From assembly GCF_011602485.2 (NCBI RefSeq), contig NZ_CP050022.2, forward strand, positions 2,624,001 through 2,688,000: a DNA stretch of 64,000 nucleotides, given 5' to 3'. Of the stretch, positions 1 to 64,000 are shown one piece after another. Each line of letters begins with the position of its first letter. Positions within the stretch are counted from its first letter, which is position 1. Origin of the DNA: Bradyrhizobium sp. 1(2017) (GTDB lineage: Bacteria > Pseudomonadota > Alphaproteobacteria > Rhizobiales > Xanthobacteraceae). The position numbers were made by a program, and so were the translations under genes. The notes beneath the pieces are model-generated. The model had not been told where the DNA came from and ran no database searches. It was given only the letters and a program-made list of their open reading frames with translations.

Positions 1-52
1 TCCATCAATCGCTTCATTCGATCAGCCAAATTCAATGACAGGGGACTTTGCC

Positions 53-1297
53 ATGACGATCACTCGCCGCGACGTATTGCTGGGTGCGACGGCCACTGCT
101 GCGCTGGTGCCGCTGGCCGCGCGCGCACAGACTTCGGAGGTCGTGATTGGCGTGATCTATCCGTTCTCCGGCGGCAGTGCGCAGCAGGGCGTCGACGCGC
201 AGAAGGCCTATGAGACCGCGCTCGAGGTCATCAACAAGGACACCGACTTCGATCTGCCGCTGGGCAAGGGCGAGGGCTTGCTGGGTCTCGGCGGCGCAAA
301 AGTCCGCCTCGTGTTCGCCGACCACCAGGCCGATCCGCAGAAGGGCCGTGCCGAGGCCGAGCGCCTGATCACCCAGGAGAAGGTCTCCGCCATCATCGGC
401 ACCTATCAGAGCGCGGTTGCGGTCACCGTCAGCCAGATCTGCGAACGCTACCAGATCCCGTTCGTCTCCGCCGACAACTCCTCGCCGAGCCTGCACCGCC
501 GCGGCCTCAAATATTACTTTCGCGCCGCCCCCCATGACGAGATGTACTCGGCCGCGATGTTCGACTTCTTCGATGCCATGAAGAAGAAGGGCACCAAGAT
601 CGAGAAGCTGTCGCTGTTCCACGAGGACACCATCTTCGGCACCGATTCCGGCAACGCCCAGGCCAAGATCGCTGGCGAGCGCGGCTACAAGATTGTCACC
701 GACATCAAGTATCGCGCCAACTCGCCCTCGCTCTCGGCCGAGGTGCAGCAGCTCAAGAGCGCCAACGCAGACGTGCTGATGCCGTCGAGCTACACCACCG
801 ACGGCATCCTGCTGGTCAAGACCATGGCGGAGCTCGGCTACAAGCCGAACGCGATCGTGGCGCAGGACGCGGGCTTTTCGGAGAAGGCGCTCTATGATGC
901 TGTCGGCGACAAGCTCGAAGGCGTGATCTCGCGCGGCACCTTCTCGCTCGACCTCGCGCAGAAGCGCCCGATGGTCGGCAAGATCAACGACATGTTCAAG
1001 GCCCGTTCCGGCAAGGACTTCAACGACCTCACCTCGCGCCAGTTCATGGGCTTGATCATCCTTGCGGACGCGATCAGCCGCGCCAAGTCGACCGATGGCG
1101 AGAAGATCCGCGACGCGCTGGCGGCGACGGACATTCCGGGCGAGCAGACCATCATGCCCTGGAAGCGCGTCAAGTTCGACGAGATGGGCCAGAACAACGA
1201 CGCCGACCCGGTGCTGCTGCAATATGTCGGCGGCAAGTTCGTCACCATCTTCCCGCCGCAGGCCGCGATCGCCGAGGCGATCTGGCCGATGAAGTAA
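53..1297 (+). CDS. Liv-type ABC transporter substrate-binding protein
   Basis: Periplasmic binding protein of the branched-chain amino acid / amide type (Peripla_BP_6-like), about 414 residues. The N terminus MTITRRDVLLGATATAALVP is a twin-arginine-like signal with cleavage probably after ARA-Q (about residue 26). I chose the ATG at 53 over an in-frame ATG at 35 because AGGGGA lies 8 bases upstream of 53 and the signal peptide starts there. The mature protein begins VVIGVIYPFSGGSAQQG, the usual first strand and ligand loop of this fold. It heads an operon with two permeases and two ATPases. The ligand cannot be read from sequence: members of this family bind amino acids, amides, aromatic acids and other small solutes. 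A repeat-filled gap of 195 bases separates it from the permease, so it may be expressed at a different level. Confidence 0.93.
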   Translation: MTITRRDVLLGATATAALVPLAARAQTSEVVIGVIYPFSGGSAQQGVDAQKAYETALEVINKDTDFDLPLGKGEGLLGLGGAKVRLVFADHQADPQKGRAEAERLITQEKVSAIIGTYQSAVAVTVSQICERYQIPFVSADNSSPSLHRRGLKYYFRAAPHDEMYSAAMFDFFDAMKKKGTKIEKLSLFHEDTIFGTDSGNAQAKIAGERGYKIVTDIKYRANSPSLSAEVQQLKSANADVLMPSSYTTDGILLVKTMAELGYKPNAIVAQDAGFSEKALYDAVGDKLEGVISRGTFSLDLAQKRPMVGKINDMFKARSGKDFNDLTSRQFMGLIILADAISRAKSTDGEKIRDALAATDIPGEQTIMPWKRVKFDEMGQNNDADPVLLQYVGGKFVTIFPPQAAIAEAIWPMK

Positions 1298-1341
1298 GCG
1301 CTGCGGGAGCAGGGGAGCAAATCGAGGTCGTCGCACGAGCC

Positions 1342-1460
1342 TCGTCATTTGCGAGGAGCTCGCGACAAAATTGCGGAGCAATTTTGCGCTAGCGACAAAG
1401 CAATCCAGGCTGTTTCCGCGGTCAGATTCTGGATTGCGTCGCTTCGCTCGCCATGACGGA
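1342..1460. repeat. Intergenic palindromic element, family R1 (variant with inner hairpin)
   Basis: Between the binding protein and its permease. It opens CGTCATTTGCGAGGAGC and closes with ATTGCGTCGCTTCGCTCGCC..ATGACGG, an inverted layout around an AGCAATCCAG / CTGGATTGC core. An inserted hairpin (AAAATTGC..GCAATTTT) sits in the left arm. It shares the GCAATCCAG core with the R1 copies at 4872, 16931, 27243 and 47819. Confidence 0.7.
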
Positions 1461-1492
1461 GCAAATGATGACGTTTCGAACGGGGGACTAGA

Positions 1493-2371
1493 GTGACAGC
1501 CGAAGCCATTATCCAGAGTCTCGCGAGCGGCCTACTGATGGGCCTGCTCTATGGACTGATCGCGGTCGGCCTCGCGCTGATCTTCGGCCTGATGGACGTC
1601 GTGAACTTCGCCCATGGCGAGTTCCTGATGATCGCGATGTATGCGAGCTTCTTCCTGTTCGCGTTCTTCGCCATCGACCCCTTGCTGTCGGCGCCGTTGG
1701 TCGCTGCGGCACTCTTCGTGTTCGGGGCGGTGGTCTACCTGTTAATCGTGCGCTTTGCCATGCGGGCCAAGGCCAATGCCGGCATGGTGCAGATCTTCTC
1801 GACCTTCGGCCTTGCCATCGTGATGCGCGGCCTGGCTCAGTTCTTCTTCACGCCGGATTATCGCAGCATTCCGCAATCCTGGCTCGGCGGGAAGACCATT
1901 TCGGTTGGCGGCATCTTCCTGCCGGAGCCGCAGCTGATCGGCGCGCTGGTCTCGATCCTCGCCTTTGCCGGCCTCTACTTCTTCATTCATCGCACCGATT
2001 TCGGCCGTGCGCTGGAGGCGACGCGTGAAGATCCCGGCGCCGTGGCTCTCGTCGGCATCGACAAGAACCGCGTGTTCGCGCTCGGCTGGGGTTTGGGCGC
2101 GGCGCTGGTCGGCCTCGCCGGCGCGATCATGGCGGTGTTCTTCTACATCTATCCCGACGTCGGCGCGTCCTTTGCGCTGATCGCTTACGTCACGGTGGCG
2201 CTCGGCGGTTTCGGCAGCGTGTTCGGGGCCTTTGCCGGCGGCATCATCGTTGGTCTCGTCGAAGCGATCACTGCCCTGGTGCTGCCGCCCTCGCTGAAGT
2301 CGGTCGGCATCTATGCCGTCTATCTCCTGGTTGTCTTCGTCCGGCCGCGCGGCCTGTTCGGGTCGATGTGA
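1493..2371 (+). CDS. Liv-type ABC transporter permease (LivH-like)
   Basis: Integral membrane subunit of the BPD_transp_2 family, 292 residues, close to the usual LivH length. It starts at a GTG preceded by GGGGGAC. About eight hydrophobic segments are visible. Family landmarks include DVVNFAHGEFLM near residues 36-47 and VALVGIDKNRVFALGWGLG near 180-200, the loop that usually contacts the ATPase (EAA-like), and the C-terminal VVFVRPRGLFG. It pairs with the LivM-like permease downstream, overlapping it by four bases (GTGA), which implies translational coupling. Confidence 0.93.
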   Translation: MTAEAIIQSLASGLLMGLLYGLIAVGLALIFGLMDVVNFAHGEFLMIAMYASFFLFAFFAIDPLLSAPLVAAALFVFGAVVYLLIVRFAMRAKANAGMVQIFSTFGLAIVMRGLAQFFFTPDYRSIPQSWLGGKTISVGGIFLPEPQLIGALVSILAFAGLYFFIHRTDFGRALEATREDPGAVALVGIDKNRVFALGWGLGAALVGLAGAIMAVFFYIYPDVGASFALIAYVTVALGGFGSVFGAFAGGIIVGLVEAITALVLPPSLKSVGIYAVYLLVVFVRPRGLFGSM

Positions 2372-3354
2372 TGGACATGAATTTTGCAGCGCGGCGCCGC
2401 CGCGACCTCATCATCGCCGCCGTCCTGACCGGGATCGCAGCGCTTGCACCGCTGTTCATCAAGGACGTCTATGTCCAGAACATCCTGATCCTGACCTTGA
2501 TGTATGCGGCGCTGTCGCAGAGCTGGAACATCCTTTCCGGCTATTGCGGACAGATCTCGCTCGGCCACGCGCTCTATTTCGGCATCGGCGCCTACACAAC
2601 CTCGCTGCTGTTCACCAAGTTCGGCGTGCTGCCCTGGTTCGGCATGCTCGGCGGCGGCGTGATCGCCGCCCTGATCGCGATGGCGCTCGGCTATCCCTTC
2701 TTCCGCCTGCGCGGCCATTACTTCGTGATCGCGACCATCGTCATTGCCGAGATCGGGCTATTGCTGTTCCAGAACTGGGAGTGGGCGGGAGCCGCGATGG
2801 GCATCACCGTTCCGATCCGCGGCGACAGCTGGCTGAAATTCCAGTTCCTGCGCACCAAGCTGCCATATTTCTATTTCGCGCTGGCGCTGTGCTGCCTCGC
2901 CTGGTTCGTCACCTGGTGGCTGGAAGACTCCAAATGGGGCTTCTGGTGGCGCGCGGTGAAGGACAATCCGGAGGCGGCCGAAAGCCTCGGCGTCGTCGTG
3001 TTCAACTCCAAGATGGGCGCGGCAGCCGTGTCCGCCTTCCTCGTCGCCATCGGCGGCGCCTTCTACGCGCAGTTTCTCGCCTATATCGACCCTGAGAGCG
3101 TGATGGGCTTCCAGTTCTCGCTGCTGATGGCGCTGCCGGCGGTGCTTGGCGGCATCGGCACCCTCTGGGGCCCGGTGCTTGGGGCCGCCATCCTGATTCC
3201 GATGACGGAGTTGACGCGCTCCTATATCGGCGGGTCCGGACGCGGCGTCGACCTCATCGTCTACGGCACGCTGATCGTGCTGATCTCGCTGGCGCTGCCG
3301 CGGGGGCTGGTCAGCCTGTTCTCGCGTTCAAAAGCAAAGGGAGCCACGCGATGA
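2368..3354 (+). CDS. Liv-type ABC transporter permease (LivM-like)
   Basis: Second permease subunit, 328 residues, about nine to ten membrane segments. The LivM signature ILSGYCGQISLGHALYFGIG lies near residues 51-70, and the cytoplasmic coupling loop AVKDNPEAAESLGV follows later. Starts at 2368 (GTG, overlapping the preceding stop), 2371 (ATG) or 2377 (ATG) are all possible. I kept the longest because of the coupling overlap. The C terminus ends LPRGLVSLFSRSKAKGATR and overlaps the livG-like start by four bases (ATGA). Confidence 0.92.
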   Translation: MMDMNFAARRRRDLIIAAVLTGIAALAPLFIKDVYVQNILILTLMYAALSQSWNILSGYCGQISLGHALYFGIGAYTTSLLFTKFGVLPWFGMLGGGVIAALIAMALGYPFFRLRGHYFVIATIVIAEIGLLLFQNWEWAGAAMGITVPIRGDSWLKFQFLRTKLPYFYFALALCCLAWFVTWWLEDSKWGFWWRAVKDNPEAAESLGVVVFNSKMGAAAVSAFLVAIGGAFYAQFLAYIDPESVMGFQFSLLMALPAVLGGIGTLWGPVLGAAILIPMTELTRSYIGGSGRGVDLIVYGTLIVLISLALPRGLVSLFSRSKAKGATR

Positions 3355-4082
3355 CTGCGCTCCTCGAAACCCGCGGCGTCTGGCAGCGCTTCGGCGGCCT
3401 CGTCGCCAACAGCGACGTCTCGATCTCGGTCGGCCGCGGCGAGATTGTCGGCCTGATCGGTCCGAACGGCGCCGGCAAATCGACGCTGTTCAATCTCATC
3501 GCCGGCGTCCTGCCGCCGACGCAAGGCTCGATCTGGTTCGACGGCGAGGACGTCACCCACATGCCGGCGGCCGAGCGCTGCCAGCGCGGGGTGGGCCGCA
3601 CCTTCCAAGTGGTCAAGAGCTTCGAGACCATGACCGTCATCGACAACGTCATCGTCGGCGCGCTCGTGCGCAACACCGTGATGCGCGAGGCACGTCGCAA
3701 GGCGCAAGAGGTGCTGGAATTCACCGGCCTTGCCGCGCGCGCCGACGTGCTCGCGAGTGATCTCGTGCCGGCCGAGAAGCGCCGCCTCGAAGTCGCCCGT
3801 GCGCTCGCAACCGAGCCGAAGCTGCTGCTGCTCGACGAAGTCCTCACTGGCCTGACGCCGACCGAGGCGCAAACCGGTGTCGCGCTGGTGCGCAAGGTGC
3901 GCGATGCCGGCATCACCGTGCTGATGGTCGAGCATGTCATGGAGATCGTGATGCCGCTGGTGGACCGCGCCATCGTGCTCGACCTCGGCAAGGTGCTGGC
4001 GGAGGGCAAGCCTTCCGACGTCGTCCGCGATCCCAAGGTGATCAAGGCATATCTGGGAGATCGTCATGCTGTCGGTGCGTGA
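3351..4082 (+). CDS. Liv-type ABC transporter ATP-binding protein (LivG-like, degenerate signature)
   Basis: Nucleotide-binding subunit, 243 residues. Walker A GPNGAGKST is at 37-45, the Q-loop region VGRTFQ at 81-86, and an H-loop (MVEH) follows. The C-terminal LivG extension is present. Two landmarks are unusual. Where LivG proteins normally have an LSxGQ-type signature, this one reads DLVPAEKRRLEVARAL (137-152). Walker B ends LLLLDEV rather than LLLLDEP. The frame is intact and the neighbours are normal, so this is not a frameshift. ABC transporters need one good signature per composite site, and the partner LivF has a canonical LSGGE, so an asymmetric ATPase pair is possible (inference). 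The stop overlaps the livF-like gene by 17 bases. Confidence 0.9.
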   Translation: MTALLETRGVWQRFGGLVANSDVSISVGRGEIVGLIGPNGAGKSTLFNLIAGVLPPTQGSIWFDGEDVTHMPAAERCQRGVGRTFQVVKSFETMTVIDNVIVGALVRNTVMREARRKAQEVLEFTGLAARADVLASDLVPAEKRRLEVARALATEPKLLLLDEVLTGLTPTEAQTGVALVRKVRDAGITVLMVEHVMEIVMPLVDRAIVLDLGKVLAEGKPSDVVRDPKVIKAYLGDRHAVGA

Positions 4083-4770
4083 AGTCACGACGGCCTATCA
4101 GGGCCTGGTCGCGATCTCCGCGGTCTCGATCGAGGTCCAGAAGGGCGAGATTGTGTGTGTGGCTGGCGCGAACGGCGCGGGCAAGTCGACGCTGCTCAAA
4201 TCCATCGCCGGTGCCGAGCGGCCGCGCTCCGGCACCGTGACGTTCGACGGCAAGCGCCTCGACGGCATGGCGCAGCATCACATCACCGCCACCGGTATCG
4301 CCTATGTGCCGGAGAACCGCCGCCTGTTCCCGCGCCTGTCGGTGCGCGACAATCTTCGCCTCGGCAGCTATCTCTATCGCGGCGAGGCGAACCGCGAAGA
4401 GCCGCTCGATCTCGTCTTCAAGCTGTTCCCGCGTCTCCAGGAACGTTTGGAGCAGCGCGCCGAAACGCTCAGCGGCGGCGAGCAGCAGATGCTCGCCATC
4501 GGCCGCGCGCTGATGACGCGTCCGCGGCTTCTGATGCTCGACGAGCCCTCGCAGGGCATCATGCCAAAGCTGGTGGATGAAATTTTCCAGGCGGTGAAGC
4601 TCATCCGTGACTCCGGCATGACCGTCCTCATCGTCGAGCAGCGCATGGCCGAGTGCCTGGAGATCGCCGACCGCGCCTACATCCTGCAAACCGGCCGTGT
4701 GCTGATGCAGGGCGCGGCAAGCGAGATCAAGGGCAATCCGGACGTGCGCAAGGCGTATCTGGGGCTGTAA
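4066..4770 (+). CDS. Liv-type ABC transporter ATP-binding protein (LivF-like)
   Basis: Second nucleotide-binding subunit, 234 residues, the usual LivF size. Walker A GANGAGKST is at 34-42, followed by the LivF-typical YVPENRRLFPRLSVRDNL, signature LSGGEQQ, Walker B LLMLDEPSQGI and H-loop IVEQR. It begins 17 bases inside the livG-like gene and closes the operon. All catalytic motifs are canonical, in contrast to its partner. Confidence 0.93.
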   Translation: MLSVREVTTAYQGLVAISAVSIEVQKGEIVCVAGANGAGKSTLLKSIAGAERPRSGTVTFDGKRLDGMAQHHITATGIAYVPENRRLFPRLSVRDNLRLGSYLYRGEANREEPLDLVFKLFPRLQERLEQRAETLSGGEQQMLAIGRALMTRPRLLMLDEPSQGIMPKLVDEIFQAVKLIRDSGMTVLIVEQRMAECLEIADRAYILQTGRVLMQGAASEIKGNPDVRKAYLGL

Positions 4771-4784
4771 TCCAAGCGCGCTGC

Positions 4785-4853
4785 TGTAGCCTGATGAGCG
4801 AAGCGACATCCGGGGCAGGTGTTCCCGCATGTCGCTTCGCTCATGCGGGCTAC
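4785..4853. repeat. Intergenic palindromic element, family R3
   Basis: Inverted repeat with arms GTAGCCTGATGAGCGAAGCG and CGCTTCGCTCATGCGGGCTAC. Related copies are at 35110 and, more diverged, at 23994. It lies between two convergent genes, where it may also act as a transcript-end hairpin. Confidence 0.7.
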
Positions 4854-4871
4854 GATCGTCGCCACATCCTC

Positions 4872-4951
4872 CGTCATTGCGAGCGCAGCGAAGCAATCCA
4901 GCGTCTTTCCGCGGAGGCATTCGGATTTCTTCGCTGCGCTCGCAACGACGG
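4872..4951. repeat. Intergenic palindromic element, family R1
   Basis: Begins CGTCATTGCGAGCGCAGCG AAGCAATCCAG and ends with the reverse-complement side TTCGCTGCGCTCGCAACGACG. It directly follows the R3 copy, so this convergent gap consists almost entirely of two repeats. Confidence 0.75.
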
Positions 4952-4965
4952 GGGTCGAGTCGGGC

Positions 4966-5631
4966 TCAATGCCCGTGCCCATGCTCCGGCAGCTTCACCC
5001 CGAACACCTTCACCAGATCTGCCACCTGCTCCGGCGACAGATACCGCGGGTTCATCCCGCGCAGCAGCAGGTACAGCTTCGCGGACTCCTCCAGCTCTTC
5101 CGTGGCGAACACCGCGGCCTCCAGCGTGTCGCCCGCGACCACCGGGCCGTGATTGGCGAGCAGCACGGATGAATACTTCCCCGCCAGCCCCTTGATCGCC
5201 TCGGCCACGGCGGGATCGCCGGGGCGGTAATAGGGCACGAGCGCAGTCGCGCCGCATTTCATCAGATAGTAGGCCGTCATCGGCGGCAGCGCGGCACGCG
5301 GATCGATCTCGGGCAGCATCGAGAGCGCGACCGAATGGGTGGAGTGCAGGTGCACGATTGCGCGCGCGCCGCCGCGCGTGTCGTACAGCGCGGTGTGCAG
5401 CGGAACTTCCTTGGTCGGGGCATCGCCCGAAACAAGCCGGCCGTGCACATCAAGCCGCGACAGCCGGGCCGGATCGAGGAAGCCGAGCGAGGCGTTGGTC
5501 GGCGTCACCAGCCAGCCGCCATCGTCCATCTTGACACTGATATTGCCGGACGAACCCGGCGTCAGCCCGCGCTCGAACAGGGACCGTCCGAAGCGGCAGA
5601 TATCCTCGCGCAGCCGTGTCTCGGTGCTCAT
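4966..5631 (-). CDS. otnC: 3-oxo-tetronate 4-phosphate decarboxylase (class II aldolase family)
   Basis: Cytoplasmic class II aldolase/adducin-family enzyme. In the known tetronate pathway OtnC decarboxylates 3-oxo-tetronate 4-phosphate to dihydroxyacetone phosphate. Family landmarks: SSGNISVK phosphate-binding loop near residues 28-35, HLHSTHSVA metal-binding histidines near 90-100, and LLANHGPVVAG near 150-160 with another metal His. It is divergent from ltnD-otnI-otnK, which supply the rest of the pathway. That context is the main reason for choosing OtnC over other class II aldolases such as fuculose-phosphate aldolase. Starts at 5655, 5640 or 5631 are in frame. I prefer 5631 (MSTETRLRED) because an AGG lies about ten bases upstream; this choice is moderate. 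Confidence 0.85.
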   Translation of the reverse strand: MSTETRLREDICRFGRSLFERGLTPGSSGNISVKMDDGGWLVTPTNASLGFLDPARLSRLDVHGRLVSGDAPTKEVPLHTALYDTRGGARAIVHLHSTHSVALSMLPEIDPRAALPPMTAYYLMKCGATALVPYYRPGDPAVAEAIKGLAGKYSSVLLANHGPVVAGDTLEAAVFATEELEESAKLYLLLRGMNPRYLSPEQVADLVKVFGVKLPEHGHGH

Positions 5632-5746
5632 GGCCGTCATGCCTGCTTGTCTCACGCTTTGGCAGCGCGGCCAAGCCGTGTTATTCGGTTGCCAAGCTGC
5701 CGCAAAGGGCGGCTATTCGGGAAACGCTCGCAAGGGTCAGTTGCAT

Positions 5747-6667
5747 ATGTCCGTCTCCACCTCACAAAATCAGCGCATCGCCGTCGTCGGGCTCGGCTCG
5801 ATGGGGTTTGGCATGGCGACCTCGCTGAAGCGCGCCGGCCATGCCGTCACCGGCTGCGACGTCTCGGCCGAGGCAGTTGCGCGTTTCGTGACGGACGGCG
5901 GCGCGGGGGCCAAGACGCCGGCCGAAGCGGCCAAGGATGCCGACATCGTCGTCAGCGTCGTGGTCAACGCCGCCCAGACCGAGACCATCCTGTTCGGCAG
6001 GGATGGTGCCGCCGAGACCATGCCGAAGGACAGCGTCTTCGTCTCCTCGGCGACCATGGATCCGGATGTGGCGCGGCGCCTCGCCAAGCAGCTGGAGGCG
6101 ACCGGCCGGCACTATCTCGATGCGCCGATCTCCGGCGGGGCGCAGCGCGCCGCGCAAGGCGAACTGACGATCCTCGCCTCCGGCAGCTCCGCCGCTTTTG
6201 CCAAGGCGCGGCCCGCGCTGGATGCCATGGCTGCAAAGCTCTACGAGCTCGGTGATGCCGCAGGGCAGGGCGCCGCCTTCAAGATGATCAACCAGCTGCT
6301 CGCCGGCGTGCACATCGCCGCCGCCAGCGAAGCGATGGCGTTTGCGGCCAAGCAGGGCCTCGACATCCGCAAGGTCTATGAGGTGATCACGGCCTCTGCC
6401 GGCAATTCCTGGATGTTTGAGAACAGGATGCCGCATGTGCTCGACGGCGACTACACGCCGCGCAGCGCAGTCGAGATCTTCGTCAAGGATCTCGGCATCA
6501 TCCAGGACATGGCGCGCAGTGCCAGATTCCCGGTGCCGGTCTCCGCCGCAGCGCTCCAGATGTTCCTGATGACGGCAGCTGCCGGCATGGGCCGCGACGA
6601 CGACGCCTCGGTGGCGCGGATGTATGCGCAGGTCACCGGCGTCAAGCTGCCCGGCGACAAGAACTGA
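5747..6667 (+). CDS. ltnD: L-threonate dehydrogenase (beta-hydroxyacid dehydrogenase family)
   Basis: NAD-dependent 3-hydroxyisobutyrate-dehydrogenase-type enzyme, 306 residues, expected to oxidise L-threonate to 2-oxo-tetronate. The Rossmann motif VVGLGSMGFGMA is at about 14-25, the substrate loop ISGGAQRAAQGELT near 128-141, and the catalytic Lys in GAAFKMINQLLAGVH near 178-192. An open frame continues upstream into the opposite strand of otnC, but homology starts at the ATG at 5747. It is first of a three-gene run with otnI and otnK. The substrate assignment relies on that context, because the family also contains glycerate and hydroxyisobutyrate dehydrogenases. Confidence 0.87.
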   Translation: MSVSTSQNQRIAVVGLGSMGFGMATSLKRAGHAVTGCDVSAEAVARFVTDGGAGAKTPAEAAKDADIVVSVVVNAAQTETILFGRDGAAETMPKDSVFVSSATMDPDVARRLAKQLEATGRHYLDAPISGGAQRAAQGELTILASGSSAAFAKARPALDAMAAKLYELGDAAGQGAAFKMINQLLAGVHIAAASEAMAFAAKQGLDIRKVYEVITASAGNSWMFENRMPHVLDGDYTPRSAVEIFVKDLGIIQDMARSARFPVPVSAAALQMFLMTAAAGMGRDDDASVARMYAQVTGVKLPGDKN

Positions 6668-6677
6668 GAGGACCCCA

Positions 6678-7460
6678 ATGCCCCGTTTTGCCGCCAACCT
6701 TTCGATGATGTTCACCGAGGTGCCGTTCCTCGACCGCTTCGATGCTGCCGCGCAGGCCGGCTTCACCGCCGTCGAATTTCTCTTTCCTTACGAGCATCCG
6801 GCCGAGGCGGTCGGCGAGCGGCTCAAGAGGAATGGGCTGACGCAGGCGTTGTTCAACCTGCCGCCGGGCGACTGGAACGCCGGCGAGAAGGGCTTTGCGG
6901 CGCTACCGGCGCGGTTTTCCGATCTCAAGGCCAGCCTGGAGACGGCGCTGCCCTACGCCAAGGCGACCGGCGTCAAGCGCCTGCACCTGATGGCCGGCAT
7001 CGCCAATCGAGGCGAGCGCGTCGCGATCGAGGCCTTCTACAAGTCGGTGGCGTGGGCTGCGGAGTTCTTCGCACCCCATGGCATCGACATCGTGATCGAG
7101 CCGATCAATGCCCGCAACGTGCCCGGCTACTTCCTCAACGATTTCGGCTTCGCGCGCGACCTGATCCAGGAACTGCGGCTTGCGAACCTGAAGCTCCAGT
7201 TCGACATCTATCATTGCGGGATCATTCACGGCGACGTCACCATGCGCCTGCGCGAGATGATGCCGATCATCGGGCATGTCCAGATCGCCAGCATCCCCTC
7301 GCGCAATGAGCCCGACGGCGAGGAGCTGAACTATCCGTTCCTGTTCGAAGAGCTCGACAGGCTCGGCTATGCCGGCTTCGTCGGCTGCGAATACAACCCG
7401 CGCGGCAAGACCACCGACGGCCTTGCCTGGTTCAGGCCCTATGCCGGAGCGAAGCCGTGA
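6678..7460 (+). CDS. otnI: 2-oxo-tetronate isomerase (hydroxypyruvate isomerase family)
   Basis: TIM-barrel sugar isomerase, 260 residues, matching the hydroxypyruvate isomerase/OtnI family. It should convert 2-oxo-tetronate into 3-oxo-tetronate. Visible metal and base residues sit in VIEPINARN, QFDIYHCG and the terminal GCEYNPRGKT. The start at 6678 follows GAGAGGACCCCA and lies 10 bases after the ltnD stop. It overlaps otnK by four bases. Hydroxypyruvate isomerase (Hyi) is the alternative, but adjacent LtnD, OtnK and OtnC favour the tetronate role. Confidence 0.87.
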   Translation: MPRFAANLSMMFTEVPFLDRFDAAAQAGFTAVEFLFPYEHPAEAVGERLKRNGLTQALFNLPPGDWNAGEKGFAALPARFSDLKASLETALPYAKATGVKRLHLMAGIANRGERVAIEAFYKSVAWAAEFFAPHGIDIVIEPINARNVPGYFLNDFGFARDLIQELRLANLKLQFDIYHCGIIHGDVTMRLREMMPIIGHVQIASIPSRNEPDGEELNYPFLFEELDRLGYAGFVGCEYNPRGKTTDGLAWFRPYAGAKP

Positions 7461-8734
7461 CACTTGCGTTGGGCTGCATCGCCGACGACTACACCGGCGC
7501 CTCCGACCTCGCCAACACGTTGACGCGCGCGGGTCTGCGCACCGTGCAGACCATCGGCGTGCCCGCGGACGATCTCGCGCTGCCCGAGGTGGACGCCGTG
7601 GTGGTGTCGCTGAAGAGCCGCTCGATCGAGGCCGGCCTTGCCGTGTCGCGCTCGCGTGCGGCGGAGACGTGGCTGCGCGGTCGCGGTGCGGGCCACGTGC
7701 TGTTCAAGATCTGTTCGACCTTCGATTCCACAGATGCCGGTAATATCGGTCCGGTGATGGACGCGCTCCGCGCCGATTGCGGCGAGGCGATCGTGCTGGT
7801 GACGCCGGCTTTCCCGGAGACCGGCCGAACCGTCTATCAGGGGAACCTCTTCGTCGGCGCGGTGCCGTTGAACGAGAGCCCGTTGAAGGATCATCCGCTC
7901 AATCCGATGCGGGATTCCAACCTCGTGCGCGTGCTGGCGCGCCAGAGCAAGACGCAGATCGGCCTCGTCGATCTCGCCACCGTCACGCGCGGCGCGGATG
8001 CGGTCCGGGCGCGGCTGTCCGAGCTCGCGGGCAAGGTCATCGGCGCCGCGGTCATCGACGCCGTGTTCGATCGCGACCTCGAGACCATCGGCCTCGTTGC
8101 CGCCGAGCATCGACTATCGGTCGGCGCCTCCGGCATCGGCCTTGGCCTCGCGCGGGCACTGGTGTCGACCGGGAAAGTTCGGTCGAGCGCGGCAGGCAGC
8201 GAAGCGGGCGCGGCGGTCGGTGGCCCGGCGGCTTGCCTTGCCGGGAGCTGCTCGCAGGCGACGCTTCAGCAGATCGCCAATGCCGAGCGTGTCATGCCGG
8301 TGTTGCATCTCGATCCAGAGCAGATCGTCGCCGGGGCCGGCGAGGCGCAGCGCGCGCTGGCCTGGGCGAAGCCGCTTCTGGCGAATGGCCCTGTCCTGAT
8401 CGCCTCGAGCGCGACTCCGGAAGCTGTTGCGGCCGTTCAGGCCCGGCACGGCCGCGACGCCGCCGGGCATGCCATCGAGCAGGCCATGGCCGATATCGCC
8501 GAAGGCCTGGTGCAGGCGGGCGTCCGGCGCTTGATCGTCGCGGGTGGCGAGACGTCAGGTGCGGTGGTCGATCGATTGAAGATTCCCGGTTTTCTCGTTG
8601 GGGTGGAAATCGCCGCGGGAGTTCCAGTGCTGCGCGCCGTCGGTGCGCAGGCAGGCGAGATGTTGCTTGCCCTGAAATCCGGAAATTTCGGCGGCCCGGA
8701 GTTTTTCTCCGACGCGCTGGGGCTCATGCGCTGA
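7457..8734 (+). CDS. otnK: 3-oxo-tetronate kinase (four-carbon acid sugar kinase, DUF1537)
   Basis: Two-domain four-carbon acid-sugar kinase, 425 residues, the usual length. The N-terminal domain opens GCIADDYTGASDLANTL, the hallmark substrate-binding segment. The C-terminal nucleotide-binding domain has VAGGETSGAVVDRL and LALKSGNFGGPEFF. It should phosphorylate 3-oxo-tetronate at O4, giving the substrate of OtnC. The GTG start overlaps the otnI stop (GTGA). No DeoR, GntR or LacI regulator, often found with these genes, is visible nearby. Confidence 0.9.
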   Translation: MTLALGCIADDYTGASDLANTLTRAGLRTVQTIGVPADDLALPEVDAVVVSLKSRSIEAGLAVSRSRAAETWLRGRGAGHVLFKICSTFDSTDAGNIGPVMDALRADCGEAIVLVTPAFPETGRTVYQGNLFVGAVPLNESPLKDHPLNPMRDSNLVRVLARQSKTQIGLVDLATVTRGADAVRARLSELAGKVIGAAVIDAVFDRDLETIGLVAAEHRLSVGASGIGLGLARALVSTGKVRSSAAGSEAGAAVGGPAACLAGSCSQATLQQIANAERVMPVLHLDPEQIVAGAGEAQRALAWAKPLLANGPVLIASSATPEAVAAVQARHGRDAAGHAIEQAMADIAEGLVQAGVRRLIVAGGETSGAVVDRLKIPGFLVGVEIAAGVPVLRAVGAQAGEMLLALKSGNFGGPEFFSDALGLMR

Positions 8735-8776
8735 GCGCAGGGCATTCTTAGCTGCCCATTCATTTCCTTCTGGCTT

Positions 8777-8790
8777 CCGTACTCGTACGG
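8777..8790. promoter_or_regulatory. Short perfect dyad upstream of the chemoreceptor gene
   Basis: CCGTACTCGTACGG is a perfect inverted repeat (6-bp arms, 2-bp spacer), about 110 bases upstream of the chemoreceptor ATG and 43 after the otnK stop. It could be an operator or a chance dyad. No clear -35/-10 pair was recognised in this 168-base gap. Confidence 0.25.
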
Positions 8791-8902
8791 GGTCGTAGTT
8801 AACGTCTGCTCAGGTCCTCTGGTGTTGGATGTCGGCGCTGCTCCCTTTGGTTGATTCGTAATTCCCGGACACACGCCGGTTCCAGTACAAAGAGACCCGA
8901 TT

Positions 8903-10594
8903 ATGCTCGCCACTATCTCCATCCGCGCCAAGATCATCAGTGTCGTGGCGTTCCTGCTGGTTGCGATGACCGGCATGGGCTTGCTCGCCGTCATGAAAAT
9001 GCGGTCCATGAACGCCAATACCACCGACATCACCACGAACTGGATGCCGAGCGTGCGGGTGTTGGGCGAGCTTCGGGCGAGCGTCATCACCTATCGCAAT
9101 GTGGTCCGCCAGCACATGCTTTCCGAAACGCTGGACGAGAAGATCGCCAACGAGAAGACGGCTGTGACCGTGATCGAGGCGCTCGCCAAGATCCGCAGTC
9201 GGTACGAGGCAATGATCACTTCGCCGGATGAGCGGGCGCTCTACAACCAGTGGGCAAAGCTCTGGGACGACTACAAGAAGGGCACCGAGGAGGTGATGGC
9301 GCTGTCGCGCAAGGAAGCCGGCAAGGTCCCCCACGAAGCGCAGGAACTGAACACCAAGACGGTCAACAAGATCGGTCTTGCGTCGGATGAGGTCCTGATG
9401 AAGGACATCGAACTCAACAACAAGGGTGGCGATCAGGCCGCCCAGGATGCTGCGGACAGCTATTCCTATGCCTTCATGCTGGTTTCCGTCATCCTTGGCA
9501 TCGCGGTGGTAATCGGCATCGGTCTCAGCTTCTATCTCGTCCGTGACGTCTCCAATGGCATCAATTCCATCACCGAGCCGATGCAGGCACTGGGCAAAGG
9601 CGATCTGTCGGCCGAGGTCCCTCACCGCGGCGAAAAGACGGAGATCGGCGCCATGGCCGACGTGCTCCAGATCTTCAAGGAAGCGCTGATCGCAAAGAAG
9701 GCTGCCGACGAAGCCGCAGCGGCCGATGCCGAAGCCAAGATCGAGCGCGGCCGCCGCGTCGACAACATCACCCGCGAATTCGAAACGATGATCGGCGAGA
9801 TCGTCCAGACCGTGTCGTCGGCTTCGACCCAGTTGGAGGCCTCCGCCTCGACGCTGACGTCGACCGCCGACCGCTCCCAGAGGCTCGCGACCACCGTTGC
9901 CGGCGCTTCGGAGGAAGCCTCGACCAACGTGCAGTCGGTGGCCTCGGCGACCGAGGAGATGGCGTCCTCGGTCGGCGAGATCAGCCGCCAGGTGCAGGAA
10001 TCGGCCCGCATGGCCGGCGATGCCGTCGGTCAGGCGCGTACCACCACCGAGCGCGTCAGCGAGCTGTCCAAGGCGGCGTCCCGCATCGGCGACGTCGTCG
10101 AGCTCATCAATACCATCGCCGGCCAGACCAACCTCTTGGCGCTGAATGCGACCATCGAGGCAGCGCGCGCCGGCGAGGCCGGCCGCGGCTTCGCCGTGGT
10201 GGCCTCCGAGGTGAAGGCGCTCGCCGAGCAGACGGCGAAGGCGACTGGCGAGATCGGCCAGCAGATCTCCGGCATCCAGGCCGCGACCAACGATTCGGTC
10301 GGCGCGATCAAGGAGATCTCCTCGACCATCGAGCGACTGTCGGAAATCTCCTCGGCGATCGCGGCGGCCGTGGAAGAGCAGGGCGCGGCGACCCAGGAGA
10401 TCGCCCGCAACGTGCAGCAGGCGGCACAAGGCACCCAGCAGGTCTCCTCCAACATCACCGACGTGCAGCGCGGCGCGACCGAGACCGGCACGGCCTCCTC
10501 GCAGGTGCTGTCGGCGGCGCAGATGTTGTCGAACGACTCGAACAGGCTCAAGACCGAGGTCGGCAAGTTCCTGACCAACGTGCGCGCCGCGTAA
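8903..10594 (+). CDS. Methyl-accepting chemotaxis protein
   Basis: Transmembrane chemoreceptor, 563 residues. Order: N-terminal membrane helix (about 10-32), periplasmic four-helix-bundle-like sensor (about 33-190) without PAS or Cache motifs, second membrane helix (about 190-212, [20 protein letters not shown]), HAMP domain (about 213-265), then a long signalling coiled coil. The hairpin tip [20 protein letters not shown] with [17 protein letters not shown] is the invariant CheA/CheW-binding region. There is no C-terminal NWETF-type CheR tether. The sensed ligand is unknown. It stands alone, with no che genes around it, so it presumably feeds chemosensory proteins encoded elsewhere. Confidence 0.95.
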
Positions 10595-10621
10595 GCCGCG
10601 CGAACAGATATCCATCGACAA

Positions 10622-10655
10622 ACGGGCGGCGTCGCAAGCGCCGCTCGTTTTCTTT
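10622..10655 (+). terminator. Rho-independent terminator after the chemoreceptor gene
   Basis: Ten-pair stem ACGGGCGGCG / CGCCGCTCGT (one G-T pair) around a 7-base loop, followed by TTTTCTTT. It lies 28 bases after the chemoreceptor stop and is the clearest intrinsic terminator in the window. Confidence 0.85.
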
Positions 10656-10870
10656 GGCTGGTCTTTAGCCCGAAGGAAGGCAGGTTCCTGAACGCTGTCG
10701 GAGGCCGCGGCCGCATGGCTGCGATGTAGATTTCGCAGTGCGGTAGCAGGGAATTGAAGGCGGGACGGCCGCCGGAGAATAGCGTTTCCCGCGGTGCTCG
10801 GGTAAAGGGGGATGGGGATCGCCGTGGGGGCGGATTCCGCATTCTCGCTTGACCTGGAATTGCCTGGCGC

Positions 10871-13800
10871 ATGATTGCTCTGGTCCGTATTGCCCTGAGC
10901 CGGCCATATACTTTCGTCGTGCTCGCGCTCCTGCTGCTGATCATCGGACCGCTGGCGGCGCTGCGGACGCCGACTGACATCTTCCCGGATATCCGTATTC
11001 CCGTGATCGGCGTGGTCTGGCAGTACACCGGCCTGCCGCCCGACCAGATGTCAGGCCGCATCACCACGCCGTTCCAGCGCGCGCTGACGACGACGGTCAA
11101 CGACATCGAGCACATCACGGCCAACTCGTACAACGGGTTCGGCATCATCAAGATCTTCTTTCAGCCGAACGTCGACATTCGCACGGCCAACGCCCAGGTC
11201 ACCGCGATCTCGCAGACGCTGCTCAAGCAGATGCCGCCGGGCGCGACGCCGCCTTTGATCCTGAATTACTCGGCTTCCACCGTCCCGATCATTCAGGTCG
11301 CGCTGTCGGGTGAGGGGCTCACCGAGCAGAACCTCGCCGATATCGGTATCAACCAGTTGCGCACGCCCCTGGTCACCGTGCCCGGCGCGGCGATCCCATA
11401 TCCCTTTGGCGGCAAGCAGCGCCAGGTCCAGATCGACCTCAATCCGACCGCGCTCCAGGCCCGCGGCCTCTCGGGCCAGGACGTCGCCAACGCGCTGGCC
11501 GCCCAGAACCTGATCACGCCGGTCGGCACCCAGAAGATCGGCCAATTCGAATACAACATCCAGCTCAACAACTCGCCGCTACAGATCGACGAGCTCGGCA
11601 ATCTGCCGATCAAGACCGTCAACGGCGCCATGGTCTATGTCCGCGACGTCGCAACCGTGCGTGACGGCAATCCGCCGCAGACCAACATCGTCCATGTCGA
11701 CGGCAACCGCTCGGTGCTGATGATGGTGCTGAAAGCGGGCGCAACCTCGACGCTCGACATCATCGCCGGCATCAAGCAGAAGGTCATCGACGTCAAGGAT
11801 CAGCTGCCGGACGCGCTGAAGATCGGCTTCATCGGCGACCAGTCGGTGTTCGTCCGCGGCGCCATCCAGGGCGTCGCCGTCGAGGGCGTGATCGCGGCAC
11901 TGCTCACCAGCGTGATGATCCTCCTGTTCCTCGGCAGCTGGCGCTCGACCATCATCATCGCGGTCTCCATCCCGCTGTCGGTGCTGGGCGCCATCATCAT
12001 GCTGTCGGCGATCGGCGAGACGCTGAACATCATGACGCTCGGCGGCCTTGCGCTCGCTGTCGGCATCCTCGTCGACGATGCCACGGTGACGATCGAGAAC
12101 ATCAATTACCATCTGGAGCAGGGCAAGCCGGTCGAGCAGTCGATTCTCGACGGTGCCAACCAGATCGTGACGCCGGCCTTCGTGTCGCTGCTCTGCATCT
12201 GCATCGTGTTCGTGCCGATGTTCTTCCTCACCGGCGTCGCGCGCTTCCTGTTCGTGCCGATGGCGGAAGCCGTGATGTTCGCGATGATCTGGTCGTTCAT
12301 CCTGTCGCGCACGCTGGTGCCGACCATGGCGAACTATCTGCTCAAGGCGCATGTGCATCACGAGGGCGGGCCGCCGAAGTCACGCAATCCGTTTGTCTGG
12401 TTTCAGCGCGGCTTCGAGGCGCGGTTCGAGCGCATTCGCGCCGGCTACCATAGCTTCCTCGGACTTGCGCTGGCGCATCGCGGGGTGTTCGTGATCGGCT
12501 TCCTCTGCGTCGTCGGCGCATCCTTCGCGCTGGTGCCGTTTCTCGGACGTAATTTCTTTCCGGCGGTCGATGCCGGCAACATCCTGATGCATGTCCGCAC
12601 CCAGGTCGGCACCCGCGTCGAGGAGACCGCCAACCAGCTTGCCGACGTGCAGAAGGCGGTCCGCAAGCTGATCCCGGGCGAGATCGAGACCATGACCGAC
12701 AATATCGGCATGCCGATCTCCGGCATCAACATGACCTACAACAACACCGGCGTGATCGGCCCGCAGGACGGCGACATCCAGATCAAGCTGAAGGAGGGCC
12801 ACAAGCCGACGGAGGAGCACGTAAAGGTGCTGCGCGAGCAGCTGCCGCGTTTATTCCCCGGCGTCAGCTTCGCGTTCCTGCCGGCCGATATCGTCAGCCA
12901 GATCCTGAATTTCGGCGCGCCGGCGCCGATCGACCTGCAGATCCGTGGCGCCAATCTCGGCGCCAATTTCGCTTACGCCAACACCTTGCTGGCCAAGGTC
13001 CGCAAGATTCCCGGCGTTGCCGATGCGCGCATCCAGCAATCGCCGAACAATCCGACCTTCAACATCGACGTCGATCGCACCCGCGCGCAATATGTCGGCC
13101 TGACGGAACGCGACGTCACCAACAGCCTCGTCGTCAATCTCGCCGGCTCCTCGCAGGTGGCGCCGACCTACTACCTCAATCCTGACAACGGCGTGTCGTA
13201 CTCGATCGTGATGCAGACGCCGCAATACCAGATGGACTCGCTCAGCGCGCTGCAGACGCTGCCGATCACGGCGGCCGGCAATTCGCAGTCGCCGATCCTC
13301 GGCGGCATTGCCGACATCAAGCGCTCGACCTCGAGCGCGGTGGTATCGCAATACGACATCCAGTCAATGGTGCAGATTTTCGCGACGACCTCGGGCCGCG
13401 ATCTCGGCGCGGTCGCCGCCGACATCCGCCAGGTGATCGCCGACACCGCCAAGGATGTGCCGAAGGGATCTTCCGTGGTGCTGCTCGGCCAGGTGCAGAC
13501 CATGAACAGCGCCTTCACCGGCCTGCTGTTCGGCCTGCTGGGTGCCGTCGTGCTGATCTACTTCCTGATCGTCGTGAACTTCCAGTCCTGGTCCGATCCG
13601 TTCGTGATCATCACGGCGCTGCCGGCCGCGCTCGCCGGCATCGTCTGGATGCTGTTCATGACGGAGACGACATTGTCGGTGCCGGCGCTGACCGGCGCCA
13701 TCATGTGCATGGGCGTTGCCACCGCAAACAGCGTGCTCGTGATCTCCTTCGCCCGCGAGCGCTACGAGGAGCTCGGCGATCCCATTGCTGCCGCGCTCGA

Positions 13801-14050
13801 AGCCGGCTTCGTCCGGTTCCGCCCGGTGTTGATGACCGCGCTTGCCATGATCATCGGCATGGCGCCGATGGCGCTGGGTCTCGGCGAAGGCGGCGAGCAG
13901 AATGCGCCGCTCGGCCGTGCCGTGATCGGGGGCCTGATTTTTGCAACCTTCGCCACGCTGATGTTTGTGCCCGTGGTGTTCAGCATGGTACACAAGAAAC
14001 AAGGCGCCAAGGCCGCCGCCCCATTGGAGACCCCGCATGTCGCCCACTGA
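10871..14050 (+). CDS. RND efflux transporter permease (AcrB/HAE1-like)
   Basis: Inner-membrane proton-driven efflux pump subunit, 1059 residues, the expected size, with 12 membrane segments in two halves and two large periplasmic loops. The N terminus FPDIRIPVIGVVWQYTGLPP carries the porter-domain start. The proton-relay pair of helix 4 is intact: D402-D403 in GILVDDATVTIEN. The C-terminal half contains FLIVVNFQSW, and helix 10 ends GVATANSVLVISFARE, in which Asn replaces one acidic residue found in heavy-metal pumps, consistent with a multidrug/lipophile type. It overlaps the membrane-fusion gene by 14 bases. The substrate is unknown. The ribosome-binding site is weak. Confidence 0.93.
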   Translation: MIALVRIALSRPYTFVVLALLLLIIGPLAALRTPTDIFPDIRIPVIGVVWQYTGLPPDQMSGRITTPFQRALTTTVNDIEHITANSYNGFGIIKIFFQPNVDIRTANAQVTAISQTLLKQMPPGATPPLILNYSASTVPIIQVALSGEGLTEQNLADIGINQLRTPLVTVPGAAIPYPFGGKQRQVQIDLNPTALQARGLSGQDVANALAAQNLITPVGTQKIGQFEYNIQLNNSPLQIDELGNLPIKTVNGAMVYVRDVATVRDGNPPQTNIVHVDGNRSVLMMVLKAGATSTLDIIAGIKQKVIDVKDQLPDALKIGFIGDQSVFVRGAIQGVAVEGVIAALLTSVMILLFLGSWRSTIIIAVSIPLSVLGAIIMLSAIGETLNIMTLGGLALAVGILVDDATVTIENINYHLEQGKPVEQSILDGANQIVTPAFVSLLCICIVFVPMFFLTGVARFLFVPMAEAVMFAMIWSFILSRTLVPTMANYLLKAHVHHEGGPPKSRNPFVWFQRGFEARFERIRAGYHSFLGLALAHRGVFVIGFLCVVGASFALVPFLGRNFFPAVDAGNILMHVRTQVGTRVEETANQLADVQKAVRKLIPGEIETMTDNIGMPISGINMTYNNTGVIGPQDGDIQIKLKEGHKPTEEHVKVLREQLPRLFPGVSFAFLPADIVSQILNFGAPAPIDLQIRGANLGANFAYANTLLAKVRKIPGVADARIQQSPNNPTFNIDVDRTRAQYVGLTERDVTNSLVVNLAGSSQVAPTYYLNPDNGVSYSIVMQTPQYQMDSLSALQTLPITAAGNSQSPILGGIADIKRSTSSAVVSQYDIQSMVQIFATTSGRDLGAVAADIRQVIADTAKDVPKGSSVVLLGQVQTMNSAFTGLLFGLLGAVVLIYFLIVVNFQSWSDPFVIITALPAALAGIVWMLFMTETTLSVPALTGAIMCMGVATANSVLVISFARERYEELGDPIAAALEAGFVRFRPVLMTALAMIIGMAPMALGLGEGGEQNAPLGRAVIGGLIFATFATLMFVPVVFSMVHKKQGAKAAAPLETPHVAH

Positions 14051-15233
14051 ACCCCGCTCCCCGGTGTCGCACCGGAAACTGGGCATCTTCGGCGTGGTGG
14101 CGCTGATTGCGGCAGGCCTCGTCGTCGGCACCGGCATCCGCGCTCGCGAGGAGCAGGGCTCCAAGCTGAAGGAGTGGACCGACGATCAAGCCATTCCCAG
14201 CGTTGCGGTGACCCTGCCCAACGCCAAAGCTCTCAACGCCACCATCGACCTGCCGGGCCGGCTGGAGGCCTATTATCGCGCTCCGATCTTCGCCCGCGTC
14301 CCCGGCTATCTCAAAAACTGGAGCGCCGACATCGGTGCGCGCGTGAAGGCCGGCCAGGTGATCGCCGAGATCGAGGCGCCCGACCTCGACCAGCAACTGC
14401 TTCAGGCCCGCGCCGACCTCGCCAGCCAGCAGGCCAGCGCGAGGTTGTCGGAAGCGACCCTCAACCGCCGCAAGACGCTGGTCGCGTCCAACTTCGTCTC
14501 CGCCCAGGAAATCGACGAGCGCACCGCCGATCTCTCCAACAAGAATGCGGCGGTTCGCTCGGGCCAAGCCAATGTCGAGCGGCTGGAAGCCCTCGCTGGC
14601 TACAAGAAGATCACTGCCCCGTTCGACGGCGTCGTGACGGCGCGCGACACCGACGTCGGCGCGTTGATCAATGCCGGCGGCGGTTCGGGCCCGGCAATGT
14701 TCGTGATCTCCGACATCACCAAGCTGCGCGTTTATGTCAACGTGCCCCAGAATTACGTGCCGGCGATCAAGATCGGCGCCAAGGCCACCATCGCGCTGCC
14801 GGAGTATCCGAACCGGACCTTCCAGGCGACCGTGGAGGCTTCCTCGCAGGCCGTCGACGTCGCCTCGGGCACCACGCGCATGCAGCTCGGGCTCGACAAT
14901 TCCTCAGGCGAGTTGATGCCCGGCGGCTATGCCAGCGTGAAGCTGAATCTCCAGCGCGACTCCGCGCCGCTCAGCATCCCCGCCAGCGCGCTGATCTTCA
15001 ACGGCAGCGGTCTGCGTGTCGCGACCGTCGGTCCCGACGACAAGGTGCTGTTCAAGTCCGTGACCATCGCCCGCGATCTCGGCCGCGAGATCGAGCTGGC
15101 CTCTGGGATCGCAGCTGACGACCGCGTCATCACCGCGCCGCCGGACGGCCTCTCGGACGGGGATGCCGTGCGCGTGGTCGGCGCCAAGGCCAAGCCAGCG
15201 ACGGCATCGGAGAAGCAGGCGCCGAAGAGCTGA
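14037..15233 (+). CDS. RND efflux periplasmic adaptor (membrane fusion protein)
   Basis: HlyD-type adaptor, 398 residues, linking the RND pump to an outer-membrane channel. An N-terminal membrane anchor (about 14-34, GVVALIAAGLVVGTG) is followed by split lipoyl halves (GYLKNWSADIGARVKAGQ and YKKITAPFDGVV) around an alpha-hairpin with LEATLNRRK-like heptads. A beta-barrel and a membrane-proximal domain end at about 385. The start at 14037 lies inside the permease gene, so translation is probably coupled. Permease-before-adaptor order is less common than the reverse. No TolC-family gene follows, so the outer-membrane partner must be encoded elsewhere. Confidence 0.92.
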   Translation: MSPTEPRSPVSHRKLGIFGVVALIAAGLVVGTGIRAREEQGSKLKEWTDDQAIPSVAVTLPNAKALNATIDLPGRLEAYYRAPIFARVPGYLKNWSADIGARVKAGQVIAEIEAPDLDQQLLQARADLASQQASARLSEATLNRRKTLVASNFVSAQEIDERTADLSNKNAAVRSGQANVERLEALAGYKKITAPFDGVVTARDTDVGALINAGGGSGPAMFVISDITKLRVYVNVPQNYVPAIKIGAKATIALPEYPNRTFQATVEASSQAVDVASGTTRMQLGLDNSSGELMPGGYASVKLNLQRDSAPLSIPASALIFNGSGLRVATVGPDDKVLFKSVTIARDLGREIELASGIAADDRVITAPPDGLSDGDAVRVVGAKAKPATASEKQAPKS

Positions 15234-15242
15234 GACGCGGTC

Positions 15243-15380
15243 TCGTGCCCCGGACGCAGCGCAGCACGACGTGATGCGCTGCAGAGCCGGGGCCCATCTC
15301 GGCTGGTTGCACTGTGTTGCTTGCCGGGTCCCGGCTCTGCGGAGCGGCATTGCATGCCGCGCCGCGTCCGGGACACGAGA
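15243..15380. repeat. Intergenic palindromic element, family R4
   Basis: Outer arms CGTGCCCCGGACGCAGCGC and GCGTCCGGGACACGAG enclose inner arms GCAGAGCCGGGGCCC and GGGTCCCGGCTCTGC, giving a nested cruciform of about 138 bases. A second copy of the same architecture is at 60281. It sits between convergent genes. Confidence 0.75.
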
Positions 15381-15385
15381 GCGAG

Positions 15386-16903
15386 CTACGCCACCCGCCA
15401 CTCCGGCACGCCATCCGCGGCCATCGCGATCTCGCCGAGCGAGTCCACCGGCGTGCGATCCATGTCGAGCAGATGCGCCAGCGTGGCGGCATCGCTCGCT
15501 GGAATTCGCGCCAATGTGCGCCGGTCGTCTTGGGTGCGGAGCATCACCACGCCGTGGTCGACATCGCCGCTGCGGCCGTAGAGCACGGTAAAGCTCTCGA
15601 CCTTGCCCTTGCCAGTCGCCTCCGTCGCAAACTCCGGCACCGCGCGCTTGCTGCGGTCGGCCTCGCCTTGCACGCTGGTCTCCTGTGCCAGCGCTTCGCG
15701 CGGCGGTGCCTTCGACACCACCAGCGCATGGTGCTTGGTGACGAAACCGCCCTGGCCGTAGAGCAGGCCGAGCCCGGCGCCATCGCGAACACGCCGCACC
15801 ATCGCGCAGGCTGCATGCGTCATGTAGGTGTTGAGCGGTGCGCCGAAGAAGGTGAGGCCGCCGGTCACGGTCGGCTGCACGTCGGCACCCAAGCCCAGCG
15901 TTCGCCGTGCCATCTTGGGCACGCACGGAAAACAGCTGTAGAGCTCGATGGCGTCGAACTTCTTGCCGTTGCCGCCGGCGAGATCCATCACGCTCCCGAG
16001 CACCGCGTTCTGTGGATGGCTCTCATAGAACTGGTCGCGCAAGAGATAATCCCGCGGCTCCTCCGCCGAGGCGCCGCCGAGCGGAAAGACCAGTCTGTCC
16101 TCGGCAATGCCGGCGGCACGCGCCTTGGCGAGGCTGGTCAGCAGCAGTGCGCCGCCCATGTTGACGCTGGGGTTGGCCACCATCAGCTTGTTGTAGGGCC
16201 ACGCGATCAGGCGGTTGTCAGCGGTCGGCGTCGTGATCTCATCAGAGGCGTAGCGACGCTTCAGCCAGGCATTAGGATTTTGCGCAGCGGCCTCGGAATA
16301 ACGCGACCAGAGCGTGCCTGATTCAGCCATCGCGTCGCGTGGCGTCTGGCCCCAATGCGCCGAGGAGGCGGCCTCGTAGAACGGATAGACGGTGACGGGG
16401 CGAAACACGCCGAGCTTGACCGCCAGCGGCTTCTGGAACGCCGCGCCGCGCTTGGGCTCTTCGACGTCGTGGGCGAACGGCGTCCATGGCAGCTTGACGC
16501 CCGCGCGCTCCGCCTTGGTCGCGGTCGACTGCGCCTCGGCGCCGCAGACCGCGGCCACGGTACATTCGCCGCGCGCGATGCGCTTTGCGGCCTCGTGGAT
16601 GTAGCGGATCGGGCTCTCGCCGCCGACCGGGCCGTAATAGCAATGCGCCGGCGAGATGCCGAGGCGTTGCGCCAGAAGCTGCTCCGGATCGCGATAGCGC
16701 CAGCTCAGGAAGTTGACGACGTCGAGCGATTGCACCTCGCCGAGCAGCCTTGCGCCGGCGTCAGCCTCGGCCCGCCGCAGCGCTTGTTCGAGCAGGTCAA
16801 GCGGCTCGAGGCCTTCGGTGATCTCTTTCGGGCGGTCGACGATCTCGCCGATGCCGACGATGACGGGGATGCGGTCTTCAGGGATGTTGGTCTTGTCGGT
16901 CAT
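15386..16903 (-). CDS. Thiolase-superfamily protein without the usual nucleophilic Cys
   Basis: 505 residues, resembling proteins annotated as acetyl-CoA acetyltransferase of the SCP-x-like thiolase superfamily. The N-terminal half has VIVGIGEIVDRP and GYARGEC-like helices. Where an SCP-x thiolase normally presents a GGxC motif with the acyl-accepting Cys, this protein reads YYGPVGGESPIRYIHEAA, so no Cys is available there. The C-terminal His region reads MTHAACAMVRRVRDG, followed by a domain of about 120 residues. Classical thiolysis is therefore doubtful; retro-Claisen/aldol or hydrolytic chemistry is conceivable. It may form an acyl-CoA catabolic unit with the nitronate monooxygenase on the same strand. 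Confidence 0.75.
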   Translation of the reverse strand: MTDKTNIPEDRIPVIVGIGEIVDRPKEITEGLEPLDLLEQALRRAEADAGARLLGEVQSLDVVNFLSWRYRDPEQLLAQRLGISPAHCYYGPVGGESPIRYIHEAAKRIARGECTVAAVCGAEAQSTATKAERAGVKLPWTPFAHDVEEPKRGAAFQKPLAVKLGVFRPVTVYPFYEAASSAHWGQTPRDAMAESGTLWSRYSEAAAQNPNAWLKRRYASDEITTPTADNRLIAWPYNKLMVANPSVNMGGALLLTSLAKARAAGIAEDRLVFPLGGASAEEPRDYLLRDQFYESHPQNAVLGSVMDLAGGNGKKFDAIELYSCFPCVPKMARRTLGLGADVQPTVTGGLTFFGAPLNTYMTHAACAMVRRVRDGAGLGLLYGQGGFVTKHHALVVSKAPPREALAQETSVQGEADRSKRAVPEFATEATGKGKVESFTVLYGRSGDVDHGVVMLRTQDDRRTLARIPASDAATLAHLLDMDRTPVDSLGEIAMAADGVPEWRVA

Positions 16904-16930
16904 GGCCTCAAATCACGGTATCAGTTGTTT

Positions 16931-17006
16931 CGTCATTGCGAGCAAGGCGAAGCAATCCAGACTGCCTCCGCTGAAAGATTCTGGATCGCTGCACTCGCAA
17001 CGACGA
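16931..17006. repeat. Intergenic palindromic element, family R1
   Basis: CGTCATTGCGAGCAAGGCG AAGCAATCCAG on the left and TTCTGGATCGCTGCACTCGCAACGACG on the right. It fills the gap between the thiolase-like and nitronate monooxygenase genes. Confidence 0.75.
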
Positions 17007-17012
17007 CGGGGA

Positions 17013-18146
17013 CTACTCCGTCACCAGCTTATTCATGTGCTCGACGGCTTCGGCGAACTCTTCCTTGAACTCCTGCACCACGGCGCCCGCGGACTTCACG
17101 CTGTCGATCAGCCCGACGCCCTGGCCGACGAAATAGCTGACGAGATCGCGCGCCTGTGCGTTGCCGCTCGCGGCCGCGCGGTCGATCGAGTTGAAGGCGT
17201 CGCGGCTGATGATGCTTTGCAGCGGCATCGGCAGCGCGCCCGGGCTGTCCGGCGCGCGATCCCAGGCATCGGTCCAGACCGAGCGGAGTTGCCGGGCTGG
17301 CTTGCCGGTGCGGCCCTTCGAGCGCACGGCGTCGCGCGAGGAGGCCGCGATCATCTTCTCGCGAAAGATCTCCGTGGTCTCGGCCTCTACCGTGGCGAGC
17401 CACACCGAGCCGGTCCAGGCGCCGGCCGCCCCCATGGCCATGCAGGCCGCCATCTGCCGCCCCGTCATGATGCCGCCGGCGGCCAACACCGGCACGTCGC
17501 GGATCTTCTTGGTCGCCTTGATCACCTCCGGCACCAGCACCATGGTCGAGACCTCGCCGCAATGGCCGCCGGCTTCCGTGCCCTGCACCACGAGGATGTC
17601 GACACCGGCTGCGACCTGGCGCAGCGCATGCTCCTTGGCGCCGACGAGGGCTGCGACCGGTACGCCGTGTTTCTTGCCCATCTCGATCATGGCTTTCGGC
17701 GGCACGCCGAGGGCATTGGCGATCAGGCGGATCGGATGATTGAAAGAGACTTCGAGCAGCTCCAGTGCCGTCTTTCCGTCGAACGGCTGCGGCTGGTCGG
17801 CCGCGACCTCCGTGGTGGTGAGCTCGATGCCGTATTTCTTCAGGAGATCGCGCGTGTAGTTGCGATGCGCCTGCGGCACGCGCGCTTCCAGACTCTTCCA
17901 GGTGACGTCCTTCTCGCCCGCGGTCGAGATGTTTTCGGGAATCAGCACGTCGATGCCGTAGGGCTTGCCGTCGACGTGATCGTCGATCCATTTCAGCTCG
18001 CGTTCGAGCGTATCCGGCGTGTGGACGGTGGCGCCAAGCACGCCGAAGCCGCCGGCGCGGCTGACGGCGGCGACGACGTCGCGGCAATGGCTGAAGGCGA
18101 GCAGCGGGAACTCGATTCCCAGCATGTCGCAGATCGGCGATTTCAT
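17013..18146 (-). CDS. Nitronate monooxygenase family flavoprotein
   Basis: FMN-dependent TIM-barrel enzyme of the NMO/2-nitropropane dioxygenase family, 377 residues. Visible motifs are the N-terminal CDMLGIEFPLLAF, the glycine-rich QGTEAGGHCGEVSTMV with the family's active-site His, and FMN-phosphate loops VLAAGGIMTGRQMAACMAMGA and AWTGSVWL. The start has a good GGGAGA site. The family oxidises alkyl nitronates, but many members in acyl-CoA gene clusters are thought to act as enoyl reductases or oxidases on other substrates. Here it lies next to acyl-CoA catabolic genes and divergent from a Baeyer-Villiger-type monooxygenase. Confidence 0.88.
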   Translation of the reverse strand: MKSPICDMLGIEFPLLAFSHCRDVVAAVSRAGGFGVLGATVHTPDTLERELKWIDDHVDGKPYGIDVLIPENISTAGEKDVTWKSLEARVPQAHRNYTRDLLKKYGIELTTTEVAADQPQPFDGKTALELLEVSFNHPIRLIANALGVPPKAMIEMGKKHGVPVAALVGAKEHALRQVAAGVDILVVQGTEAGGHCGEVSTMVLVPEVIKATKKIRDVPVLAAGGIMTGRQMAACMAMGAAGAWTGSVWLATVEAETTEIFREKMIAASSRDAVRSKGRTGKPARQLRSVWTDAWDRAPDSPGALPMPLQSIISRDAFNSIDRAAASGNAQARDLVSYFVGQGVGLIDSVKSAGAVVQEFKEEFAEAVEHMNKLVTE

Positions 18147-18393
18147 GACTCTCTCCCGGCGGCTTCGCGTTCTCGTTGCCTTGGTGGGCGAAGCGAAACG
18201 ACGCTAGCCGATCGTCGCGCACGATGCCATGCCGGATTCGGCGGAGCATCTTGCGTGCAGGCGTCGCGCGATGCGCCAGCCATTCCGTCGCGCAAAATAA
18301 GCAGGGCAGGAGGCTTCGATAAGCCTCTTGCGCTTTTGCAGCGGTGAGCGAATGCTGGCTCACAACAACAGAATAACGAGGGAGCGCCAACCG
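18147..18393. promoter_or_regulatory. Divergent intergenic region between NMO and monooxygenase genes
   Basis: About 247 bases separate two divergent starts and must hold both promoters. No repeat copy and no convincing -35/-10 pair or operator palindrome was seen. GAGGGAGC before position 18394 is the monooxygenase ribosome-binding site. Confidence 0.4.
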
Positions 18394-20052
18394 ATGTCGT
18401 CAGCGCAATCGAGCCCCGCCCGCGCAAGCGAGGCCTACGACGTGGTCGTCGTCGGCGCGGGCTTTGCCGGCATGTACATGCTGCATCGTCTGCGCGGGCT
18501 CGGCTTCTCGGCGCGCGTCTTCGAGCAGGGCGGCGGCGTCGGCGGCACCTGGTACTGGAACCGCTATCCCGGGGCGCGCTGCGACGTCGAGAGCATGCAA
18601 TATTCCTACTCGTTCTCGGAAGAGCTCCAGCAGGAATGGGACTGGAGTGAACGCTACGCGCCGCAAGCAGAGATCCTGAAATACGCCAACCACGTCGCCG
18701 ACCGTTTCGACCTGCGCCGCGACATCCAGTTCGACACCCGCGTCGAGCGCGCCGTATTCGACGAGCGCGCAAAGCGCTGGTCGGTCACGATCTCCGGCGG
18801 CAGGACGGTTCAAGCGCAGTTCGTCGTGCTCGCCACCGGTTGCCTCTCGAACGCGCGCAAGCCCGACATCAAGGGTCTCGAGAACTTCGAAGGCCCTGTC
18901 TATCACACCGGCAACTGGCCACACGAGGACGTCGATTTCACGGGCTTGCGGGTCGGCCTGATCGGCACGGGATCGTCAGGCATCCAGTCGACGCCTGTCA
19001 TCGCCGAGCAGGCCAAACATCTCACCGTGTTTCAGCGCACGGCGAATTTCTCGATTCCCGCGCGCAATTCCGCGCTGACCGACGAGGAACGCGGCACGTT
19101 CCGCAAGAACTATCCGGAGATTCGCCGGTTTGCCCGTGAAGTCGCGCGCAACGGTATCTATGCCGAGCAGCCGGATCGCGGTGCGCTCGACGACAGTGAC
19201 GAGATCAGGACCGGCAAATACGCGGCGCGCTGGGAGCGGGGCGGGCTGACCTTCATGTATGTCTACAACAATCTCGGCCTCGAGCGATCCGCGAACGACA
19301 CCGCGGCGAACTTCGTGCGCGGCAAGATTGCCGAGATCGTGAAGGATCCGGAGACCGCGAAGCTGCTCCAGCCGAACAGCCATCCGATCGGCACCAAGCG
19401 GATCTGCATCGACACGGATTACTTCGCGACCTTCAACCGGCCGAACGTCTCGCTGGTGGACATCAAGGCCAACCCGATCGAGGAGATCACCGCGAACGCG
19501 GTTCGCGTCGCAGGCAAGGATCATGAGGTCGACGCACTGGTGATGGCGACGGGCTTCGACGCCATGACCGGATCGGTCGCGAAGATCGACATCAGGGGCC
19601 GGGGCGGTCAGACGCTGAATCAGAAATGGGCGGAAGGCCCGAAGACCTATCTGGGGCTGATGAGCGCGGGCTTTCCGAACCTCTTCATCATCACTGGCCC
19701 CGGCAGCCCGTCGGTGCTCTCGAACATGATCGTGTCGATCGAGCAGCACGTCGACTGGATTGCCGAAAGCCTCGTCCACATGCGCAAGCAGAGCCTCGTC
19801 ACGATGGAGGCGGAGAGGGAAGCCGAGGAGAAATGGGTCGCTCACGTCAACGAGGTCGCCCACGGCACGCTCTATCCGCAGGCCAATTCCTGGTATATGG
19901 GCGCCAACATCCCGGGCAAGCCGCGCATCTTCATGCCCTATATCGGCGGCATCGGCGTCTACCGGCGGATCTGCGACGATCTCGCGGCAAAGGGGTATGA
20001 CGGATTTGCGATGGCGCGGGCGGAGCAGGGGCTGACTGCGGCCGTGTTTTGA
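18394..20052 (+). CDS. FAD-dependent Baeyer-Villiger-type monooxygenase
   Basis: 552-residue flavoprotein like cyclohexanone/phenylacetone monooxygenases, which insert oxygen next to a ketone using NADPH, FAD and O2 to give esters or lactones. The FAD Rossmann motif GAGFAG is at 21-26, followed by the GGTWYWNRYPGARCD segment. The Baeyer-Villiger fingerprint FEGPVYHTGNW is at 165-175 (pattern FxGxxxHxxxW satisfied). The NADPH-site motif GTGSSG is at 191-196, and an ATGFDAMTG motif comes late in the chain. The start at 18394 is chosen over upstream in-frame ATGs for its ribosome-binding site and homology. Its place at the edge of an acyl-CoA region suggests the lactone is hydrolysed and degraded by beta-oxidation, although no lactonase/esterase lies adjacent. 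Confidence 0.9.
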   Translation: MSSAQSSPARASEAYDVVVVGAGFAGMYMLHRLRGLGFSARVFEQGGGVGGTWYWNRYPGARCDVESMQYSYSFSEELQQEWDWSERYAPQAEILKYANHVADRFDLRRDIQFDTRVERAVFDERAKRWSVTISGGRTVQAQFVVLATGCLSNARKPDIKGLENFEGPVYHTGNWPHEDVDFTGLRVGLIGTGSSGIQSTPVIAEQAKHLTVFQRTANFSIPARNSALTDEERGTFRKNYPEIRRFAREVARNGIYAEQPDRGALDDSDEIRTGKYAARWERGGLTFMYVYNNLGLERSANDTAANFVRGKIAEIVKDPETAKLLQPNSHPIGTKRICIDTDYFATFNRPNVSLVDIKANPIEEITANAVRVAGKDHEVDALVMATGFDAMTGSVAKIDIRGRGGQTLNQKWAEGPKTYLGLMSAGFPNLFIITGPGSPSVLSNMIVSIEQHVDWIAESLVHMRKQSLVTMEAEREAEEKWVAHVNEVAHGTLYPQANSWYMGANIPGKPRIFMPYIGGIGVYRRICDDLAAKGYDGFAMARAEQGLTAAVF

Positions 20053-20070
20053 GCCCGGCTCTTTCGGTCC

Positions 20071-20174
20071 GTCATTCCGGGGTGCCGCGGAGCGGCGAGC
20101 CCGGGATCCATTTCTCCGAGCATGCGTGACGCCTGATGGATGCCGGGCTCACCCTTCGGGTGCCCCGGAATGCC
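20071..20174. repeat. Intergenic palindromic element, family R2
   Basis: GTCATTCCGGGGTGCCGCGG on the left and CGGGTGCCCCGGAATGCCA on the right, with inner arms CCCGGGATCCAT / ATGGATGCCGGG. Other R2 copies are at 33407, 43958, 48001 and 61965. Confidence 0.8.
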
Positions 20175-20299
20175 ATGGGGAGAGAGGCGGCCATTCCAAA
20201 ACGGCGAGGGTCCTCGGCCATTCCTGCATTCCGGTGGCCTTGTCATTGGCCATTTGCGGGCTAATTAATGCAAGCGCATCTTTCCGCCGGAGCCACAGC

Positions 20300-21175
20300 A
20301 TGACCGACACCCCCGCCTACGTGCCGCCCAAAGTCTGGACCTGGGACAAGGAGAATGGCGGGCAGTTCGCCAACATCAACCGTCCCATTGCCGGTCCCAC
20401 CCACGACAAGGAGCTGCCGGTCGGCAAACACCCCTTCCAGCTCTATTCGCTGGCGACGCCGAACGGGGTGAAGGTCACGGTGATGCTGGAGGAGTTGCTG
20501 GCGCTCGGCCACAAGGGCGCCGAATATGATGCCTGGCTGATCAGGATCGGCAATGGCGACCAGTTCGGCAGCGGCTTTGTCGACATCAATCCGAATTCCA
20601 AGATTCCGGCGCTGATGGACCGCTCCGGTCCCGAGCCGATCCGGATCTTCGAGTCCGGCTCGATCCTGTTCTACCTCGCCGAAAAATTCGGCGCCTTCCT
20701 ACCGAAGGACATCAAGGCCCGCACTGAAGCGATGTCCTGGCTGTTCTGGCAGATGGGCAGCGCGCCCTATCTCGGCGGCGGCTTCGGCCATTTCTACGCC
20801 TATGCGCCGTTCAAGATCGAATACGCCATCGATCGCTTCGCGATGGAGGTCAAGCGCCAGCTCGACGTGCTCGACCGGCGGCTGGCCGACAACGAATATC
20901 TCGCAGGGAACGAGTACACCATCGCCGACATGGCGGTGTGGCCCTGGTACGGTGCGCTCGCCAAAGGACTTGTTTATGGCGCCGGCGAATTCCTCTCGGT
21001 GCAGGATTACAAGAACGTGCAGCGCTGGACCGACCAGATCGCCAAGCGTCCGGCCGTGAAGCGCGGCCGCATGGTCAATCGCGTCTCCGGCGATCCCGCC
21101 AGCCAGCTCCACGAGCGCCACGACGCCAGCGATTTCGAGACCAAGACGCAGGACAAGCTCGCGCCGGCGACGTAG
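20300..21175 (+). CDS. yghU: YghU-type glutathione S-transferase / disulfide reductase
   Basis: 291 residues, colinear with E. coli YghU from the first residues: PPKVWTWDKENGGQFANINR, then LPVGKHPFQLYSLATPNGVK, and the end LHERHDASDFETKTQDK. The N-terminal thioredoxin-like domain runs to about residue 130 (FESGSILFYLAEKFG at the GSH site) and the rest is helical. YghU-type (nu-class) GSTs bind two glutathiones and reduce disulfides. In this context it may have a housekeeping or detoxification role. The ATG at 20300 starts the recognisable homology; an open frame further upstream runs through repeat sequence and was discarded. Confidence 0.93.
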   Translation: MTDTPAYVPPKVWTWDKENGGQFANINRPIAGPTHDKELPVGKHPFQLYSLATPNGVKVTVMLEELLALGHKGAEYDAWLIRIGNGDQFGSGFVDINPNSKIPALMDRSGPEPIRIFESGSILFYLAEKFGAFLPKDIKARTEAMSWLFWQMGSAPYLGGGFGHFYAYAPFKIEYAIDRFAMEVKRQLDVLDRRLADNEYLAGNEYTIADMAVWPWYGALAKGLVYGAGEFLSVQDYKNVQRWTDQIAKRPAVKRGRMVNRVSGDPASQLHERHDASDFETKTQDKLAPAT

Positions 21176-21180
21176 GTACG

Positions 21181-21282
21181 TCGGGTGGATTGGTTGTCGG
21201 GCTGCGCGAAGCGCAGTCCGCTGGCGTAGTCCATCGCCTGTTCGCGCATTCGGCGGATTACGCTTCGCTAATCCGCCCTACG
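21181..21282. repeat. Intergenic palindromic element, family R9
   Basis: Contains the hairpin GGCGGATTA-CGCTTCGC-TAATCCGCC (21252-21277) and a second one GCTGCGCGAAGCGCAG near 21211. It occupies the whole gap between convergent genes and touches the flavin reductase stop. I saw no second copy of this type in the window. Confidence 0.6.
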
Positions 21283-21895
21283 GCGTCTTCACACCTTCGG
21301 CCGCGGGAAACACCACGCGGTCGTCGGTGCGGCAGTAGCGGTCGGCGAACATGCGGCCGATCGGGTGATAGCGGTCCATATGCACCCGCATCGCCTTGTC
21401 GTCCCAGAGCTCGTCTCGGATGTGGAAGTGGATGCCTTCGCCCATGATCAGGCGACGATCGTCGTTGACGTCGATCAGCTTCCAGAGCTTGCACTCCATC
21501 GCCCAGGGTGTTTCGGCCAGCCGCGGCACCGCGATCCTGGTCGAGGGCGCGAGCTTCAGGCCGAGATAGTCGGGCTCGCCGATGTCAGGCGGAAAATCGC
21601 CGCTGCTCTCGTGCATCGCCTTCGCCAGCGGTTCGTCGGCGATATTGACCACGAATTCGCCGGTACGCTGGATGTTGAGAAACGTGTCCTTGTCCTCTCC
21701 GTTCGGCTTGCGGTTTGCCGCGAACATGCAGAGCGGCGGATCCTCGCAAAACGCGTTGAAGAAGCTGAACGGCGCGGCGTTGACCACGCCTGTCGGTCCG
21801 AGCGTGGTCACCCACGCGATCGGCCGCGGCAGGATGAAGGAGGTCAGCACCTTGTAGCGCTCGCGTGGCGTGAGGTCGCTGGCGGCGTAGTCCAT
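21278..21895 (-). CDS. Flavin reductase family protein (FMN-binding)
   Basis: 205-residue FMN-binding split-barrel protein (Flavin_Reduct family). The landmark is LPRPIAWVTTLGPTGVVNAAPFSFFN at about 22-47, with NPSGEFVVN-like strands after it (here RTGEFVVNIAD). Members reduce free FMN/FAD for partner monooxygenases or act on other substrates. No two-component monooxygenase lies adjacent. It could supply a flavin-dependent enzyme elsewhere, or be an independent FMN oxidoreductase. Confidence 0.85.
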   Translation of the reverse strand: MDYAASDLTPRERYKVLTSFILPRPIAWVTTLGPTGVVNAAPFSFFNAFCEDPPLCMFAANRKPNGEDKDTFLNIQRTGEFVVNIADEPLAKAMHESSGDFPPDIGEPDYLGLKLAPSTRIAVPRLAETPWAMECKLWKLIDVNDDRRLIMGEGIHFHIRDELWDDKAMRVHMDRYHPIGRMFADRYCRTDDRVVFPAAEGVKTP

Positions 21896-21914
21896 GGGGG
21901 AGCTCCGGGCAAAT

Positions 21915-21992
21915 CGTCATTGCCGGGCTTGACCCGGCAATCCATCGATTTTGAAGAAGGATGGATGCGCGGGTCAAGCCCGCGCATGACGA
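21915..21992. repeat. Intergenic palindromic element, family R6
   Basis: Left hairpin CGGGCTTGACCCG and right hairpin GCGGGTCAAGCCCGC in an overall inverted frame GTCATTGCCGGG..CGCGCATGACG. The sister copy is at 41677. Confidence 0.8.
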
Positions 21993-21999
21993 TCTGAGC

Positions 22000-23277
22000 T
22001 TACGCCATGCTCAGCTCGTGGCGGCCGACCACCATCCAGTGCACCTCGTCCGGACCGTCGGCGAAGCGGAGGTGGCGGACGTCCTGGTACATCTCGGCCA
22101 GCGGCGTCCAGTGCGAGATGCCGGTCGCGCCGTGCATCTGGATCGCCTGGTCGATGATCTTGCAGGCCCGCTCGGGCACCATGGCCTTAACCATGGAGAC
22201 CCAGACGCGGGCCTCCTTGTTGCCGAGCACGTCCATCGCCTTGGCGGCCTTCAGCACCATCAGCCGCATCGCCTCGATCTCGCAGCGCGCCTGCGCGATG
22301 ATCTGCATGTTGCCGCCGAGATGGGCGATCTTCTTGCCGAAGGCCTCGCGGGTGAGGCCGCGCTGCACCATCAGGTCGAGCGCCTTCTCGGCCTTGCCGA
22401 TGGTGCGCATGCAGTGATGGATACGGCCGGGGCCGAGGCGGAGCTGCGAGATCTCGAAGCCGCGGCCTTCGCCGAGCAGCATGTTCTCCTTCGGCACGCG
22501 GACATTGTTAAAGCGCATGTGCATGTGGCCGCGCGGCGCATGATCCTGGCCGAACACGTACATGGGCCCGAGCACCTCGACGCCGGGCGTGTCGCGCGGC
22601 ACCAGGATTTGCGACTGCTGCTTGCTCGGCGCGGCATCCGGATTGGTCTTCACCATGACGATGAGGATCTTGCAGCGGGGATCGCCGAGACCCGAGATGT
22701 AGTACTTCTCGCCGTTGATGACCCATTCGTCGCCGACGAGCTTGGCCGTGGTCGAGATGTTCTTGGCGTCGGAGGAGGCGACGTTCGGCTCGGTCATGAC
22801 ATAGGCCGAACGGATCTCGCCGTTGAGCAGCGGCTTCAGCCACTTCTCCTTCTGCTCCTTGGTGCCGACGCGCTCCAGCACCTCCATGTTGCCGGTGTCG
22901 GGCGCCGAGCAGTTCATGCTCTCCGATGCCAGCGGGCTCTTGCCGAGCTCGGAGGCGATATAGGCGTAGTCGAGATTCTTCAGGCCCTGGCCGGTCTCGT
23001 CGTCGGGCAGGAAAAAGTTCCAGAGGCCTTCCTTCTTCGCCTTGTTCTTGGCGACCTCCAGCACCTCGAGCTGCTTCGGCGTGAAGCTCCAGCGGTCTTC
23101 CTTGCCTTCGCCGGCCTTGGCGAACTCGATCGACATCGGCTCGACGGTGTCGCGGATGAACTTCCTGACGTGGTCGTAGAGCGGCCGGACCTGGTCCGAC
23201 ATCCGGAGGTCGTTGAGCTCGTCGCCAGGATTGAGAGTGTAGTTGGTGGTGCGGGGAATGTAGGTGTGTTTTGTCAT
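22000..23277 (-). CDS. Acyl-CoA dehydrogenase, ACAD10/11-like
   Basis: 425-residue FAD acyl-CoA dehydrogenase. It has an N-terminal helical domain, a middle beta domain with AYVMTEPNVASSDAKNI and WVINGEKYYISGLG, and a C-terminal four-helix domain with IQMHGATGISHWTPLAEMY. The terminal block RHLRFADGPDEVH is the signature I associate with the ACAD10/ACAD11/FadE2 clade, whose members work with an APH-like kinase on 4-hydroxyacyl-CoAs. Such a kinase is encoded 2.6 kb away at 25860. The start is supported by GGGAGGA. The alternative is ordinary alpha,beta-dehydrogenation of a branched acyl-CoA. Confidence 0.92.
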   Translation of the reverse strand: MTKHTYIPRTTNYTLNPGDELNDLRMSDQVRPLYDHVRKFIRDTVEPMSIEFAKAGEGKEDRWSFTPKQLEVLEVAKNKAKKEGLWNFFLPDDETGQGLKNLDYAYIASELGKSPLASESMNCSAPDTGNMEVLERVGTKEQKEKWLKPLLNGEIRSAYVMTEPNVASSDAKNISTTAKLVGDEWVINGEKYYISGLGDPRCKILIVMVKTNPDAAPSKQQSQILVPRDTPGVEVLGPMYVFGQDHAPRGHMHMRFNNVRVPKENMLLGEGRGFEISQLRLGPGRIHHCMRTIGKAEKALDLMVQRGLTREAFGKKIAHLGGNMQIIAQARCEIEAMRLMVLKAAKAMDVLGNKEARVWVSMVKAMVPERACKIIDQAIQMHGATGISHWTPLAEMYQDVRHLRFADGPDEVHWMVVGRHELSMA

Positions 23278-23440
23278 TGTTCCTCCCGTGTCGCTGAGAT
23301 CGTGCTGGCGGCGAGAATAGTCGCAGTGCCTCGAAAGTGCGAGCGCGCATTTTCATGCGCAGGCATGCCATGCGATGGAATTCGCGAGAACGTTTGAAAT
23401 GTTGTTTGAATGGGGTGAAGGGAGGCGGTCACCTCGCTCG
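23278..23440. other. Leader region of the acyl-CoA dehydrogenase gene, no gene seen
   Basis: Together with the following R5 repeat this makes a gap of about 313 bases. The first part is less GC-rich and is the probable promoter region of the minus-strand dehydrogenase. No convincing promoter boxes or coding sequence were recognised. Confidence 0.35.
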
Positions 23441-23576
23441 GTGTCGTCCCGGACAAGCGAAGCGCAGATCCGGCACCCACAGCCACAGGGAGCAGTTTGG
23501 CGAAGACTCGAAGTTACGAGTTTGCGGTACAATGCCGCCTGTGGTTATGGGTCCCGGCTTTCGCCGGGACGACACC
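23441..23576. repeat. Intergenic palindromic element, family R5
   Basis: Outer arms GTGTCGTCCCGG and CCGGGACGACACC, inner block TTTGGCGAAGACTCGAAG, then TATGGGTCCCGGCTTTCGCC. It shares the TTGGCGAAGACT core with the copy at 31423 and the outer arms with the copy at 29625. Confidence 0.75.
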
Positions 23577-23590
23577 GAGTATGTTGTCGG

Positions 23591-23971
23591 CTAGTTCGGC
23601 AGCCGATGCATCGCGCAGATCTTGTTGCCGTCGAGATCCCGGAGGTAAGCCAGATACAGCTTGCCGCCCGGGCCCTGGCGGACGCCCGGCGGATCCTCAA
23701 TCGATTTTGCACCGGCCGCGATGCCGGCTGCGTGCCATTGCTCGACCTGCTCCGGCGAGTTGCATGCGAAACCGATTGTGGCGCCATTCGCGCAGGTCGC
23801 CGCTTCGCCGTTGATCGGCTTCGACACCGAGAACACGCCGGTCTTGGTTATGTAGAAAATGCGATGCCCGTCGACCATCGCTGGCCGCACCTCGAGCGTG
23901 CCGAGCAGCTTGTCGTAGAACCCCTTGGCCTTGTCGAGGTCGTTGGTGCCGATCATGACGTGTGAGAACAT
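23591..23971 (-). CDS. VOC (glyoxalase/bleomycin-resistance) family protein
   Basis: 126 residues with two beta-alpha-beta-beta-beta units of the vicinal oxygen chelate fold. The start FSHVMIGTNDLDKAKGFYDKL is typical, with a metal-site candidate His in the first strand, and the second unit ends LYLAYLRDLDGNKICAMH. The function of this subfamily is not determined. Neighbours are acyl-CoA catabolic genes, so isomerase or epimerase activity on a CoA or oxygenated intermediate is possible but unproved. Confidence 0.85.
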   Translation of the reverse strand: MFSHVMIGTNDLDKAKGFYDKLLGTLEVRPAMVDGHRIFYITKTGVFSVSKPINGEAATCANGATIGFACNSPEQVEQWHAAGIAAGAKSIEDPPGVRQGPGGKLYLAYLRDLDGNKICAMHRLPN

Positions 23972-23993
23972 TTGCGCATTCCCTCAGAGTTTG

Positions 23994-24073
23994 TGGCCCG
24001 GATGGAGCGGAGCGAAATCCGGGTCTGTTTTGCTTTGGCCGTCCCGGATCGCGCTTCGCTCCGTCCGGGTTAC
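23994..24073. repeat. Intergenic palindromic element, diverged family R3
   Basis: Arms GTGGCCCGGATGGAGCGGAG and GCGCTTCGCTCCGTCCGGGTTAC. The pattern is that of the R3 copies at 4785 and 35110, with substitutions. Confidence 0.65.
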
Positions 24074-24081
24074 TCGAAAGA

Positions 24082-24861
24082 TCAGAACGCTGTATAGCCG
24101 CCGTCGATCACGAACGTATCGGCAGTGTGATACGACGATGCCTTGCTCATCAGGTACACCGCGATGCCGCCGAAATCGGATGCTTCGCCGAAGCGTCGCA
24201 TCGGGATGCGCGGCATCACGTTGGCGACGAATTTGTCGTTGGCCATGATCCCGGCCGTCATGTCGCTCTTGATCCAGCCGGGCAGGATCGCGTTTGCGGT
24301 GACGCCGTGGCGTGCCAGCTCGACGCCGAGCGCGCGCACCAGCGCGTTGATGGCGGCCTTGGTCGCGGCATAATGCTCGTTGCGCGCGGTACCGAAGATC
24401 GAGGCGAGGCTCGAGGTCGCAACCAGCCGGCCGAACGGGTCGCCGGCATTGGCCCGCTCGGTCATGTGCTTCGCGGCCGCCTGGAACGCGTGGAACACGC
24501 CGTCGAGATTGGTGGCGAACATCGTGCGCCATTCCTCTTCGGTGCGCTCGATGAAGGCGCGCCGGCCGCCGCCGCCGATGCCTGCATTGGCGAAGCAGCC
24601 ATCGACCCGACCGAAGGAATCGAGCGTCGCCTTCATCGCGGCATTGACCGATGCCGGATCGGTGACGTCGCAGACGCGGGTCTCGACCTTGCCTGACAGC
24701 CCCGCCATGCTCGCGGCGGCAGCCTTGTTCTTTTCAGGATTGCGACCCCAGATCGAGACGTTGCAGCCCTGGGCGGCCAGCGCCTGCGCGATGCCGAGTC
24801 CGATGCCGCCATTGCCGCCGGTGATCACGGCGACGCGGCCGGAGAGGTCGAAAAGGTTCAT
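24082..24861 (-). CDS. SDR family oxidoreductase
   Basis: 259-residue classical short-chain dehydrogenase. TGGNGGIGLG cofactor motif at 14-23, NAG at about 92-94, catalytic Ser in VATSSLASIFG, and Tyr-Lys in HYAATKAA. The C terminus ends VIDGGYTAF. Probable reaction: NAD(P)-dependent interconversion of a hydroxyl and a keto group on an acyl-CoA or free acid. It is divergent from the crotonase-kinase-DUF6285 operon. In levulinate catabolism an SDR (LvaD) reduces the 4-keto group before phosphorylation, and this gene is the nearest candidate for that step (inference). Confidence 0.9.
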   Translation of the reverse strand: MNLFDLSGRVAVITGGNGGIGLGIAQALAAQGCNVSIWGRNPEKNKAAAASMAGLSGKVETRVCDVTDPASVNAAMKATLDSFGRVDGCFANAGIGGGGRRAFIERTEEEWRTMFATNLDGVFHAFQAAAKHMTERANAGDPFGRLVATSSLASIFGTARNEHYAATKAAINALVRALGVELARHGVTANAILPGWIKSDMTAGIMANDKFVANVMPRIPMRRFGEASDFGGIAVYLMSKASSYHTADTFVIDGGYTAF

Positions 24862-25074
24862 GGCGCGTTTCCTGTTCTTGGCCAGTTCTCGGCAAGTCTT
24901 TCAGTCGCCCTGGCAAGTCTTCCCTGGCATGCCGCGCATCAGCCGCTGCGCGCAAGATTGCTCGCCATGCCCTGATCACCATGGACAAGACCGCGCCAAA
25001 AATCAAATATGCGCCCCGGCAAAACAAATTCCGGTCTGCGAAACTGACGCAGGCCGGCAACTGACGAGGAAACC
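24862..25074. promoter_or_regulatory. Divergent region between SDR and crotonase-kinase operon
   Basis: 213 bases between divergent starts. The stretch before 25075 is AT-richer (CGCCAAAAATCAAATATGCG, then GGCAAAACAAATTCCGG) and probably holds the operon promoter. No repeat copy and no perfect palindrome was found. Confidence 0.35.
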
Positions 25075-25863
25075 ATGCAGTTCAAACATGTCACGCTCGA
25101 ATTCGATGGCTCGGTCGCCATCCTCAAGCTCGACCATCAGGAGGTGATGAACGCGGTCTCCGTGGACATGCTGGGCGGACTTGCCGACGCGCTCGATGCG
25201 ATCGAGGAGAAGAAGGACGAGGTGCGCTGCGTCGTCTTGACCGGCGCGGGGCGGGCATTCTGCACCGGCGCGAACCTCCAGGGTCGGAACAACCAGTCGA
25301 AGAAGACCAAGGCCGGCCTGACGCTGGAGACCGGCTTTCATCCGTTCCTGCGCCGCATCCGCAACCTGCATTGCCCGATCGTGACCGCGGTCAACGGACC
25401 GGCGGCCGGCGCCGGCATGAGCTTCGCGCTGCTCGGCGACATGATCCTCTGCGCGCGCTCCTCCTATTTCCTGCAGGCCTTCCGCCGGATCGGCCTCGTG
25501 CCGGATTGCGGTTCGACCTGGCTGCTGCCGCGCCTGGTCGGCCGGGCGCGCTCGATCGAATTGTCGCTGATGGGCGAGCGGCTGCCGGCCGAGAAGGCGC
25601 TGGAATGGGGCCTCGTTAACCGCGTCTACGATGACGGCGCGCTGATGGAGGAGGCGATGAAGCTCGCGCGCGATCTCGCCAGCGGCCCGACGGTCGCGCT
25701 GTCGCTGATCCGCAAGCTCTATTGGGACAGCCCGGAAAACTCCTTCGAAGATCAACTCAACCTCGAATTCCAGTGCCAGCTCCGCGCCGGTGACACCCAG
25801 GATTTTCGCGAGGGCGTCGGCGCGTTCCTGGAGAAGCGGCCCGCGCAGTTCAAAGGCAAATGA
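25075..25863 (+). CDS. Enoyl-CoA hydratase/isomerase (PaaG-like crotonase)
   Basis: 262-residue crotonase. Oxyanion-hole segments are GRAFCTGANLQ (about 61-71) and GPAAGAGMSFALLGD (about 108-122). The active-site helix reads FRRIGLVPDCGSTWLLPRLV, close to the PaaG type, which has a catalytic Asp in VPDSGGTWLLPR where hydratases carry Glu. An isomerase role (double-bond shift or oxepin-type isomerisation) is therefore as likely as hydration. It is first in an operon with the kinase, sharing an ATGA overlap. Confidence 0.9.
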   Translation: MQFKHVTLEFDGSVAILKLDHQEVMNAVSVDMLGGLADALDAIEEKKDEVRCVVLTGAGRAFCTGANLQGRNNQSKKTKAGLTLETGFHPFLRRIRNLHCPIVTAVNGPAAGAGMSFALLGDMILCARSSYFLQAFRRIGLVPDCGSTWLLPRLVGRARSIELSLMGERLPAEKALEWGLVNRVYDDGALMEEAMKLARDLASGPTVALSLIRKLYWDSPENSFEDQLNLEFQCQLRAGDTQDFREGVGAFLEKRPAQFKGK

Positions 25864-26846
25864 TCGAGGCGGAGCTCTCGCGCAGCGTCGCGCGCTGGCA
25901 CCCGGGCGCGAGCGGCGTCACAGGCGCCGCAAAGCTGTCCGGCGGCGCCAGTCAGGAAACCTGGCGTTTCGACATCGTGCATCCCGATGGGCCGATCGGC
26001 GCGATCCTGCGCCGCTCGCCGAAGGGCTATGGCGCCGCGCCGACGCGCGCGGCGGGTCTTGCCGCTGAAGCGCAGCTGATGCAGCTCGCTTATGAAGCCG
26101 GCGTGCCGTCGCCGCGCGTGATGCATGTGCTCGTGCCGGAGGACGATCTCGGCACCGGCTTCATCATGCAGCGGGTGGAAGGCGAGACCATCGCGCGCAA
26201 GATCCTGCGCGATGAGGAGTACGCAACGGCGCGGCCGCATCTGGCACGGCAGATCGGCGGCGTGCTCGCCGGGCTGCACAGGCTGCCCCAGGACAAATTG
26301 CCCGAGCTGCGCAGCAGGTCGGCGACACAGGAGATCGCCGAGTTCGAGCGTGACTATCACAGCCTCAACTGGCCCAAGCCCGTGTTCGAGCTGGCGCTGC
26401 GCTGGCTCTGTGACAACGACCCCGGCCCCTCGGCCGAGACGACGCTGGTGCATGGCGACTTCCGCAACGGCAACCTCATCATCGGCGCCGACGGCGTCCG
26501 GGCGGTGCTGGACTGGGAGCTCGCCCATCTCGGCGATCCCATGGAGGATCTTGGTTGGGTCTGCGTCAATTCCTGGCGCTTCGGCGAGATCGACAAGCCG
26601 GTCGGCGGCTTTGGCTCGCGTGAGGAGCTGTTCGCGGGCTATGAAGCTGCCGGCCGCAAGGTCGATCCGGCGCGCGTGAAATTCTGGGAGGTGATGGGCA
26701 CGCTGCGCTGGGGCATCATGTGTGGCGGCATGATGCAGCGCTTTCGTGAGGGGCCGGACCATTCCATGGAGCGCGCCATGATCGGCCGCCGCGCCTCCGA
26801 GACCGAGATCGATCTGTTGCGGCTCTTGGCGCCGCGCGGGAGCTGA
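25860..26846 (+). CDS. APH-family phosphotransferase (candidate 4-hydroxyacyl-CoA kinase, LvaA-like)
   Basis: 328-residue protein-kinase-fold phosphotransferase of the APH family. The catalytic loop HGDFRNGN is at 198-205 (D200 base, N205 metal ligand) and the metal-binding D218 is in LDWELAHLGDP. The N-lobe has KLSGGASQETWRFDI. The subfamily sits beside acyl-CoA dehydrogenases in bacteria and is fused to one in animal ACAD10/ACAD11. In Pseudomonas putida the relative LvaA phosphorylates 4-hydroxyvaleryl-CoA with the small partner LvaB. Here the kinase is followed after 3 bases by a DUF6285 gene and preceded by a crotonase overlap, matching that layout. An aminoglycoside-resistance role is unlikely in this setting. 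The substrate is inferred, not shown. Confidence 0.88.
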   Translation: MIEAELSRSVARWHPGASGVTGAAKLSGGASQETWRFDIVHPDGPIGAILRRSPKGYGAAPTRAAGLAAEAQLMQLAYEAGVPSPRVMHVLVPEDDLGTGFIMQRVEGETIARKILRDEEYATARPHLARQIGGVLAGLHRLPQDKLPELRSRSATQEIAEFERDYHSLNWPKPVFELALRWLCDNDPGPSAETTLVHGDFRNGNLIIGADGVRAVLDWELAHLGDPMEDLGWVCVNSWRFGEIDKPVGGFGSREELFAGYEAAGRKVDPARVKFWEVMGTLRWGIMCGGMMQRFREGPDHSMERAMIGRRASETEIDLLRLLAPRGS

Positions 26847-26849
26847 CCC

Positions 26850-27227
26850 ATGCAGGACGAACCCACCCCGATCGAGCTGACCAAATCGGTCGCCGATTTT
26901 CTCCGCAACGACATCACGCCGCTGATCTCCGGCCACCAGGCCTTCAAGCTCCGCGTCGCCATCAACATCCTCGACCTTGTGACGCGGCAGCTGACGCAGG
27001 AGGAGGGGAGTGATGCCGCGGAAGTAGAGCGGCTGCGCGCGCTGCTCGGCACGGACGGCTCGGTGACAGAGCTCAACCGCGCCCTTGCCGATCGCATCGC
27101 CCAAGGCGAGATCGACCTTGCGACGCCGGGCCTCGCCGAGCATCTCTGGGCGACCACGATGGACAAGCTCGCGGTCGATCAGCCGAACTATGCGTCGTAC
27201 AAGCGCGAGCTGAGGCGGGAAGGGTAG
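26850..27227 (+). CDS. DUF6285 protein (candidate LvaB-like kinase partner)
   Basis: Small, mostly helical 125-residue protein of the DUF6285 type. It opens PIELTKSVADFLRNDITPLI, has AFKLRVAINILDLVTRQL, and ends with the conserved LWATTMDKLAVDQPNYASY. No catalytic motif, signal peptide or membrane segment is visible. It lies 3 bases behind the APH kinase, the constant position of this family beside such kinases. In levulinate catabolism a small protein (LvaB) is needed together with the kinase. I propose the same partner role, but family identity between LvaB and DUF6285 should be confirmed by profile search. Confidence 0.85.
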   Translation: MQDEPTPIELTKSVADFLRNDITPLISGHQAFKLRVAINILDLVTRQLTQEEGSDAAEVERLRALLGTDGSVTELNRALADRIAQGEIDLATPGLAEHLWATTMDKLAVDQPNYASYKRELRREG

Positions 27228-27242
27228 ACGGCGCTCCATCCA

Positions 27243-27327
27243 CCGTCATTGCGAGCGCAGCGAAGCAATCCAGAATCCGTCCACGGCGGCAGTCTGGATT
27301 GCTTCGTCGCAAGGGCTCCTCGCAATT
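27243..27327. repeat. Intergenic palindromic element, family R1
   Basis: CGTCATTGCGAGCGCAGCG AAGCAATCCAGAATC on the left, and GTCTGGATTGCTTCGTCGC followed by AAGGGCTCCTCGCAAT on the right. It fills the gap between convergent genes. Confidence 0.8.
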
Positions 27328-27335
27328 GAGACCTT

Positions 27336-28115
27336 CTACTTCCCCACCCATTTCGGCGGCCGCTTCTCCGAAAACGCCTTCGGGCCCTCGATATAGTCCT
27401 GCGAGGCCACCATTGCCTTCACCGCCGGGTACTCTCGCTGCTCCTCGATCGCCTGTTCCAGCGACACGCCAAGCCCCTTCTGGATCGCCTGCTTCGAGGC
27501 CCGGATCGACATCGGCGAGTTCTTGGTGATCATCTCCGCCCAGCGCAGTGCGGCCGACAGCGCCTCGCCCTGCGGTACCACCTCGTTGACGAAACCAAGC
27601 TCGAGGCCTTCCTTGGCGCTGACATGCCGCGCGGTGAGGATCATGCCCATGGCGCGCTTGAGGCCGATCTGCCGGGGCAGCCGGTGCAGGCCGCCGGCGA
27701 GTGCGGCCAGCCCGACGCGCGGCTCGGGCAGGGCGAAGGTCGCGTTCTCCGAGGCGATGATGAGGTCGCAGGCCAGCGCGATCTCGAAGCCGCCGCCCAT
27801 CGCGACGCCGTTCACGGCGGCAATGATCGGCTTGTCGCAGTCGAAGCGCGAAGTCAGGCCGGCAAAGCCGCCCTTGTCCCAGCCGCGCTTGCCGCCTGCT
27901 GCCTGCCACTTCAGATCGTTGCCGGCGCAGAACGCCTTGTCGCCGCTGCCGGTGACGATCGCGATCCACTGCTCGGGATCGGCGGAGAAATCGTCGAACA
28001 CCTTTTGCAGCTCGAAATGCGCGTCGGTATGCAGCGCGTTGTAGACCTCGGGCCGCGACAACGTCACGATCGTGATCGGTCCCTTGCGTTCCACCTTCGA
28101 AAATTTCAGCTCCAT
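27336..28115 (-). CDS. Enoyl-CoA hydratase/isomerase family protein
   Basis: 259-residue crotonase. Oxyanion-hole motifs are DKAFCAGNDLKW (about 58-69) and NGVAMGGGFEIALACDL (about 101-117), and the active-site helix is FALPEPRVGLAALAGGLHRL, with the first catalytic Glu position occupied (PEP). The C terminus EKRPPKWVGK is typical. I chose the ATG at 28115 because GGGAG lies 6 bases upstream and homology starts there; the frame stays open to 28220. It is a minus-strand single gene between two plus-strand operons. Confidence 0.9.
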   Translation of the reverse strand: MELKFSKVERKGPITIVTLSRPEVYNALHTDAHFELQKVFDDFSADPEQWIAIVTGSGDKAFCAGNDLKWQAAGGKRGWDKGGFAGLTSRFDCDKPIIAAVNGVAMGGGFEIALACDLIIASENATFALPEPRVGLAALAGGLHRLPRQIGLKRAMGMILTARHVSAKEGLELGFVNEVVPQGEALSAALRWAEMITKNSPMSIRASKQAIQKGLGVSLEQAIEEQREYPAVKAMVASQDYIEGPKAFSEKRPPKWVGK

Positions 28116-28231
28116 CACGCGCTCCCGCATTTTCTCGTCGAGGAATATTGACGGCATAGTAGCGCGCGTGCGCGGTTCAACACCATCGAATTGCGCGGAC
28201 GCGCCTTGCGCGTTCGGCACGCCCGCCTCGC

Positions 28232-28260
28232 TTGACTTGAGTGAGCTCTTCTCCGCTTAA
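28232..28260 (+). promoter_or_regulatory. Possible sigma-70-type promoter for the acyl-CoA dehydrogenase
   Basis: TTGACT, a 17-base spacer and GCTTAA, about 68 bases before the start of the downstream dehydrogenase. The -35 box is good and the -10 box is poor, so this is a weak call. Confidence 0.3.
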
Positions 28261-28327
28261 TCATGCGAAGCAAGAATGCGCCTAGCGCCTTAACGCAAAA
28301 CGACAAAATCACTCCGGGAGAGACCCC

Positions 28328-29602
28328 TTGGATTTCTCATTGCCTGCCGATCTCGTCGCCTATCTCGCAGAGCTCGATCGTTTCATCGCGCGCGAGATCA
28401 AGCCGCTCGAAGAGGCCGACGACAACATCCGCTTCTTCGATCATCGCCGCGAATGGGCGCGCACCGATTTCGAGAATGGCGGCCTGCCGCGCCATGAATG
28501 GGAAGCGCTGCTTCGCAAGGCGAAGGATCTCGCCGATGCCGCGGGCCATCTCCGCTTTCCGGTCCCGAGGCAATATGGCGGCAAGGACGGCTCCAATCTC
28601 TGGATGGCGGTGATCCGCGAGCATTTTGCCGCCAAGGGCCTGGGCCTGCACAACGACCTCCAGAACGAGCATTCCATCGTCGGTAATTTTCCCGTCGTCA
28701 CCATGCTCGACCGCTACGGCCGCGACGACCAGAAGGCGATGATCGATGGCTCGATCAAGGGCAAGTACCGTATCACCTTCGGCCTGACCGAGCCGCATCA
28801 CGGCTCGGACGCAACTCACATGGAGACGCGCGCGGTGCCGGCCACCCGCGACAACGTCAAGGGCTGGATCATCAACGGCGAGAAGATGTGGACGACCGGC
28901 ATGCACGTCGCCACGCATTGCGCGCTGTTCGCGCGCACCAGCGGCAATGACGGCGATGCCCGCGGCATCACCTGCTTCCTGGTTCCGGCCAAGAGCCACG
29001 GCGTCAAGGTCGAAGAGTACATGTGGACCTTCAACATGCCGACCGATCACCCCCGCGTGAGCTTCACCGACGTGTTCGTGCCAGAGGATGCGCTGTTCGG
29101 CGAGGTCGGCCGCGGCCTGTCGCTGGCGCAATGCTTCGTGCATCAGAACCGCATCCGCCAAGCCGCGAGCTCGCTCGGCGCGGCCGTCTACTGCATCAAC
29201 GAGAGCGTCAAATACGCGCGCGAGCGAAAGCCGTTCGGCAGGGCGCTGGCCGAGAACCAGGCGATCCAGTTCCCGCTCGTGGAGCTCGCCACCCAAGCCG
29301 AGATGCTGCGTCTCCTGATCCGCAAGACCGCCTGGGAGATGGACCAGCTCACCGAGGAGCAGATCGAGCGCACGCTCTCCGATCGCGTCTCCATGTGCAA
29401 CTACTGGGCAAACCGCCTGTGCTGCGAATCCGCCGATCGCGCGATGCAGGTCCATGGCGGCATGGGCTACTCACGCCACAAGCCATTCGAGCACATCTAC
29501 CGCCACCACCGCCGTTACCGGATTACGGAAGGCAGCGAGGAGATCCAGATGCGCAAGGTGGCGGGGTTCCTGTTCGGCTACATGGGGCCGGGGAAGCATT
29601 AG
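28328..29602 (+). CDS. Acyl-CoA dehydrogenase
   Basis: 424-residue FAD-dependent acyl-CoA dehydrogenase. Motifs: FGLTEPHHGSDATHMETRA (substrate/FAD loop), GWIINGEKMWTTG, ARERKPFGRALAENQAIQ, MQVHGGMGYSRHKPFEHIYR, and the C-terminal RRYRITEGSEEIQMRKVAG with Glu at the usual catalytic-base region. It begins at a TTG preceded by GGGAGA at proper spacing; no ATG fits as well. It is distinct from the dehydrogenase at 22000, lacking the ADGPDEVH motif. It likely introduces a double bond into an acyl-CoA within this region's pathway. Confidence 0.92.
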   Translation: MDFSLPADLVAYLAELDRFIAREIKPLEEADDNIRFFDHRREWARTDFENGGLPRHEWEALLRKAKDLADAAGHLRFPVPRQYGGKDGSNLWMAVIREHFAAKGLGLHNDLQNEHSIVGNFPVVTMLDRYGRDDQKAMIDGSIKGKYRITFGLTEPHHGSDATHMETRAVPATRDNVKGWIINGEKMWTTGMHVATHCALFARTSGNDGDARGITCFLVPAKSHGVKVEEYMWTFNMPTDHPRVSFTDVFVPEDALFGEVGRGLSLAQCFVHQNRIRQAASSLGAAVYCINESVKYARERKPFGRALAENQAIQFPLVELATQAEMLRLLIRKTAWEMDQLTEEQIERTLSDRVSMCNYWANRLCCESADRAMQVHGGMGYSRHKPFEHIYRHHRRYRITEGSEEIQMRKVAGFLFGYMGPGKH

Positions 29603-29624
29603 CTTCCTGCGGCGCTCTCTGTCC

Positions 29625-29749
29625 GCGTCGTCCCGGCGAAGGCCGGGACCCATAACCCCAGGGAGAAGTCGTTGAGCGCGATGACAGCTCCGAATCTTCG
29701 CCAAACTACACTCGGTGGGTATGGGTCCCGGCCTTCGCCGGGACGACGG
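29625..29749. repeat. Intergenic palindromic element, family R5
   Basis: Outer arms GTCGTCCCGGCGAAGGCCGG and CCGGCCTTCGCCGGGACGAC, extended by GACCCATAACC / GGGTATGGGTC. The inner block contains CGAATCTTCGCCAAAC. It fills a convergent gap. Confidence 0.85.
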
Positions 29750-29767
29750 TGTGGAGAGAGCCAGGGG

Positions 29768-31345
29768 CTAATTCACACGTCGATCCTTCCCCGCCCAATA
29801 CGGCTCGCGCAATTGCCGCCGCAAGATCTTGCCTGACGGATTTCTCGGCAGCGCCGGCAAGAACTCCACGCTCTTCGGCGTCTTGTAGCCGGCGATGCGC
29901 TCGCGGGTGAAGTTGATGATGTCGCTGGCGGTCGCTTCCTTGCCCGGCTTCATGACCACGACGGCCTTCACCGCCTCGCCCCATTTGTCGTCGGGCACGC
30001 CGATCACGGCGGCTTCCGCGACATCGGGATGATCGCACAGCGCGCTCTCGACCTCGGCGGGATAGATGTTCTCGCCGCCGGAGATGATCATGTCCTTGAT
30101 GCGGTCGTGGATGTAGAGGTAGCCGTCCTCGTCCATGTAGCCCGCATCGCCGGTGCGCAGCCAGCCGTCGCCGCGCAGCGTCGCGGCAGTCGCCTCGGGC
30201 AGGTTCCAGTAGCCCGCCATGTTGGAGCCCGACCGCGTCGCGATCTCGCCGACTTCACGCGGCGGCAGCGGCTTGCCCTCGACGTCCAGGATCGCAATCT
30301 CGACGCCGGGCAGCGCCTTGCCGGCCGAGCGCATCCGCTCCAACCCCTCGACATGGTCTTCCGGCGGCAGCGCGACGATGGTGCCGGTCGTCTCGGTCAT
30401 GCCGTACATCTGCACGAAGCCGCATTTGAAGATTTCGATGCACTCCTTCAGCAGCGCCGCCGGAATAGGCGAGGCGCCGTACAGCATGTATTTGAGCCGC
30501 GAGAAATCCACCGTCTTCGCGCGCGGCTGCCGCACCACGAACTGCATTGCCGCCGGCACCATGAACAGCTTTGTGATGCCCGACTGCTCGAAGAAGTCGA
30601 GCACCCTGGTCGGATCGAACTCGCGCGCGATGACGCCGCGGGCGCCGTGATAGAGCCCCATCACGCCCCAGCCGGAGCCGCCGATGTGGAAGATCGGCAT
30701 CGCGACCAGCGAGACGTCGTCGGTCGACCACCGGTTCCATTCCGGCTTGTCCTCGGCATTGCCCGTTTGCACCAGGTTGAGGAAGTTCGCGTGGCTCAGC
30801 ATCGCGCCCTTCGGCTTGCCTGTCGTGCCCGACGTGTAGAGCTGGATCGCGATGTCCCTGCTGTCGATCGGCACTCTGGGATCATCACCGCTTTGCGCCT
30901 CGCGCCACGCGGTAAAGTCTTGCCATTCCGGCGCACCGCCCTCGGTGGTGATGATTGTGCGCACGCCGGGTAGCTTGTCCTTGATCTGGTGGACGAGCGT
31001 CATGAACTCCGGCCCGACGAACAGCACCGGCGCCTTGCAATCTTCGACGATGAAGGCGACCTCGGGCCCCGCGAGCCGCCAGTTTACGGGCGCCATCACC
31101 ACGCCGGCCTTCATCGCGCCCATCAGCAGCTCGAAATAGAGATCGCTGTTCTTGCCGAGATAGGCGATGCGGTCGCCCTTGTTCACGCCCATCGCGATCA
31201 GCGCATTGGCGACCTTGTTCGTCTTGACGTCGAATTCGGCAAAGCTGGTGAGGCGCCCCTCGAACTCGTAGGCAACGGCATGACCGCGGCTCGTCGCGCG
31301 TTCGCGCACCATGTCGGCGAGATTCGCCAGTGGCTGTGTGGACAT
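29768..31345 (-). CDS. Fatty/organic acid CoA ligase (AMP-forming)
   Basis: 525-residue adenylate-forming acyl-CoA synthetase. P-loop LYTSGTTGKPKGAM is at about 169-182, MYGMTETTGTIV is the A5 motif, TGDAGYMDEDGYLYIHDR is A7, and the C-terminal catalytic Lys lies in NPSGKILRRQLREPYW. It activates a free acid with ATP and CoA, and could initiate this region's pathway (an LvaE-like role is possible). The substrate cannot be deduced. It has its own divergent neighbours and R5 repeats on both sides. Confidence 0.92.
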   Translation of the reverse strand: MSTQPLANLADMVRERATSRGHAVAYEFEGRLTSFAEFDVKTNKVANALIAMGVNKGDRIAYLGKNSDLYFELLMGAMKAGVVMAPVNWRLAGPEVAFIVEDCKAPVLFVGPEFMTLVHQIKDKLPGVRTIITTEGGAPEWQDFTAWREAQSGDDPRVPIDSRDIAIQLYTSGTTGKPKGAMLSHANFLNLVQTGNAEDKPEWNRWSTDDVSLVAMPIFHIGGSGWGVMGLYHGARGVIAREFDPTRVLDFFEQSGITKLFMVPAAMQFVVRQPRAKTVDFSRLKYMLYGASPIPAALLKECIEIFKCGFVQMYGMTETTGTIVALPPEDHVEGLERMRSAGKALPGVEIAILDVEGKPLPPREVGEIATRSGSNMAGYWNLPEATAATLRGDGWLRTGDAGYMDEDGYLYIHDRIKDMIISGGENIYPAEVESALCDHPDVAEAAVIGVPDDKWGEAVKAVVVMKPGKEATASDIINFTRERIAGYKTPKSVEFLPALPRNPSGKILRRQLREPYWAGKDRRVN

Positions 31346-31422
31346 GTTTCTCCCGTGGGTGTTTTTTTATGCCGTGGAGTGTGGCGTCATCCGCGGGTGA
31401 AGACAAGATGGGGGAGCCCCGC

Positions 31423-31567
31423 TGTCGTCCCGGACAAGCGCAGCGAAGCGGAGCGCAGATCCGGGACCCATAACCACTAAACGCAATTTGGCGAAGACTA
31501 GTCATGACCAGTCTTCGCCAAACAGGGCTCGGTGGTAATGGGTCCTGGCTTTCGCCAGGACGACGGC
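31423..31567. repeat. Intergenic palindromic element, family R5 (with strong inner hairpin)
   Basis: Outer arms GTCGTCCCGG / CCAGGACGAC with ACCCATAACC / TAATGGGTCC, and a near-perfect inner hairpin TTTGGCGAAGACTAGTC / GACCAGTCTTCGCCAAA. Lies upstream of the ligase gene on its far side and beside the SDR stop. Confidence 0.85.
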
Positions 31568-31613
31568 TGAGTGTGGAGCGACGTCTTCGCACCTCTCACA
31601 GCGGAGAGCAGTG

Positions 31614-32486
31614 TTACCCCCGCTTCGCGCGGTCCTTCTCGTTCTGCGCCATGATGCTTTCGCGCGCGGCTTGCCAGTCGCCGTCGCTCCAGTCGCGGAG
31701 CTGGTAGAAATTGCCGCCCATCGCCAATGCCTGCGCGCCGTCCATGGCGATGGTCTCGCCATTGATCCAGTCGCAGCCGCCGGAGATCAGGAACGTCGCG
31801 ACGTTCTGCAATTCCTCCATCGTGCCGACGCGGCCCATCGGGTTCATCGCCTTGGTGCGCGCGCCGGCCTCGTCACCGGGCTTGATGCGCTTGCTCATAC
31901 CCTCGGTCGGGATCTCGCCCGGGGCGATGGTGTTGAGGCGGATGCCGTGCCGGCCCCATTCGGTGGCAAGCGACATCGTCATGGCGTGGATCGCCGACTT
32001 GCTCATTGCCGACGGCACCACGTAAGGCGAGCCGTTGCGCACCCAAGTCGTGGTGATCGAGACGACGTTGCCGGGCTGCTTCAAGGCGATCCAGCGCTTG
32101 CCGACCGCATGTGTCACGTAGAACGTGCCGTGCATGACGATGTTGGCAACCGCATCGAAGCCGCGCGGCGAGAGCTCCTCGGTGCGCGAGATGAAATTGC
32201 CGGCCGCATTGTTGATGAGGTCGGTGAGGGGACCATCGCGGAAGATGGTCTCGATCATCTCCTCGACCGCGAGCGCGTTGCGGATGTCGACACCGTGACT
32301 GGTGACCCGGCCGCCATACTCGGCCATCAGCTCGGTCGCGGTCTCGTCGCAGACGATCTTGCGCCGGCCGCAGATATGCAGCTCGGCGCCGAGCTGGAGG
32401 AAGCGCGCCGCCATCGACTTGCCGAGCCCAGTACCGCCGCCGGTCACGAGAATGCGCCGTCCGGCCAGAAGATTTTCCTTGAACAT
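31614..32486 (-). CDS. SDR family oxidoreductase, 2,4-dienoyl-CoA reductase-like
   Basis: 290-residue short-chain dehydrogenase. TGGGTGLGKSMA cofactor loop is at about 15-26 and NNAAGNFISRTEELSP at about 91-106. At the usual YxxxK site it reads VVPSAMSKSAIHAMT, that is Ser where classical SDRs have Tyr. The same SxxxK arrangement occurs in 2,4-dienoyl-CoA reductases (VVPSASAK type), so this is a subfamily mark rather than a defect. Predicted role: NADPH-dependent reduction of unsaturated acyl-CoA during beta-oxidation. It is divergent from the crotonase at 32592. Confidence 0.87.
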   Translation of the reverse strand: MFKENLLAGRRILVTGGGTGLGKSMAARFLQLGAELHICGRRKIVCDETATELMAEYGGRVTSHGVDIRNALAVEEMIETIFRDGPLTDLINNAAGNFISRTEELSPRGFDAVANIVMHGTFYVTHAVGKRWIALKQPGNVVSITTTWVRNGSPYVVPSAMSKSAIHAMTMSLATEWGRHGIRLNTIAPGEIPTEGMSKRIKPGDEAGARTKAMNPMGRVGTMEELQNVATFLISGGCDWINGETIAMDGAQALAMGGNFYQLRDWSDGDWQAARESIMAQNEKDRAKRG

Positions 32487-32511
32487 GGCTGTTTCTCCCG
32501 TACGGATTGTC

Positions 32512-32531
32512 AGTTAATTGGTCGATTGACT
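32512..32531. promoter_or_regulatory. Imperfect palindrome between divergent SDR and crotonase genes
   Basis: AGTTAATTGGTCGATTGACT has 14 of 20 positions symmetric and sits midway between divergent starts (25 bases from the SDR start, 60 from the crotonase start). Size and place suit a TetR-type operator. No regulator gene is nearby. Confidence 0.35.
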
Positions 32532-32591
32532 AAATCTGGCCGCCAGCTTCCTGTAAAGCGGCACTGAACAAGAACAGGGGAGAATTGATCC

Positions 32592-33401
32592 ATGGAAGAG
32601 CGCGTCTCGATCTCGATCTCGGAAGGCGTTGCCGATGTGCGGCTGGTGCGCGCGGACAAGATGAACGCGCTGGATCAGGCCATGTTCGAGGCGCTTGTCG
32701 CCGCGACTGAGCGGCTTTCGAACGACAAGAGCGTGCGCGCCGTGGTCCTCTCCGGCGAGGGCCGCGCCTTCTGCGCTGGTCTCGACATGGGGCGTTTTGC
32801 CGCCATGAAAGAGAAGGGCGGTAACGGAATTCCGGGTGGCGAAAATCGTGACCTCACCAAGCGCACCCATGGCCAGGCGAACTTTCCGCAGCAGGCGGTA
32901 TGGGGCTGGCGCCAGCTTCCGGTTCCGGTAATCGCGGCCGTGCACGGCGTCGCCTTCGGCGGCGGCTTCCAGCTTTCGCTCGGTGCCGACATGCGGTTTC
33001 TCTCTGCCGACGCGCGGATGTCGGTGATGGAGATCAAATGGGGCCTCGTCCCTGACATGGCGGGCACGCCGATCCTGGCCTCGCTGGTGCGCGACGATAT
33101 CTTGCGCGATCTCACCTATACGGGGCGCATCTTCTCCGCGCAGGAGGCGATGACCTACGGCCTCGCAACGCGCATCTGCGACGACCCGCGCGCGAGCGCG
33201 CTGGAAGTCGCGCGCGAGATCGCGGGCAAGAGCCCCGATGCGATCCGCGCGGCCAAGCGTCTGCTCAACAATCTCTCGGTCGATCCGGGCCCCGCGCTGC
33301 TCGCGGAATCCGTTGAGCAGCAGAAGCTGATCGGCAGCCCGAACCAGACTGAAGCGGTGCGCTCGAACCTGGAGAAGCGCGCGGCGAAGTATGCGGACTA
33401 G
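32592..33401 (+). CDS. Crotonase / enoyl-CoA hydratase family protein
   Basis: 269-residue crotonase. Oxyanion-hole motifs GRAFCAGLDMGRF (about 57-69) and HGVAFGGGFQLSLGADMRF (about 118-136). The active-site helix is MSVMEIKWGLVPDMAGTPIL, carrying a Glu and an Asp in the pattern of dienoyl-CoA isomerase-like members. The start at 32592 has AGGGGAGA upstream. It is probably co-regulated with the divergent SDR and followed by an acyl-CoA ligase after an R2 repeat. Confidence 0.88.
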   Translation: MEERVSISISEGVADVRLVRADKMNALDQAMFEALVAATERLSNDKSVRAVVLSGEGRAFCAGLDMGRFAAMKEKGGNGIPGGENRDLTKRTHGQANFPQQAVWGWRQLPVPVIAAVHGVAFGGGFQLSLGADMRFLSADARMSVMEIKWGLVPDMAGTPILASLVRDDILRDLTYTGRIFSAQEAMTYGLATRICDDPRASALEVAREIAGKSPDAIRAAKRLLNNLSVDPGPALLAESVEQQKLIGSPNQTEAVRSNLEKRAAKYAD

Positions 33402-33406
33402 CGTTC

Positions 33407-33508
33407 CGTCATTCCGGGGCGCCGCGCAAGCGGCGAGCCCGGAATCCATAACCCCGGCTCGTGGTTATGGATTCCGGGCCTGCGCCTACGGCGCATCCCG
33501 GAATGACG
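33407..33508. repeat. Intergenic palindromic element, family R2
   Basis: CGTCATTCCGGGGCGCCGCG and GGCGCATCCCGGAATGACG as outer arms, with inner arms CGGAATCCATAACC / GGTTATGGATTCCG. This is the cleanest R2 copy. Confidence 0.85.
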
Positions 33509-33558
33509 AGTCTGGTTGTGACTAAAATTTCAACCCGACGAAAGATCGGAAAACAAAA

Positions 33559-35103
33559 ATGAGCGAGACATCCAACTTCCTCGGCATCGTCTCCGGCGAG
33601 CGCAGTCGGTCCCACGCCGACGTCGCATCCCGCGCCGACCGCATCGCCTCGGGCCTCGCCAGGATCGGCGTCAAGCCGGGTGATTGCGTCTGCATGCTGA
33701 TGCGCAACGACATCGCTTTCCTCGAAGCCGCCTACGCCGCGATGCGGCTGGGGGCCTATGGCGTGCCGATCAACTGGCACTTCAAGCCGGAGGAGATCAG
33801 CTACATCCTCGGCGATACCGGCACGTCCGTGCTGATCGGACATGCCGACATGCTGCATGCCCTGCGCGATGCGATTCCGAACGGCGTCACCGTCCTCAGC
33901 GTGCCGACGCCGCCGGAGATCCTGTCGAACTACAAGATCGATCCCGACCATCTGAAGACGCCGGACTTCGCGGTCGATTTCGAAGCCTGGCTGGCGCAGC
34001 ACCAGCCTTATGACGGCCCGGTCGTGCCGCAGCCGATGAACATGATCTACACCTCCGGCACGACGGGCCATCCCAAGGGCGTTCGGCGCAACGCGCCGAC
34101 GCCGGAGCAGCAGGCGGCCGGCGAGCGCATGCGCGCGATGATCTATGGGCTGAAGCCCGGTGCCCGCGCGCTGCTGCCGGGACCGCTCTATCATTCCGCG
34201 CCGAACTCGTTCGGCATCCGCGCCGGCAAGCTCGGCGGTGCGCTGGTTCTCATGCCACGCTTCGAGGCAGAAGAGTTTCTGGAGCTGATCGAGCGCTACA
34301 AGATCGACACCATCTTCATGGTGCCGACCATGTTCATCCGCCTGATGAAGCTGCCGGAAGAGGTCCGCAAGAAGTACGATGTTTCCTCGCTGCGCCACAT
34401 CATCCATGCGGCTGCGCCATGCCCGGCTGACGTCAAGCGCGCCATGATCGAATGGTGGGGGCCGGTGATCTACGAGTTCTACGGCTCGACCGAGTCCAGC
34501 GCCGTCACCTTCGCCACCTCCGAGGATGCGCTGAAGAAGCCCGGCACCGTCGGCAGGATCTCGCCCGGCGCCGAGCTGCGCTTCATTGGCGAGGACGGCC
34601 GCATGCTGGGCGTGGGCGAGATCGGCGAGATCTATTCCCGCATGGCGGAGCTGGCCGATTTCACCTACCACAACAAGCCGGAGAAGCGCGCCGAGATCGA
34701 TCGCAACGGTTTCATCACATCCGGCGATGTCGGCTACATCGACGAAGACGGCTACGTCTTCATCTGCGACCGCAAGCGCGACATGGTGATCTCGGGCGGC
34801 GTCAACATCTATCCTGCCGAGATCGAATCCGTGCTGCACGCGGTGCCCGGCGTGCATGATTGCGCGGTGTTCGGCATTCCCGATGCGGAGTTCGGCGAGG
34901 CGCTGATGGCGGTCGTAGAGCCGCAAGCCGGTGTCGCGCTCGATGCCACCGATGTCCGCGCGCAGCTAAAGACCTCGCTCGCCGACTACAAGGTGCCGAA
35001 GCACATCGAGATTCGCAGCGGCCTGCCGCGCGAGGACTCCGGAAAAATCTTCAAGCGCCGCCTGCGCGATCCCTATTGGGAGCAGGCGGGCCGGAAGATT
35101 TGA
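33559..35103 (+). CDS. Acyl-CoA synthetase (AMP-forming)
   Basis: 514-residue adenylate-forming ligase. P-loop IYTSGTTGHPKGVRR at about 164-178, A5 motif FYGSTESSAVTF, A7 TSGDVGYIDEDGYVFICDR, and the C-terminal Lys in REDSGKIFKRRLRDPYW. It is a second ligase in the region, sharing only family-level similarity with the one at 29768, which suggests a different acid or a different stage. It is followed by a crotonase with an R3 repeat between. Confidence 0.92.
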   Translation: MSETSNFLGIVSGERSRSHADVASRADRIASGLARIGVKPGDCVCMLMRNDIAFLEAAYAAMRLGAYGVPINWHFKPEEISYILGDTGTSVLIGHADMLHALRDAIPNGVTVLSVPTPPEILSNYKIDPDHLKTPDFAVDFEAWLAQHQPYDGPVVPQPMNMIYTSGTTGHPKGVRRNAPTPEQQAAGERMRAMIYGLKPGARALLPGPLYHSAPNSFGIRAGKLGGALVLMPRFEAEEFLELIERYKIDTIFMVPTMFIRLMKLPEEVRKKYDVSSLRHIIHAAAPCPADVKRAMIEWWGPVIYEFYGSTESSAVTFATSEDALKKPGTVGRISPGAELRFIGEDGRMLGVGEIGEIYSRMAELADFTYHNKPEKRAEIDRNGFITSGDVGYIDEDGYVFICDRKRDMVISGGVNIYPAEIESVLHAVPGVHDCAVFGIPDAEFGEALMAVVEPQAGVALDATDVRAQLKTSLADYKVPKHIEIRSGLPREDSGKIFKRRLRDPYWEQAGRKI

Positions 35104-35109
35104 GAATGC

Positions 35110-35185
35110 GTAGCCCGGGTGAGCGAAGCGACACCCGGGATATTGAGAGCTAGGACCCGGATGTCGCTTCGCTCATCCGGGCTAC
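35110..35185. repeat. Intergenic palindromic element, family R3
   Basis: GTAGCCCGGGTGAGCGAAGC on the left and GCTTCGCTCATCCGGGCTAC on the right. Located between two same-strand genes. Confidence 0.8.
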
Positions 35186-35210
35186 AAGAATCGGCAAGGG
35201 AGAGACTTCC

Positions 35211-36014
35211 ATGAGCGACGCGGCAGGTACGACCAACGAAGTCCTCTACACGGTCGCCGATCACATCGCGACCATCACCCTGAACGCGCCCGAGCGGATG
35301 AACACGATCTCCGGCCCGATGCTGAACGATCTGGCGCGGCTGCTGACCGAGGCCAACGAGGACAGGAACGTCCGCGTCGTGATCCTCACCGGCAAGGGGC
35401 GGGCGTTCTGCGCCGGGCTCGACCTGCGCAAGGAGCGCGACGGCAACGGCCTCAGCGCTGCGTCCTCGCCGACCACGATCAACTTGCGCAATACGCCGCC
35501 GACGGTGCTCCAGGCGATGGACAAGCCGACCATCTGCGCCGTCAATGGCGGCGCGGCCGGCTACGGCATGGACACCGCGCTCGGCTGCGACATCCGCATC
35601 ATGGCGGAGTCCTCGAAGCTTGCCGCCGCCTTCGTCAAGCGCGGTGTGGTGCCGGAATCCGGCGGCACCTGGCTGCTGCCGCGCATGCTGGGCTGGGCCA
35701 AGGCCTCCGAGCTGATCTTCACCGGCCGCACGCTGAGCGCGCGCGAGTGCCTGGAATGGGGGCTCGCCAACGAGGTCGTGCCGGACGCCGAGCTGATGAA
35801 CCGCGCCACCGCGATCGCCCGCGAGATCGCCGCCAATGCGCCGCTCGCGGTGCAGGCCTCCAAGCGCATGATGCGGATGGGCCTCAACGAGAATTTCTCG
35901 GACCACGTCCACCACGTCTATCTCCAGCTCCTGCCGCTGTTCAAAACCCAGGACATGGCCGAGGGCATGAAGGCCTTCATGGAGAAGCGCGAGCCGAAGT
36001 TCGAGGGGCGGTAG
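35211..36014 (+). CDS. Enoyl-CoA hydratase/isomerase
   Basis: 267-residue crotonase. Oxyanion-hole motifs GRAFCAGLDLRKE (about 63-75) and NGGAAGYGMDTALGCDI (about 111-127). The active-site helix reads FVKRGVVPESGGTWLLPRML, with Glu in VPESGG. It has GGGAGAG before the ATG. Likely a hydration or isomerisation step in the same acyl-CoA route as the adjoining ligase. Confidence 0.9.
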   Translation: MSDAAGTTNEVLYTVADHIATITLNAPERMNTISGPMLNDLARLLTEANEDRNVRVVILTGKGRAFCAGLDLRKERDGNGLSAASSPTTINLRNTPPTVLQAMDKPTICAVNGGAAGYGMDTALGCDIRIMAESSKLAAAFVKRGVVPESGGTWLLPRMLGWAKASELIFTGRTLSARECLEWGLANEVVPDAELMNRATAIAREIAANAPLAVQASKRMMRMGLNENFSDHVHHVYLQLLPLFKTQDMAEGMKAFMEKREPKFEGR

Positions 36015-36094
36015 TCGGTTGCCCCGTCGGACCGTCCTGGCAGGGGCAGATTTCAATCCTATATAGACGGGGTCATCGTCTTCTGGATCATGTC

Positions 36095-36499
36095 ATGGCC
36101 CCCGTTTCCATCCTGCTCAACCTGCTCTGGATCCTCATCGGCGGCGCCTGGATGGCGTTCGGCTGGGTCGTTGCGGCCGTCATCATGGCCATCACCATCA
36201 TCGGCCTGCCCTGGGCGCGGGCGGCGTTCAACATCGCCGTCTACACGCTGCTGCCGTTCGGCTCGCGGGCGGTCAACCGCTACGACGTCACCGGCGTCGA
36301 GGATATCGGCACCGGTCCGCTCGGGGTGCTCGGCAACATCATCTGGTTCGTGCTCGCCGGCTGGTGGCTGGCGCTCGGCCACCTCCTGACCGCCCTGGTC
36401 CTCGCGGTCACCATCATCGGCATTCCCTTTGCCTGGGCTCACTTGAAGCTCGCGGGCATCGCGCTCTGGCCGATCGGGAAGGTGATCGTGCCGGCTTAG
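36095..36499 (+). CDS. YccF domain-containing inner-membrane protein
   Basis: 134 residues with four hydrophobic segments. It carries the two YccF repeats: IIGLPWARAAFNIAVYTLLPFG at about 33-54 and IIGIPFAWAHLKLAGIALWPIG at about 107-128. The function is unknown; YccF proteins are small membrane proteins. I start at the ATG at 36095 because the hydrophobic protein begins there; upstream in-frame sequence lies inside the crotonase gene. No functional link to neighbours is evident. Confidence 0.87.
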   Translation: MAPVSILLNLLWILIGGAWMAFGWVVAAVIMAITIIGLPWARAAFNIAVYTLLPFGSRAVNRYDVTGVEDIGTGPLGVLGNIIWFVLAGWWLALGHLLTALVLAVTIIGIPFAWAHLKLAGIALWPIGKVIVPA

Positions 36500-36629
36500 G
36501 CGTAGGCTCATCAATATCGAACTCCGGCAGCAGAGCAGACGTCGCTCAGCGTGCGGAGCGTCGGCGCCGATGACCCATGGCTGACGTCCAGTGCCTTTGG
36601 CCGAGGCCGGTCGCGAAGGAGGCGGACTC

Positions 36630-37187
36630 TCATCGCTCAGTCAGGGTTGGCCACATCCTGCGCAAAACACCGTCCTTGACCACATAGCGATGGAAAAGCG
36701 CGGCCGCGGAATGAAGCAGGACCACAGCGACGATGATATTTGCGATCAATCCGTGCCACGCATTGACGCTGCGCATGAATTCGTCACTGCCGAGTTTCGG
36801 GAAGTGCAGAATGTTGAACAGTGGGAAACCGTGCGCAAACACATTGGTGATGCCCAGTACGACCATGCTCACGAGCAGTAGATCGAGCAACCGGTGCATT
36901 GCCACTGCCGCCACGTGGAGGACGCCGCGGTTGATCGGCGGCAATCGACGGCCGCGCGTGGCGCGCCACAACAGTCCTACGATCACCACGCCTGCGAACG
37001 CAAAACCAAGCAGGACATGCACGGACCAGATGTCGACCCGAAGCGGGCCACGCTGCAGAAGGTTGGTTGTCCTGCCGATCAGAAATTGGATCGCAACGAG
37101 AATTGCGGTGGCCCAGTGCAGGGTGATCGTCGTGCGGTCATAGACTTCCGGCTGACTTCCAGATGTGTCGGTCACGTCCCGGCTCAA
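36630..37187 (-). CDS. Cytochrome b561-type membrane protein
   Basis: 185-residue, four-helix cytochrome b (Ni-hydrogenase/CybB-like b561 family). Haem-ligand histidine candidates are in ITLHWATAILV (helix 1), IWSVHVLLGF (helix 2) and NAWHGLIANIIVAVVLLHSAAALFH (helices 3-4). It would pass electrons between the quinone pool and a periplasmic or membrane partner. Translation appears to start at a TTG overlapping the stop of the lyase-like gene (TTGA); a GTG at 37175 is the alternative. Coupling to a PEP-mutase/isocitrate-lyase-like enzyme is unusual. Confidence 0.86.
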   Translation of the reverse strand: MSRDVTDTSGSQPEVYDRTTITLHWATAILVAIQFLIGRTTNLLQRGPLRVDIWSVHVLLGFAFAGVVIVGLLWRATRGRRLPPINRGVLHVAAVAMHRLLDLLLVSMVVLGITNVFAHGFPLFNILHFPKLGSDEFMRSVNAWHGLIANIIVAVVLLHSAAALFHRYVVKDGVLRRMWPTLTER

Positions 37188-38047
37188 TCCGATTCCAGCG
37201 AGGCATACTTCTTTTCGAAAGCCCAGACCTCCTCAAACCCGATCAACGAGCTGAATGCGTTGAAGTCGTAGAGCGGCTCCTGCACCGGCTTGTCTTCGGC
37301 CAGCGCACTATAAACGTTGTTCAGGGCATGAGCGGTCGCAAGCAGGCCCGCCGTCGGATAGATCGCCATCCGGTAACCGATTTCCCTCAGTTTATCCTGG
37401 CTGAGAATGGGGGTCCGGCCCCCGTGTAGTTGGTTCGAGACCAGCGGCACGTCCAAGGCCGCTCCGATCTTTCGCATCTCTGCTTCCGATTCCGGGCTCT
37501 CGATGAAAATAATGTCGGCCCCGGCCTTGGCATAGGCTTCGCCACGCCGGATCGCCTCATCGATACCGAGTTGGGTGCGAGCATCCGTGCGGGCGATGAT
37601 CAGGAAATCTTTCGACGAGCGCGCATCGTTCGCGACGGTCAACTTGTTGACCATCTCCTTGACAGATATCACGTGCCGGTTCGGCGTGTGCCCGCATTTC
37701 TTGGGGCTCTGCTGATCTTCAAGCTGGATCGCTGCGGCTCCCGCCTTCTCGTAACCGCGGACCGTATGATGAACATTCAGCAGACCACCGTAACCGGTAT
37801 CGCCATCGGCGATCAGCGGCTTGCGCACGGTTTGGGCGATAGCTTGGACGCGATCCAGCATCTGCGAATAGGTCGCCAGGCCCGCATCAGGCAGTCCGAG
37901 GTAGGACGCCACGACCCCATAGCCCGTCATGTAAAGCGCGTCGGCCTTGGTGCGATCGGCGAGCTTCGCGGAAACCAGGTCGAAGACGCCGGGACAGCTG
38001 ACAAAAGGCTTTTCCTCGAGCAGCTTTTTCAGGGTTTTGGATGTCAT
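37184..38047 (-). CDS. Isocitrate lyase / PEP mutase superfamily protein
   Basis: 287-residue TIM-barrel lyase. Landmarks: CPGVFDLVSAKLADR (start), MTGYGVVASYLGLPDAGL (substrate loop), DGDTGYGG (Mg site) and IQLEDQQSPKKCGH, the KKCGH catalytic motif of carbon-carbon lyases in this superfamily. The presence of this Cys favours lyase activity (2-methylisocitrate lyase- or dimethylmalate lyase-like) over PEP mutase. Oxaloacetate decarboxylase activity is another possibility. The ribosome-binding site is GAGGAGA. It is first gene of a two-gene operon with cytochrome b561, divergent from a MarR regulator. Confidence 0.88.
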   Translation of the reverse strand: MTSKTLKKLLEEKPFVSCPGVFDLVSAKLADRTKADALYMTGYGVVASYLGLPDAGLATYSQMLDRVQAIAQTVRKPLIADGDTGYGGLLNVHHTVRGYEKAGAAAIQLEDQQSPKKCGHTPNRHVISVKEMVNKLTVANDARSSKDFLIIARTDARTQLGIDEAIRRGEAYAKAGADIIFIESPESEAEMRKIGAALDVPLVSNQLHGGRTPILSQDKLREIGYRMAIYPTAGLLATAHALNNVYSALAEDKPVQEPLYDFNAFSSLIGFEEVWAFEKKYASLESD

Positions 38048-38164
38048 CGCGATCTCCTCAACTTGTTTTGGATGATGAGGTGGCTGCGATCGTCACGATT
38101 GCCCGGAGGTGGCCAGCGCAGCGGTCCTTCCGCACGGAAGCATCAACAGATTGCTCATGGGCTC

Positions 38165-38202
38165 TATTGCTATCCGTAAATAGCTACTTGATAGTAGCAA
38201 TA
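38165..38202. promoter_or_regulatory. Nested dyads in the MarR / lyase divergent region
   Basis: Inner perfect dyad GCTACT-TGAT-AGTAGC at 38183-38198, and outer arms TATTGCTA (38165-38172) and TAGCAATA (38195-38202). This suits an operator for the adjacent MarR protein, controlling itself and possibly the divergent lyase-cytochrome pair. Confidence 0.5.
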
Positions 38203-38666
38203 TGAGAATTCAACGTCGAAACCGCGACATCACGCAATTGCGAAGGCAGTTGATGGATGCCTCTCGCCGGCTACGCCAAGAAGCCTCCGCGAACGATCGA
38301 TCCTGGGCGAGGTTGCTGGTGCTGGGTGCGATCGACCGCCACGGTGGATCGGCCACACCTTCGGTGCTCGCGGCCGACGAAGGCATGCGCTCTTCGAATC
38401 TCGCCGCAGCTCTGCGCTCCCTCGAAGCGCGCAAGCTGATCGTGCGTACGCCGGACACCAAGGACCGGCGCAAGGTCAGGCTCCGGCTGAGTTCAGCCGG
38501 GCAGCGATTTCTCGATGACCACCGCGTCCGCGGCGAGCGCTGGCTCACCGAAGCCATGGATGCATGCCTCACAGCCGGCGAGCGCTCGGACCTGATCAAA
38601 GCCGGGGCCTTGCTCGACCGCATCACGGCTTATTCCAAAGCGGCAATGCGGCGAAACCGACGGTGA
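38202..38666 (+). CDS. MarR-family transcriptional regulator
   Basis: 154 residues from the first ATG, which has no ribosome-binding site and overlaps the outer dyad arm. A second ATG at 38253 (GAAGG 6 bases upstream) gives 137 residues and may be the true start. Winged-helix DNA-binding core: TPSVLAADEGMRSSNLAAALRSLEARKLI with recognition helix, then wing RTPDTKDRRKVRLRLS. The C-terminal dimer helices end near 145. It is divergent from the lyase-cytochrome b561 operon and probably its local regulator, with the ligand unknown. Confidence 0.85.
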   Translation: MRIQRRNRDITQLRRQLMDASRRLRQEASANDRSWARLLVLGAIDRHGGSATPSVLAADEGMRSSNLAAALRSLEARKLIVRTPDTKDRRKVRLRLSSAGQRFLDDHRVRGERWLTEAMDACLTAGERSDLIKAGALLDRITAYSKAAMRRNRR

Positions 38667-38858
38667 AACCGGCAGCAAAGCTTCGGGCGCCGGCGCCGCG
38701 AGACCGGAGACGGGCGTGCGCCGCCGCTCTGCGAGACCAACCTGCCATGGTCAGCCATGTTTCCGCACCGCCCCCAACTTCATCTTGCACTGCGGTAGAA
38801 AAATATCGCACACTCCTCCGGACCGGGCCGCCCAAGGGCGCTAGCAGGGGAGCGAGCC

Positions 38859-41660
38859 ATGTCCCTCCAGACCATACCATCCGACGCCACCGAGCATCGC
38901 CCCAACCGTCCCGAGGACGTTCAGGCCACGGAAGCGGAGACGCGGCTGCGGGACGACATCCGCCTGCTCGGGCGTATCCTCGGCGACACCGTGCGCGACC
39001 AGGAGGGCGCCGATGTCTTTGACCTGGTCGAGCGCATCCGCCAGACCTCGATCCGGTTCCACCGCGACGAGGACCGGCTCGCCCGCCGCGAGCTCGAGCA
39101 GATCCTCGACAGCATGTCGACCTCCGAGACGGTGCGGATCGTCCGCGCCTTCAGCTATTTCTCCCACCTCGCCAACATCGCCGAGGACCAGAACAACATC
39201 CGCCAGATGCGCGCCCGCGGCGCCGCCCAGAGTGGCGGCGCTTCCGGCGTGCTGGCGGAAACGCTTGCCCACGCCAAGGCGGCGGGCATCGGCGCCGACG
39301 CACTTCGCACCTTCTTCAAGTCCGCGATGGTCAGCCCGGTGCTGACCGCACACCCGACCGAGGTCCGCCGCAAGAGCACCATGGACCGCGAGATGGAGGT
39401 CGCAGCCCTGCTCGACCGCCGCGAGCGGGTCGCGCTGACAGCGGAGGAGGCCGCCGCGAGCGACGAGCAGCTTCGCCGCGAGGTGCTGACGCTGTGGCAG
39501 ACCAACCTCCTGCGCCGGACCAAGCTCACCGTGCTCGACGAGGTCTCCAACGGCCTGGCCTTCTACGACTACACCTTCCTGCGCGAGGTGCCGCGGCTGG
39601 TCAACGCGCTGGAAGACCGGCTGGAAGAAGGCGGCGAGGCGGCGGCGGGCGAGCTCGCCTCGTTCCTGCGCATGGGAAGCTGGATCGGCGGCGATCGCGA
39701 CGGCAATCCCTTCGTCACCGCCGACGTCATGCGCGGCACGCTGCGGCTGCAGTCGAGCCGCGTCATGCAGTTCTATCTGAACGAGCTGCACGTGCTCGGC
39801 TCCGAGCTGTCGATCGCGGCCCATCTCGCCGACGTCTCCGAGGAGCTGCGCACGTTGGCGGAGCGCTCGCCGGACACTTCGCCGCATCGAAGCGGCGAGC
39901 CCTATCGCCTGGCGGTCTCCGGCATCTATGCGCGCCTCACCGCGACGGCCGAAAAGCTCGAGGTCGAGATCACCCGACGGCCGGTCGGCAAGGGCAAGCC
40001 TTATGAGAGCGTCAGGGAGCTGCAGGCCGATCTCGACGTGCTGCACCGGTCGCTGATCTCCAACAATGCCCGCGTCATCGCCCGCGGCCGGCTGCGGCTG
40101 CTTCGCCGTGCGGTGGACTGCTTCGGCTTCCACCTCGCGCGGCTCGACATCCGCCAGAATTCGGCCGTGCACGAGCGCACCATCGCCGAGCTGATGGACG
40201 CCGCGAACCCCGGCATGTCCTATCTCGCGCTCGGCGAGGACGCCCGCATCTCGCTGCTCACCAACGAGCTGCGCTCGACGCGCGCGCTGGTGTCGCCCTT
40301 CGTCAAATACAGCGACGAGACCATGGGCGAGCTCAACGTCTTCCATGCCGCAGCCGAAGCGCATGCGAAATTCGGCTCGGACGCCATCCCTCAATGCATC
40401 ATCTCGATGTGCAAGGGCATGTCCGACATGCTCGAGGTCGCGGTGCTCTTGAAGGAGGTCGGCCTCGTCCATCCCTCCGGGCGCGGCGCCATCAACATCG
40501 TGCCGCTGTTCGAGACCATCGAGGATCTGCAGGCATCATCCGGCATCATGGACCGCATGCTCTCGCTGCACGATTACCGCCGCCTCGTCGACAGCCGCGG
40601 CAGCGTGCAGGAGGTCATGCTCGGCTATTCCGACTCGAACAAGGACGGCGGTTTCGTCACCTCGGGCTGGGAGCTCTACAAGGCCGAGATCGGCCTCGTC
40701 GACGTGTTCGAGCGCCACGGCGTGCGGCTGCGCCTGTTCCACGGCCGCGGCGGCTCCGTGGGCCGCGGCGGCGGCCCGAGCTATGACGCCATCATCGCCC
40801 AGCCCGGCGGCGCCGTGAACGGCCAGATCCGTATCACCGAGCAGGGCGAGATCATCTCGTCGAAATATTCCAACGCCGAGGTCGGCCGCAACAATCTGGA
40901 GATCCTCGCCGCCGCAACGCTCGAAGCAAGTCTCCTGCATCCGCGGCAGAGCGCGCCGCGCCGCGAATATCTGAGCGCGATGGACGAATTGTCGAACCTC
41001 GCCTTCAAGGCCTATCGCGGCCTGGTCTACGAGACCGACGGCTTCGTCGATTATTTCTGGTCGTCGACCGTCATCAACGAGATCGCGACGCTCAACATCG
41101 GCAGCCGCCCGGCCTCGCGCAAGAAGACGCGTGCGATCGAGGATCTTCGCGCGATTCCCTGGGTGTTCTCCTGGGCGCAATGCCGATTGATGTTGCCGGG
41201 CTGGTACGGCTTCGGCAGCGCGGTCGAGCAGTGGATCGCGGAGCATCCGCAACAGGGCATGCCGTTCCTGAAAGAGCTCTACAGGGAATGGCCGTTCTTC
41301 CGCATGCTGCTGTCGAACATGGACATGGTGCTGGCCAAAAGCTCGATCGCGATCGCCTCGCGCTATGCCGAGCTCGTGCCGGACGAAGCCCTGCGCGAGC
41401 AAATCTTCGGCCGCATCCGGCGCGAATGGCATTCCTGCATCGAGACGCTGCTCGACATCATGGGCCAGGACCGGTTGCTTCAGGGCAACCCGCTGCTGGA
41501 GCGGTCCGTGCGCCACCGCTTCCCCTATCTCGACCCGCTCAACCACGTGCAGGTCGAGCTCTTGAAGGAGCATCGCGCGCAGAACCCGGACGAGCAGGTG
41601 CTGCGCGGGATTCAGCTCACGATCAACGGGATTTCGGCAGGGTTGAGGAATACGGGGTAA
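38859..41660 (+). CDS. ppc: Phosphoenolpyruvate carboxylase
   Basis: 933 residues, full length for bacterial PEPC. It makes oxaloacetate from PEP and bicarbonate, replenishing the TCA cycle. Catalytic His165 lies in [12 protein letters not shown], and the second signature [20 protein letters not shown] is present, as are the glycine-rich loop [13 protein letters not shown], the QGEIISSKY segment and the conserved C-terminal [26 protein letters not shown] precedes the ATG. It stands alone between unrelated genes. The 192 bases upstream hold no repeat and presumably its promoter. Confidence 0.97.
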
Positions 41661-41676
41661 GAACTACTCCCTCGGT

Positions 41677-41763
41677 CGTCATGGCCGGGCTTGACCCGGC
41701 CATCCACGCGCTTCAGCAATCGCAGATGGACGTGGATGCCCGGGTCAAGCCCGGGCATGACGA
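41677..41763. repeat. Intergenic palindromic element, family R6
   Basis: Left CGTCATGGCCGGGCTTGACC with hairpin CCGGGCTTGACCCGG, right hairpin CCCGGGTCAAGCCCGGG then CATGACG. Sister of the copy at 21915. It lies between convergent genes. Confidence 0.85.
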
Positions 41764-41780
41764 GGAGAGAGCGTGGGTGC

Positions 41781-42893
41781 TCAACAGAAATGCGCGCCCT
41801 GCGTCTCCACATAGACCGCATACAGCGACTGGCTCGCGGTCATGAACAGGCGGTTGCGCTTCTTGCCGCCGAAGCAGACATTGGCGCACGTCTCCGGCAG
41901 CAGGATCTGGCCGATGCGCGCGCCGTCGTCCGGCGCGAACACCTGCACGCCGTCATAGCCGGGACCGACCCAGCCGGCGCCGACCCAGATGTTGCCTTCG
42001 GTGTCGACGCGCAGGCCGTCGGGGAAGCCTGATTTGCCGTTGAGCGTCATGTCGATGAGCTTCTTCGGGTTCGACAGCTTCGCCCCGTCGATGTCATAGG
42101 ACCACACCACGTTCTTGGCTTCCGGATAATGCGTGATGCCGGTGTCGCAGACATAGAGCTTCTTGTAGTCGTGGCTGAAGGCGAGGCCGTTCGGCTTGAA
42201 CGGCTCGTCCGCGACCTTCGCGACTTGCCCGGTCTGGGTGTCCAGGCGATAGACGGCTTCCTTTTGATGCGGCTGCAGCGAGCCGGTCTTGGCGAGCTTG
42301 CCTTCATAGATGCTGATCGCGCCATAGCCAGGGTCGGTGAACCAGATCGCCTTGTCGTTGGGATGCACGACCATGTCGTTCGGGCCGTTGAGCGGCTTGC
42401 CATTGGCTTGCTCTGCCAGCGTCGTCACCGAGCCGTCGTGCTCGTAGCGGACGAGGCGCGTGCGTTCGGCGGACAGCTGGCGTCCTTCGGTGTCGAAGGA
42501 ATTGCCGTTGGCTTCGTTCGACGGCTTGTGGAATTGCTCGGAGATGTGGCCGTCATCGTCGAGATAGCGCAACTGCCGGTTGGCGGGGATGTCGCTCCAG
42601 ACGAGATATTGTCCCTGCGCATTCCAAGCAGGCCCCTCCGCCCACAAGCAGCCGGTGTAGAGCCGCTTGATCGCGGTGTTGCCGACCTTGGCCTTGAAGC
42701 GCTTGGGGTCGATGGCAACGATGTCGGGATCGGGATAGCGCTGCGGCTCGGCATTGGCACCGAAGTCGCGGGCATTGGCCCGTGACGCCAGGACACTGGC
42801 GGCGGCGAGCGCCGCCGTGCCCTTGAGGAGTGTACGGCGCCCAAGGCCGTTGCTTGCAGAGGTGTCGTCGTGGTTGGTCAGTATTCTTGCCAT
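41781..42893 (-). CDS. SMP-30/gluconolactonase family protein with Tat signal
   Basis: 370-residue six-bladed beta-propeller of the SMP-30/gluconolactonase/LRE family, exported. The N terminus has the twin-arginine motif GRRTLLKGTAALAAASVLA with cleavage near ANA-RD. Propeller landmarks: WAEGPAWNAQGQYLVWSDI, GPNDMVVHPNDKAIWFTDPG (divalent metal Asn/Asp) and GFPDGLRVDTEGNIWVGAG. Probable activity is hydrolysis of a sugar or other lactone in the periplasm. A link to the Baeyer-Villiger enzyme 22 kb away is conceivable but not supported by gene order. The start at 42893 has GGGAGGA. Confidence 0.88.
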   Translation of the reverse strand: MARILTNHDDTSASNGLGRRTLLKGTAALAAASVLASRANARDFGANAEPQRYPDPDIVAIDPKRFKAKVGNTAIKRLYTGCLWAEGPAWNAQGQYLVWSDIPANRQLRYLDDDGHISEQFHKPSNEANGNSFDTEGRQLSAERTRLVRYEHDGSVTTLAEQANGKPLNGPNDMVVHPNDKAIWFTDPGYGAISIYEGKLAKTGSLQPHQKEAVYRLDTQTGQVAKVADEPFKPNGLAFSHDYKKLYVCDTGITHYPEAKNVVWSYDIDGAKLSNPKKLIDMTLNGKSGFPDGLRVDTEGNIWVGAGWVGPGYDGVQVFAPDDGARIGQILLPETCANVCFGGKKRNRLFMTASQSLYAVYVETQGAHFC

Positions 42894-43022
42894 GGTTTCC
42901 TCCCAAAGTTTCGTTGGGAGGCCACCGTCTGCCTGCAATCGGGCATAAAACAGAGCAATCTCCGGCCAAGACAACCGGAGATCGCAGGGCAGGGATGCCG
43001 GAAACGCGGCTAGACGAAATCC

Positions 43023-43937
43023 TTACACGGGATCCCAGGTGAAGATGTCGGCGGAGCGGTCGAGCTTGTAGAACGAGCCTTTCAGCGCCGGCATGCCGTG
43101 CTCCGCGATCGACTGCGGCGTCCAGCCTTCGTTCCGCTGCACCGAGCGGATCGGACGGTTCTGGCTGAACAGGAAGATCTCGTTCATGCGCACGCCGAAG
43201 ATCTGTCCGGTGACGTCCTTGGCGGAATCGCCGAGCAGGTAGCCGCAGAGCGGAGCGATCTTCTCAGGTCCCATCTGCTTGATCTTCTCGACGCGCGCCT
43301 TCTCGGCTTCGGTCTCGGTCGGGATGGTGCCGATCATGCGGGTCCAGGCGAACGGCGAGACGCAGTTGGAGCGGACGTTGAAGCGGCCCATGTCGAGCGC
43401 AATGGATTTGGAGAGCCCGACGATGCCGAGCTTGGCGGCGGCGTAATTGGCCTGGCCGAAATTGCCGATCAGGCCCGAGGTCGAGGTGAAGTGCACGAAG
43501 GAGCCCGACTCCTGCTCGCGGAAAATCCGCGCCGCGGCGTGGCTGACGTAGAACGAGCCCATCAAATGCACCTTGATGACGGCTTCGAAGGCTTCCACGC
43601 TCATCTTGTGGAAGATCATGTCGCGCAGGATGCCGGCATTGTTGACCACGCCGTCGAGCCGGCCGAAATGATCGGTCGCGGTCTTCACGATCTTGCTGGC
43701 GGGGATCGCCTCCGCCACCGATTCGAAGTTCGCGACCGCCGTGCCACCGCGCTTCTTGATCTCCTCGACCACCTCCTCGGCGGGCGCTGCGTTCGCGCCG
43801 GCGCCGTCGGCAGCGCCACCGGGATCGTTGACGACGACCTTGGCGCCTTCGGCCGCGCAGAGCAGCGCGATCTCGCGCCCGATGCCGCGGCCTGCGCCGG
43901 TGACGATGATGACCTTGTCTTGCAGTGATTTTGTCAT
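43023..43937 (-). CDS. SDR family NAD(P)-dependent oxidoreductase, MFE2-like
   Basis: 304-residue SDR resembling the dehydrogenase part of peroxisomal multifunctional enzyme 2. TGAGRGIGREIAL at about 13-25, insertion GGAADGAGANAAP after the second strand (typical of that group), NNAGILRDM, catalytic Ser in FTSTSGLIG and Tyr-Lys in ANYAAAKLG. A C-terminal extension beyond residue 240 is unlike minimal SDRs. Expected to oxidise 3-hydroxyacyl-CoA. It lies downstream of the thiolase-DUF35 pair on the same strand and could complete a beta-oxidation round with it. Confidence 0.88.
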   Translation of the reverse strand: MTKSLQDKVIIVTGAGRGIGREIALLCAAEGAKVVVNDPGGAADGAGANAAPAEEVVEEIKKRGGTAVANFESVAEAIPASKIVKTATDHFGRLDGVVNNAGILRDMIFHKMSVEAFEAVIKVHLMGSFYVSHAAARIFREQESGSFVHFTSTSGLIGNFGQANYAAAKLGIVGLSKSIALDMGRFNVRSNCVSPFAWTRMIGTIPTETEAEKARVEKIKQMGPEKIAPLCGYLLGDSAKDVTGQIFGVRMNEIFLFSQNRPIRSVQRNEGWTPQSIAEHGMPALKGSFYKLDRSADIFTWDPV

Positions 43938-43957
43938 GTGGGTTCTCCTGTTGTGTC

Positions 43958-44037
43958 CGTCATTCCGGGATGGTGCGAAGCGCCAGACCCGGAATCTCGA
44001 GATTCCGGGTTCGCGCTGCGCACGCCCCGGAATGACG
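43958..44037. repeat. Intergenic palindromic element, family R2
   Basis: CGTCATTCCGGGATGGTGCG and CGCACGCCCCGGAATGACGG, with inner CCCGGAATCTCGAGATTCCGGG, itself a perfect 22-base palindrome split by nothing. Between thiolase stop and SDR start on one strand. Confidence 0.85.
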
Positions 44038-44042
44038 GGCTG

Positions 44043-45182
44043 CTACCTCTCGTTCGTAAACACGATCGTTCCCGACGCCGCGAACATGCCGCCGACGCCG
44101 TGGCACACCGAAATCTTGGCATTCGGCACTTGCGCCGGCGCGATGCCGCGCATCTGGCGCACGCTTTCCTGGAGTGCGTACATGCCGTACATGCCGGAGT
44201 GCATATAGCTCAATCCGCCGCCATTGGTGTTGAGTGGCAGCTTGGCCCCGGGCCGCGTGTTGCCGTCGGCGATGAATCGGCCGGTCTCTTCGTAAGGCAT
44301 GAAGCCGAGGTCACCGAGGCCGAACAGCGGCAGATGCGCGAAGGCGTCGTAGATCATGAGATGATCAACGTCCTTGTGCGCGATGCCGGCCTCCTTGAAG
44401 GCGAGAGGGCCGGCGGTCTTGAACGCGCGCGAGGAATTGAAGGTCTCCATCTGGCTGACCATCGGCGTCTCCACGCTTTCGCCAGTGCCCATGATGTAGA
44501 CGGGCTTCCTGGGAAAATCCTTGGCACGGTCCGCCGAGGTCAGGATCAGCGCGCCGCCGCCGTCGGTGACGAGGCAGCACTGCAGGAGGCGGAATGGATA
44601 GGCGATCATGCGCGAGTTGAGCACGTCGGCGACCGTGATTGGGTCCTTCATCATCGCGCGCGGATTTTTCGCCGCCCATTCCCGCTGCACCACCGCCACC
44701 GAGGCAAGCTGCTCGTGCGTGATGCCATAGGTCTTCATGAAGCGCAGCACGGGAATCGGGAACATGCTGGGCGGGCCGTAGACGCCATAGGGCGCCTCGA
44801 ACTGGCCGTTGAGGCTGTCGGCCGGCGTCGAGCGCGGCAGCTTGCCGATCATCGACTTGCCGCTCTCGGCATGGGTGATCAGCACGGTCTTGCACAGGCC
44901 CGCCTCGATCGCCGCGGCGGCGTGGCGGACGTGCAGCATGAACGAGCAGCCGCCGACCGAGGTGCCGTCGACCCAGGTCGGCTTGATGCCGAGATAATGG
45001 CAGACCTGCTGCGGCGTTTCGACCGCGGTGGCAAAGCCGTCGATGTCCGAGAGCTTCAGCCCGGCATCGGCGATGGCATTGAGGGCCGCATCGGCGTGGA
45101 GCTGAAGCTGCGAGGCGTTGGGGATGACGCCGAGTTCGGTGGTCTCGGCCGCGCCGACGACGGCAACCTGGTTCTTACGCAT
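44043..45182 (-). CDS. Thiolase family protein (SCP2/Ltp-like)
   Basis: 379-residue thiolase-fold protein. The nucleophilic Cys is present in DGTSVGGCSFMLHVRHA, a His lies in NTNGGGLSYMHSGMYG, and the C-terminal motif is CHGVGGMFAASGT in place of the classical CxG of biosynthetic thiolases. This combination is typical of lipid-transfer-type thiolases. The DUF35 gene lies 3 bases upstream in the same operon. In steroid degradation similar thiolase-DUF35 pairs (Ltp2-ChsH2) act as retro-aldolases, so either thiolytic or aldolytic cleavage is possible. Confidence 0.88.
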   Translation of the reverse strand: MRKNQVAVVGAAETTELGVIPNASQLQLHADAALNAIADAGLKLSDIDGFATAVETPQQVCHYLGIKPTWVDGTSVGGCSFMLHVRHAAAAIEAGLCKTVLITHAESGKSMIGKLPRSTPADSLNGQFEAPYGVYGPPSMFPIPVLRFMKTYGITHEQLASVAVVQREWAAKNPRAMMKDPITVADVLNSRMIAYPFRLLQCCLVTDGGGALILTSADRAKDFPRKPVYIMGTGESVETPMVSQMETFNSSRAFKTAGPLAFKEAGIAHKDVDHLMIYDAFAHLPLFGLGDLGFMPYEETGRFIADGNTRPGAKLPLNTNGGGLSYMHSGMYGMYALQESVRQMRGIAPAQVPNAKISVCHGVGGMFAASGTIVFTNER

Positions 45183-45185
45183 GGC

Positions 45186-45599
45186 TTATCCCTTCTCCGG
45201 ACGGAAGACGGGGAGGGTGATCTTGTCGTCGAGTTTCTCGAAGGCGACTTCGAGCTTCATGTCGAGCTCGAGGGCCTCCGGCGTCTGCGGACAGTCGATG
45301 ATGTTGCTCATCATCCGCGGTCCTTCGGCGAGCTCGACCACAGCGATCGCGTAGGGCGGCGTGAAGCCCGGCGCGGCAGGGCGGTGGTTGATCACATAGC
45401 TGTAGAGGAAGCCCTTGCCGCTGGCCTTGAAGACGGAGACCTTGCGCGAGGCGCAGGACGGGCAGAACGGGCGCGGCGGGAAGTAGACATGCGCGCAGGC
45501 GTCGCAGCGTTGCAGGCGCAGTTCACCCGCCTGCGTACCGTCCCAGAAATGCTGGGTCTCCGGCGTCGGTTTCGGTCGCGCGCGCTGCGGTTCGGCCAT
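45186..45599 (-). CDS. Zn-ribbon / OB-fold DUF35 protein, thiolase partner
   Basis: 137 residues. The N-terminal rubredoxin-like zinc ribbon has four Cys at 32, 35, 46 and 49 (CDAC and CPSC), and an OB-fold follows (about 55-130, GFLYSYVINHRPAAPG, then the AIAVVELAEGPRMMSNI strand block). DUF35 proteins bind acyl-CoA and assemble with thiolase-like proteins. Position and 3-base spacing to the thiolase gene support a complex. The start at 45599 follows GGAGGAG; an upstream in-frame ATG at 45668 lacks a site. Confidence 0.88.
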   Translation of the reverse strand: MAEPQRARPKPTPETQHFWDGTQAGELRLQRCDACAHVYFPPRPFCPSCASRKVSVFKASGKGFLYSYVINHRPAAPGFTPPYAIAVVELAEGPRMMSNIIDCPQTPEALELDMKLEVAFEKLDDKITLPVFRPEKG

Positions 45600-45777
45600 C
45601 TTGGCGGCTCCTCCAGAAAGACAGGCTTCGCGCCCGCCTGTTTCGATCTTGATGCGACAATCGACCATGGCGCGTCAACGGTCCAGCAATGCGCATGCAT
45701 GCCATCATGCGCACAATGCTTGTGTCGTGCTGAGGCCGCGCTATAGATTGCGCGCGCCAATATTCCGTGAGACAGAC

Positions 45778-47127
45778 ATGCCCGATTTTCCGACGCTGGC
45801 GAAGCTCGCCGAAGACCTTGAAAGCGGCCGCACGACCTCCCGCAAGCTGGTCGAGGCCTGCATTGCCAGGATCGCCGATCCCGCCGGTGAGGGCCAACGC
45901 GCCTTCATCCACGTCGACAAGGATGCCGCGCTCGCGGCGGCGGATGCGATGGACGGCTTGCGCAAGGTGAAGGCGGCGCCATCGCGCTATGCCGGCATCC
46001 CGATCTCGATCAAGGATCTCTTCGATATCAAGGGGCAGACGACGCGGGCCGGCTCCCGTGCGCTCGACGATTCCGATCCGGCGGAACACGATGCGGCGGC
46101 GGTTGCGCGGCTGCGCCACGCCGGCTTCGTCGTGATCGGGCGGACCAACATGACCGAGTTCGCCTATTCCGGCATCGGCATCAATCCGCATTACGGCACG
46201 CCGAAGGGCGCCTGGAACCGGGCCGAAGGCCACGTGCCGGGTGGCTCGTCCTCGGGTGCGGCGGTGTCCGTGCTCGACGGCATGGCGCATGGCGCGCTTG
46301 GCACCGACACCGGCGGCTCCTGCCGAATTCCGGCCGCCTTCAACGGCATCGTCGGCTACAAGCCGACGCAGCGCCGCGTGCCGCTCGACGGCTCGGTGCC
46401 GCTGTCGTTCTCGCTCGACAGCATCGGGCCGCTGGCGCGATCGGTCAGCTGCTGTGCCATTCTCGATGCGGTGCTCGCGAACGAGCCGATCGTTCCACTC
46501 AAGCCTCGCCCCGTGAAAGGCATGCGGCTCGCGGTACCCACCACGATCGCGCTGGACGACCTTGATGCACAGGTTTCGGCGACCTTCGAGCGCGCGCTGA
46601 AATCACTTGCCGATCACGGCGCCATCATCGAGCGCATCGAGATGGCCGAATTCCACGACATCGGCCCGATGAATGCCAAGGGCGGCTTTGCCGCCTCCGA
46701 AAGTTACGCCTGGCATCGCTATCTCATCACGGCCAAGGGCGACATCTACGATCCCAGGGTCTTCGTGCGCATCATGCGCGGCGAGGCGCAGAGCGCGGCC
46801 GACTACATCGACCTCCTCAACGAGCGCCGCTCGCTGATCGCCCGCGTCAACGCGCGGATCGCGCCCTATGACGCGCTGGTGCTGCCGACCACCGCCAACA
46901 CGCCGCCGAAGATTTCCGATCTCGCGGATGACAAGGCGTTCACCACCCAGAACCTGCGCGCGCTGCGCAACTGCACCCTGATCAACATGATCGACGGTTG
47001 CGCCATATCGCTGCCCTGTCATCGCGAGGGCGACGTTCCCGTCGGCCTGATGCTGGCGGGCGCGGGCGGGACCGACCGTCGTATCTTCGAGCTTGCTGCC
47101 GGCATGGAGGCCGTGATCCGTGTTTGA
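45778..47127 (+). CDS. Amidase signature family hydrolase
   Basis: 449-residue amidase-signature enzyme with a Ser-cisSer-Lys triad: Lys in ISIKDLFDIKG (about residue 76), the glycine-serine stretch VPGGSSSGAAVSV, and the nucleophile region LGTDTGGSCRIPAAFNGIVG. It hydrolyses an unidentified amide; relatives act on aryl amides, malonamate, allophanate or indoleacetamide. The start at 45778 begins the homology. It overlaps the DUF2848 gene by 8 bases, implying a joint function. It is divergent from DUF35-thiolase with about 180 bases between them. Confidence 0.9.
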   Translation: MPDFPTLAKLAEDLESGRTTSRKLVEACIARIADPAGEGQRAFIHVDKDAALAAADAMDGLRKVKAAPSRYAGIPISIKDLFDIKGQTTRAGSRALDDSDPAEHDAAAVARLRHAGFVVIGRTNMTEFAYSGIGINPHYGTPKGAWNRAEGHVPGGSSSGAAVSVLDGMAHGALGTDTGGSCRIPAAFNGIVGYKPTQRRVPLDGSVPLSFSLDSIGPLARSVSCCAILDAVLANEPIVPLKPRPVKGMRLAVPTTIALDDLDAQVSATFERALKSLADHGAIIERIEMAEFHDIGPMNAKGGFAASESYAWHRYLITAKGDIYDPRVFVRIMRGEAQSAADYIDLLNERRSLIARVNARIAPYDALVLPTTANTPPKISDLADDKAFTTQNLRALRNCTLINMIDGCAISLPCHREGDVPVGLMLAGAGGTDRRIFELAAGMEAVIRV

Positions 47128-47806
47128 CCTGACTTTCACCGTCGACGCCCAGGACACCACAACGCCGCTGACGCTGGCGATCGACCAGATGGTCATCGCC
47201 GGCTGGACCGGCCGCGACCCCGTCGCGCGTGACAAGCACATCGCGGAATTACAGGAGATGGGCATCGCTCCGCCGGCCTCGACGCCGATCTACTACCGCG
47301 CCTCGGCACGGCGGCTGACCCAGGAAGACAGCATCGAATGCACCGGCGGCGCTTCCTCCGGCGAGGTCGAGTTCGTGCTGATCGGCTGGCAGGGCCGCAT
47401 ATTCGTCGGCTGCGGCTCCGATCACACCGACCGCAAGGTCGAGGCCTACAGCGTCACCGTGTCCAAGCAGATGTGCGACAAGCCGGTCGCCTCCACCCTG
47501 TGGGAGCTCGAAGACGTCATCGGTCATTGGGACAGGATGATCCTGCGCTCTTACGCCACCATCAAGGGCGAACGGGTGCTCTACCAGGAGGGCACGCTGG
47601 ATGCGATGCTGCCGGTGGCCGACCTCATCGCGCGCGGCTTTCCCGATGGGAAACTGCCCGACGGCTGCGCCATGTTCGGCGGCACTTTCGCCGCCAAGGG
47701 CGGCATCCGTTCCGCCGATCGCTTCGACTTTGAGCTGGAAGACCCCGTGCTGAAGCGCACGATCAGGCACGGCTATGACGTGACGACGCTGCCGGTGCGG
47801 GGCTAG
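47120..47806 (+). CDS. DUF2848 family protein
   Basis: 228-residue protein of the DUF2848 family, with no assigned activity. It begins FDLTFTVDAQDTTTPLTLAI, has FVGCGSDHTDRKVEAYSV with conserved His/Asp in the middle, then SKQMCDKPVA and FGGTFAAKGGIRSADRF. No signal peptide or membrane helix is visible. The strand pattern reminds me of fumarylacetoacetate-hydrolase-like folds, but I cannot confirm this. The GTG start lies 8 bases inside the amidase gene, a strong sign of translational coupling, so it may process the amidase product or substrate. Confidence 0.82.
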   Translation: MFDLTFTVDAQDTTTPLTLAIDQMVIAGWTGRDPVARDKHIAELQEMGIAPPASTPIYYRASARRLTQEDSIECTGGASSGEVEFVLIGWQGRIFVGCGSDHTDRKVEAYSVTVSKQMCDKPVASTLWELEDVIGHWDRMILRSYATIKGERVLYQEGTLDAMLPVADLIARGFPDGKLPDGCAMFGGTFAAKGGIRSADRFDFELEDPVLKRTIRHGYDVTTLPVRG

Positions 47807-47818
47807 GTCTACCCTCAC

Positions 47819-47941
47819 AGTCATTGCGAGCCAACGGGTGCGCGCGAAGCGCGGCCCGATGACAGGCTCCGCGAAGCAATCCAGAATCCCTCCGCGGAAC
47901 CAGTTTGGATTGCTTCGTCGCAGGGGTTCCTCGCAATGACG
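47819..47941. repeat. Intergenic palindromic element, family R1 (long variant)
   Basis: GTCATTGCGAGCCAACGGGT with an inserted hairpin GCGCGAAGCGCGGC, then GAAGCAATCCAGAATC, and a right half TTTGGATTGCTTCGTCGCAG then TTCCTCGCAATGACGG. Together with the next R2 copy it fills a 320-base gene-free gap. Confidence 0.8.
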
Positions 47942-48000
47942 GGAGGACGGTTGTCGGAAATCGGGTGGTTACGGCCGTCAGGACTTGCGACACACTCTCC

Positions 48001-48105
48001 GTCATTCCGGGGCGCGCCTCTTGGCGCGAGCCCGAAATCCATCGCGCTGCAGCGTCGGCGGATGAATGGATTCCGGGCTCGCGACTTCGTCGCGCCCCGG
48101 AAGGA
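48001..48105. repeat. Intergenic palindromic element, family R2
   Basis: GTCATTCCGGGGCGCGCCTC and GTCGCGCCCCGGAAGGA as outer arms, with inner arms CCCGAAATCCAT / ATGGATTCCGGG. Confidence 0.8.
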
Positions 48106-48126
48106 TGGAGAGATAGGATCATTGCC

Positions 48127-48876
48127 ATGGCACTCGCGAAACGTGTTCCGGCCGAAGCCGGTGAGGCGATCGACGTCACCTCCCATGTCGACGCCCTCGA
48201 TTGGCCCCAAATCACCGGCGAACTCGACTCCCAGGGCTGCGCCGTCCTGAAGAACCTCCTCACGCCGGACCAGTGCCGCGCCATCACCGCGCTCTATCCG
48301 GATGACGGCAACTTCCGCAGCCGCATCGTCATGGGCCGCCATGGCTTTGGCCGCGGCGAGTACAAATATTTCTCCTATCCACTGCCCGATTTGATCGCGC
48401 AGCTGCGTCCGGCGCTCTATGCGCAGCTTCAGGGCGTCGCCAATCGCTGGAACGAGGCGATGGGGATCGACATCCGCTATCCCACAGCGCACGCGGCGTT
48501 TCTCAAGCGCTGCCATGAAGCCGGCCAGACCCGGCCGACACCATTGCTGCTGCAATACGAGGCCGGCGACTACAATTGCCTGCATCAGGATCTCTATGGC
48601 GAGCACGTGTTCCCGATTCAGGTTGCGATCCTCCTGTCCGAGCCCGGCCGTGACTTTGCCGGCGGGGAGTTCGTGCTGACCGAGCAGCGTCCGCGCATGC
48701 AGTCGCGCGCCGAGGTCGTGCCGCTGGCGCAGGGCAACGCCGTTGCCTTCGCCGTGCACCACCGCCCAGTGCAGGGGACACGCGGCACATACCGCGTTAA
48801 CATGCGCCATGGCGTCAGTCGTATCCGATCCGGCCACCGCCACACGCTGGGTGTGATCTTTCACGATGCCAAATGA
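48127..48876 (+). CDS. 2OG-Fe(II) oxygenase (Oxygenase-NA-like), AlkB neighbour
   Basis: 249-residue double-stranded beta-helix dioxygenase. The iron motif H156-x-D158 is in CLHQDLYGEHVFPIQVAIL, GGEFVLTEQRPR follows, and the distal His/Arg for 2-oxoglutarate are in MRHGVSRIRSGHRHTLG. It resembles the 2OG-Fe(II) oxygenases that Pfam links to nucleic acids (PF09859, by recall). The next gene, alkB, starts immediately after its stop codon. Function is therefore inferred as a second nucleic-acid demethylase or a modifier working with AlkB. The ATG at 48127 is the first with homology; upstream sequence is repeat. Confidence 0.85.
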   Translation: MALAKRVPAEAGEAIDVTSHVDALDWPQITGELDSQGCAVLKNLLTPDQCRAITALYPDDGNFRSRIVMGRHGFGRGEYKYFSYPLPDLIAQLRPALYAQLQGVANRWNEAMGIDIRYPTAHAAFLKRCHEAGQTRPTPLLLQYEAGDYNCLHQDLYGEHVFPIQVAILLSEPGRDFAGGEFVLTEQRPRMQSRAEVVPLAQGNAVAFAVHHRPVQGTRGTYRVNMRHGVSRIRSGHRHTLGVIFHDAK

Positions 48877-49539
48877 GTGGAGCGATTGACCGCGGATCTG
48901 TTCGATAGCGTTGCCGAGGCGCAGCCGTCGCGCGAGGAGATCGCCGACGGTGCCGTGCTGTTGCGCGGCTTCGTCAAGCCGATCGAGAGCGAGCTGGTCG
49001 ACGCCGTGCGGGCGATCGTCGCCCAGTCGCCGTTCCGCCGCATGACCACGCCCGGCGGTCATCAGATGTCGGTGGCCATGACCAATTGCGGCGAGCGCGG
49101 CTGGATCACCGATCACACCGGTTACCGCTATGATCCCATCGATCCGCGAACCGGCGCGCCCTGGCCGGCGATGCCGTCCGTGTTCCGCGATCTCGCCCGC
49201 CGCGCGGCGGAGCAGGGCGGTTTCAAAGACTTCGCGCCCGACGCCTGCCTCGTCAACCGCTACGAGCCCGGCACGCGGCTATCGCTGCATCAGGACAAGG
49301 ACGAGCTGGATTATTCGGCGCCGATCGTGTCGGTCTCGCTCGGCCTGCCCGCGACCTTTTTGTTCGGCGGCATGGCCCGTAGCGACAAGCCGCGCCGTTT
49401 CCGTCTCGTGCATGGCGACGTCGTAGTCTGGGGCGGGGCCAGCAGGCTCGCCTATCACGGCGTCGCGCCGCTCGCCGATGGCGAGCATGCGCTGTTGGGA
49501 AGGAAGCGGATCAATCTGACCTTCCGCAGGACGCGGTAA
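48877..49539 (+). CDS. alkB: DNA oxidative demethylase AlkB
   Basis: 220-residue Fe(II)/2-oxoglutarate dioxygenase that reverses 1-methyladenine and 3-methylcytosine damage in DNA and RNA. Clear match to E. coli AlkB: MSVAMTNCGERGW, PWPAMPSVFRDL, NRYEPGTRLSLHQDKDE (H138, D140), DVVVWGGASRLAYHG (H194) and the 2OG-binding Arg in RINLTFRRTR (R211). The GTG start directly abuts the preceding TGA (TGAGTG); a TTG at 48886 is an alternative. No Ada or adaptive-response regulator is visible alongside. Confidence 0.95.
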   Translation: MERLTADLFDSVAEAQPSREEIADGAVLLRGFVKPIESELVDAVRAIVAQSPFRRMTTPGGHQMSVAMTNCGERGWITDHTGYRYDPIDPRTGAPWPAMPSVFRDLARRAAEQGGFKDFAPDACLVNRYEPGTRLSLHQDKDELDYSAPIVSVSLGLPATFLFGGMARSDKPRRFRLVHGDVVVWGGASRLAYHGVAPLADGEHALLGRKRINLTFRRTR

Positions 49540-49540
49540 C

Positions 49541-49682
49541 CTTCCTTCCCCCCTTGTGGGAGAAGGTGCCTTCCCGAAGGGAAGGCGGATGAGGGGTCTC
49601 TATCCGCGGAGACAGACCCCTCATCGTCTCGCTGCCGCTTCGCGTCAGCGATCCACCTTCTCCCACAAGGGGAGAAGGGAAG
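49541..49682. repeat. Intergenic palindromic element, family R7
   Basis: Long inverted repeat: CTTCCTTCCCCCCTTGTGGG AGAAGGTG on the left, CACCTTCTCCCACAAGGGG AGAAGGGAAG on the right, with inner arms GATGAGGGGTCT / AGACCCCTCATC and GTCTC. It fills the gap between the convergent alkB and TPP-enzyme genes and could act as a bidirectional terminator. Single copy in this window. Confidence 0.8.
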
Positions 49683-49706
49683 AGTCCCGGAACGGCGATG
49701 TTTCGT

Positions 49707-51335
49707 TTACGGCTTCGGCGGGTGAATGAATGCCCAGGGGCTGACTTCCGAATCCCTGGTCACCTCGATCGAGATCAGGTACGGCCCGCCGTGGCTCAGC
49801 GCCTTTTCCAGCACCGCCCTGAACTGGTCCGGCGCGGTGACGCGCGCCGCGGCGACGCCGAAGGACTCCGCGAGCTTGACGAAATCCGGATTGACGAGAT
49901 CGGACGCCACCACGCGGCCGTCGAAGTGCTGGCGCTGGTCGCGGCGGACATTGCCGTAGGCGTTGTTGTTGAACACCAGCGTCACCACGCCGATGTTGAA
50001 CTGCACGGCGGTTGAGAGCTCCTGCACGCCGAACATGAAGCCGCCGTCGCCGGTGATGGCCACCACCGGCTTGTCGGGATTGGCGACCTTGGCGCCGAGC
50101 GCGGTGGGAAAGCCCGAGCCGAGCGTGCCCTGATAGCCCGAGGTGATGAAGGTGCGCGGCTCGTAGATCGGAAAGCCGTACCAGGAGGCGAAGCCGACCT
50201 GGGATAGTTCATCGGTGACGATCGCATTCGCGGGCAGCACCTCGCGCAGGATGTTGAGATAGGCCATCTGCGGCTGGATGCGCTGGATCTCCGACTGCGC
50301 GGACGTCGTCGCCTCGCGGATGCCTTCGCGCCGGCCGCTGCGTCTCTCAAAGCCGGCCTTCTTCACGGCGGCGACGAGATCGGCCGTGCCGGCCTTGGCG
50401 TCGGCGACGATGGCGGTATCGGAGACGACCCGGCGCATCTCGGCCGGGTCGATGTCGATCCGGACGGATTTCAGCCCGTTCGGCTGATACGGCCAGCGGA
50501 AGCCCGAGGCCGGCAGCTCCGCGCGGGTGCCGATTGCGATCATCAAATCGGTCGTCGGCCAAAGCTTGTAGGCGGCTGCCATCGTGAGCCCGAGCTCGTG
50601 CGCATTGGAGACGATGCCGCGGCCGCTGCGGAATGCGACGACGGGCGCATCGATCGTCTCGGCGAGCTCGAGGATCTCCTCGCGCGCTTCGATCGCGCCG
50701 CTGCCGACGAAGATCATCGGCGCCTTGCTGGCCTTGATGAGCGCAGCCGCCTTCTTGATCAGGTCGGGATCGGGCTGCGGCGCGGGCAGCGGCTCCAGCA
50801 CCGGTGCGGCGGCGGTGTCGGCACGCTGGGTGAAGACGTCCCAGGGCATCTCGACCGAGGCAGGGCCGCGCCGGCCCGACATCATCTCCTGGAACGCGCG
50901 CGCCACGACGGTCGGTGCGTTGCCGGGATATTCGATCCGGTCCGCCCATTTCACATAGGTGCGCAAGGTCGCGAGCTGATCCGGCATCTCGTGCAGATGG
51001 CCGCGGCCCTTGCCCAGAAAAGACGTCGGCACCTGGCCGGTGACGCACAGCACCGGCTCGTTGCAGCCGAACGCGGTGAGCAGCGCCGCGCTGGCGTTGA
51101 GCACGCCGGGGCCGGGGACGACGCTGAACACGCCGGGCTTGCCGCTGGAGCGCGCATAGCCGAAAGCCATGTAGCCGCAGGCCTGCTCGTGCCGCGCCCC
51201 GATCACCTTGAGCTGGGCCTGGTGAAAGGCATCGAACAGGCCGTAGACCTGCGCGCCGGGCAGGCCGAACACGGTGTCGACCCCGTGAGCAACAAGCCCG
51301 CTTACGATCGCTTCGCCGCCGGTGAGGGTGGTCAT
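49707..51335 (-). CDS. Thiamine pyrophosphate-dependent enzyme (acetolactate synthase-like)
   Basis: 542-residue three-domain TPP enzyme of the POX/AHAS family. The catalytic Glu is in IGARHEQACGYMAFGYAR (about 45-62), the central Rossmann domain spans about 195-330, and the TPP-binding motif GDGGFMFGVQELSTAVQ ends in NNNAYGN. Probable chemistry is decarboxylation or ligation of a 2-oxo acid. It is third in the minus-strand run after HpaH- and HpaF-like genes, so it may consume a 2-oxo acid formed in aromatic meta-cleavage. True acetolactate synthase is less likely because no small regulatory subunit gene is adjacent. Confidence 0.85.
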   Translation of the reverse strand: MTTLTGGEAIVSGLVAHGVDTVFGLPGAQVYGLFDAFHQAQLKVIGARHEQACGYMAFGYARSSGKPGVFSVVPGPGVLNASAALLTAFGCNEPVLCVTGQVPTSFLGKGRGHLHEMPDQLATLRTYVKWADRIEYPGNAPTVVARAFQEMMSGRRGPASVEMPWDVFTQRADTAAAPVLEPLPAPQPDPDLIKKAAALIKASKAPMIFVGSGAIEAREEILELAETIDAPVVAFRSGRGIVSNAHELGLTMAAAYKLWPTTDLMIAIGTRAELPASGFRWPYQPNGLKSVRIDIDPAEMRRVVSDTAIVADAKAGTADLVAAVKKAGFERRSGRREGIREATTSAQSEIQRIQPQMAYLNILREVLPANAIVTDELSQVGFASWYGFPIYEPRTFITSGYQGTLGSGFPTALGAKVANPDKPVVAITGDGGFMFGVQELSTAVQFNIGVVTLVFNNNAYGNVRRDQRQHFDGRVVASDLVNPDFVKLAESFGVAAARVTAPDQFRAVLEKALSHGGPYLISIEVTRDSEVSPWAFIHPPKP

Positions 51336-51420
51336 TGAGGTAAATCCACTTCTATTGGAGTTCAGAATTCCTCGACAACGCGCTCAGCAGAACGCGGAGC
51401 CCGCGGCGGCTGAGGAAGCG

Positions 51421-51819
51421 TCAGCCCGCGGGCGCCTGCGCTTTCAGGGCGTCGTGGATGTTGTTGCGCTTCCAGCTGGTGTCCTTGTCGTTGATCTGCA
51501 TGTCGAACGACAGCGCGAACTTGCTGGCCGCGAAGACGGGATCGAGATGCTTGGAGAGCACCTGGAAGACGTGCTCGCCGGCCTTCTGGCGCGTCGGCAG
51601 ATCGCGGCCTTCGCCGATGCGCAGCACCATGTCGAGAAAGCCGTAGTCCTGCCGGTTGTCGGCGATCGCATAATGCTCGCAGCGAATGGCGCGAACGCGA
51701 ATGCCGCCGAGCGGGAAGATGCCGGTCTCGATCGCCGCCTTGCGCACGACTTCGCAGACCAAGGCCATGTCGAGGCGGCCGTCGAGATTGGCGGAATATT
51801 CGATGGTGAAATGCGGCAT
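51421..51819 (-). CDS. hpaF: 5-carboxymethyl-2-hydroxymuconate isomerase (HpaF-like)
   Basis: 132-residue tautomerase-superfamily enzyme. The mature N terminus PHFTIEYSANL provides the catalytic Pro1, and GGIRVRAIRCEHYAIADNRQ and DYGFLDMVLRIGEGR follow as in homoprotocatechuate CHM isomerases. Predicted reaction: 5-carboxymethyl-2-hydroxymuconate to its oxo isomer. The start at 51819 follows GGGAGTG. It lies 44 bases downstream of hpaH. Confidence 0.87.
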   Translation of the reverse strand: MPHFTIEYSANLDGRLDMALVCEVVRKAAIETGIFPLGGIRVRAIRCEHYAIADNRQDYGFLDMVLRIGEGRDLPTRQKAGEHVFQVLSKHLDPVFAASKFALSFDMQINDKDTSWKRNNIHDALKAQAPAG

Positions 51820-51863
51820 CGCGGTTTCACTCCCTTTCTTCTTGTTCGCCAAGCGAATTGTTG

Positions 51864-52670
51864 TCAGGCGAAGTAGCAGCTCACCGAGCCGTAGGCGCCA
51901 TAGTCGGCCTGAATTGTGTCGCCCTTGCGGGTCTCGATCGGGCGGATGAAGGAGCCGGCGAGCACGACCTGTCCGGGCTCGAGAGCGAGCCCAAGCGGCG
52001 CGATCTTGTTGGCGAGCCAGGCAACAGCGGTGGCGGGATGATTGAGAACACCAGCGGCAAGGCCGGTTTCCTCGAGCTGGCCGTTCTTGAAGCACAGCGC
52101 ACCGATCCAGCGCAGATCAGCATCAAGCGGGCGGATCGGCCGCCCCCCGAGCACGATGCCGGCATTGGCCGCATTGTCGGCGATGGTGTCGAAAATCTTT
52201 CGCGTCGCCTTGGTCTTGGGGTCGACGCGTTCGATGCGCGTGTCCAGAATCTCCAGCGCCGGCACGACGAAGTCGGTGGCGTTGAGGACGTCGAACAGCG
52301 TGCAGTCGGGTCCCGAAAGGCGCTTGCTCATGACGAAGGCAAGCTCGGCCTCGACTCGCGTCGCGATGAAGCGTTCGGTCGGCACCAGCCCGCCATCGGC
52401 GAAGAACATGTCGTCGAGCAGCACGCCGGAATCCGGCTCGTCGATGTTGAGCGCGCTCTGCATCGCCTTCGAGGTCAGGCCGATCTTGTGGCCTCTGACG
52501 AGGCGCCCTTCCGCAATCTTGACGTCGACCCACGCTTTCTGAATCGCGTAGGCATCGGTGATGGTGATGTCAGGAAAGTCCTGCGAGAGCTGCCGGATCT
52601 GGGTGCGGGTCTTCTCCGCCTGGTGCAGACGCCTCGCGCAAGCTTGGATATCGTCGTTGGAAAGCGCCAT
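51864..52670 (-). CDS. hpaH: 2-oxo-hept-4-ene-1,7-dioate hydratase
   Basis: 268 residues, colinear with E. coli HpaH: QAEKTRTQIRQLSQDFPDIT, GHKIGLTSKAMQSALNI, GVLLDDMFFADG, VFDTIADNAANAGIVLGGRP-like block, VLNHPATAVAWLANKIAPLG, and the end RKGDTIQADYGAYGSVSC. Mg-dependent hydratase of the fumarylacetoacetate-hydrolase superfamily, adding water before the aldolase step. MhpD is the nearest alternative, but the HpaR-type regulator and HpaF-like neighbour support HpaH. Confidence 0.92.
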   Translation of the reverse strand: MALSNDDIQACARRLHQAEKTRTQIRQLSQDFPDITITDAYAIQKAWVDVKIAEGRLVRGHKIGLTSKAMQSALNIDEPDSGVLLDDMFFADGGLVPTERFIATRVEAELAFVMSKRLSGPDCTLFDVLNATDFVVPALEILDTRIERVDPKTKATRKIFDTIADNAANAGIVLGGRPIRPLDADLRWIGALCFKNGQLEETGLAAGVLNHPATAVAWLANKIAPLGLALEPGQVVLAGSFIRPIETRKGDTIQADYGAYGSVSCYFA

Positions 52671-52703
52671 TTGTGATCTTACAAATCGGGGTGCCCCGAG
52701 ATG

Positions 52704-52717
52704 CTTAACATGTTAAG
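52704..52717. promoter_or_regulatory. Perfect 14-bp palindrome, candidate HpaR operator
   Basis: CTTAACATGTTAAG, perfectly symmetric, lies 34 bases before the hpaH start (minus strand) and 63 before the hpaR start (plus strand). Position and form suit a MarR/HpaR dimer controlling both directions. Confidence 0.6.
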
Positions 52718-52780
52718 TGAATGCGTCAAACACAATTCGGCTTGCTGCACCGCAAACGTCTTGCGGCTTGAAAGGGCGCC

Positions 52781-53311
52781 ATGACCAAGAAATCCGCCGA
52801 TCCCTCCAACGGAAGCGCGCCTGCCGCAGGACCTGCCGCACGGCAGGTGCCGATGCGCGACTTCTCGCGGTCATTGCCGATGTCGCTGCTGCGGGCGCGC
52901 GAGGCGGTGATGCGGCAATTCCGTCCGTCGCTGCGCGAGTACGGCTTGACCGAGCAGCAATGGCGCATCCTGCGGGCGCTGGCAGCCATCGAGGCGGTCG
53001 AGGTCACGGAACTCGCGCGCACCGCGTTCCTGCTCGGCCCGAGCCTGTCCCGCATCCTGCGTGACCTCGAGGCACGCAACCTGATCGAGCGCGAGACGGC
53101 GAAAACGGACCAGCGCCGCAGCATGGTCTCGATCTCGAAAGAGGGCGTGAAGCTGATGGCCTCCGTGGCGCCGACGTCGGAGGCGATCTATGCGGAGATC
53201 ACGCGGCGCTTCGGCGCGCGCAAGCTTGCCGAGTTGCAGGAGATGCTCGGTCAGTTGGAGTTGTGCTTGGCTCCCACCCACGCGAGTGATGACATGGCGG
53301 ATGAAGCGTGA
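52781..53311 (+). CDS. hpaR: Homoprotocatechuate-type MarR regulator
   Basis: 176-residue MarR-family regulator of the HpaR type. After a low-complexity N terminus of about 25 residues (PSNGSAPAAGPAARQ) it has MRDFSRSLPMSLLRAREAVM and YGLTEQQWRILRALAAIEAVEV, the recognition helix in FLLGPSLSRILRDLEARNLI, and wing TAKTDQRRSMVSIS. HpaR represses homoprotocatechuate genes and is released by aromatic acids in enterobacteria. It is divergent from hpaH over a perfect palindrome, which supports the assignment. Confidence 0.88.
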   Translation: MTKKSADPSNGSAPAAGPAARQVPMRDFSRSLPMSLLRAREAVMRQFRPSLREYGLTEQQWRILRALAAIEAVEVTELARTAFLLGPSLSRILRDLEARNLIERETAKTDQRRSMVSISKEGVKLMASVAPTSEAIYAEITRRFGARKLAELQEMLGQLELCLAPTHASDDMADEA

Positions 53312-53604
53312 CGGCAAATTTGCATGATGACGTTCCTGCTGCGCATGACTGACATCATTGCACAGCGTGGGGCAGAGCGCGCGACGCCAAATGCACAAAA
53401 AGCCCGTAAAAAATAGCCGAAAATGGATCGCCGCAACAGGTGTTAGTCATCTTCGGGCGTGCGTTCTCCGCGCTTGGTGGATGCCATCTCAATATCAATT
53501 TACTCACGCCGGGAGAATCCGTAAGTAGCATCCGGCTCTGTATTCAGTCACACAGCCAAGACCAAGAAGGGCCGACAAGGATGCCCGGCTCCAGGGAGGA
53601 ATGA
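53312..53604. promoter_or_regulatory. Upstream region of the second Liv operon
   Basis: 293 bases without a gene or repeat copy. It includes an AT-rich patch (GCACAAAAAGCCC, then AAAAAATAGCCGAAAATGG, about 53393-53425) that likely contributes to the promoter, and an imperfect dyad TTGCATGATG..CATCATTGCA near 53320-53362. CCAGGGAGGA before 53605 is a strong ribosome-binding site. Confidence 0.4.
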
Positions 53605-54750
53605 ATGAAACTGACGAGACGCGATTTTGCAGCCGGAATTGCTGCCGGCATTGCCGCGCCGTACCTCATCAAGAGCGCACGCGCCCAAGGCGCCACGATC
53701 AAGATCGGCATGTGTGCGCCCGTCACGGGGCCGGCCGCTGAATCCGGCGGCTACGCCATCAAGGGTGCCAGGCTCGCGCTCGAAGCCGTCAACAAGGCCG
53801 GCGGTATCCTGGGAAAGCAGGGCGAGCTGATCGTCGAAGACGACCAAACCACCAATCCCGGCATTGTGCTCGCTTTCTCCAAGCTCGCCGCGCAGTCCGA
53901 CATCGTCGGGTTCCTCGGCTCGATCCGTTCGACACAGGTGCATGCGATGGCGCCCGACGTGATCAAGCTCGGCAAGCCCGTGATGATCGGCGGCACCGAT
54001 CCGAACCTCACCCACATGGGCAATCAGTGGCTGTTCCGCTGCCGCCCCAATGACAGCTATTCCGGCCGCGTCATCGCCGAATACGGCGTCAACACGCTGG
54101 CCAAGAAGAAGTGGGCCGTGCTGCACTCGACCGACGCGTTCGGCACCGCCGGCGGCAAGGCGCTGACTGAAGCGCTGACCAAGCTGGGCGCGCCGCCGGT
54201 GCTCGATCAGGGCTACGCCAACCAGAGTCAGGATTTCACCCCGGTCGTGCTCGCAATCAAGCAGTCGGGCGCCGACATCCTCGGTTCCTACTTCACCTTC
54301 GAGAACGACCTCGGCATCTTCGCCCGCCAGCTCCGTCAGCTCGGCGTCAACATCCCGTGGGTCGGTTCGCCCTCGATCGTCAACATCACCGCGCTGAAGC
54401 TCGCAGGTCCCGCGCTATACAACACCTATGGCGTTGCCGACTATGCCGAGGATTCCAGCGAAGGCTCGAAGGCGTTCGGCAAAATCTACCGCGACGCGGT
54501 CAAGGTCGCGCCCGACAACCAGAGTTCCTGGACCTTCGACGCCATCAACGTGCTGGCGCAGGGCATCAACAAGGCCGGCACGACCGAGCCCGGCAAGGTC
54601 CGCGAGGCCATCCTCGCGATCAAGAAGTTCCCGGGCGCCGAGGGCGAATACAATTTCGATCAGAACGGTGACGGCCTCCACGGCTACAACATCGTGAAGA
54701 ACGACAAGGGCAAGATCGTTTTCGACAAGCACATCGAGTTCAACGACTGA
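53605..54750 (+). CDS. Liv-type ABC transporter substrate-binding protein
   Basis: 381-residue periplasmic binding protein (Peripla_BP_6-like). Twin-arginine-like signal MKLTRRDFAAGIAAGIAAPY with cleavage near ARA-QG. The mature start IKIGMCAPVTGPAAESGGYA is the typical ligand-loop region. It heads a four-gene transporter operon followed by carbohydrate-acid-like catabolic genes, so the solute may be an organic or sugar acid. That link rests on gene order only. Confidence 0.93.
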   Translation: MKLTRRDFAAGIAAGIAAPYLIKSARAQGATIKIGMCAPVTGPAAESGGYAIKGARLALEAVNKAGGILGKQGELIVEDDQTTNPGIVLAFSKLAAQSDIVGFLGSIRSTQVHAMAPDVIKLGKPVMIGGTDPNLTHMGNQWLFRCRPNDSYSGRVIAEYGVNTLAKKKWAVLHSTDAFGTAGGKALTEALTKLGAPPVLDQGYANQSQDFTPVVLAIKQSGADILGSYFTFENDLGIFARQLRQLGVNIPWVGSPSIVNITALKLAGPALYNTYGVADYAEDSSEGSKAFGKIYRDAVKVAPDNQSSWTFDAINVLAQGINKAGTTEPGKVREAILAIKKFPGAEGEYNFDQNGDGLHGYNIVKNDKGKIVFDKHIEFND

Positions 54751-54758
54751 CGTTGAAA

Positions 54759-54785
54759 CGACCTCCCCGCCGGGCGGGGAGGTCG
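54759..54785 (+). terminator. Stem-loop between binding-protein and permease genes
   Basis: Perfect 11-pair stem CGACCTCCCCG / CGGGGAGGTCG with a 5-base loop, 9 bases after the binding-protein stop. No T-run follows. Such hairpins often protect the upstream mRNA or partly terminate, letting the binding protein outnumber the membrane subunits. Leaky terminator or processing site rather than a full terminator. Confidence 0.6.
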
Positions 54786-54831
54786 AAACGTCTTTCATTG
54801 GACGAATCTGACCTCCAACAGAACGCTTGTC

Positions 54832-55704
54832 ATGGATCTCGCCCTACAACTCCTGTTTACCGGCATCGGTATCGGTGCCGTCTACGCGCTCGTCGCGCTC
54901 GGCTTCGTGCTGATCTTCCGTGCCACCAACGTGGTGAATTTCGCCCAGGGCGAGTTCTCCATGGTCGCGGCCTATCTGATGGTCGTCGCGATCGAAGCCG
55001 GTCTGCCCTATTGGGCGGCATTCATCGTCGCGCTGCTCGGCATGGCGTTGCTCGGTGTCATCTTCAATCTCGGTGTCTACTATCCGCTGCGCCATCGCAC
55101 CTATCTGCCTGTGATCATCGCCACCATCGGCGCCTCGATCCTGCTGGCGAACTCCGTGCTCGCGATCTACGGCCCGCAGCCACAGGTGCTGGAAGGCTGG
55201 TTTGAGACGCCGGGCATCCAGGTCGGTCCGGTCTATCTCGACAGCCAGTACCTCCTGATCATCGGCGTCACGATCTGTCTGGTGATCTTCAATTTCTGGT
55301 TCTTCGAGAAGACGCTGCTCGGCAAGAAGCTGCAGGCGACCTCGCAGGACAAGGAGATGGCCTCGCTGCTCGGCATTTCCGTCTCCACCATGATCATGAT
55401 CACCTTCATCTATTCGGCCGTGCTCGGTGGTCTGGCCGGCATCCTCGTCGCACCGGTGCTGTTCGTCTCGATCCAGATGGGCTCGACAATCGCGCTGAAG
55501 GCGTTCGCTGCCACCATCATCGGCGGCTTCGGCGACGTCGCCGGTGCCATCATCGGCGGCCTTGCGCTCGGCGTGATCGAGACGTTTGGCGCCGCCTATG
55601 TCTCGGTGCCGTATAAGGACGGCTTCGCCTTCCTGGTGCTGATCGCCTTCCTGATCTTCCGACCGCAGGGCATCTTCGGCGAACGCGTGGCGGAAAAAGC
55701 ATGA
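54832..55704 (+). CDS. Liv-type ABC transporter permease (LivH-like)
   Basis: 290-residue BPD_transp_2 permease with about eight membrane segments. Landmarks: ATNVVNFAQGEFSMVAAYL (about 36-54), coupling loop LQATSQDKEMASLLGISV, and the C-terminal LIFRPQGIFGERVAEKA. It overlaps the next gene by four bases (ATGA). Confidence 0.93.
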   Translation: MDLALQLLFTGIGIGAVYALVALGFVLIFRATNVVNFAQGEFSMVAAYLMVVAIEAGLPYWAAFIVALLGMALLGVIFNLGVYYPLRHRTYLPVIIATIGASILLANSVLAIYGPQPQVLEGWFETPGIQVGPVYLDSQYLLIIGVTICLVIFNFWFFEKTLLGKKLQATSQDKEMASLLGISVSTMIMITFIYSAVLGGLAGILVAPVLFVSIQMGSTIALKAFAATIIGGFGDVAGAIIGGLALGVIETFGAAYVSVPYKDGFAFLVLIAFLIFRPQGIFGERVAEKA

Positions 55705-57479
55705 GCGCCCCCAGCGACAACATGCCGATTCCGGCGCCCGCCATCCATTCGAAGCCGCTGCTCGTCCGGCACCTGCCATATTTCATCGGCGCCGCGATCA
55801 TCGTCGCGCTCGCCGCGACCATGCGCTTCGACGGATACGTCCACAACATCCTGCTGCAGGCCACCACGTTCTCGATCGCGGTGTTCGGGCTTTCGGTCGT
55901 GCTCGGCCTGTGCGGCCAGATCAATCTGGCGCAGGCCGCGTTCTTTGGGCTCGGTGCCTATGCCGTCGGCATCGGCACGACGGATCTGCATGTCAGCTTC
56001 TGGCTCTGTCTCGTCGGCGGCTGCCTGATCTCGTTGTTGGCGGGCGCATTCCTCGGCATGTCGACATTGCGGCTCGGCGGTCACTATCTCGCAATGGTGA
56101 CGATCTCGTTCCAGCAGATCGTCACGCTTGTGATGATCAACGCGATCTGGCTGACGCGCGGTCCCGACGGCGTTCCCAACATCAAGCGTCCGGAGCTGTT
56201 CCAGTCATCGCAGAGCTATCTGGCCTTCTGCGTCGCGATGCTGGCGATCGTCGGTTACCTCGTCTGGCATCTCGCCGATACCAAGCTCGGTCGCGCCATG
56301 CGCGCGGTGCGCGACAACGAGCTTGCGGCGGGCGTCAACGGCATCGACGTCTTCCGTACCAAGATCTACGCCTTCGCGCTCTGCGCGCTGCTCGGCGGTC
56401 TCGCGGGCGGTTTGTTCGCCGGCGGCTTCGCTTATGTCAGCCCCGATCAGTTCTCCTTCGCAGAATCGATCGTGTTCCTGACCATGTCGCTGCTCGGCGG
56501 CGTGGCCTCGCCGATCGGCTCGACGATCGGCACGGGCCTGCTGATTCTGATTCCGGAATGGCTGCGCTTCCTCAAGAGCGTACCGGGCCTGTACCTCGCC
56601 ATCTACGGCCTGTTCGTGATCCTGATCATCCGCTTCATGCCCGACGGCATCTGGGGTTTTGTCGCCGATGCCTTCACGCGCTGGCGCGCCAAGACCAAGG
56701 CACCGCCCGCCGCGGCCGCGTTGCAGTTGAGGCCGGCGACCGTCGGCGGCGACACCGTGCTGGAAGTCACGGGTCTGTCGAAGCACTTTGGGGGTCTCAA
56801 GGCCGTCGATGGCGTCGATATCGCCGTGAAGCGCGGCGGCGTGCATGCGCTGATCGGGCCCAACGGCTCGGGTAAGACCACCACGCTCAACGTGCTGTCG
56901 GGTCTCTATGAGGCGACCGCAGGCAGGATCGTGCTGGATGGTACCGACATCACCCACATGCCGCCGCATCAGCGTACGGCTGCGGGCCTCGGGCGCACGT
57001 TTCAGAACATCCGCCTGTTCCGTTCGATGACCGCGCTGGAGAACGTCGAGATCGGCGCGGAGCGGCCCGGCAACACCATGGTCGGGAAGGGCGACGACGC
57101 CCTGACCGAGCGTGCGATGGAGGCACTCACCTTCGTCGGTCTCGGCAACCGCGCCAACGAGCTGATCTCGAGCTTCTCCTACGGCCATCAGCGCCTGATC
57201 GAGATCGCGCGTGCACTTGCCTCGAACCCGACGCTGCTGCTGCTCGACGAGCCCGCGGCGGGCCTCAATTCGACCGAGAAGCTGGAACTGCACGAGTTGC
57301 TCAAGCGCATCGCGGCGCAGGGCCTGACCATCCTGATCATCGACCACGACATGACGCTGGTCTCGGAAGCGGCCCAGCACATCACCGTGCTCAACTTCGG
57401 ACGCCGCATCGCGGACGGCGAATCCATGGCCGTGCTGCGTCATCCCGACGTCGTCTCCGCCTATCTCGGGAGCGAATGA
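55701..57479 (+). CDS. Fused Liv permease-ATPase (LivM-LivG)
   Basis: 592-residue single polypeptide combining a LivM-like membrane domain (about 25-320; VVLGLCGQINLAQAAFFGLG, coupling loop AVRDNELAAGVNGIDVF) and a LivG-like ATPase domain (about 350-592). The ATPase motifs are all canonical: Walker A GPNGSGKTT, GLGRTFQNIRLF, signature FSYGHQRL, Walker B LLLLDEPAAGLNSTE, H-loop IIDHDM. A proline/alanine-rich linker (KTKAPPAAAALQLRP) joins them. No internal stop is present, so this is a real fusion; separate genes occur in the first Liv operon of this window. Confidence 0.93.
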   Translation: MSAPSDNMPIPAPAIHSKPLLVRHLPYFIGAAIIVALAATMRFDGYVHNILLQATTFSIAVFGLSVVLGLCGQINLAQAAFFGLGAYAVGIGTTDLHVSFWLCLVGGCLISLLAGAFLGMSTLRLGGHYLAMVTISFQQIVTLVMINAIWLTRGPDGVPNIKRPELFQSSQSYLAFCVAMLAIVGYLVWHLADTKLGRAMRAVRDNELAAGVNGIDVFRTKIYAFALCALLGGLAGGLFAGGFAYVSPDQFSFAESIVFLTMSLLGGVASPIGSTIGTGLLILIPEWLRFLKSVPGLYLAIYGLFVILIIRFMPDGIWGFVADAFTRWRAKTKAPPAAAALQLRPATVGGDTVLEVTGLSKHFGGLKAVDGVDIAVKRGGVHALIGPNGSGKTTTLNVLSGLYEATAGRIVLDGTDITHMPPHQRTAAGLGRTFQNIRLFRSMTALENVEIGAERPGNTMVGKGDDALTERAMEALTFVGLGNRANELISSFSYGHQRLIEIARALASNPTLLLLDEPAAGLNSTEKLELHELLKRIAAQGLTILIIDHDMTLVSEAAQHITVLNFGRRIADGESMAVLRHPDVVSAYLGSE

Positions 57480-58207
57480 TGCCGTTGCTCGAAATCCGCA
57501 ACCTTGTCGTACGCTACGGCGAGATCGAAGCGCTGCGCGGCGTGACCTGCGCCGTGGAGCAGGGGCAGGTGGTGACGCTGCTCGGCGCCAACGGCGCTGG
57601 CAAGTCCACAACCCTGCGCGCCATCTCCGGCCTTGCCAAGCCGACCTCCGGCGACATTCTGTTCGACGGCAGGTCGATCGCGGGCCTCGGCCCCGAGGCG
57701 ATCGTCCGCATGGGCATCAGCCACGTGCCTGAGGGACGCCGCGTCTTCCCGGGTTTGACAGTGAAAGAGAACATCATGCTCGGCGCGTCCAACCGCCGGG
57801 CGCCGACCTCGGAGATCTCGCGCGAGGCCGATGCGATGTTCGACCTGTTCCCGGATATCCGCAAATTCACCAATGCACTCGGCTGGACACTGTCCGGCGG
57901 TCAACTCCAGATGGTGGCGGTCGCGCGCGGGCTGATGGCCAAGCCGCGGCTGTTGCTGCTGGACGAGCCTTCGCTCGGCCTTGCGCCCGTGATCGTGCAG
58001 GCGGTGTTCAAGATCATCTCCGAGATCCGCCGCAACACGACCGTTCTGCTCGTCGAGCAGAATGCGCGCATGGGCCTGTCGGTGGCCGATTACGGCTATG
58101 TGCTGGAGACTGGCCGCATCGTGCTCGGCGGCAAGCCCGACGAGCTCTGGGGCAACGAAGCTATCCGTGCCGCCTATCTTGGCGGCCATGCCAAGGTGAG
58201 TGCTTAG
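57476..58207 (+). CDS. Liv-type ABC transporter ATP-binding protein (LivF-like)
   Basis: 243-residue ATPase. Walker A GANGAGKST, LivF segment HVPEGRRVFPGLTVKENIM, signature LSGGQLQM, Walker B LLLLDEPSLGLAP and H-loop LVEQN. It starts within ATGATG at the end of the fused gene (four-base overlap) and closes the transporter operon. A palindromic R8 element follows at its stop codon. Confidence 0.93.
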   Translation: MMPLLEIRNLVVRYGEIEALRGVTCAVEQGQVVTLLGANGAGKSTTLRAISGLAKPTSGDILFDGRSIAGLGPEAIVRMGISHVPEGRRVFPGLTVKENIMLGASNRRAPTSEISREADAMFDLFPDIRKFTNALGWTLSGGQLQMVAVARGLMAKPRLLLLDEPSLGLAPVIVQAVFKIISEIRRNTTVLLVEQNARMGLSVADYGYVLETGRIVLGGKPDELWGNEAIRAAYLGGHAKVSA

Positions 58208-58255
58208 CGCATGATCCGGAAAAGTGTGCAGCGGTTTTCCGAGAAGATCATGCGC
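58207..58255. repeat. Palindromic element, family R8 (rhizobial GCGCATGATCC type)
   Basis: GCGCATGATCCGGAAAAGTG then GCAGCGGTTTTCCGAGAAGATCATGCGC: outer arms GCGCATGATC / GATCATGCGC and inner CGGAAAA / TTTTCCG. A form seen repeatedly in Rhizobiales intergenic DNA (from memory). It begins on the last base of the livF stop codon. Confidence 0.8.
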
Positions 58256-58279
58256 GAACAATAACCGGGAGCTCAGTTC

Positions 58280-59365
58280 ATGGTCACGATCCAAGTGCAG
58301 AACCTCATCGATTTCGTCGGCGAGGTCTTCGGTCACGCCCAGTCCTCCCCGGAGGAGGCGAAACGGATCGCGACTTATCTCACCACGGCGAATCTCACCG
58401 GTCACGACAGCCACGGCGTGATCCGCGTGCCCGTCTACATCCGCTGGCTGAAGACGGGCTTCGTGGTCCCGAACCAGACCGCGGAGGTCGTGGTCGACAC
58501 GCCCTCGCTCGCTGTCGTCGACGGCAAGTTCGGCTATGGCCAGACCGTGACGCCGCAGGCGGTCCGGATCGGCATCGAGAAATGCAAGAAGGCGGGCCTC
58601 GCTGCTGTTGCACTGCGCAATGCCGGCCATATCGGTCGCGTCGGTGACTGGGCCGAGATGGCGGCCGCCGAGGGCCTCGTGTCCGTGCATTTCGTCAATG
58701 CCGCAGGCTCGCTGTTGGTGGCGCCGTTCGGTGGCGTCGAGAAGCGGCTCTCCACCGCGCCCTACTGCGTCGGTATCCCACGCGACGGCCAGGACCCGAT
58801 CGTGCTGGATTTTGCGACCTCGGTCGTGGCCGAAGGCAAGGTGCTGGTCGCAAGCCGCGGCGGCAAGAAGCTGCCGAAGGGCGCGCTGGTCGATTCCGAC
58901 GGCAGCCTGAGCGAGGATCCGGTCGTGCTCTACGGGCCGTTCACGCCGGACGGACCGCGCGATCACACCAAGGGAACGGGCGCCATTCGCGCCTTTGGCG
59001 ACCACAAGGGCTCGGGCCTCGCCTTCATGTGCGAGCTGCTTGGCGGCGCGTTGACCGGAACCGGGGCCACCTCAAGCGGCCGCCGCTTCGCCAATGGCAT
59101 GCTGGCGTTCTACGTCGATCCGAAGGTGATCGATACCTCCCATGTGTTCGATGCAGAGGTGTCGCGCTACACCGATTTCATCCGCGCCACCAAGCCGATG
59201 GCGGGGGTCGACCAAGTGCTGATTCCGGGCGATCCGGAGCGGAAAACCCGCGCTGAGCGCACCAAGAACGGCATCCCCTTGCCGGATGACACTTGGGCGG
59301 CGATAGTGAACACCGCCCGCGAGGTCGGCGTCAGCGAAGTCAGCATCCAGAGGGCGACCGCATAG
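58280..59365 (+). CDS. Malate/L-lactate dehydrogenase family oxidoreductase (Ldh_2)
   Basis: 361-residue NAD(P)-dependent oxidoreductase of the Ldh_2 fold, distinct from classic lactate/malate dehydrogenases. Landmarks: LTGHDSHGVIRVPVYIRWL (catalytic His region, about 38-56), LRNAGHIGRVGDWAEMAA (about 109-126), VLDFATSVVAEGKVLVA and FGDHKGSGLAFMCELLGG. Relatives reduce 2-oxo acids or imines or oxidise ureidoglycolate and sulfolactate. Following an ABC operon and preceding an aldolase and a dehydratase, it probably oxidises or reduces an imported hydroxy acid. Confidence 0.9.
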   Translation: MVTIQVQNLIDFVGEVFGHAQSSPEEAKRIATYLTTANLTGHDSHGVIRVPVYIRWLKTGFVVPNQTAEVVVDTPSLAVVDGKFGYGQTVTPQAVRIGIEKCKKAGLAAVALRNAGHIGRVGDWAEMAAAEGLVSVHFVNAAGSLLVAPFGGVEKRLSTAPYCVGIPRDGQDPIVLDFATSVVAEGKVLVASRGGKKLPKGALVDSDGSLSEDPVVLYGPFTPDGPRDHTKGTGAIRAFGDHKGSGLAFMCELLGGALTGTGATSSGRRFANGMLAFYVDPKVIDTSHVFDAEVSRYTDFIRATKPMAGVDQVLIPGDPERKTRAERTKNGIPLPDDTWAAIVNTAREVGVSEVSIQRATA

Positions 59366-59370
59366 GTCTT

Positions 59371-59400
59371 GCGTCATTGCGAGCGTAGCGCAGCGGCCCG
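59371..59400. repeat. Partial R1 element
   Basis: GCGTCATTGCGAGCGTAGCG CAGCGG matches only the left end of R1; the rest of the element is missing. Truncated or decayed copy. Confidence 0.5.
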
Positions 59401-59493
59401 GTTCGCGGTAACAGCTGGTCGTGCCGACGCGGCGCTCGTCATGGTGACGATGGCCCAAAGAACGCGGTCCAAACAACAAAGAAGGAAGGCAAC

Positions 59494-60270
59494 GTGGCGA
59501 ACAAGGTCAAGGAAATCTGGAAGTCGGGCAAGGCCGTGGTCAACGCGTGGCTCGCAATTCCCTCGGGCTTCTCGGCCGAGATGGTCGCGCAATGCGGCTT
59601 CGACAGCGTCACCGTCGACATGCAGCACGGCGTGCAGGACTATCTGTCGATGGTCCAGTGCTTCCAGGCCATGGACAAGCATCCGGTCACCCCGATGGTC
59701 CGCGTGCCCTGGAACGAGCCCGGCATCATCGGCAAGGTGCTCGACGGCGGCGCCTATGGCGTGATCTGCCCGATGGTCAACACGGCGCAGGAAGCGAAAA
59801 ACCTCGTCTCCTATTCCAAGTATCCGCCGCAGGGTGTCCGCTCCAACGGCCCGATCCGTGCCGGCATGTATGGCACCGCCGGCTCCTACCAGAAGACCGC
59901 GAATGCCGACACCATCCTGCTGCCGATGATGGAAACGAAGACCGCGGTCGAGAACATGGAAGCGATCCTCGACGTCGAAGGCATCGACGGCGTCTATATC
60001 GGCCCGTCCGATCTCGGCTTCTCCTACGGTCTCGAACCCAAGCTCGACCGCAGCGAGCCGGAGATCCTCGCGATCTACGAGAAGATCATCAAGGAATGCG
60101 GCAAGCGCGGCCTCAATCCGGGCATCCATTGCAGCGGCGCCGAAGGCGCAGCGCGCGCCATCAACATGGGCTTCAAGCTGGTGACGCTGTCGAACGAGGT
60201 CGGCTTGATGACGACCTACGCCAAGATGCAGGTGAACGCGACCCGCAAGGATTCCGGCGGGAAGGCTTGA
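59494..60270 (+). CDS. HpcH/HpaI-family aldolase
   Basis: 258-residue metal-dependent class II pyruvate aldolase. The base H45 (VDMQHGVQDY) and R70 (VRVPWNEPG) fall at the same numbers as in E. coli HpaI; metal ligands are E147 (MMETKTAVEN) and D173 (GPSDLGF). It cleaves 2-oxo-3-deoxy- or 4-hydroxy-2-oxo acids into pyruvate and an aldehyde. HpaI in the homoprotocatechuate path is one option, as HpaH/HpaF/HpaR lie 7 kb upstream. Sugar-acid aldolase (YfaU/GarL-like) with the adjacent UxaA-type dehydratase is the other and fits the operon better. GTG start with GAAGGAAGG upstream. Confidence 0.9.
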   Translation: MANKVKEIWKSGKAVVNAWLAIPSGFSAEMVAQCGFDSVTVDMQHGVQDYLSMVQCFQAMDKHPVTPMVRVPWNEPGIIGKVLDGGAYGVICPMVNTAQEAKNLVSYSKYPPQGVRSNGPIRAGMYGTAGSYQKTANADTILLPMMETKTAVENMEAILDVEGIDGVYIGPSDLGFSYGLEPKLDRSEPEILAIYEKIIKECGKRGLNPGIHCSGAEGAARAINMGFKLVTLSNEVGLMTTYAKMQVNATRKDSGGKA

Positions 60271-60280
60271 GTACATTCTC

Positions 60281-60412
60281 TGTGTCCCGGATGCGGCGCA
60301 GCATGCAGTGCCGCTCCGCAGAGCCGGGACCCAGAAGCCAGCGAAGCACATGACGTAACACCAGGCCCCGGCTCAGCAGCGCACCGTTTCACGCTGCGTC
60401 CGGGGCACGATA
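60281..60412. repeat. Intergenic palindromic element, family R4
   Basis: Outer arms TGTGTCCCGGATGCGGCGC and GCTGCGTCCGGGGCACGA, inner arms GCTCCGCAGAGCCGGGACCC and GGCCCCGGCTCAGCAGCGC. Same nested layout as the copy at 15243. Confidence 0.75.
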
Positions 60413-60434
60413 GTTTCGATATAGGAGACCCGCC

Positions 60435-61958
60435 ATGACCATCAGCCCCGTCATCCGCCTGCATCCCGATGATGGCGTGCTGATCGCGCGCGCGAGCCTG
60501 CCGCCGGGCGCGGTGGTGGCCGACGGCGTGACCACGGTCGAGCGCATTCCCTCCGGCCACAAGGTCGCGATCAAGCCGATCGCCGTGGGCGAGCCGATCA
60601 AGCGCTACGGCCAGATTATCGGCTTTGCGACCCAAGCCATCGCGCCTGGCCAGCACGTGCACGTGCAGAACTGCGGCATGGGCGATTTCTCCAAGGACTA
60701 TGCCTATTGCGCCGACGTCAAGCCGACACCGAACTTCGACCTGCCGGCGACCTTCGAAGGCATCCGCCGCCCGGACGGCCGCGTTGCCACGCGCAACTAT
60801 ATCGGCATCCTCACCTCGGTGAATTGCAGCGCGCATGTCGCGAGCCTCGTCGCCGACGTCTTCAAGAAGAATCCTTTCACCGGCGACAATCCGCTCGCTG
60901 ACTTTCCAAATGTCGATGGCGTGGTCGCGCTGACCCACAAGACCGGCTGCGGGATGACGCAGAACGAGCCGCTGGCGCTGCTCCGCCGCACGCTCGGCGG
61001 CTACGCGCGGCACGTCAACTTCTCCCACGTGATCGTGCTCGGACTCGGCTGCGAGGTGAACCAGATCGGCGGCCTGATGGAAGAGCAGAAGCTCGCCGGC
61101 CGCCTGCGGGCGATGGACATCCAGGAGGTCGGCGGTACCCGCAAGACGGTGGAGGCGGGCATCGCCTTCGTGCGCGAGGCGCTGGCCGATGCCAACAAGG
61201 TGCAGCGTGAAACGGTGCCGGCGAGCGAGCTGACCGTGGCGCTGCAATGCGGCGGCTCGGACGGCTATTCCGGCGTATCGGCCAATCCCGCGCTGGGTGC
61301 GGCGAGCGATCTCATCGTGCGCCATGGTGGCACCGTGATTTTGTCGGAGACGCCGGAGACCTACGGCGCCGAGCATCTGCTGACGCGCCGGGCTGTCAGC
61401 CGCGAGGTCGGCGAGAAGCTGGTCGATCTCATGCGCTGGTGGGACGAATACACCGAGCGTGAAGGTGCCGAGATGAACGCCAATCCGAGTCCCGGCAACA
61501 AGGCCGGCGGTCTCACCACCATTCTCGAAAAGTCGCTCGGCGCGATGGCGAAGGCAGGCACCACCAATCTCGTCGACGTGCTCCGTTACGCCGAGCCGGT
61601 GACCAAGCGCGGCTTCGTGTTCATGGACACGCCCGGCTACGATCCGGTCGCAGCCACCGGTCAGGTCGCCGGCGGCGCCAATCTCGTCTGCTTCACGACG
61701 GGGCGCGGCAGCGTGTTCGGCTGCAAGCCCGCGCCCTCGATCAAGCTCGCGACCAACACGCCGATGTACAAGCGCATGGAAGAGGACATGGATGTCAATT
61801 GCGGCACCATCCTCGAAGGCGAGGAGAGCGTCGAGCAGTGTGGCCAGCGCATCTTCGAACTCATCCTGAAGACGGCCTCGGGCCAGCCGACCAAGAGCGA
61901 GAGTTTCGACTTTGGCGGCGCCGAGTTTGCGCCCTGGGTGCTGGGCGCGACGATGTGA
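60435..61958 (+). CDS. UxaA-family dehydratase (altronate dehydratase-like)
   Basis: 507-residue UxaA-family dehydratase with both parts in one chain. The N-terminal SAF domain is at about 1-95 (RLHPDDGVLIARASLPPG) and the large GD_AH_C domain follows (IGILTSVNCSAHV, ALTHKTGCGMTQNE, LGLGCEVNQIGGL, LQCGGSDGYSGVSANPALG, VCFTTGRGSVFGCKPAPSIK). Family members dehydrate D-altronate or galactarate to 2-keto-3-deoxy acids with Fe2+. The stand-alone two-gene SuyAB sulfolactate lyase layout is not what is seen. With the HpaI-type aldolase next door, a dehydratase-aldolase sequence for an imported sugar acid is likely. Confidence 0.9.
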   Translation: MTISPVIRLHPDDGVLIARASLPPGAVVADGVTTVERIPSGHKVAIKPIAVGEPIKRYGQIIGFATQAIAPGQHVHVQNCGMGDFSKDYAYCADVKPTPNFDLPATFEGIRRPDGRVATRNYIGILTSVNCSAHVASLVADVFKKNPFTGDNPLADFPNVDGVVALTHKTGCGMTQNEPLALLRRTLGGYARHVNFSHVIVLGLGCEVNQIGGLMEEQKLAGRLRAMDIQEVGGTRKTVEAGIAFVREALADANKVQRETVPASELTVALQCGGSDGYSGVSANPALGAASDLIVRHGGTVILSETPETYGAEHLLTRRAVSREVGEKLVDLMRWWDEYTEREGAEMNANPSPGNKAGGLTTILEKSLGAMAKAGTTNLVDVLRYAEPVTKRGFVFMDTPGYDPVAATGQVAGGANLVCFTTGRGSVFGCKPAPSIKLATNTPMYKRMEEDMDVNCGTILEGEESVEQCGQRIFELILKTASGQPTKSESFDFGGAEFAPWVLGATM

Positions 61959-61964
61959 GACAAT

Positions 61965-62051
61965 CGTCATTCCGGGGCGATGCGAAGCTTCGAACTATGG
62001 TGCGCAATTGCGCACCTGAGGTCTGGTCATTCGGACCATCCCGGAATGACG
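61965..62051. repeat. Intergenic palindromic element, family R2
   Basis: CGTCATTCCGGGGCGATGCG and CCATCCCGGAATGACGG as outer arms; inside GGTGCGCAATTGCGCACC is a perfect 18-base palindrome (about 61999-62016). Confidence 0.8.
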
Positions 62052-62161
62052 GCCGGGGAGATATGGCGCTTCCGCAATGGGCAGGCACTGCCCGTTGTTA
62101 GTGCTTGATCGAGGTCACCAGCGGTGTTCTGCTCAAAAAAGCTGCTGGAGCACCGCACCCC

Positions 62162-64000
62162 GTGTCGATCTACGTCGCATTACATCACGTCACGCACTAC
62201 AAATACGACCGTCCGATCGACCTTGGCCCGCAGACCATCCGCCTGCGGCCGGCGCCGCATACGCGCACGCCGATCCTGAGCTATTCGCTCAAGGTCACCC
62301 CATCCAATCACTTCGTGAACTGGCAGCAGGATCCGCAAGGCAACTGGCTCGCGCGCTATGTCTTTCCGGAGAAGACGACCGAGTTGAAGTTCGAGGTCGA
62401 TTTCACGGCGCAGATGACGGTGGTCAATCCGTTCGACTTCTTCGTCGAGCCCTACGCCGACAGCTTTCCGTTCGAGTACCCGAAGGATCTGAAGACGGAG
62501 CTCGCGCCCTATCTCGAGACCATCAAGCCCGATCGCCTGTTCGCGCAATATCTCGACACGATTCCGCAGGAAGCGCCGAACACCGTCAACTTCCTGGTCG
62601 AGCTCAATCGCGAGCTGCAGCAGAAGATCCGCTACATCATCCGCATGGAGCCGGGCGTGCAGACGCCGGAGGAGACGCTCGCCTCCGGCGCTGGCTCCTG
62701 CCGCGACTCCGCCTGGCTCTTGATCCAGACGCTGCGTCACCTCGGTCTCGCGGCGCGCTTCGTCTCGGGTTACCTCGTCCAGATCCGTCCCGACATCGAT
62801 CCGATCGAGGGACCGCCGGAGGTGGAGAGCGACTTCACCGATCTGCACGCCTGGGCCGAGGTCTATCTGCCGGGCGCAGGGTGGATCGGGTTCGATGCGA
62901 CCTCCGGCATGCTCGCGGGCGAGGGACACATCCCGGTCGCGGCAACGCCGCATTATCGTTCCGCGGCGCCGATTTCCGGCGGTGCCGGCTTTGCCGAGGT
63001 CGAGTTCGCCTTCGACATGAGCGTGAAGCGTATCCGCGAGGCGCCGCGCATCACGAGGCCGTTCTCCGACGAATCCTGGGCACGGCTCGACGATCTCGGC
63101 GAGCAGGTCGACGGCGATCTTGCTGCGCAGGATGTGCGGCTCACCATGGGCGGCGAGCCGACCTTCGTCTCGGTCGACGATCTCGAAGCCGGCGAGTGGA
63201 ATACGGAAGCGGTCGGTCCGACCAAGCGTGCGCTCGCTGACGATCTGATCCGCCGATTGCGCACGCGCTTCGCGCCCGGCGGTCTGCTGCATTACGGCCA
63301 GGGCAAATGGTATCCCGGCGAGAGCCTGCCGCGCTGGGCCTTTGGCCTGTACTGGCGCAAGGACGGCGTGCCGATATGGAAGAACGCTGACCTTATTGCC
63401 AAGATCGAGAACCCGCGGCGGCCCGAGGTCAAGGATGCCGAGGCGTTCATGGAAGGCACCGCGGCGCGGCTCGGCGTCGACCTCGGCTACATCATGCCGG
63501 CCTATGAGGATCCCGCCTATTGGCTTCAGAAGGAAGCCGAGCTCCCTGTCAACGTTGACCCCACCGACTCCAAATTATCCGATCCCGAGGCGCGGGTGCG
63601 CATGGCGAGGGTGTTCGACCAGGGCCTGAACACGCCGCGCGGCTTCGTGCTGCCGATCCAGCGCTGGAATGCGCCGCCGCGCTGGCGCAGCGAGCGCTGG
63701 CCGCTCCGTCGCAATCATCTGTTTCTGATGCCGGGCGATTCACCGCTCGGCCTGCGGCTGCCGATCGGCTCGCTCGGCTACGTGCCGCCCAATCAATATC
63801 CTTACATCATCGAGCAGGACCCGATGGAGGCGCGCGCCAAGCTGCCGGTGTTCACGCCGCCGGCGCGGCCGAAATCGCCGCCGCGGGAAGCGCCCGAGAA
63901 GCTCAACACGTCCGTCCCGGTCCGCACCGCGATGTCGATCGAAATCCGCGATGGTGTGATCTGCGCCTTCATGCCGCCGGTGGAGCGTATCGAGGATTAT
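62162..64000 (+). CDS. Transglutaminase-like / DUF2126 protein (C terminus beyond window)
   Basis: At least 613 codons, open to the window edge. It starts at a GTG (SIYVALHHVTHYKYDRPIDL), the typical N terminus of bacterial transglutaminase-like proteins. The N-terminal beta domain runs to about 110 and the cysteine-protease core has C180 (GAGSCRDSAW), H229 (DLHAWAEVYL) and D245 (GFDATSG). From about 300 a DUF2126-type region begins (DVRLTMGGEPTFVSVDD, HYGQGKWYPGE, RRNHLFLMPGD). Full-length members exceed 1000 residues, so roughly the last 500 are missing. Likely a cytoplasmic protease- or amide-ligase-like enzyme; the substrate is unknown. Confidence 0.92.
   Translation, partial: MSIYVALHHVTHYKYDRPIDLGPQTIRLRPAPHTRTPILSYSLKVTPSNHFVNWQQDPQGNWLARYVFPEKTTELKFEVDFTAQMTVVNPFDFFVEPYADSFPFEYPKDLKTELAPYLETIKPDRLFAQYLDTIPQEAPNTVNFLVELNRELQQKIRYIIRMEPGVQTPEETLASGAGSCRDSAWLLIQTLRHLGLAARFVSGYLVQIRPDIDPIEGPPEVESDFTDLHAWAEVYLPGAGWIGFDATSGMLAGEGHIPVAATPHYRSAAPISGGAGFAEVEFAFDMSVKRIREAPRITRPFSDESWARLDDLGEQVDGDLAAQDVRLTMGGEPTFVSVDDLEAGEWNTEAVGPTKRALADDLIRRLRTRFAPGGLLHYGQGKWYPGESLPRWAFGLYWRKDGVPIWKNADLIAKIENPRRPEVKDAEAFMEGTAARLGVDLGYIMPAYEDPAYWLQKEAELPVNVDPTDSKLSDPEARVRMARVFDQGLNTPRGFVLPIQRWNAPPRWRSERWPLRRNHLFLMPGDSPLGLRLPIGSLGYVPPNQYPYIIEQDPMEARAKLPVFTPPARPKSPPREAPEKLNTSVPVRTAMSIEIRDGVICAFMPPVERIEDY

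Follow-up and report, generated by a model that had tools for sequence, protein, structure and literature searches.

The window, a stretch of 64,000 nucleotides from Bradyrhizobium sp. 1(2017) (NZ_CP050022.2, positions 2,624,001-2,688,000), appears to encode, with a probability that we put at roughly 0.5, an LvaAB-type hydroxyacyl-CoA kinase pathway within a beta-oxidation gene set, in which one acyl-CoA dehydrogenase (ACAD 22000) would eliminate phosphate and a second of a distinct family (ACAD-B) would carry out a further step. On the best reading the predicted core consists of a ligase, the kinase, a DUF6285 protein and ACAD-B, with the ACAD10/11-type enzyme as the putative phosphate eliminator where it is present; all of the reactions and the substrate we infer from homology, intact catalytic residues and co-inheritance. 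Phosphorylation of 4-hydroxyacyl-CoAs has recently been worked out in mammals and in one Pseudomonas operon. A two-part kinase of this kind serves some bacteria in opening hydroxylated fatty acids to degradation. In this soil bacterium an LvaAB-related kinase is tied, regardless of gene order in one third of the kinase genomes, to a ligase and a family of dehydrogenases, and a limited literature library described neither of these partners in such a pathway; the association of the kinase with ACAD-B suggests an as yet undescribed route of fatty-acid degradation. The genes are as follows, in window coordinates, which are used throughout.

22000..23277, minus strand: acyl-CoA dehydrogenase of the ACAD10/11/LvaC type (ACAD 22000), the proposed phosphate-eliminating enzyme
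23591..23971, minus strand: VOC/glyoxalase-fold protein, between ACAD 22000 and the SDR, absent from the initial annotation
24082..24861, minus strand: SDR oxidoreductase, divergent from the crotonase at 25075 and 30% identical to LvaD
25075..25863, plus strand: crotonase (NCBIfam PRK05981, 487 bits, above cut-off)
25860..26846, plus strand: APH-fold, LvaA-like kinase with intact catalytic motifs
26850..27227, plus strand: DUF6285 protein of the LvaB family, the presumed second kinase subunit
27336..28220, minus strand: second crotonase, between the DUF6285 gene and ACAD-B
28328..29602, plus strand: ACAD-B, acyl-CoA dehydrogenase of a distinct family and companion of window-type kinases, also absent from the initial annotation
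29768..31345, minus strand: acyl-CoA ligase (PRK06187 subfamily, 664 bits, above cut-off)
33559..35103, plus strand: second acyl-CoA ligase (PRK12406 subfamily, 934 bits)

Every gene named in the initial annotation is present and intact, with the kinase motifs, the divergent SDR, the 4-base overlap between the end of the crotonase and the start of the kinase, and the DUF6285 gene beginning 3 bases downstream of the kinase gene. An open reading frame at 28337-29455 on the minus strand, initially taken as a gene, has no family match and lies on the opposite strand of ACAD-B. The second crotonase is retained in most of the Bradyrhizobium-family loci seen.

In the proposed pathway the ligase at 29768 would form the CoA ester and the two-subunit kinase (25860 with 26850) would phosphorylate a hydroxyl of the acyl chain, by analogy the one at position 4. 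ACAD 22000 would then take off the phosphate to leave an enoyl-CoA, which the crotonases would hydrate, and the SDR may act as a keto reductase. ACAD-B would provide a further kinase-associated step, most likely as an alpha,beta-dehydrogenase of an acyl-CoA made polar by a hydroxyl or phosphate group, given that it carries glutamate at the place of the base and is without the phosphate-binding residues. The chemistry of kinase phosphorylation and phosphate elimination that had been proposed for this locus is plausible given the homology to LvaA and LvaB and the elimination residues in ACAD 22000. The genes at 29768, 25860, 26850, 28328 and 22000 make a small, defined set for testing.

The kinase matches the APH family (PF01636, 126 bits), with its HGDFRNGN and LDWE motifs intact, and is 34% identical to LvaA over 312 residues (150-152 bits). 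In a tree of kinases it falls on the LvaA side, separated from the ACAD11-type kinases by a branch with support of 100/100, but outside the LvaA clade proper: this clade contains 12 rows (94/99), and the window side contains 45 and is moderately supported (83/82), with a better supported core (92/95). Its scores to ACAD11 and to the 3DXP-type kinase are 39 and 49 bits, and a stretch (RQIxRWTKQY) of the ACAD11-type kinases is, by eye in the alignment, missing from the DUF6285-linked ones. The proposed kinship to both lva and ACAD10/11 kinases thus stands for lva only. The same genome does encode an ACAD11-type kinase paired with a dehydrogenase of the ACAD10/11 type, recognisable by its HCMR block, outside the window at genome positions 5056315-5058599; the window kinase scores 46 bits against this kinase, which could serve ACAD 22000.

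The DUF6285 protein scores 116 bits with PF19802 (cut-off 28). LvaB from a complete lva operon is itself a member of this family (85 bits), and although BLASTP of LvaB against the window protein gave no alignment, the profiles of the two families align end to end over 116 columns with a probability of 98.9, bearing out the predicted relationship. In the sphingomonads the kinase and DUF6285 form a single fused protein, as expected of subunits of one enzyme, and for LvaA-LvaB excerpts of PMC6692424 report a pull-down and a requirement for both proteins. The directly consecutive kinase and DUF6285 genes are a further likeness to LvaA-LvaB, the 4-hydroxyvaleryl-CoA kinase of the Pseudomonas lva operon, whereas the gene order and the partner dehydrogenase differ. 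No paper on DUF6285 was found in a limited literature library; the pathway reading would account for the family as a kinase subunit.

The separate branch of the window-type kinases would also fit a kinase that acts on a hydroxyl elsewhere in the chain, or on an acyl-CoA with a branched, cyclic or terpenoid chain, in which case simple 4-hydroxy acids would not be substrates. This is possible, if on the unlikely side, and is compatible with the other readings. In Cupriavidus, Variovorax and G379 the neighbours of related DUF6285 kinases are two other dehydrogenases with no HCMR one, and the haloarchaeal clusters that contain ACAD-B adjoin genes annotated as hydantoinase/oxoprolinase (one as acetone carboxylase subunit gamma) and as acetoacetate decarboxylase. 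Against it stands the co-inherited HCMR-type dehydrogenase, the reaction of which on 4-phosphoacyl-CoA is described in parts of PMC12440821 and PMC11342911.

The kinase is most tightly tied to ACAD-B. Among 398 proteobacterial genomes, ACAD-B and a window-type kinase are each present in the same 30 (20 linked and 10 unlinked), and ACAD-B is missing from all 10 genomes with a DUF6285 kinase of the LvaA clade; as the genomes sampled are related, these and the following co-occurrence counts are not independent. The ligase at 29768, which had been proposed as an activator, is found in 29 of the 30 kinase genomes against 2/50 controls and is co-inherited even if unlinked, which supports its proposed place in the pathway. 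The crotonase at 25075 was considered for the co-inherited core and rejected as unspecific (26/30 against 15/50 at E 1e-60, with matches of at least 380 bits in 12/80). In 25 of 66 named loci ACAD-B lies within 700 bases of the kinase. ACAD-B is side by side with a kinase in Nocardia, and in all four annotated haloarchaeal records it adjoins a kinase and a small protein, with no HCMR dehydrogenase in view in the neighbourhoods of either group. The haloarchaeal small protein, between ACAD-B and the kinase, was tried as a DUF6285 member and rejected, having no Pfam match and profile probabilities of 4.7 and 0.3.

The ACAD-B family is marked by an N-terminal stretch, DDNxRFFDHRRE...GLPxxEWE, that contains an invariant arginine and histidine, by FVHxNRIRQAASS where the HCMR block would stand, and by Glu401 as the base. 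It retains the acyl-CoA dehydrogenase domains and the glutamate of the short- and medium-chain enzymes, but differs from these in the conserved stretch at its N terminus (residues 31-59, part of it an insertion), in polar residues near pocket positions (N274, Q278 and S281) and in its tie to a kinase. No NCBIfam model comes near its own cut-off, the nearest solved sequence is CarC, a caffeyl-CoA reductase (6FAH), and no ACAD-B pathway or role in a hydroxyacyl-CoA kinase route was described in the limited library searched.

Its presence with every window-type kinase in the 398 genomes, its adjacency to a kinase in other groups, the invariant arginine and histidine and the polar pocket residues would all suit ACAD-B itself consuming the phosphorylated product, as a second, separately evolved phosphate-handling dehydrogenase, with ACAD 22000 serving the ACAD11-type kinase at 5.056 Mb. 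We regard this as rather unlikely. R626, H634 and R637 of ACAD11 are unmatched in ACAD-B (F270, Q278, S281), which has glutamate (E401), as ordinary dehydrogenases do, rather than the aspartate base, and close relatives of ACAD 22000 are also co-inherited with the kinase. It is doubtful that acyl phosphates are processed in at least two ways, one of them, through an independently evolved ACAD-B, common to Proteobacteria, Nocardia and haloarchaea. Were ACAD-B the consumer, the cluster in Erythrobacteraceae, which comprises a GST, an aldehyde dehydrogenase, a fused kinase-DUF6285 and ACAD-B, would fit the disposal of 4-hydroxyalkenals from lipid peroxidation.

On the preferred pathway, with ACAD 22000 as phosphate eliminator, the candidate enzyme has the reported RFADGPDEVH block and its top match among solved structures is mouse ACAD11 (389 bits). 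Its residues R280, H288, C289, M290, R291 and D407 correspond to R626, H634-R637 and D753 of ACAD11, so that the arginine, the HCMR block and the aspartate base of ACAD10/ACAD11 and LvaC, all four special residues included, are present, and its assignment to this type holds; the residues are invariant in a 10-row alignment, the rows of which had been selected as this type. The nearby kinase differs from that of ACAD10/ACAD11 in being DUF6285-linked, and it lies 2.6 kb away on the opposite strand.

The tie of ACAD 22000 to the kinase is less tight than that of ACAD-B. Close relatives occur in 20 of the 398 genomes; a window-type kinase is present in 18 of these (7/8 genera, P ~4e-8), leaving 12 of the 30 kinase genomes without one. 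An HCMR-type profile is matched somewhere in all 30 but also in 137/398 overall, and the presence test could therefore not separate the readings. Outside the window's family an HCMR-type dehydrogenase lies within 16 kb of the kinase in 2/19 genomes (expected 0.34, P 0.045) and within 33 kb in 3/19 (expected 0.70, P 0.03), a weak signal as these limits were picked after the data had been seen. Only in Bradyrhizobium does an enzyme of the 22000 type lie close to the kinase (26/80 loci), and not in every locus there. In Sulfitobacter 13 kb separate a 73% relative from an ACAD11-type kinase, and the gene row that holds this relative ends with a VOC gene (66 bits).

The initial annotation took the kinase, DUF6285 and ACAD 22000 to form a closed lva-like route for gamma-keto or gamma-hydroxy acids, which would leave ACAD-B as an ordinary beta-oxidation enzyme travelling along. 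When the eight proteins of a real lva operon were searched against the window (E 1e-3), LvaA (152 bits), LvaC (180), LvaD (102) and LvaE (208) were matched and LvaB weakly (16 bits, E 4.5e-4), all within 9.4 kb, which, with the co-inheritance of the 22000 type and the ligase, speaks for such a route. In its full form it is nevertheless distinctly unlikely, as the tie to the kinase is tighter for ACAD-B (30/30) than for the 22000 type (18/30), ACAD-B accompanies a kinase in other phyla, and the 22000 type is unlinked or distant outside Bradyrhizobium. LvaR, LvaF and LvaG had no match in the window at this threshold, in line with the reported lack of an lva-type transporter and of lva gene order, and the lva set of LvaR, a DUF485 protein, an ActP-type symporter and LvaABCDE in one order is not found there. 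Nor does describing the locus as a separate-subunit version set it apart, LvaA and LvaC being already separate in lva.

That the kinase is instead an aminoglycoside, macrolide or choline kinase is very improbable, for although it shares the APH domain, the APH and Mph models score only 19-34 bits against cut-offs of 205-650 (the top APH(3') model 34 against 205) and the 12 families that match it at E 1e-3 include no choline kinase model, compared with about 150 bits for LvaA.

The five genes on which the initial annotation built its proposal are all intact and lie where it placed them, and the most tightly coupled enzyme, a second acyl-CoA dehydrogenase at 28328 (here ACAD-B), was missing from its parts list. 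The window, G000:C1:2624001-2688000, belongs to a 7.86-Mb genome.

Genes of the locus (window positions, strand, product; P, Pfam and NCBIfam matches; n, absent from the initial annotation)
15386-16903, -, ORF with thiolase-like protein type 1 additional C-terminal domain, upstream of the monooxygenase
18328-20052, +, Baeyer-Villiger-type flavin monooxygenase, fingerprint between Rossmann motifs
20126-21175, GST, between the monooxygenase and the 22000 dehydrogenase
21278-21895, flavin reductase, in the same interval
22000-23277, -, acyl-CoA dehydrogenase (P)
23591-23971, -, VOC-fold protein (n)
24082-24861, -, SDR (P)
25075-25863, +, crotonase (P)
25860-26846, +, APH kinase (P)
26850-27227, +, DUF6285 (P)
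28328-29602, +, ACAD-B, second acyl-CoA dehydrogenase (n)
29768-31345, -, ligase (P)
33559-35103, +, ligase (P)

The motif FxGxxxHxxxWP, which we take to be the Baeyer-Villiger-type monooxygenase fingerprint, occurs once in the 18328-20052 product, as FEGPVYHTGNWP, flanked by Rossmann motifs. With this enzyme, conversion of a ketone to a lactone could plausibly precede the hydroxyacyl-CoA kinase.

As a yardstick we took a Pseudomonas plasmid record whose annotation shows a complete lva operon, made up of genes for a regulator and a kinase, the gene named lvaB, and genes for an acyl-CoA dehydrogenase, an SDR, a synthetase, DUF485 and a symporter; the window locus is not an lva operon. According to two reports, LvaA and LvaB act jointly on 4-hydroxyvaleryl-CoA and interact in a pull-down, and LvaC eliminates the phosphate (PMC6692424, PMC11342911). 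The yardstick LvaB matches PF19802 at 85.3 bits (cut-off 28.1). Direct BLASTP gave no match between LvaB and the window DUF6285 protein and phmmer only 16 bits; a profile comparison aligns both families across 116 columns (probability 98.9, E 1.9e-17), which bears out the proposal that DUF6285 belongs to the LvaB family. The window kinase shares 34% identity with LvaA over 312 residues (150 bits), while its scores against the ACAD11 kinase domain and 3DXP are 39 and 49 bits, in keeping with the LvaA-like character first claimed for it. Antibiotic kinase models give 19-34 bits, far under their cut-offs, and that identity was rejected. In a midpoint-rooted tree of 62 kinases, four of the ACAD11 type split from 58 of the DUF6285 type at 100/100; the latter include an LvaA clade of 12 rows (94/99) and a window-kinase side of 45 (83/82; core of 40, 92/95), with a Thermus kinase placed in neither. 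Because the tree sets these groups apart, the window kinase is, judged by sequence, LvaA-like but outside the LvaA clade.

An alignment scan with ACAD-B, from which the best 80 of at least 582 relatives were kept (mostly Bradyrhizobium and sphingomonads), shows a window-type kinase in view at 66 of these 80 loci in named genomes, within 700 bases in 25 (one divergent) and at 0.8-2 kb in 41; of the 14 loci showing none, six lie on contigs shorter than 10 kb. Twenty of the 66 have a kinase ORF of 439-584 residues and no separate DUF6285 gene, which we read as fusion. Fourteen long kinase ORFs align across both parts, and Pfam finds both domains in the single fusion ORF tested (locus L190). Their fusion in sphingomonads supports kinase and DUF6285 as one working unit. 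The genome of the window holds a second kinase-DUF6285-ACAD-B set at G000:C1:6804876-6807526 (L042; kinase 52%, ACAD-B 77% identical).

Each part was looked for in one set of 398 proteobacterial genomes, with only a few first-look candidates scored per genome, so that absences are absences of the search: PF19802 was found in 39, ACAD-B in 30 (E 1e-100) and window kinase matches in 43 (E 1e-20). The 43 consist of the 30 with ACAD-B, 10 whose DUF6285 kinase falls in the LvaA clade, none of them with ACAD-B found, and a remaining 3 whose kinases are weaker matches and which lack a PF19802 hit. Counted by genus, the tie between kinase and ACAD-B is 17/17 vs 0/195, although relatedness of the genomes inflates this and all other co-inheritance figures. 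In 20 of the 30 genomes no more than 3 kb separates the two genes; in the other 10 (G075, G139, G147, G220, G256, G285, G309, G323, G349 and G351) they are unlinked. The tree takes in 29 of the 30 kinases, that of G139 being attached to the window side only at the weaker node (83/82); the one left out, from G301, is an ORF with a DUF6285-like tail by eye, in a genome with no PF19802 match at threshold. Ligase 29768, suggested as activator in the initial annotation, gains support, being present (E 1e-140) in 29 of the 30 kinase genomes (10 have it linked, 19 unlinked) vs 2 of 50 controls positive for HCMR dehydrogenases, which carry the residue block of the 22000 enzyme; outside the window's family its identity is 47-66%, with orthology taken from score, not a tree. 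The crotonase is not specific (26/30 vs 15/50).

The best solved match of the 22000 enzyme is mouse ACAD11 (389 bits), whose special residues are given as R626, H634, R637 and the catalytic D753 (PMC12440821); the same two-step reaction is reported in PMC11342911. Our alignment equates these with R280, H288, R291 and D407, a mapping of our own that assumes a chain numbering offset of one and in which structures 8V3U and 8V3V differ at the catalytic Asp. None of the four varies across the 10 rows of the HCMR-type alignment A1, rows picked as this type. Since the ACAD11 residues are kept, as its earlier assignment implied, the 22000 enzyme has what phosphate elimination would need.

HCMR dehydrogenases as a whole are not specific for the kinase, since profile A1 (E 1e-130) matches 137 of the 398 genomes and all 30 kinase genomes; the HxMR motif was verified in samples only, carried by 3/3 matches at 438-458 bits and missing from 3/4 at 347-399 bits. 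As a positive control, eight of the 10 genomes with an LvaA-clade kinase have such a dehydrogenase next to it, seven of them identified by script and G016 from coordinates. A query for close relatives of the 22000 enzyme, confined to the 137 HCMR-matching genomes, found them in 20 (at least 665 bits and 71% identity; next match 532 bits, 59%), and 18 of the 20 are kinase genomes; outside the window's family the count is 8/19 kinase genomes vs 2/368 without kinase (7/8 genera). Of the 80 best ACAD-B loci, 26 show an HCMR dehydrogenase within the stretch viewed, and all 26 are Bradyrhizobium. A Sulfitobacter pontiacus plasmid cluster unites window-type kinase, DUF6285, ACAD-B and an LvaC-like HCMR dehydrogenase. 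In another Sulfitobacter, a dehydrogenase 73% identical to the 22000 enzyme is grouped with a ligase, a hydratase, two SDRs and a VOC protein and lies 13 kb from an ACAD11-type kinase, which speaks against a simple pairing.

ACAD-B forms a family distinct from the ACAD11 type (11 members, mean column identity 74%), with an invariant stretch D31 D32 N33 R35 F36 F37 D38 H39 R40 R41 E42 R45 T46. F270, Q278 and S281 stand in place of ACAD11-type R626, H634 and R637; Arg631 is kept as R275, and the base position is Glu401. Among solved sequences CarC comes closest (156 bits), no NCBIfam model scores close to its threshold, and among at least 8000 relatives in a protein search the 120 listed have generic dehydrogenase names or none.

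The locus is of the LvaAB kind in a new form and not a split version of ACAD10/11. Kinase and DUF6285 should, from their sequences, phosphorylate a hydroxyacyl-CoA; the 22000 enzyme, where present, would be the obvious phosphate eliminator, and ACAD-B, having Glu at the base position, would most probably carry out a further step of that route, the oxidation of a polar acyl-CoA. We give this reading a probability of about 0.5. That ACAD-B itself handles the phosphorylated product, the 22000 enzyme serving an ACAD11-type kinase instead, seems rather unlikely, though such a kinase is paired with an HCMR dehydrogenase in this genome at 5056315-5058599 (kinase 409 bits to 3DXP, 249 to ACAD11). Slightly less likely again is that ACAD-B represents a second, independently evolved dehydrogenase family consuming phosphorylated hydroxyacyl-CoA. 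These readings overlap, so their weights need not sum to one. Results beyond Proteobacteria, from Nocardia and haloarchaea, make both alternatives somewhat more probable and the LvaAB-type reading somewhat less so. Plasmid records searched at E 1e-60 hold ACAD-B in 12 cases, five of them S. pontiacus with DUF6285 beside it in each. A Nocardia farcinica record has DUF6285 followed in the same row by ACAD-B and a window-type kinase (39%); four annotated haloarchaeal records each show three adjoining genes, for ACAD-B, a protein of 157-159 aa and an APH kinase that has diverged, and in a fifth haloarchaeon a related kinase lies ~6 kb away. One Rhodobacteraceae record has no kinase within the 21 kb seen, and a search of the seven non-Sulfitobacter stretches found no HCMR dehydrogenase. 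In this search of plasmid records, those of Cupriavidus and Variovorax with DUF6285 kinases have no ACAD-B, so on these records the tie does not extend to that branch. A literature search, with subscription papers mostly outside its scope, found no paper mentioning DUF6285 and none describing such a dehydrogenase partner.

The haloarchaeal 157-159-aa protein, compared with DUF6285, gave no Pfam or profile match to it. Three haloarchaeal ACAD-B clusters (L216, L217, L218) adjoin genes annotated hydantoinase/oxoprolinase. L216 and L218 further carry a member of the acetoacetate decarboxylase family, and in L216 there is a gene annotated acetone carboxylase gamma subunit; these neighbours hint at ketone breakdown. 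Among 37 loci (L165-L201), eight of Erythrobacteraceae type (L189, L190, L192, L194-L197, L201) have a GST and an aldehyde dehydrogenase, also seen in L091, preceding the fused kinase-DUF6285 and ACAD-B, and an SBF-type transporter follows in 7 of the 8. A further kind of DUF6285-kinase cluster (L047, L048 and L073, from Cupriavidus metallidurans CH34, Variovorax and genome G379) carries a ligase that closely resembles the 33559 ligase (548-590 bits), alongside two other acyl-CoA dehydrogenases, one of which in every locus ends in IYGGTSEVQ and lacks an acidic residue where the base usually stands. In L046 (Thermus thermophilus pTT27) and L202 a histidine phosphatase gene adjoins either the kinase gene or the DUF6285 gene that goes with it, a position reported for Pseudomonas citronellolis (PMC6692424).
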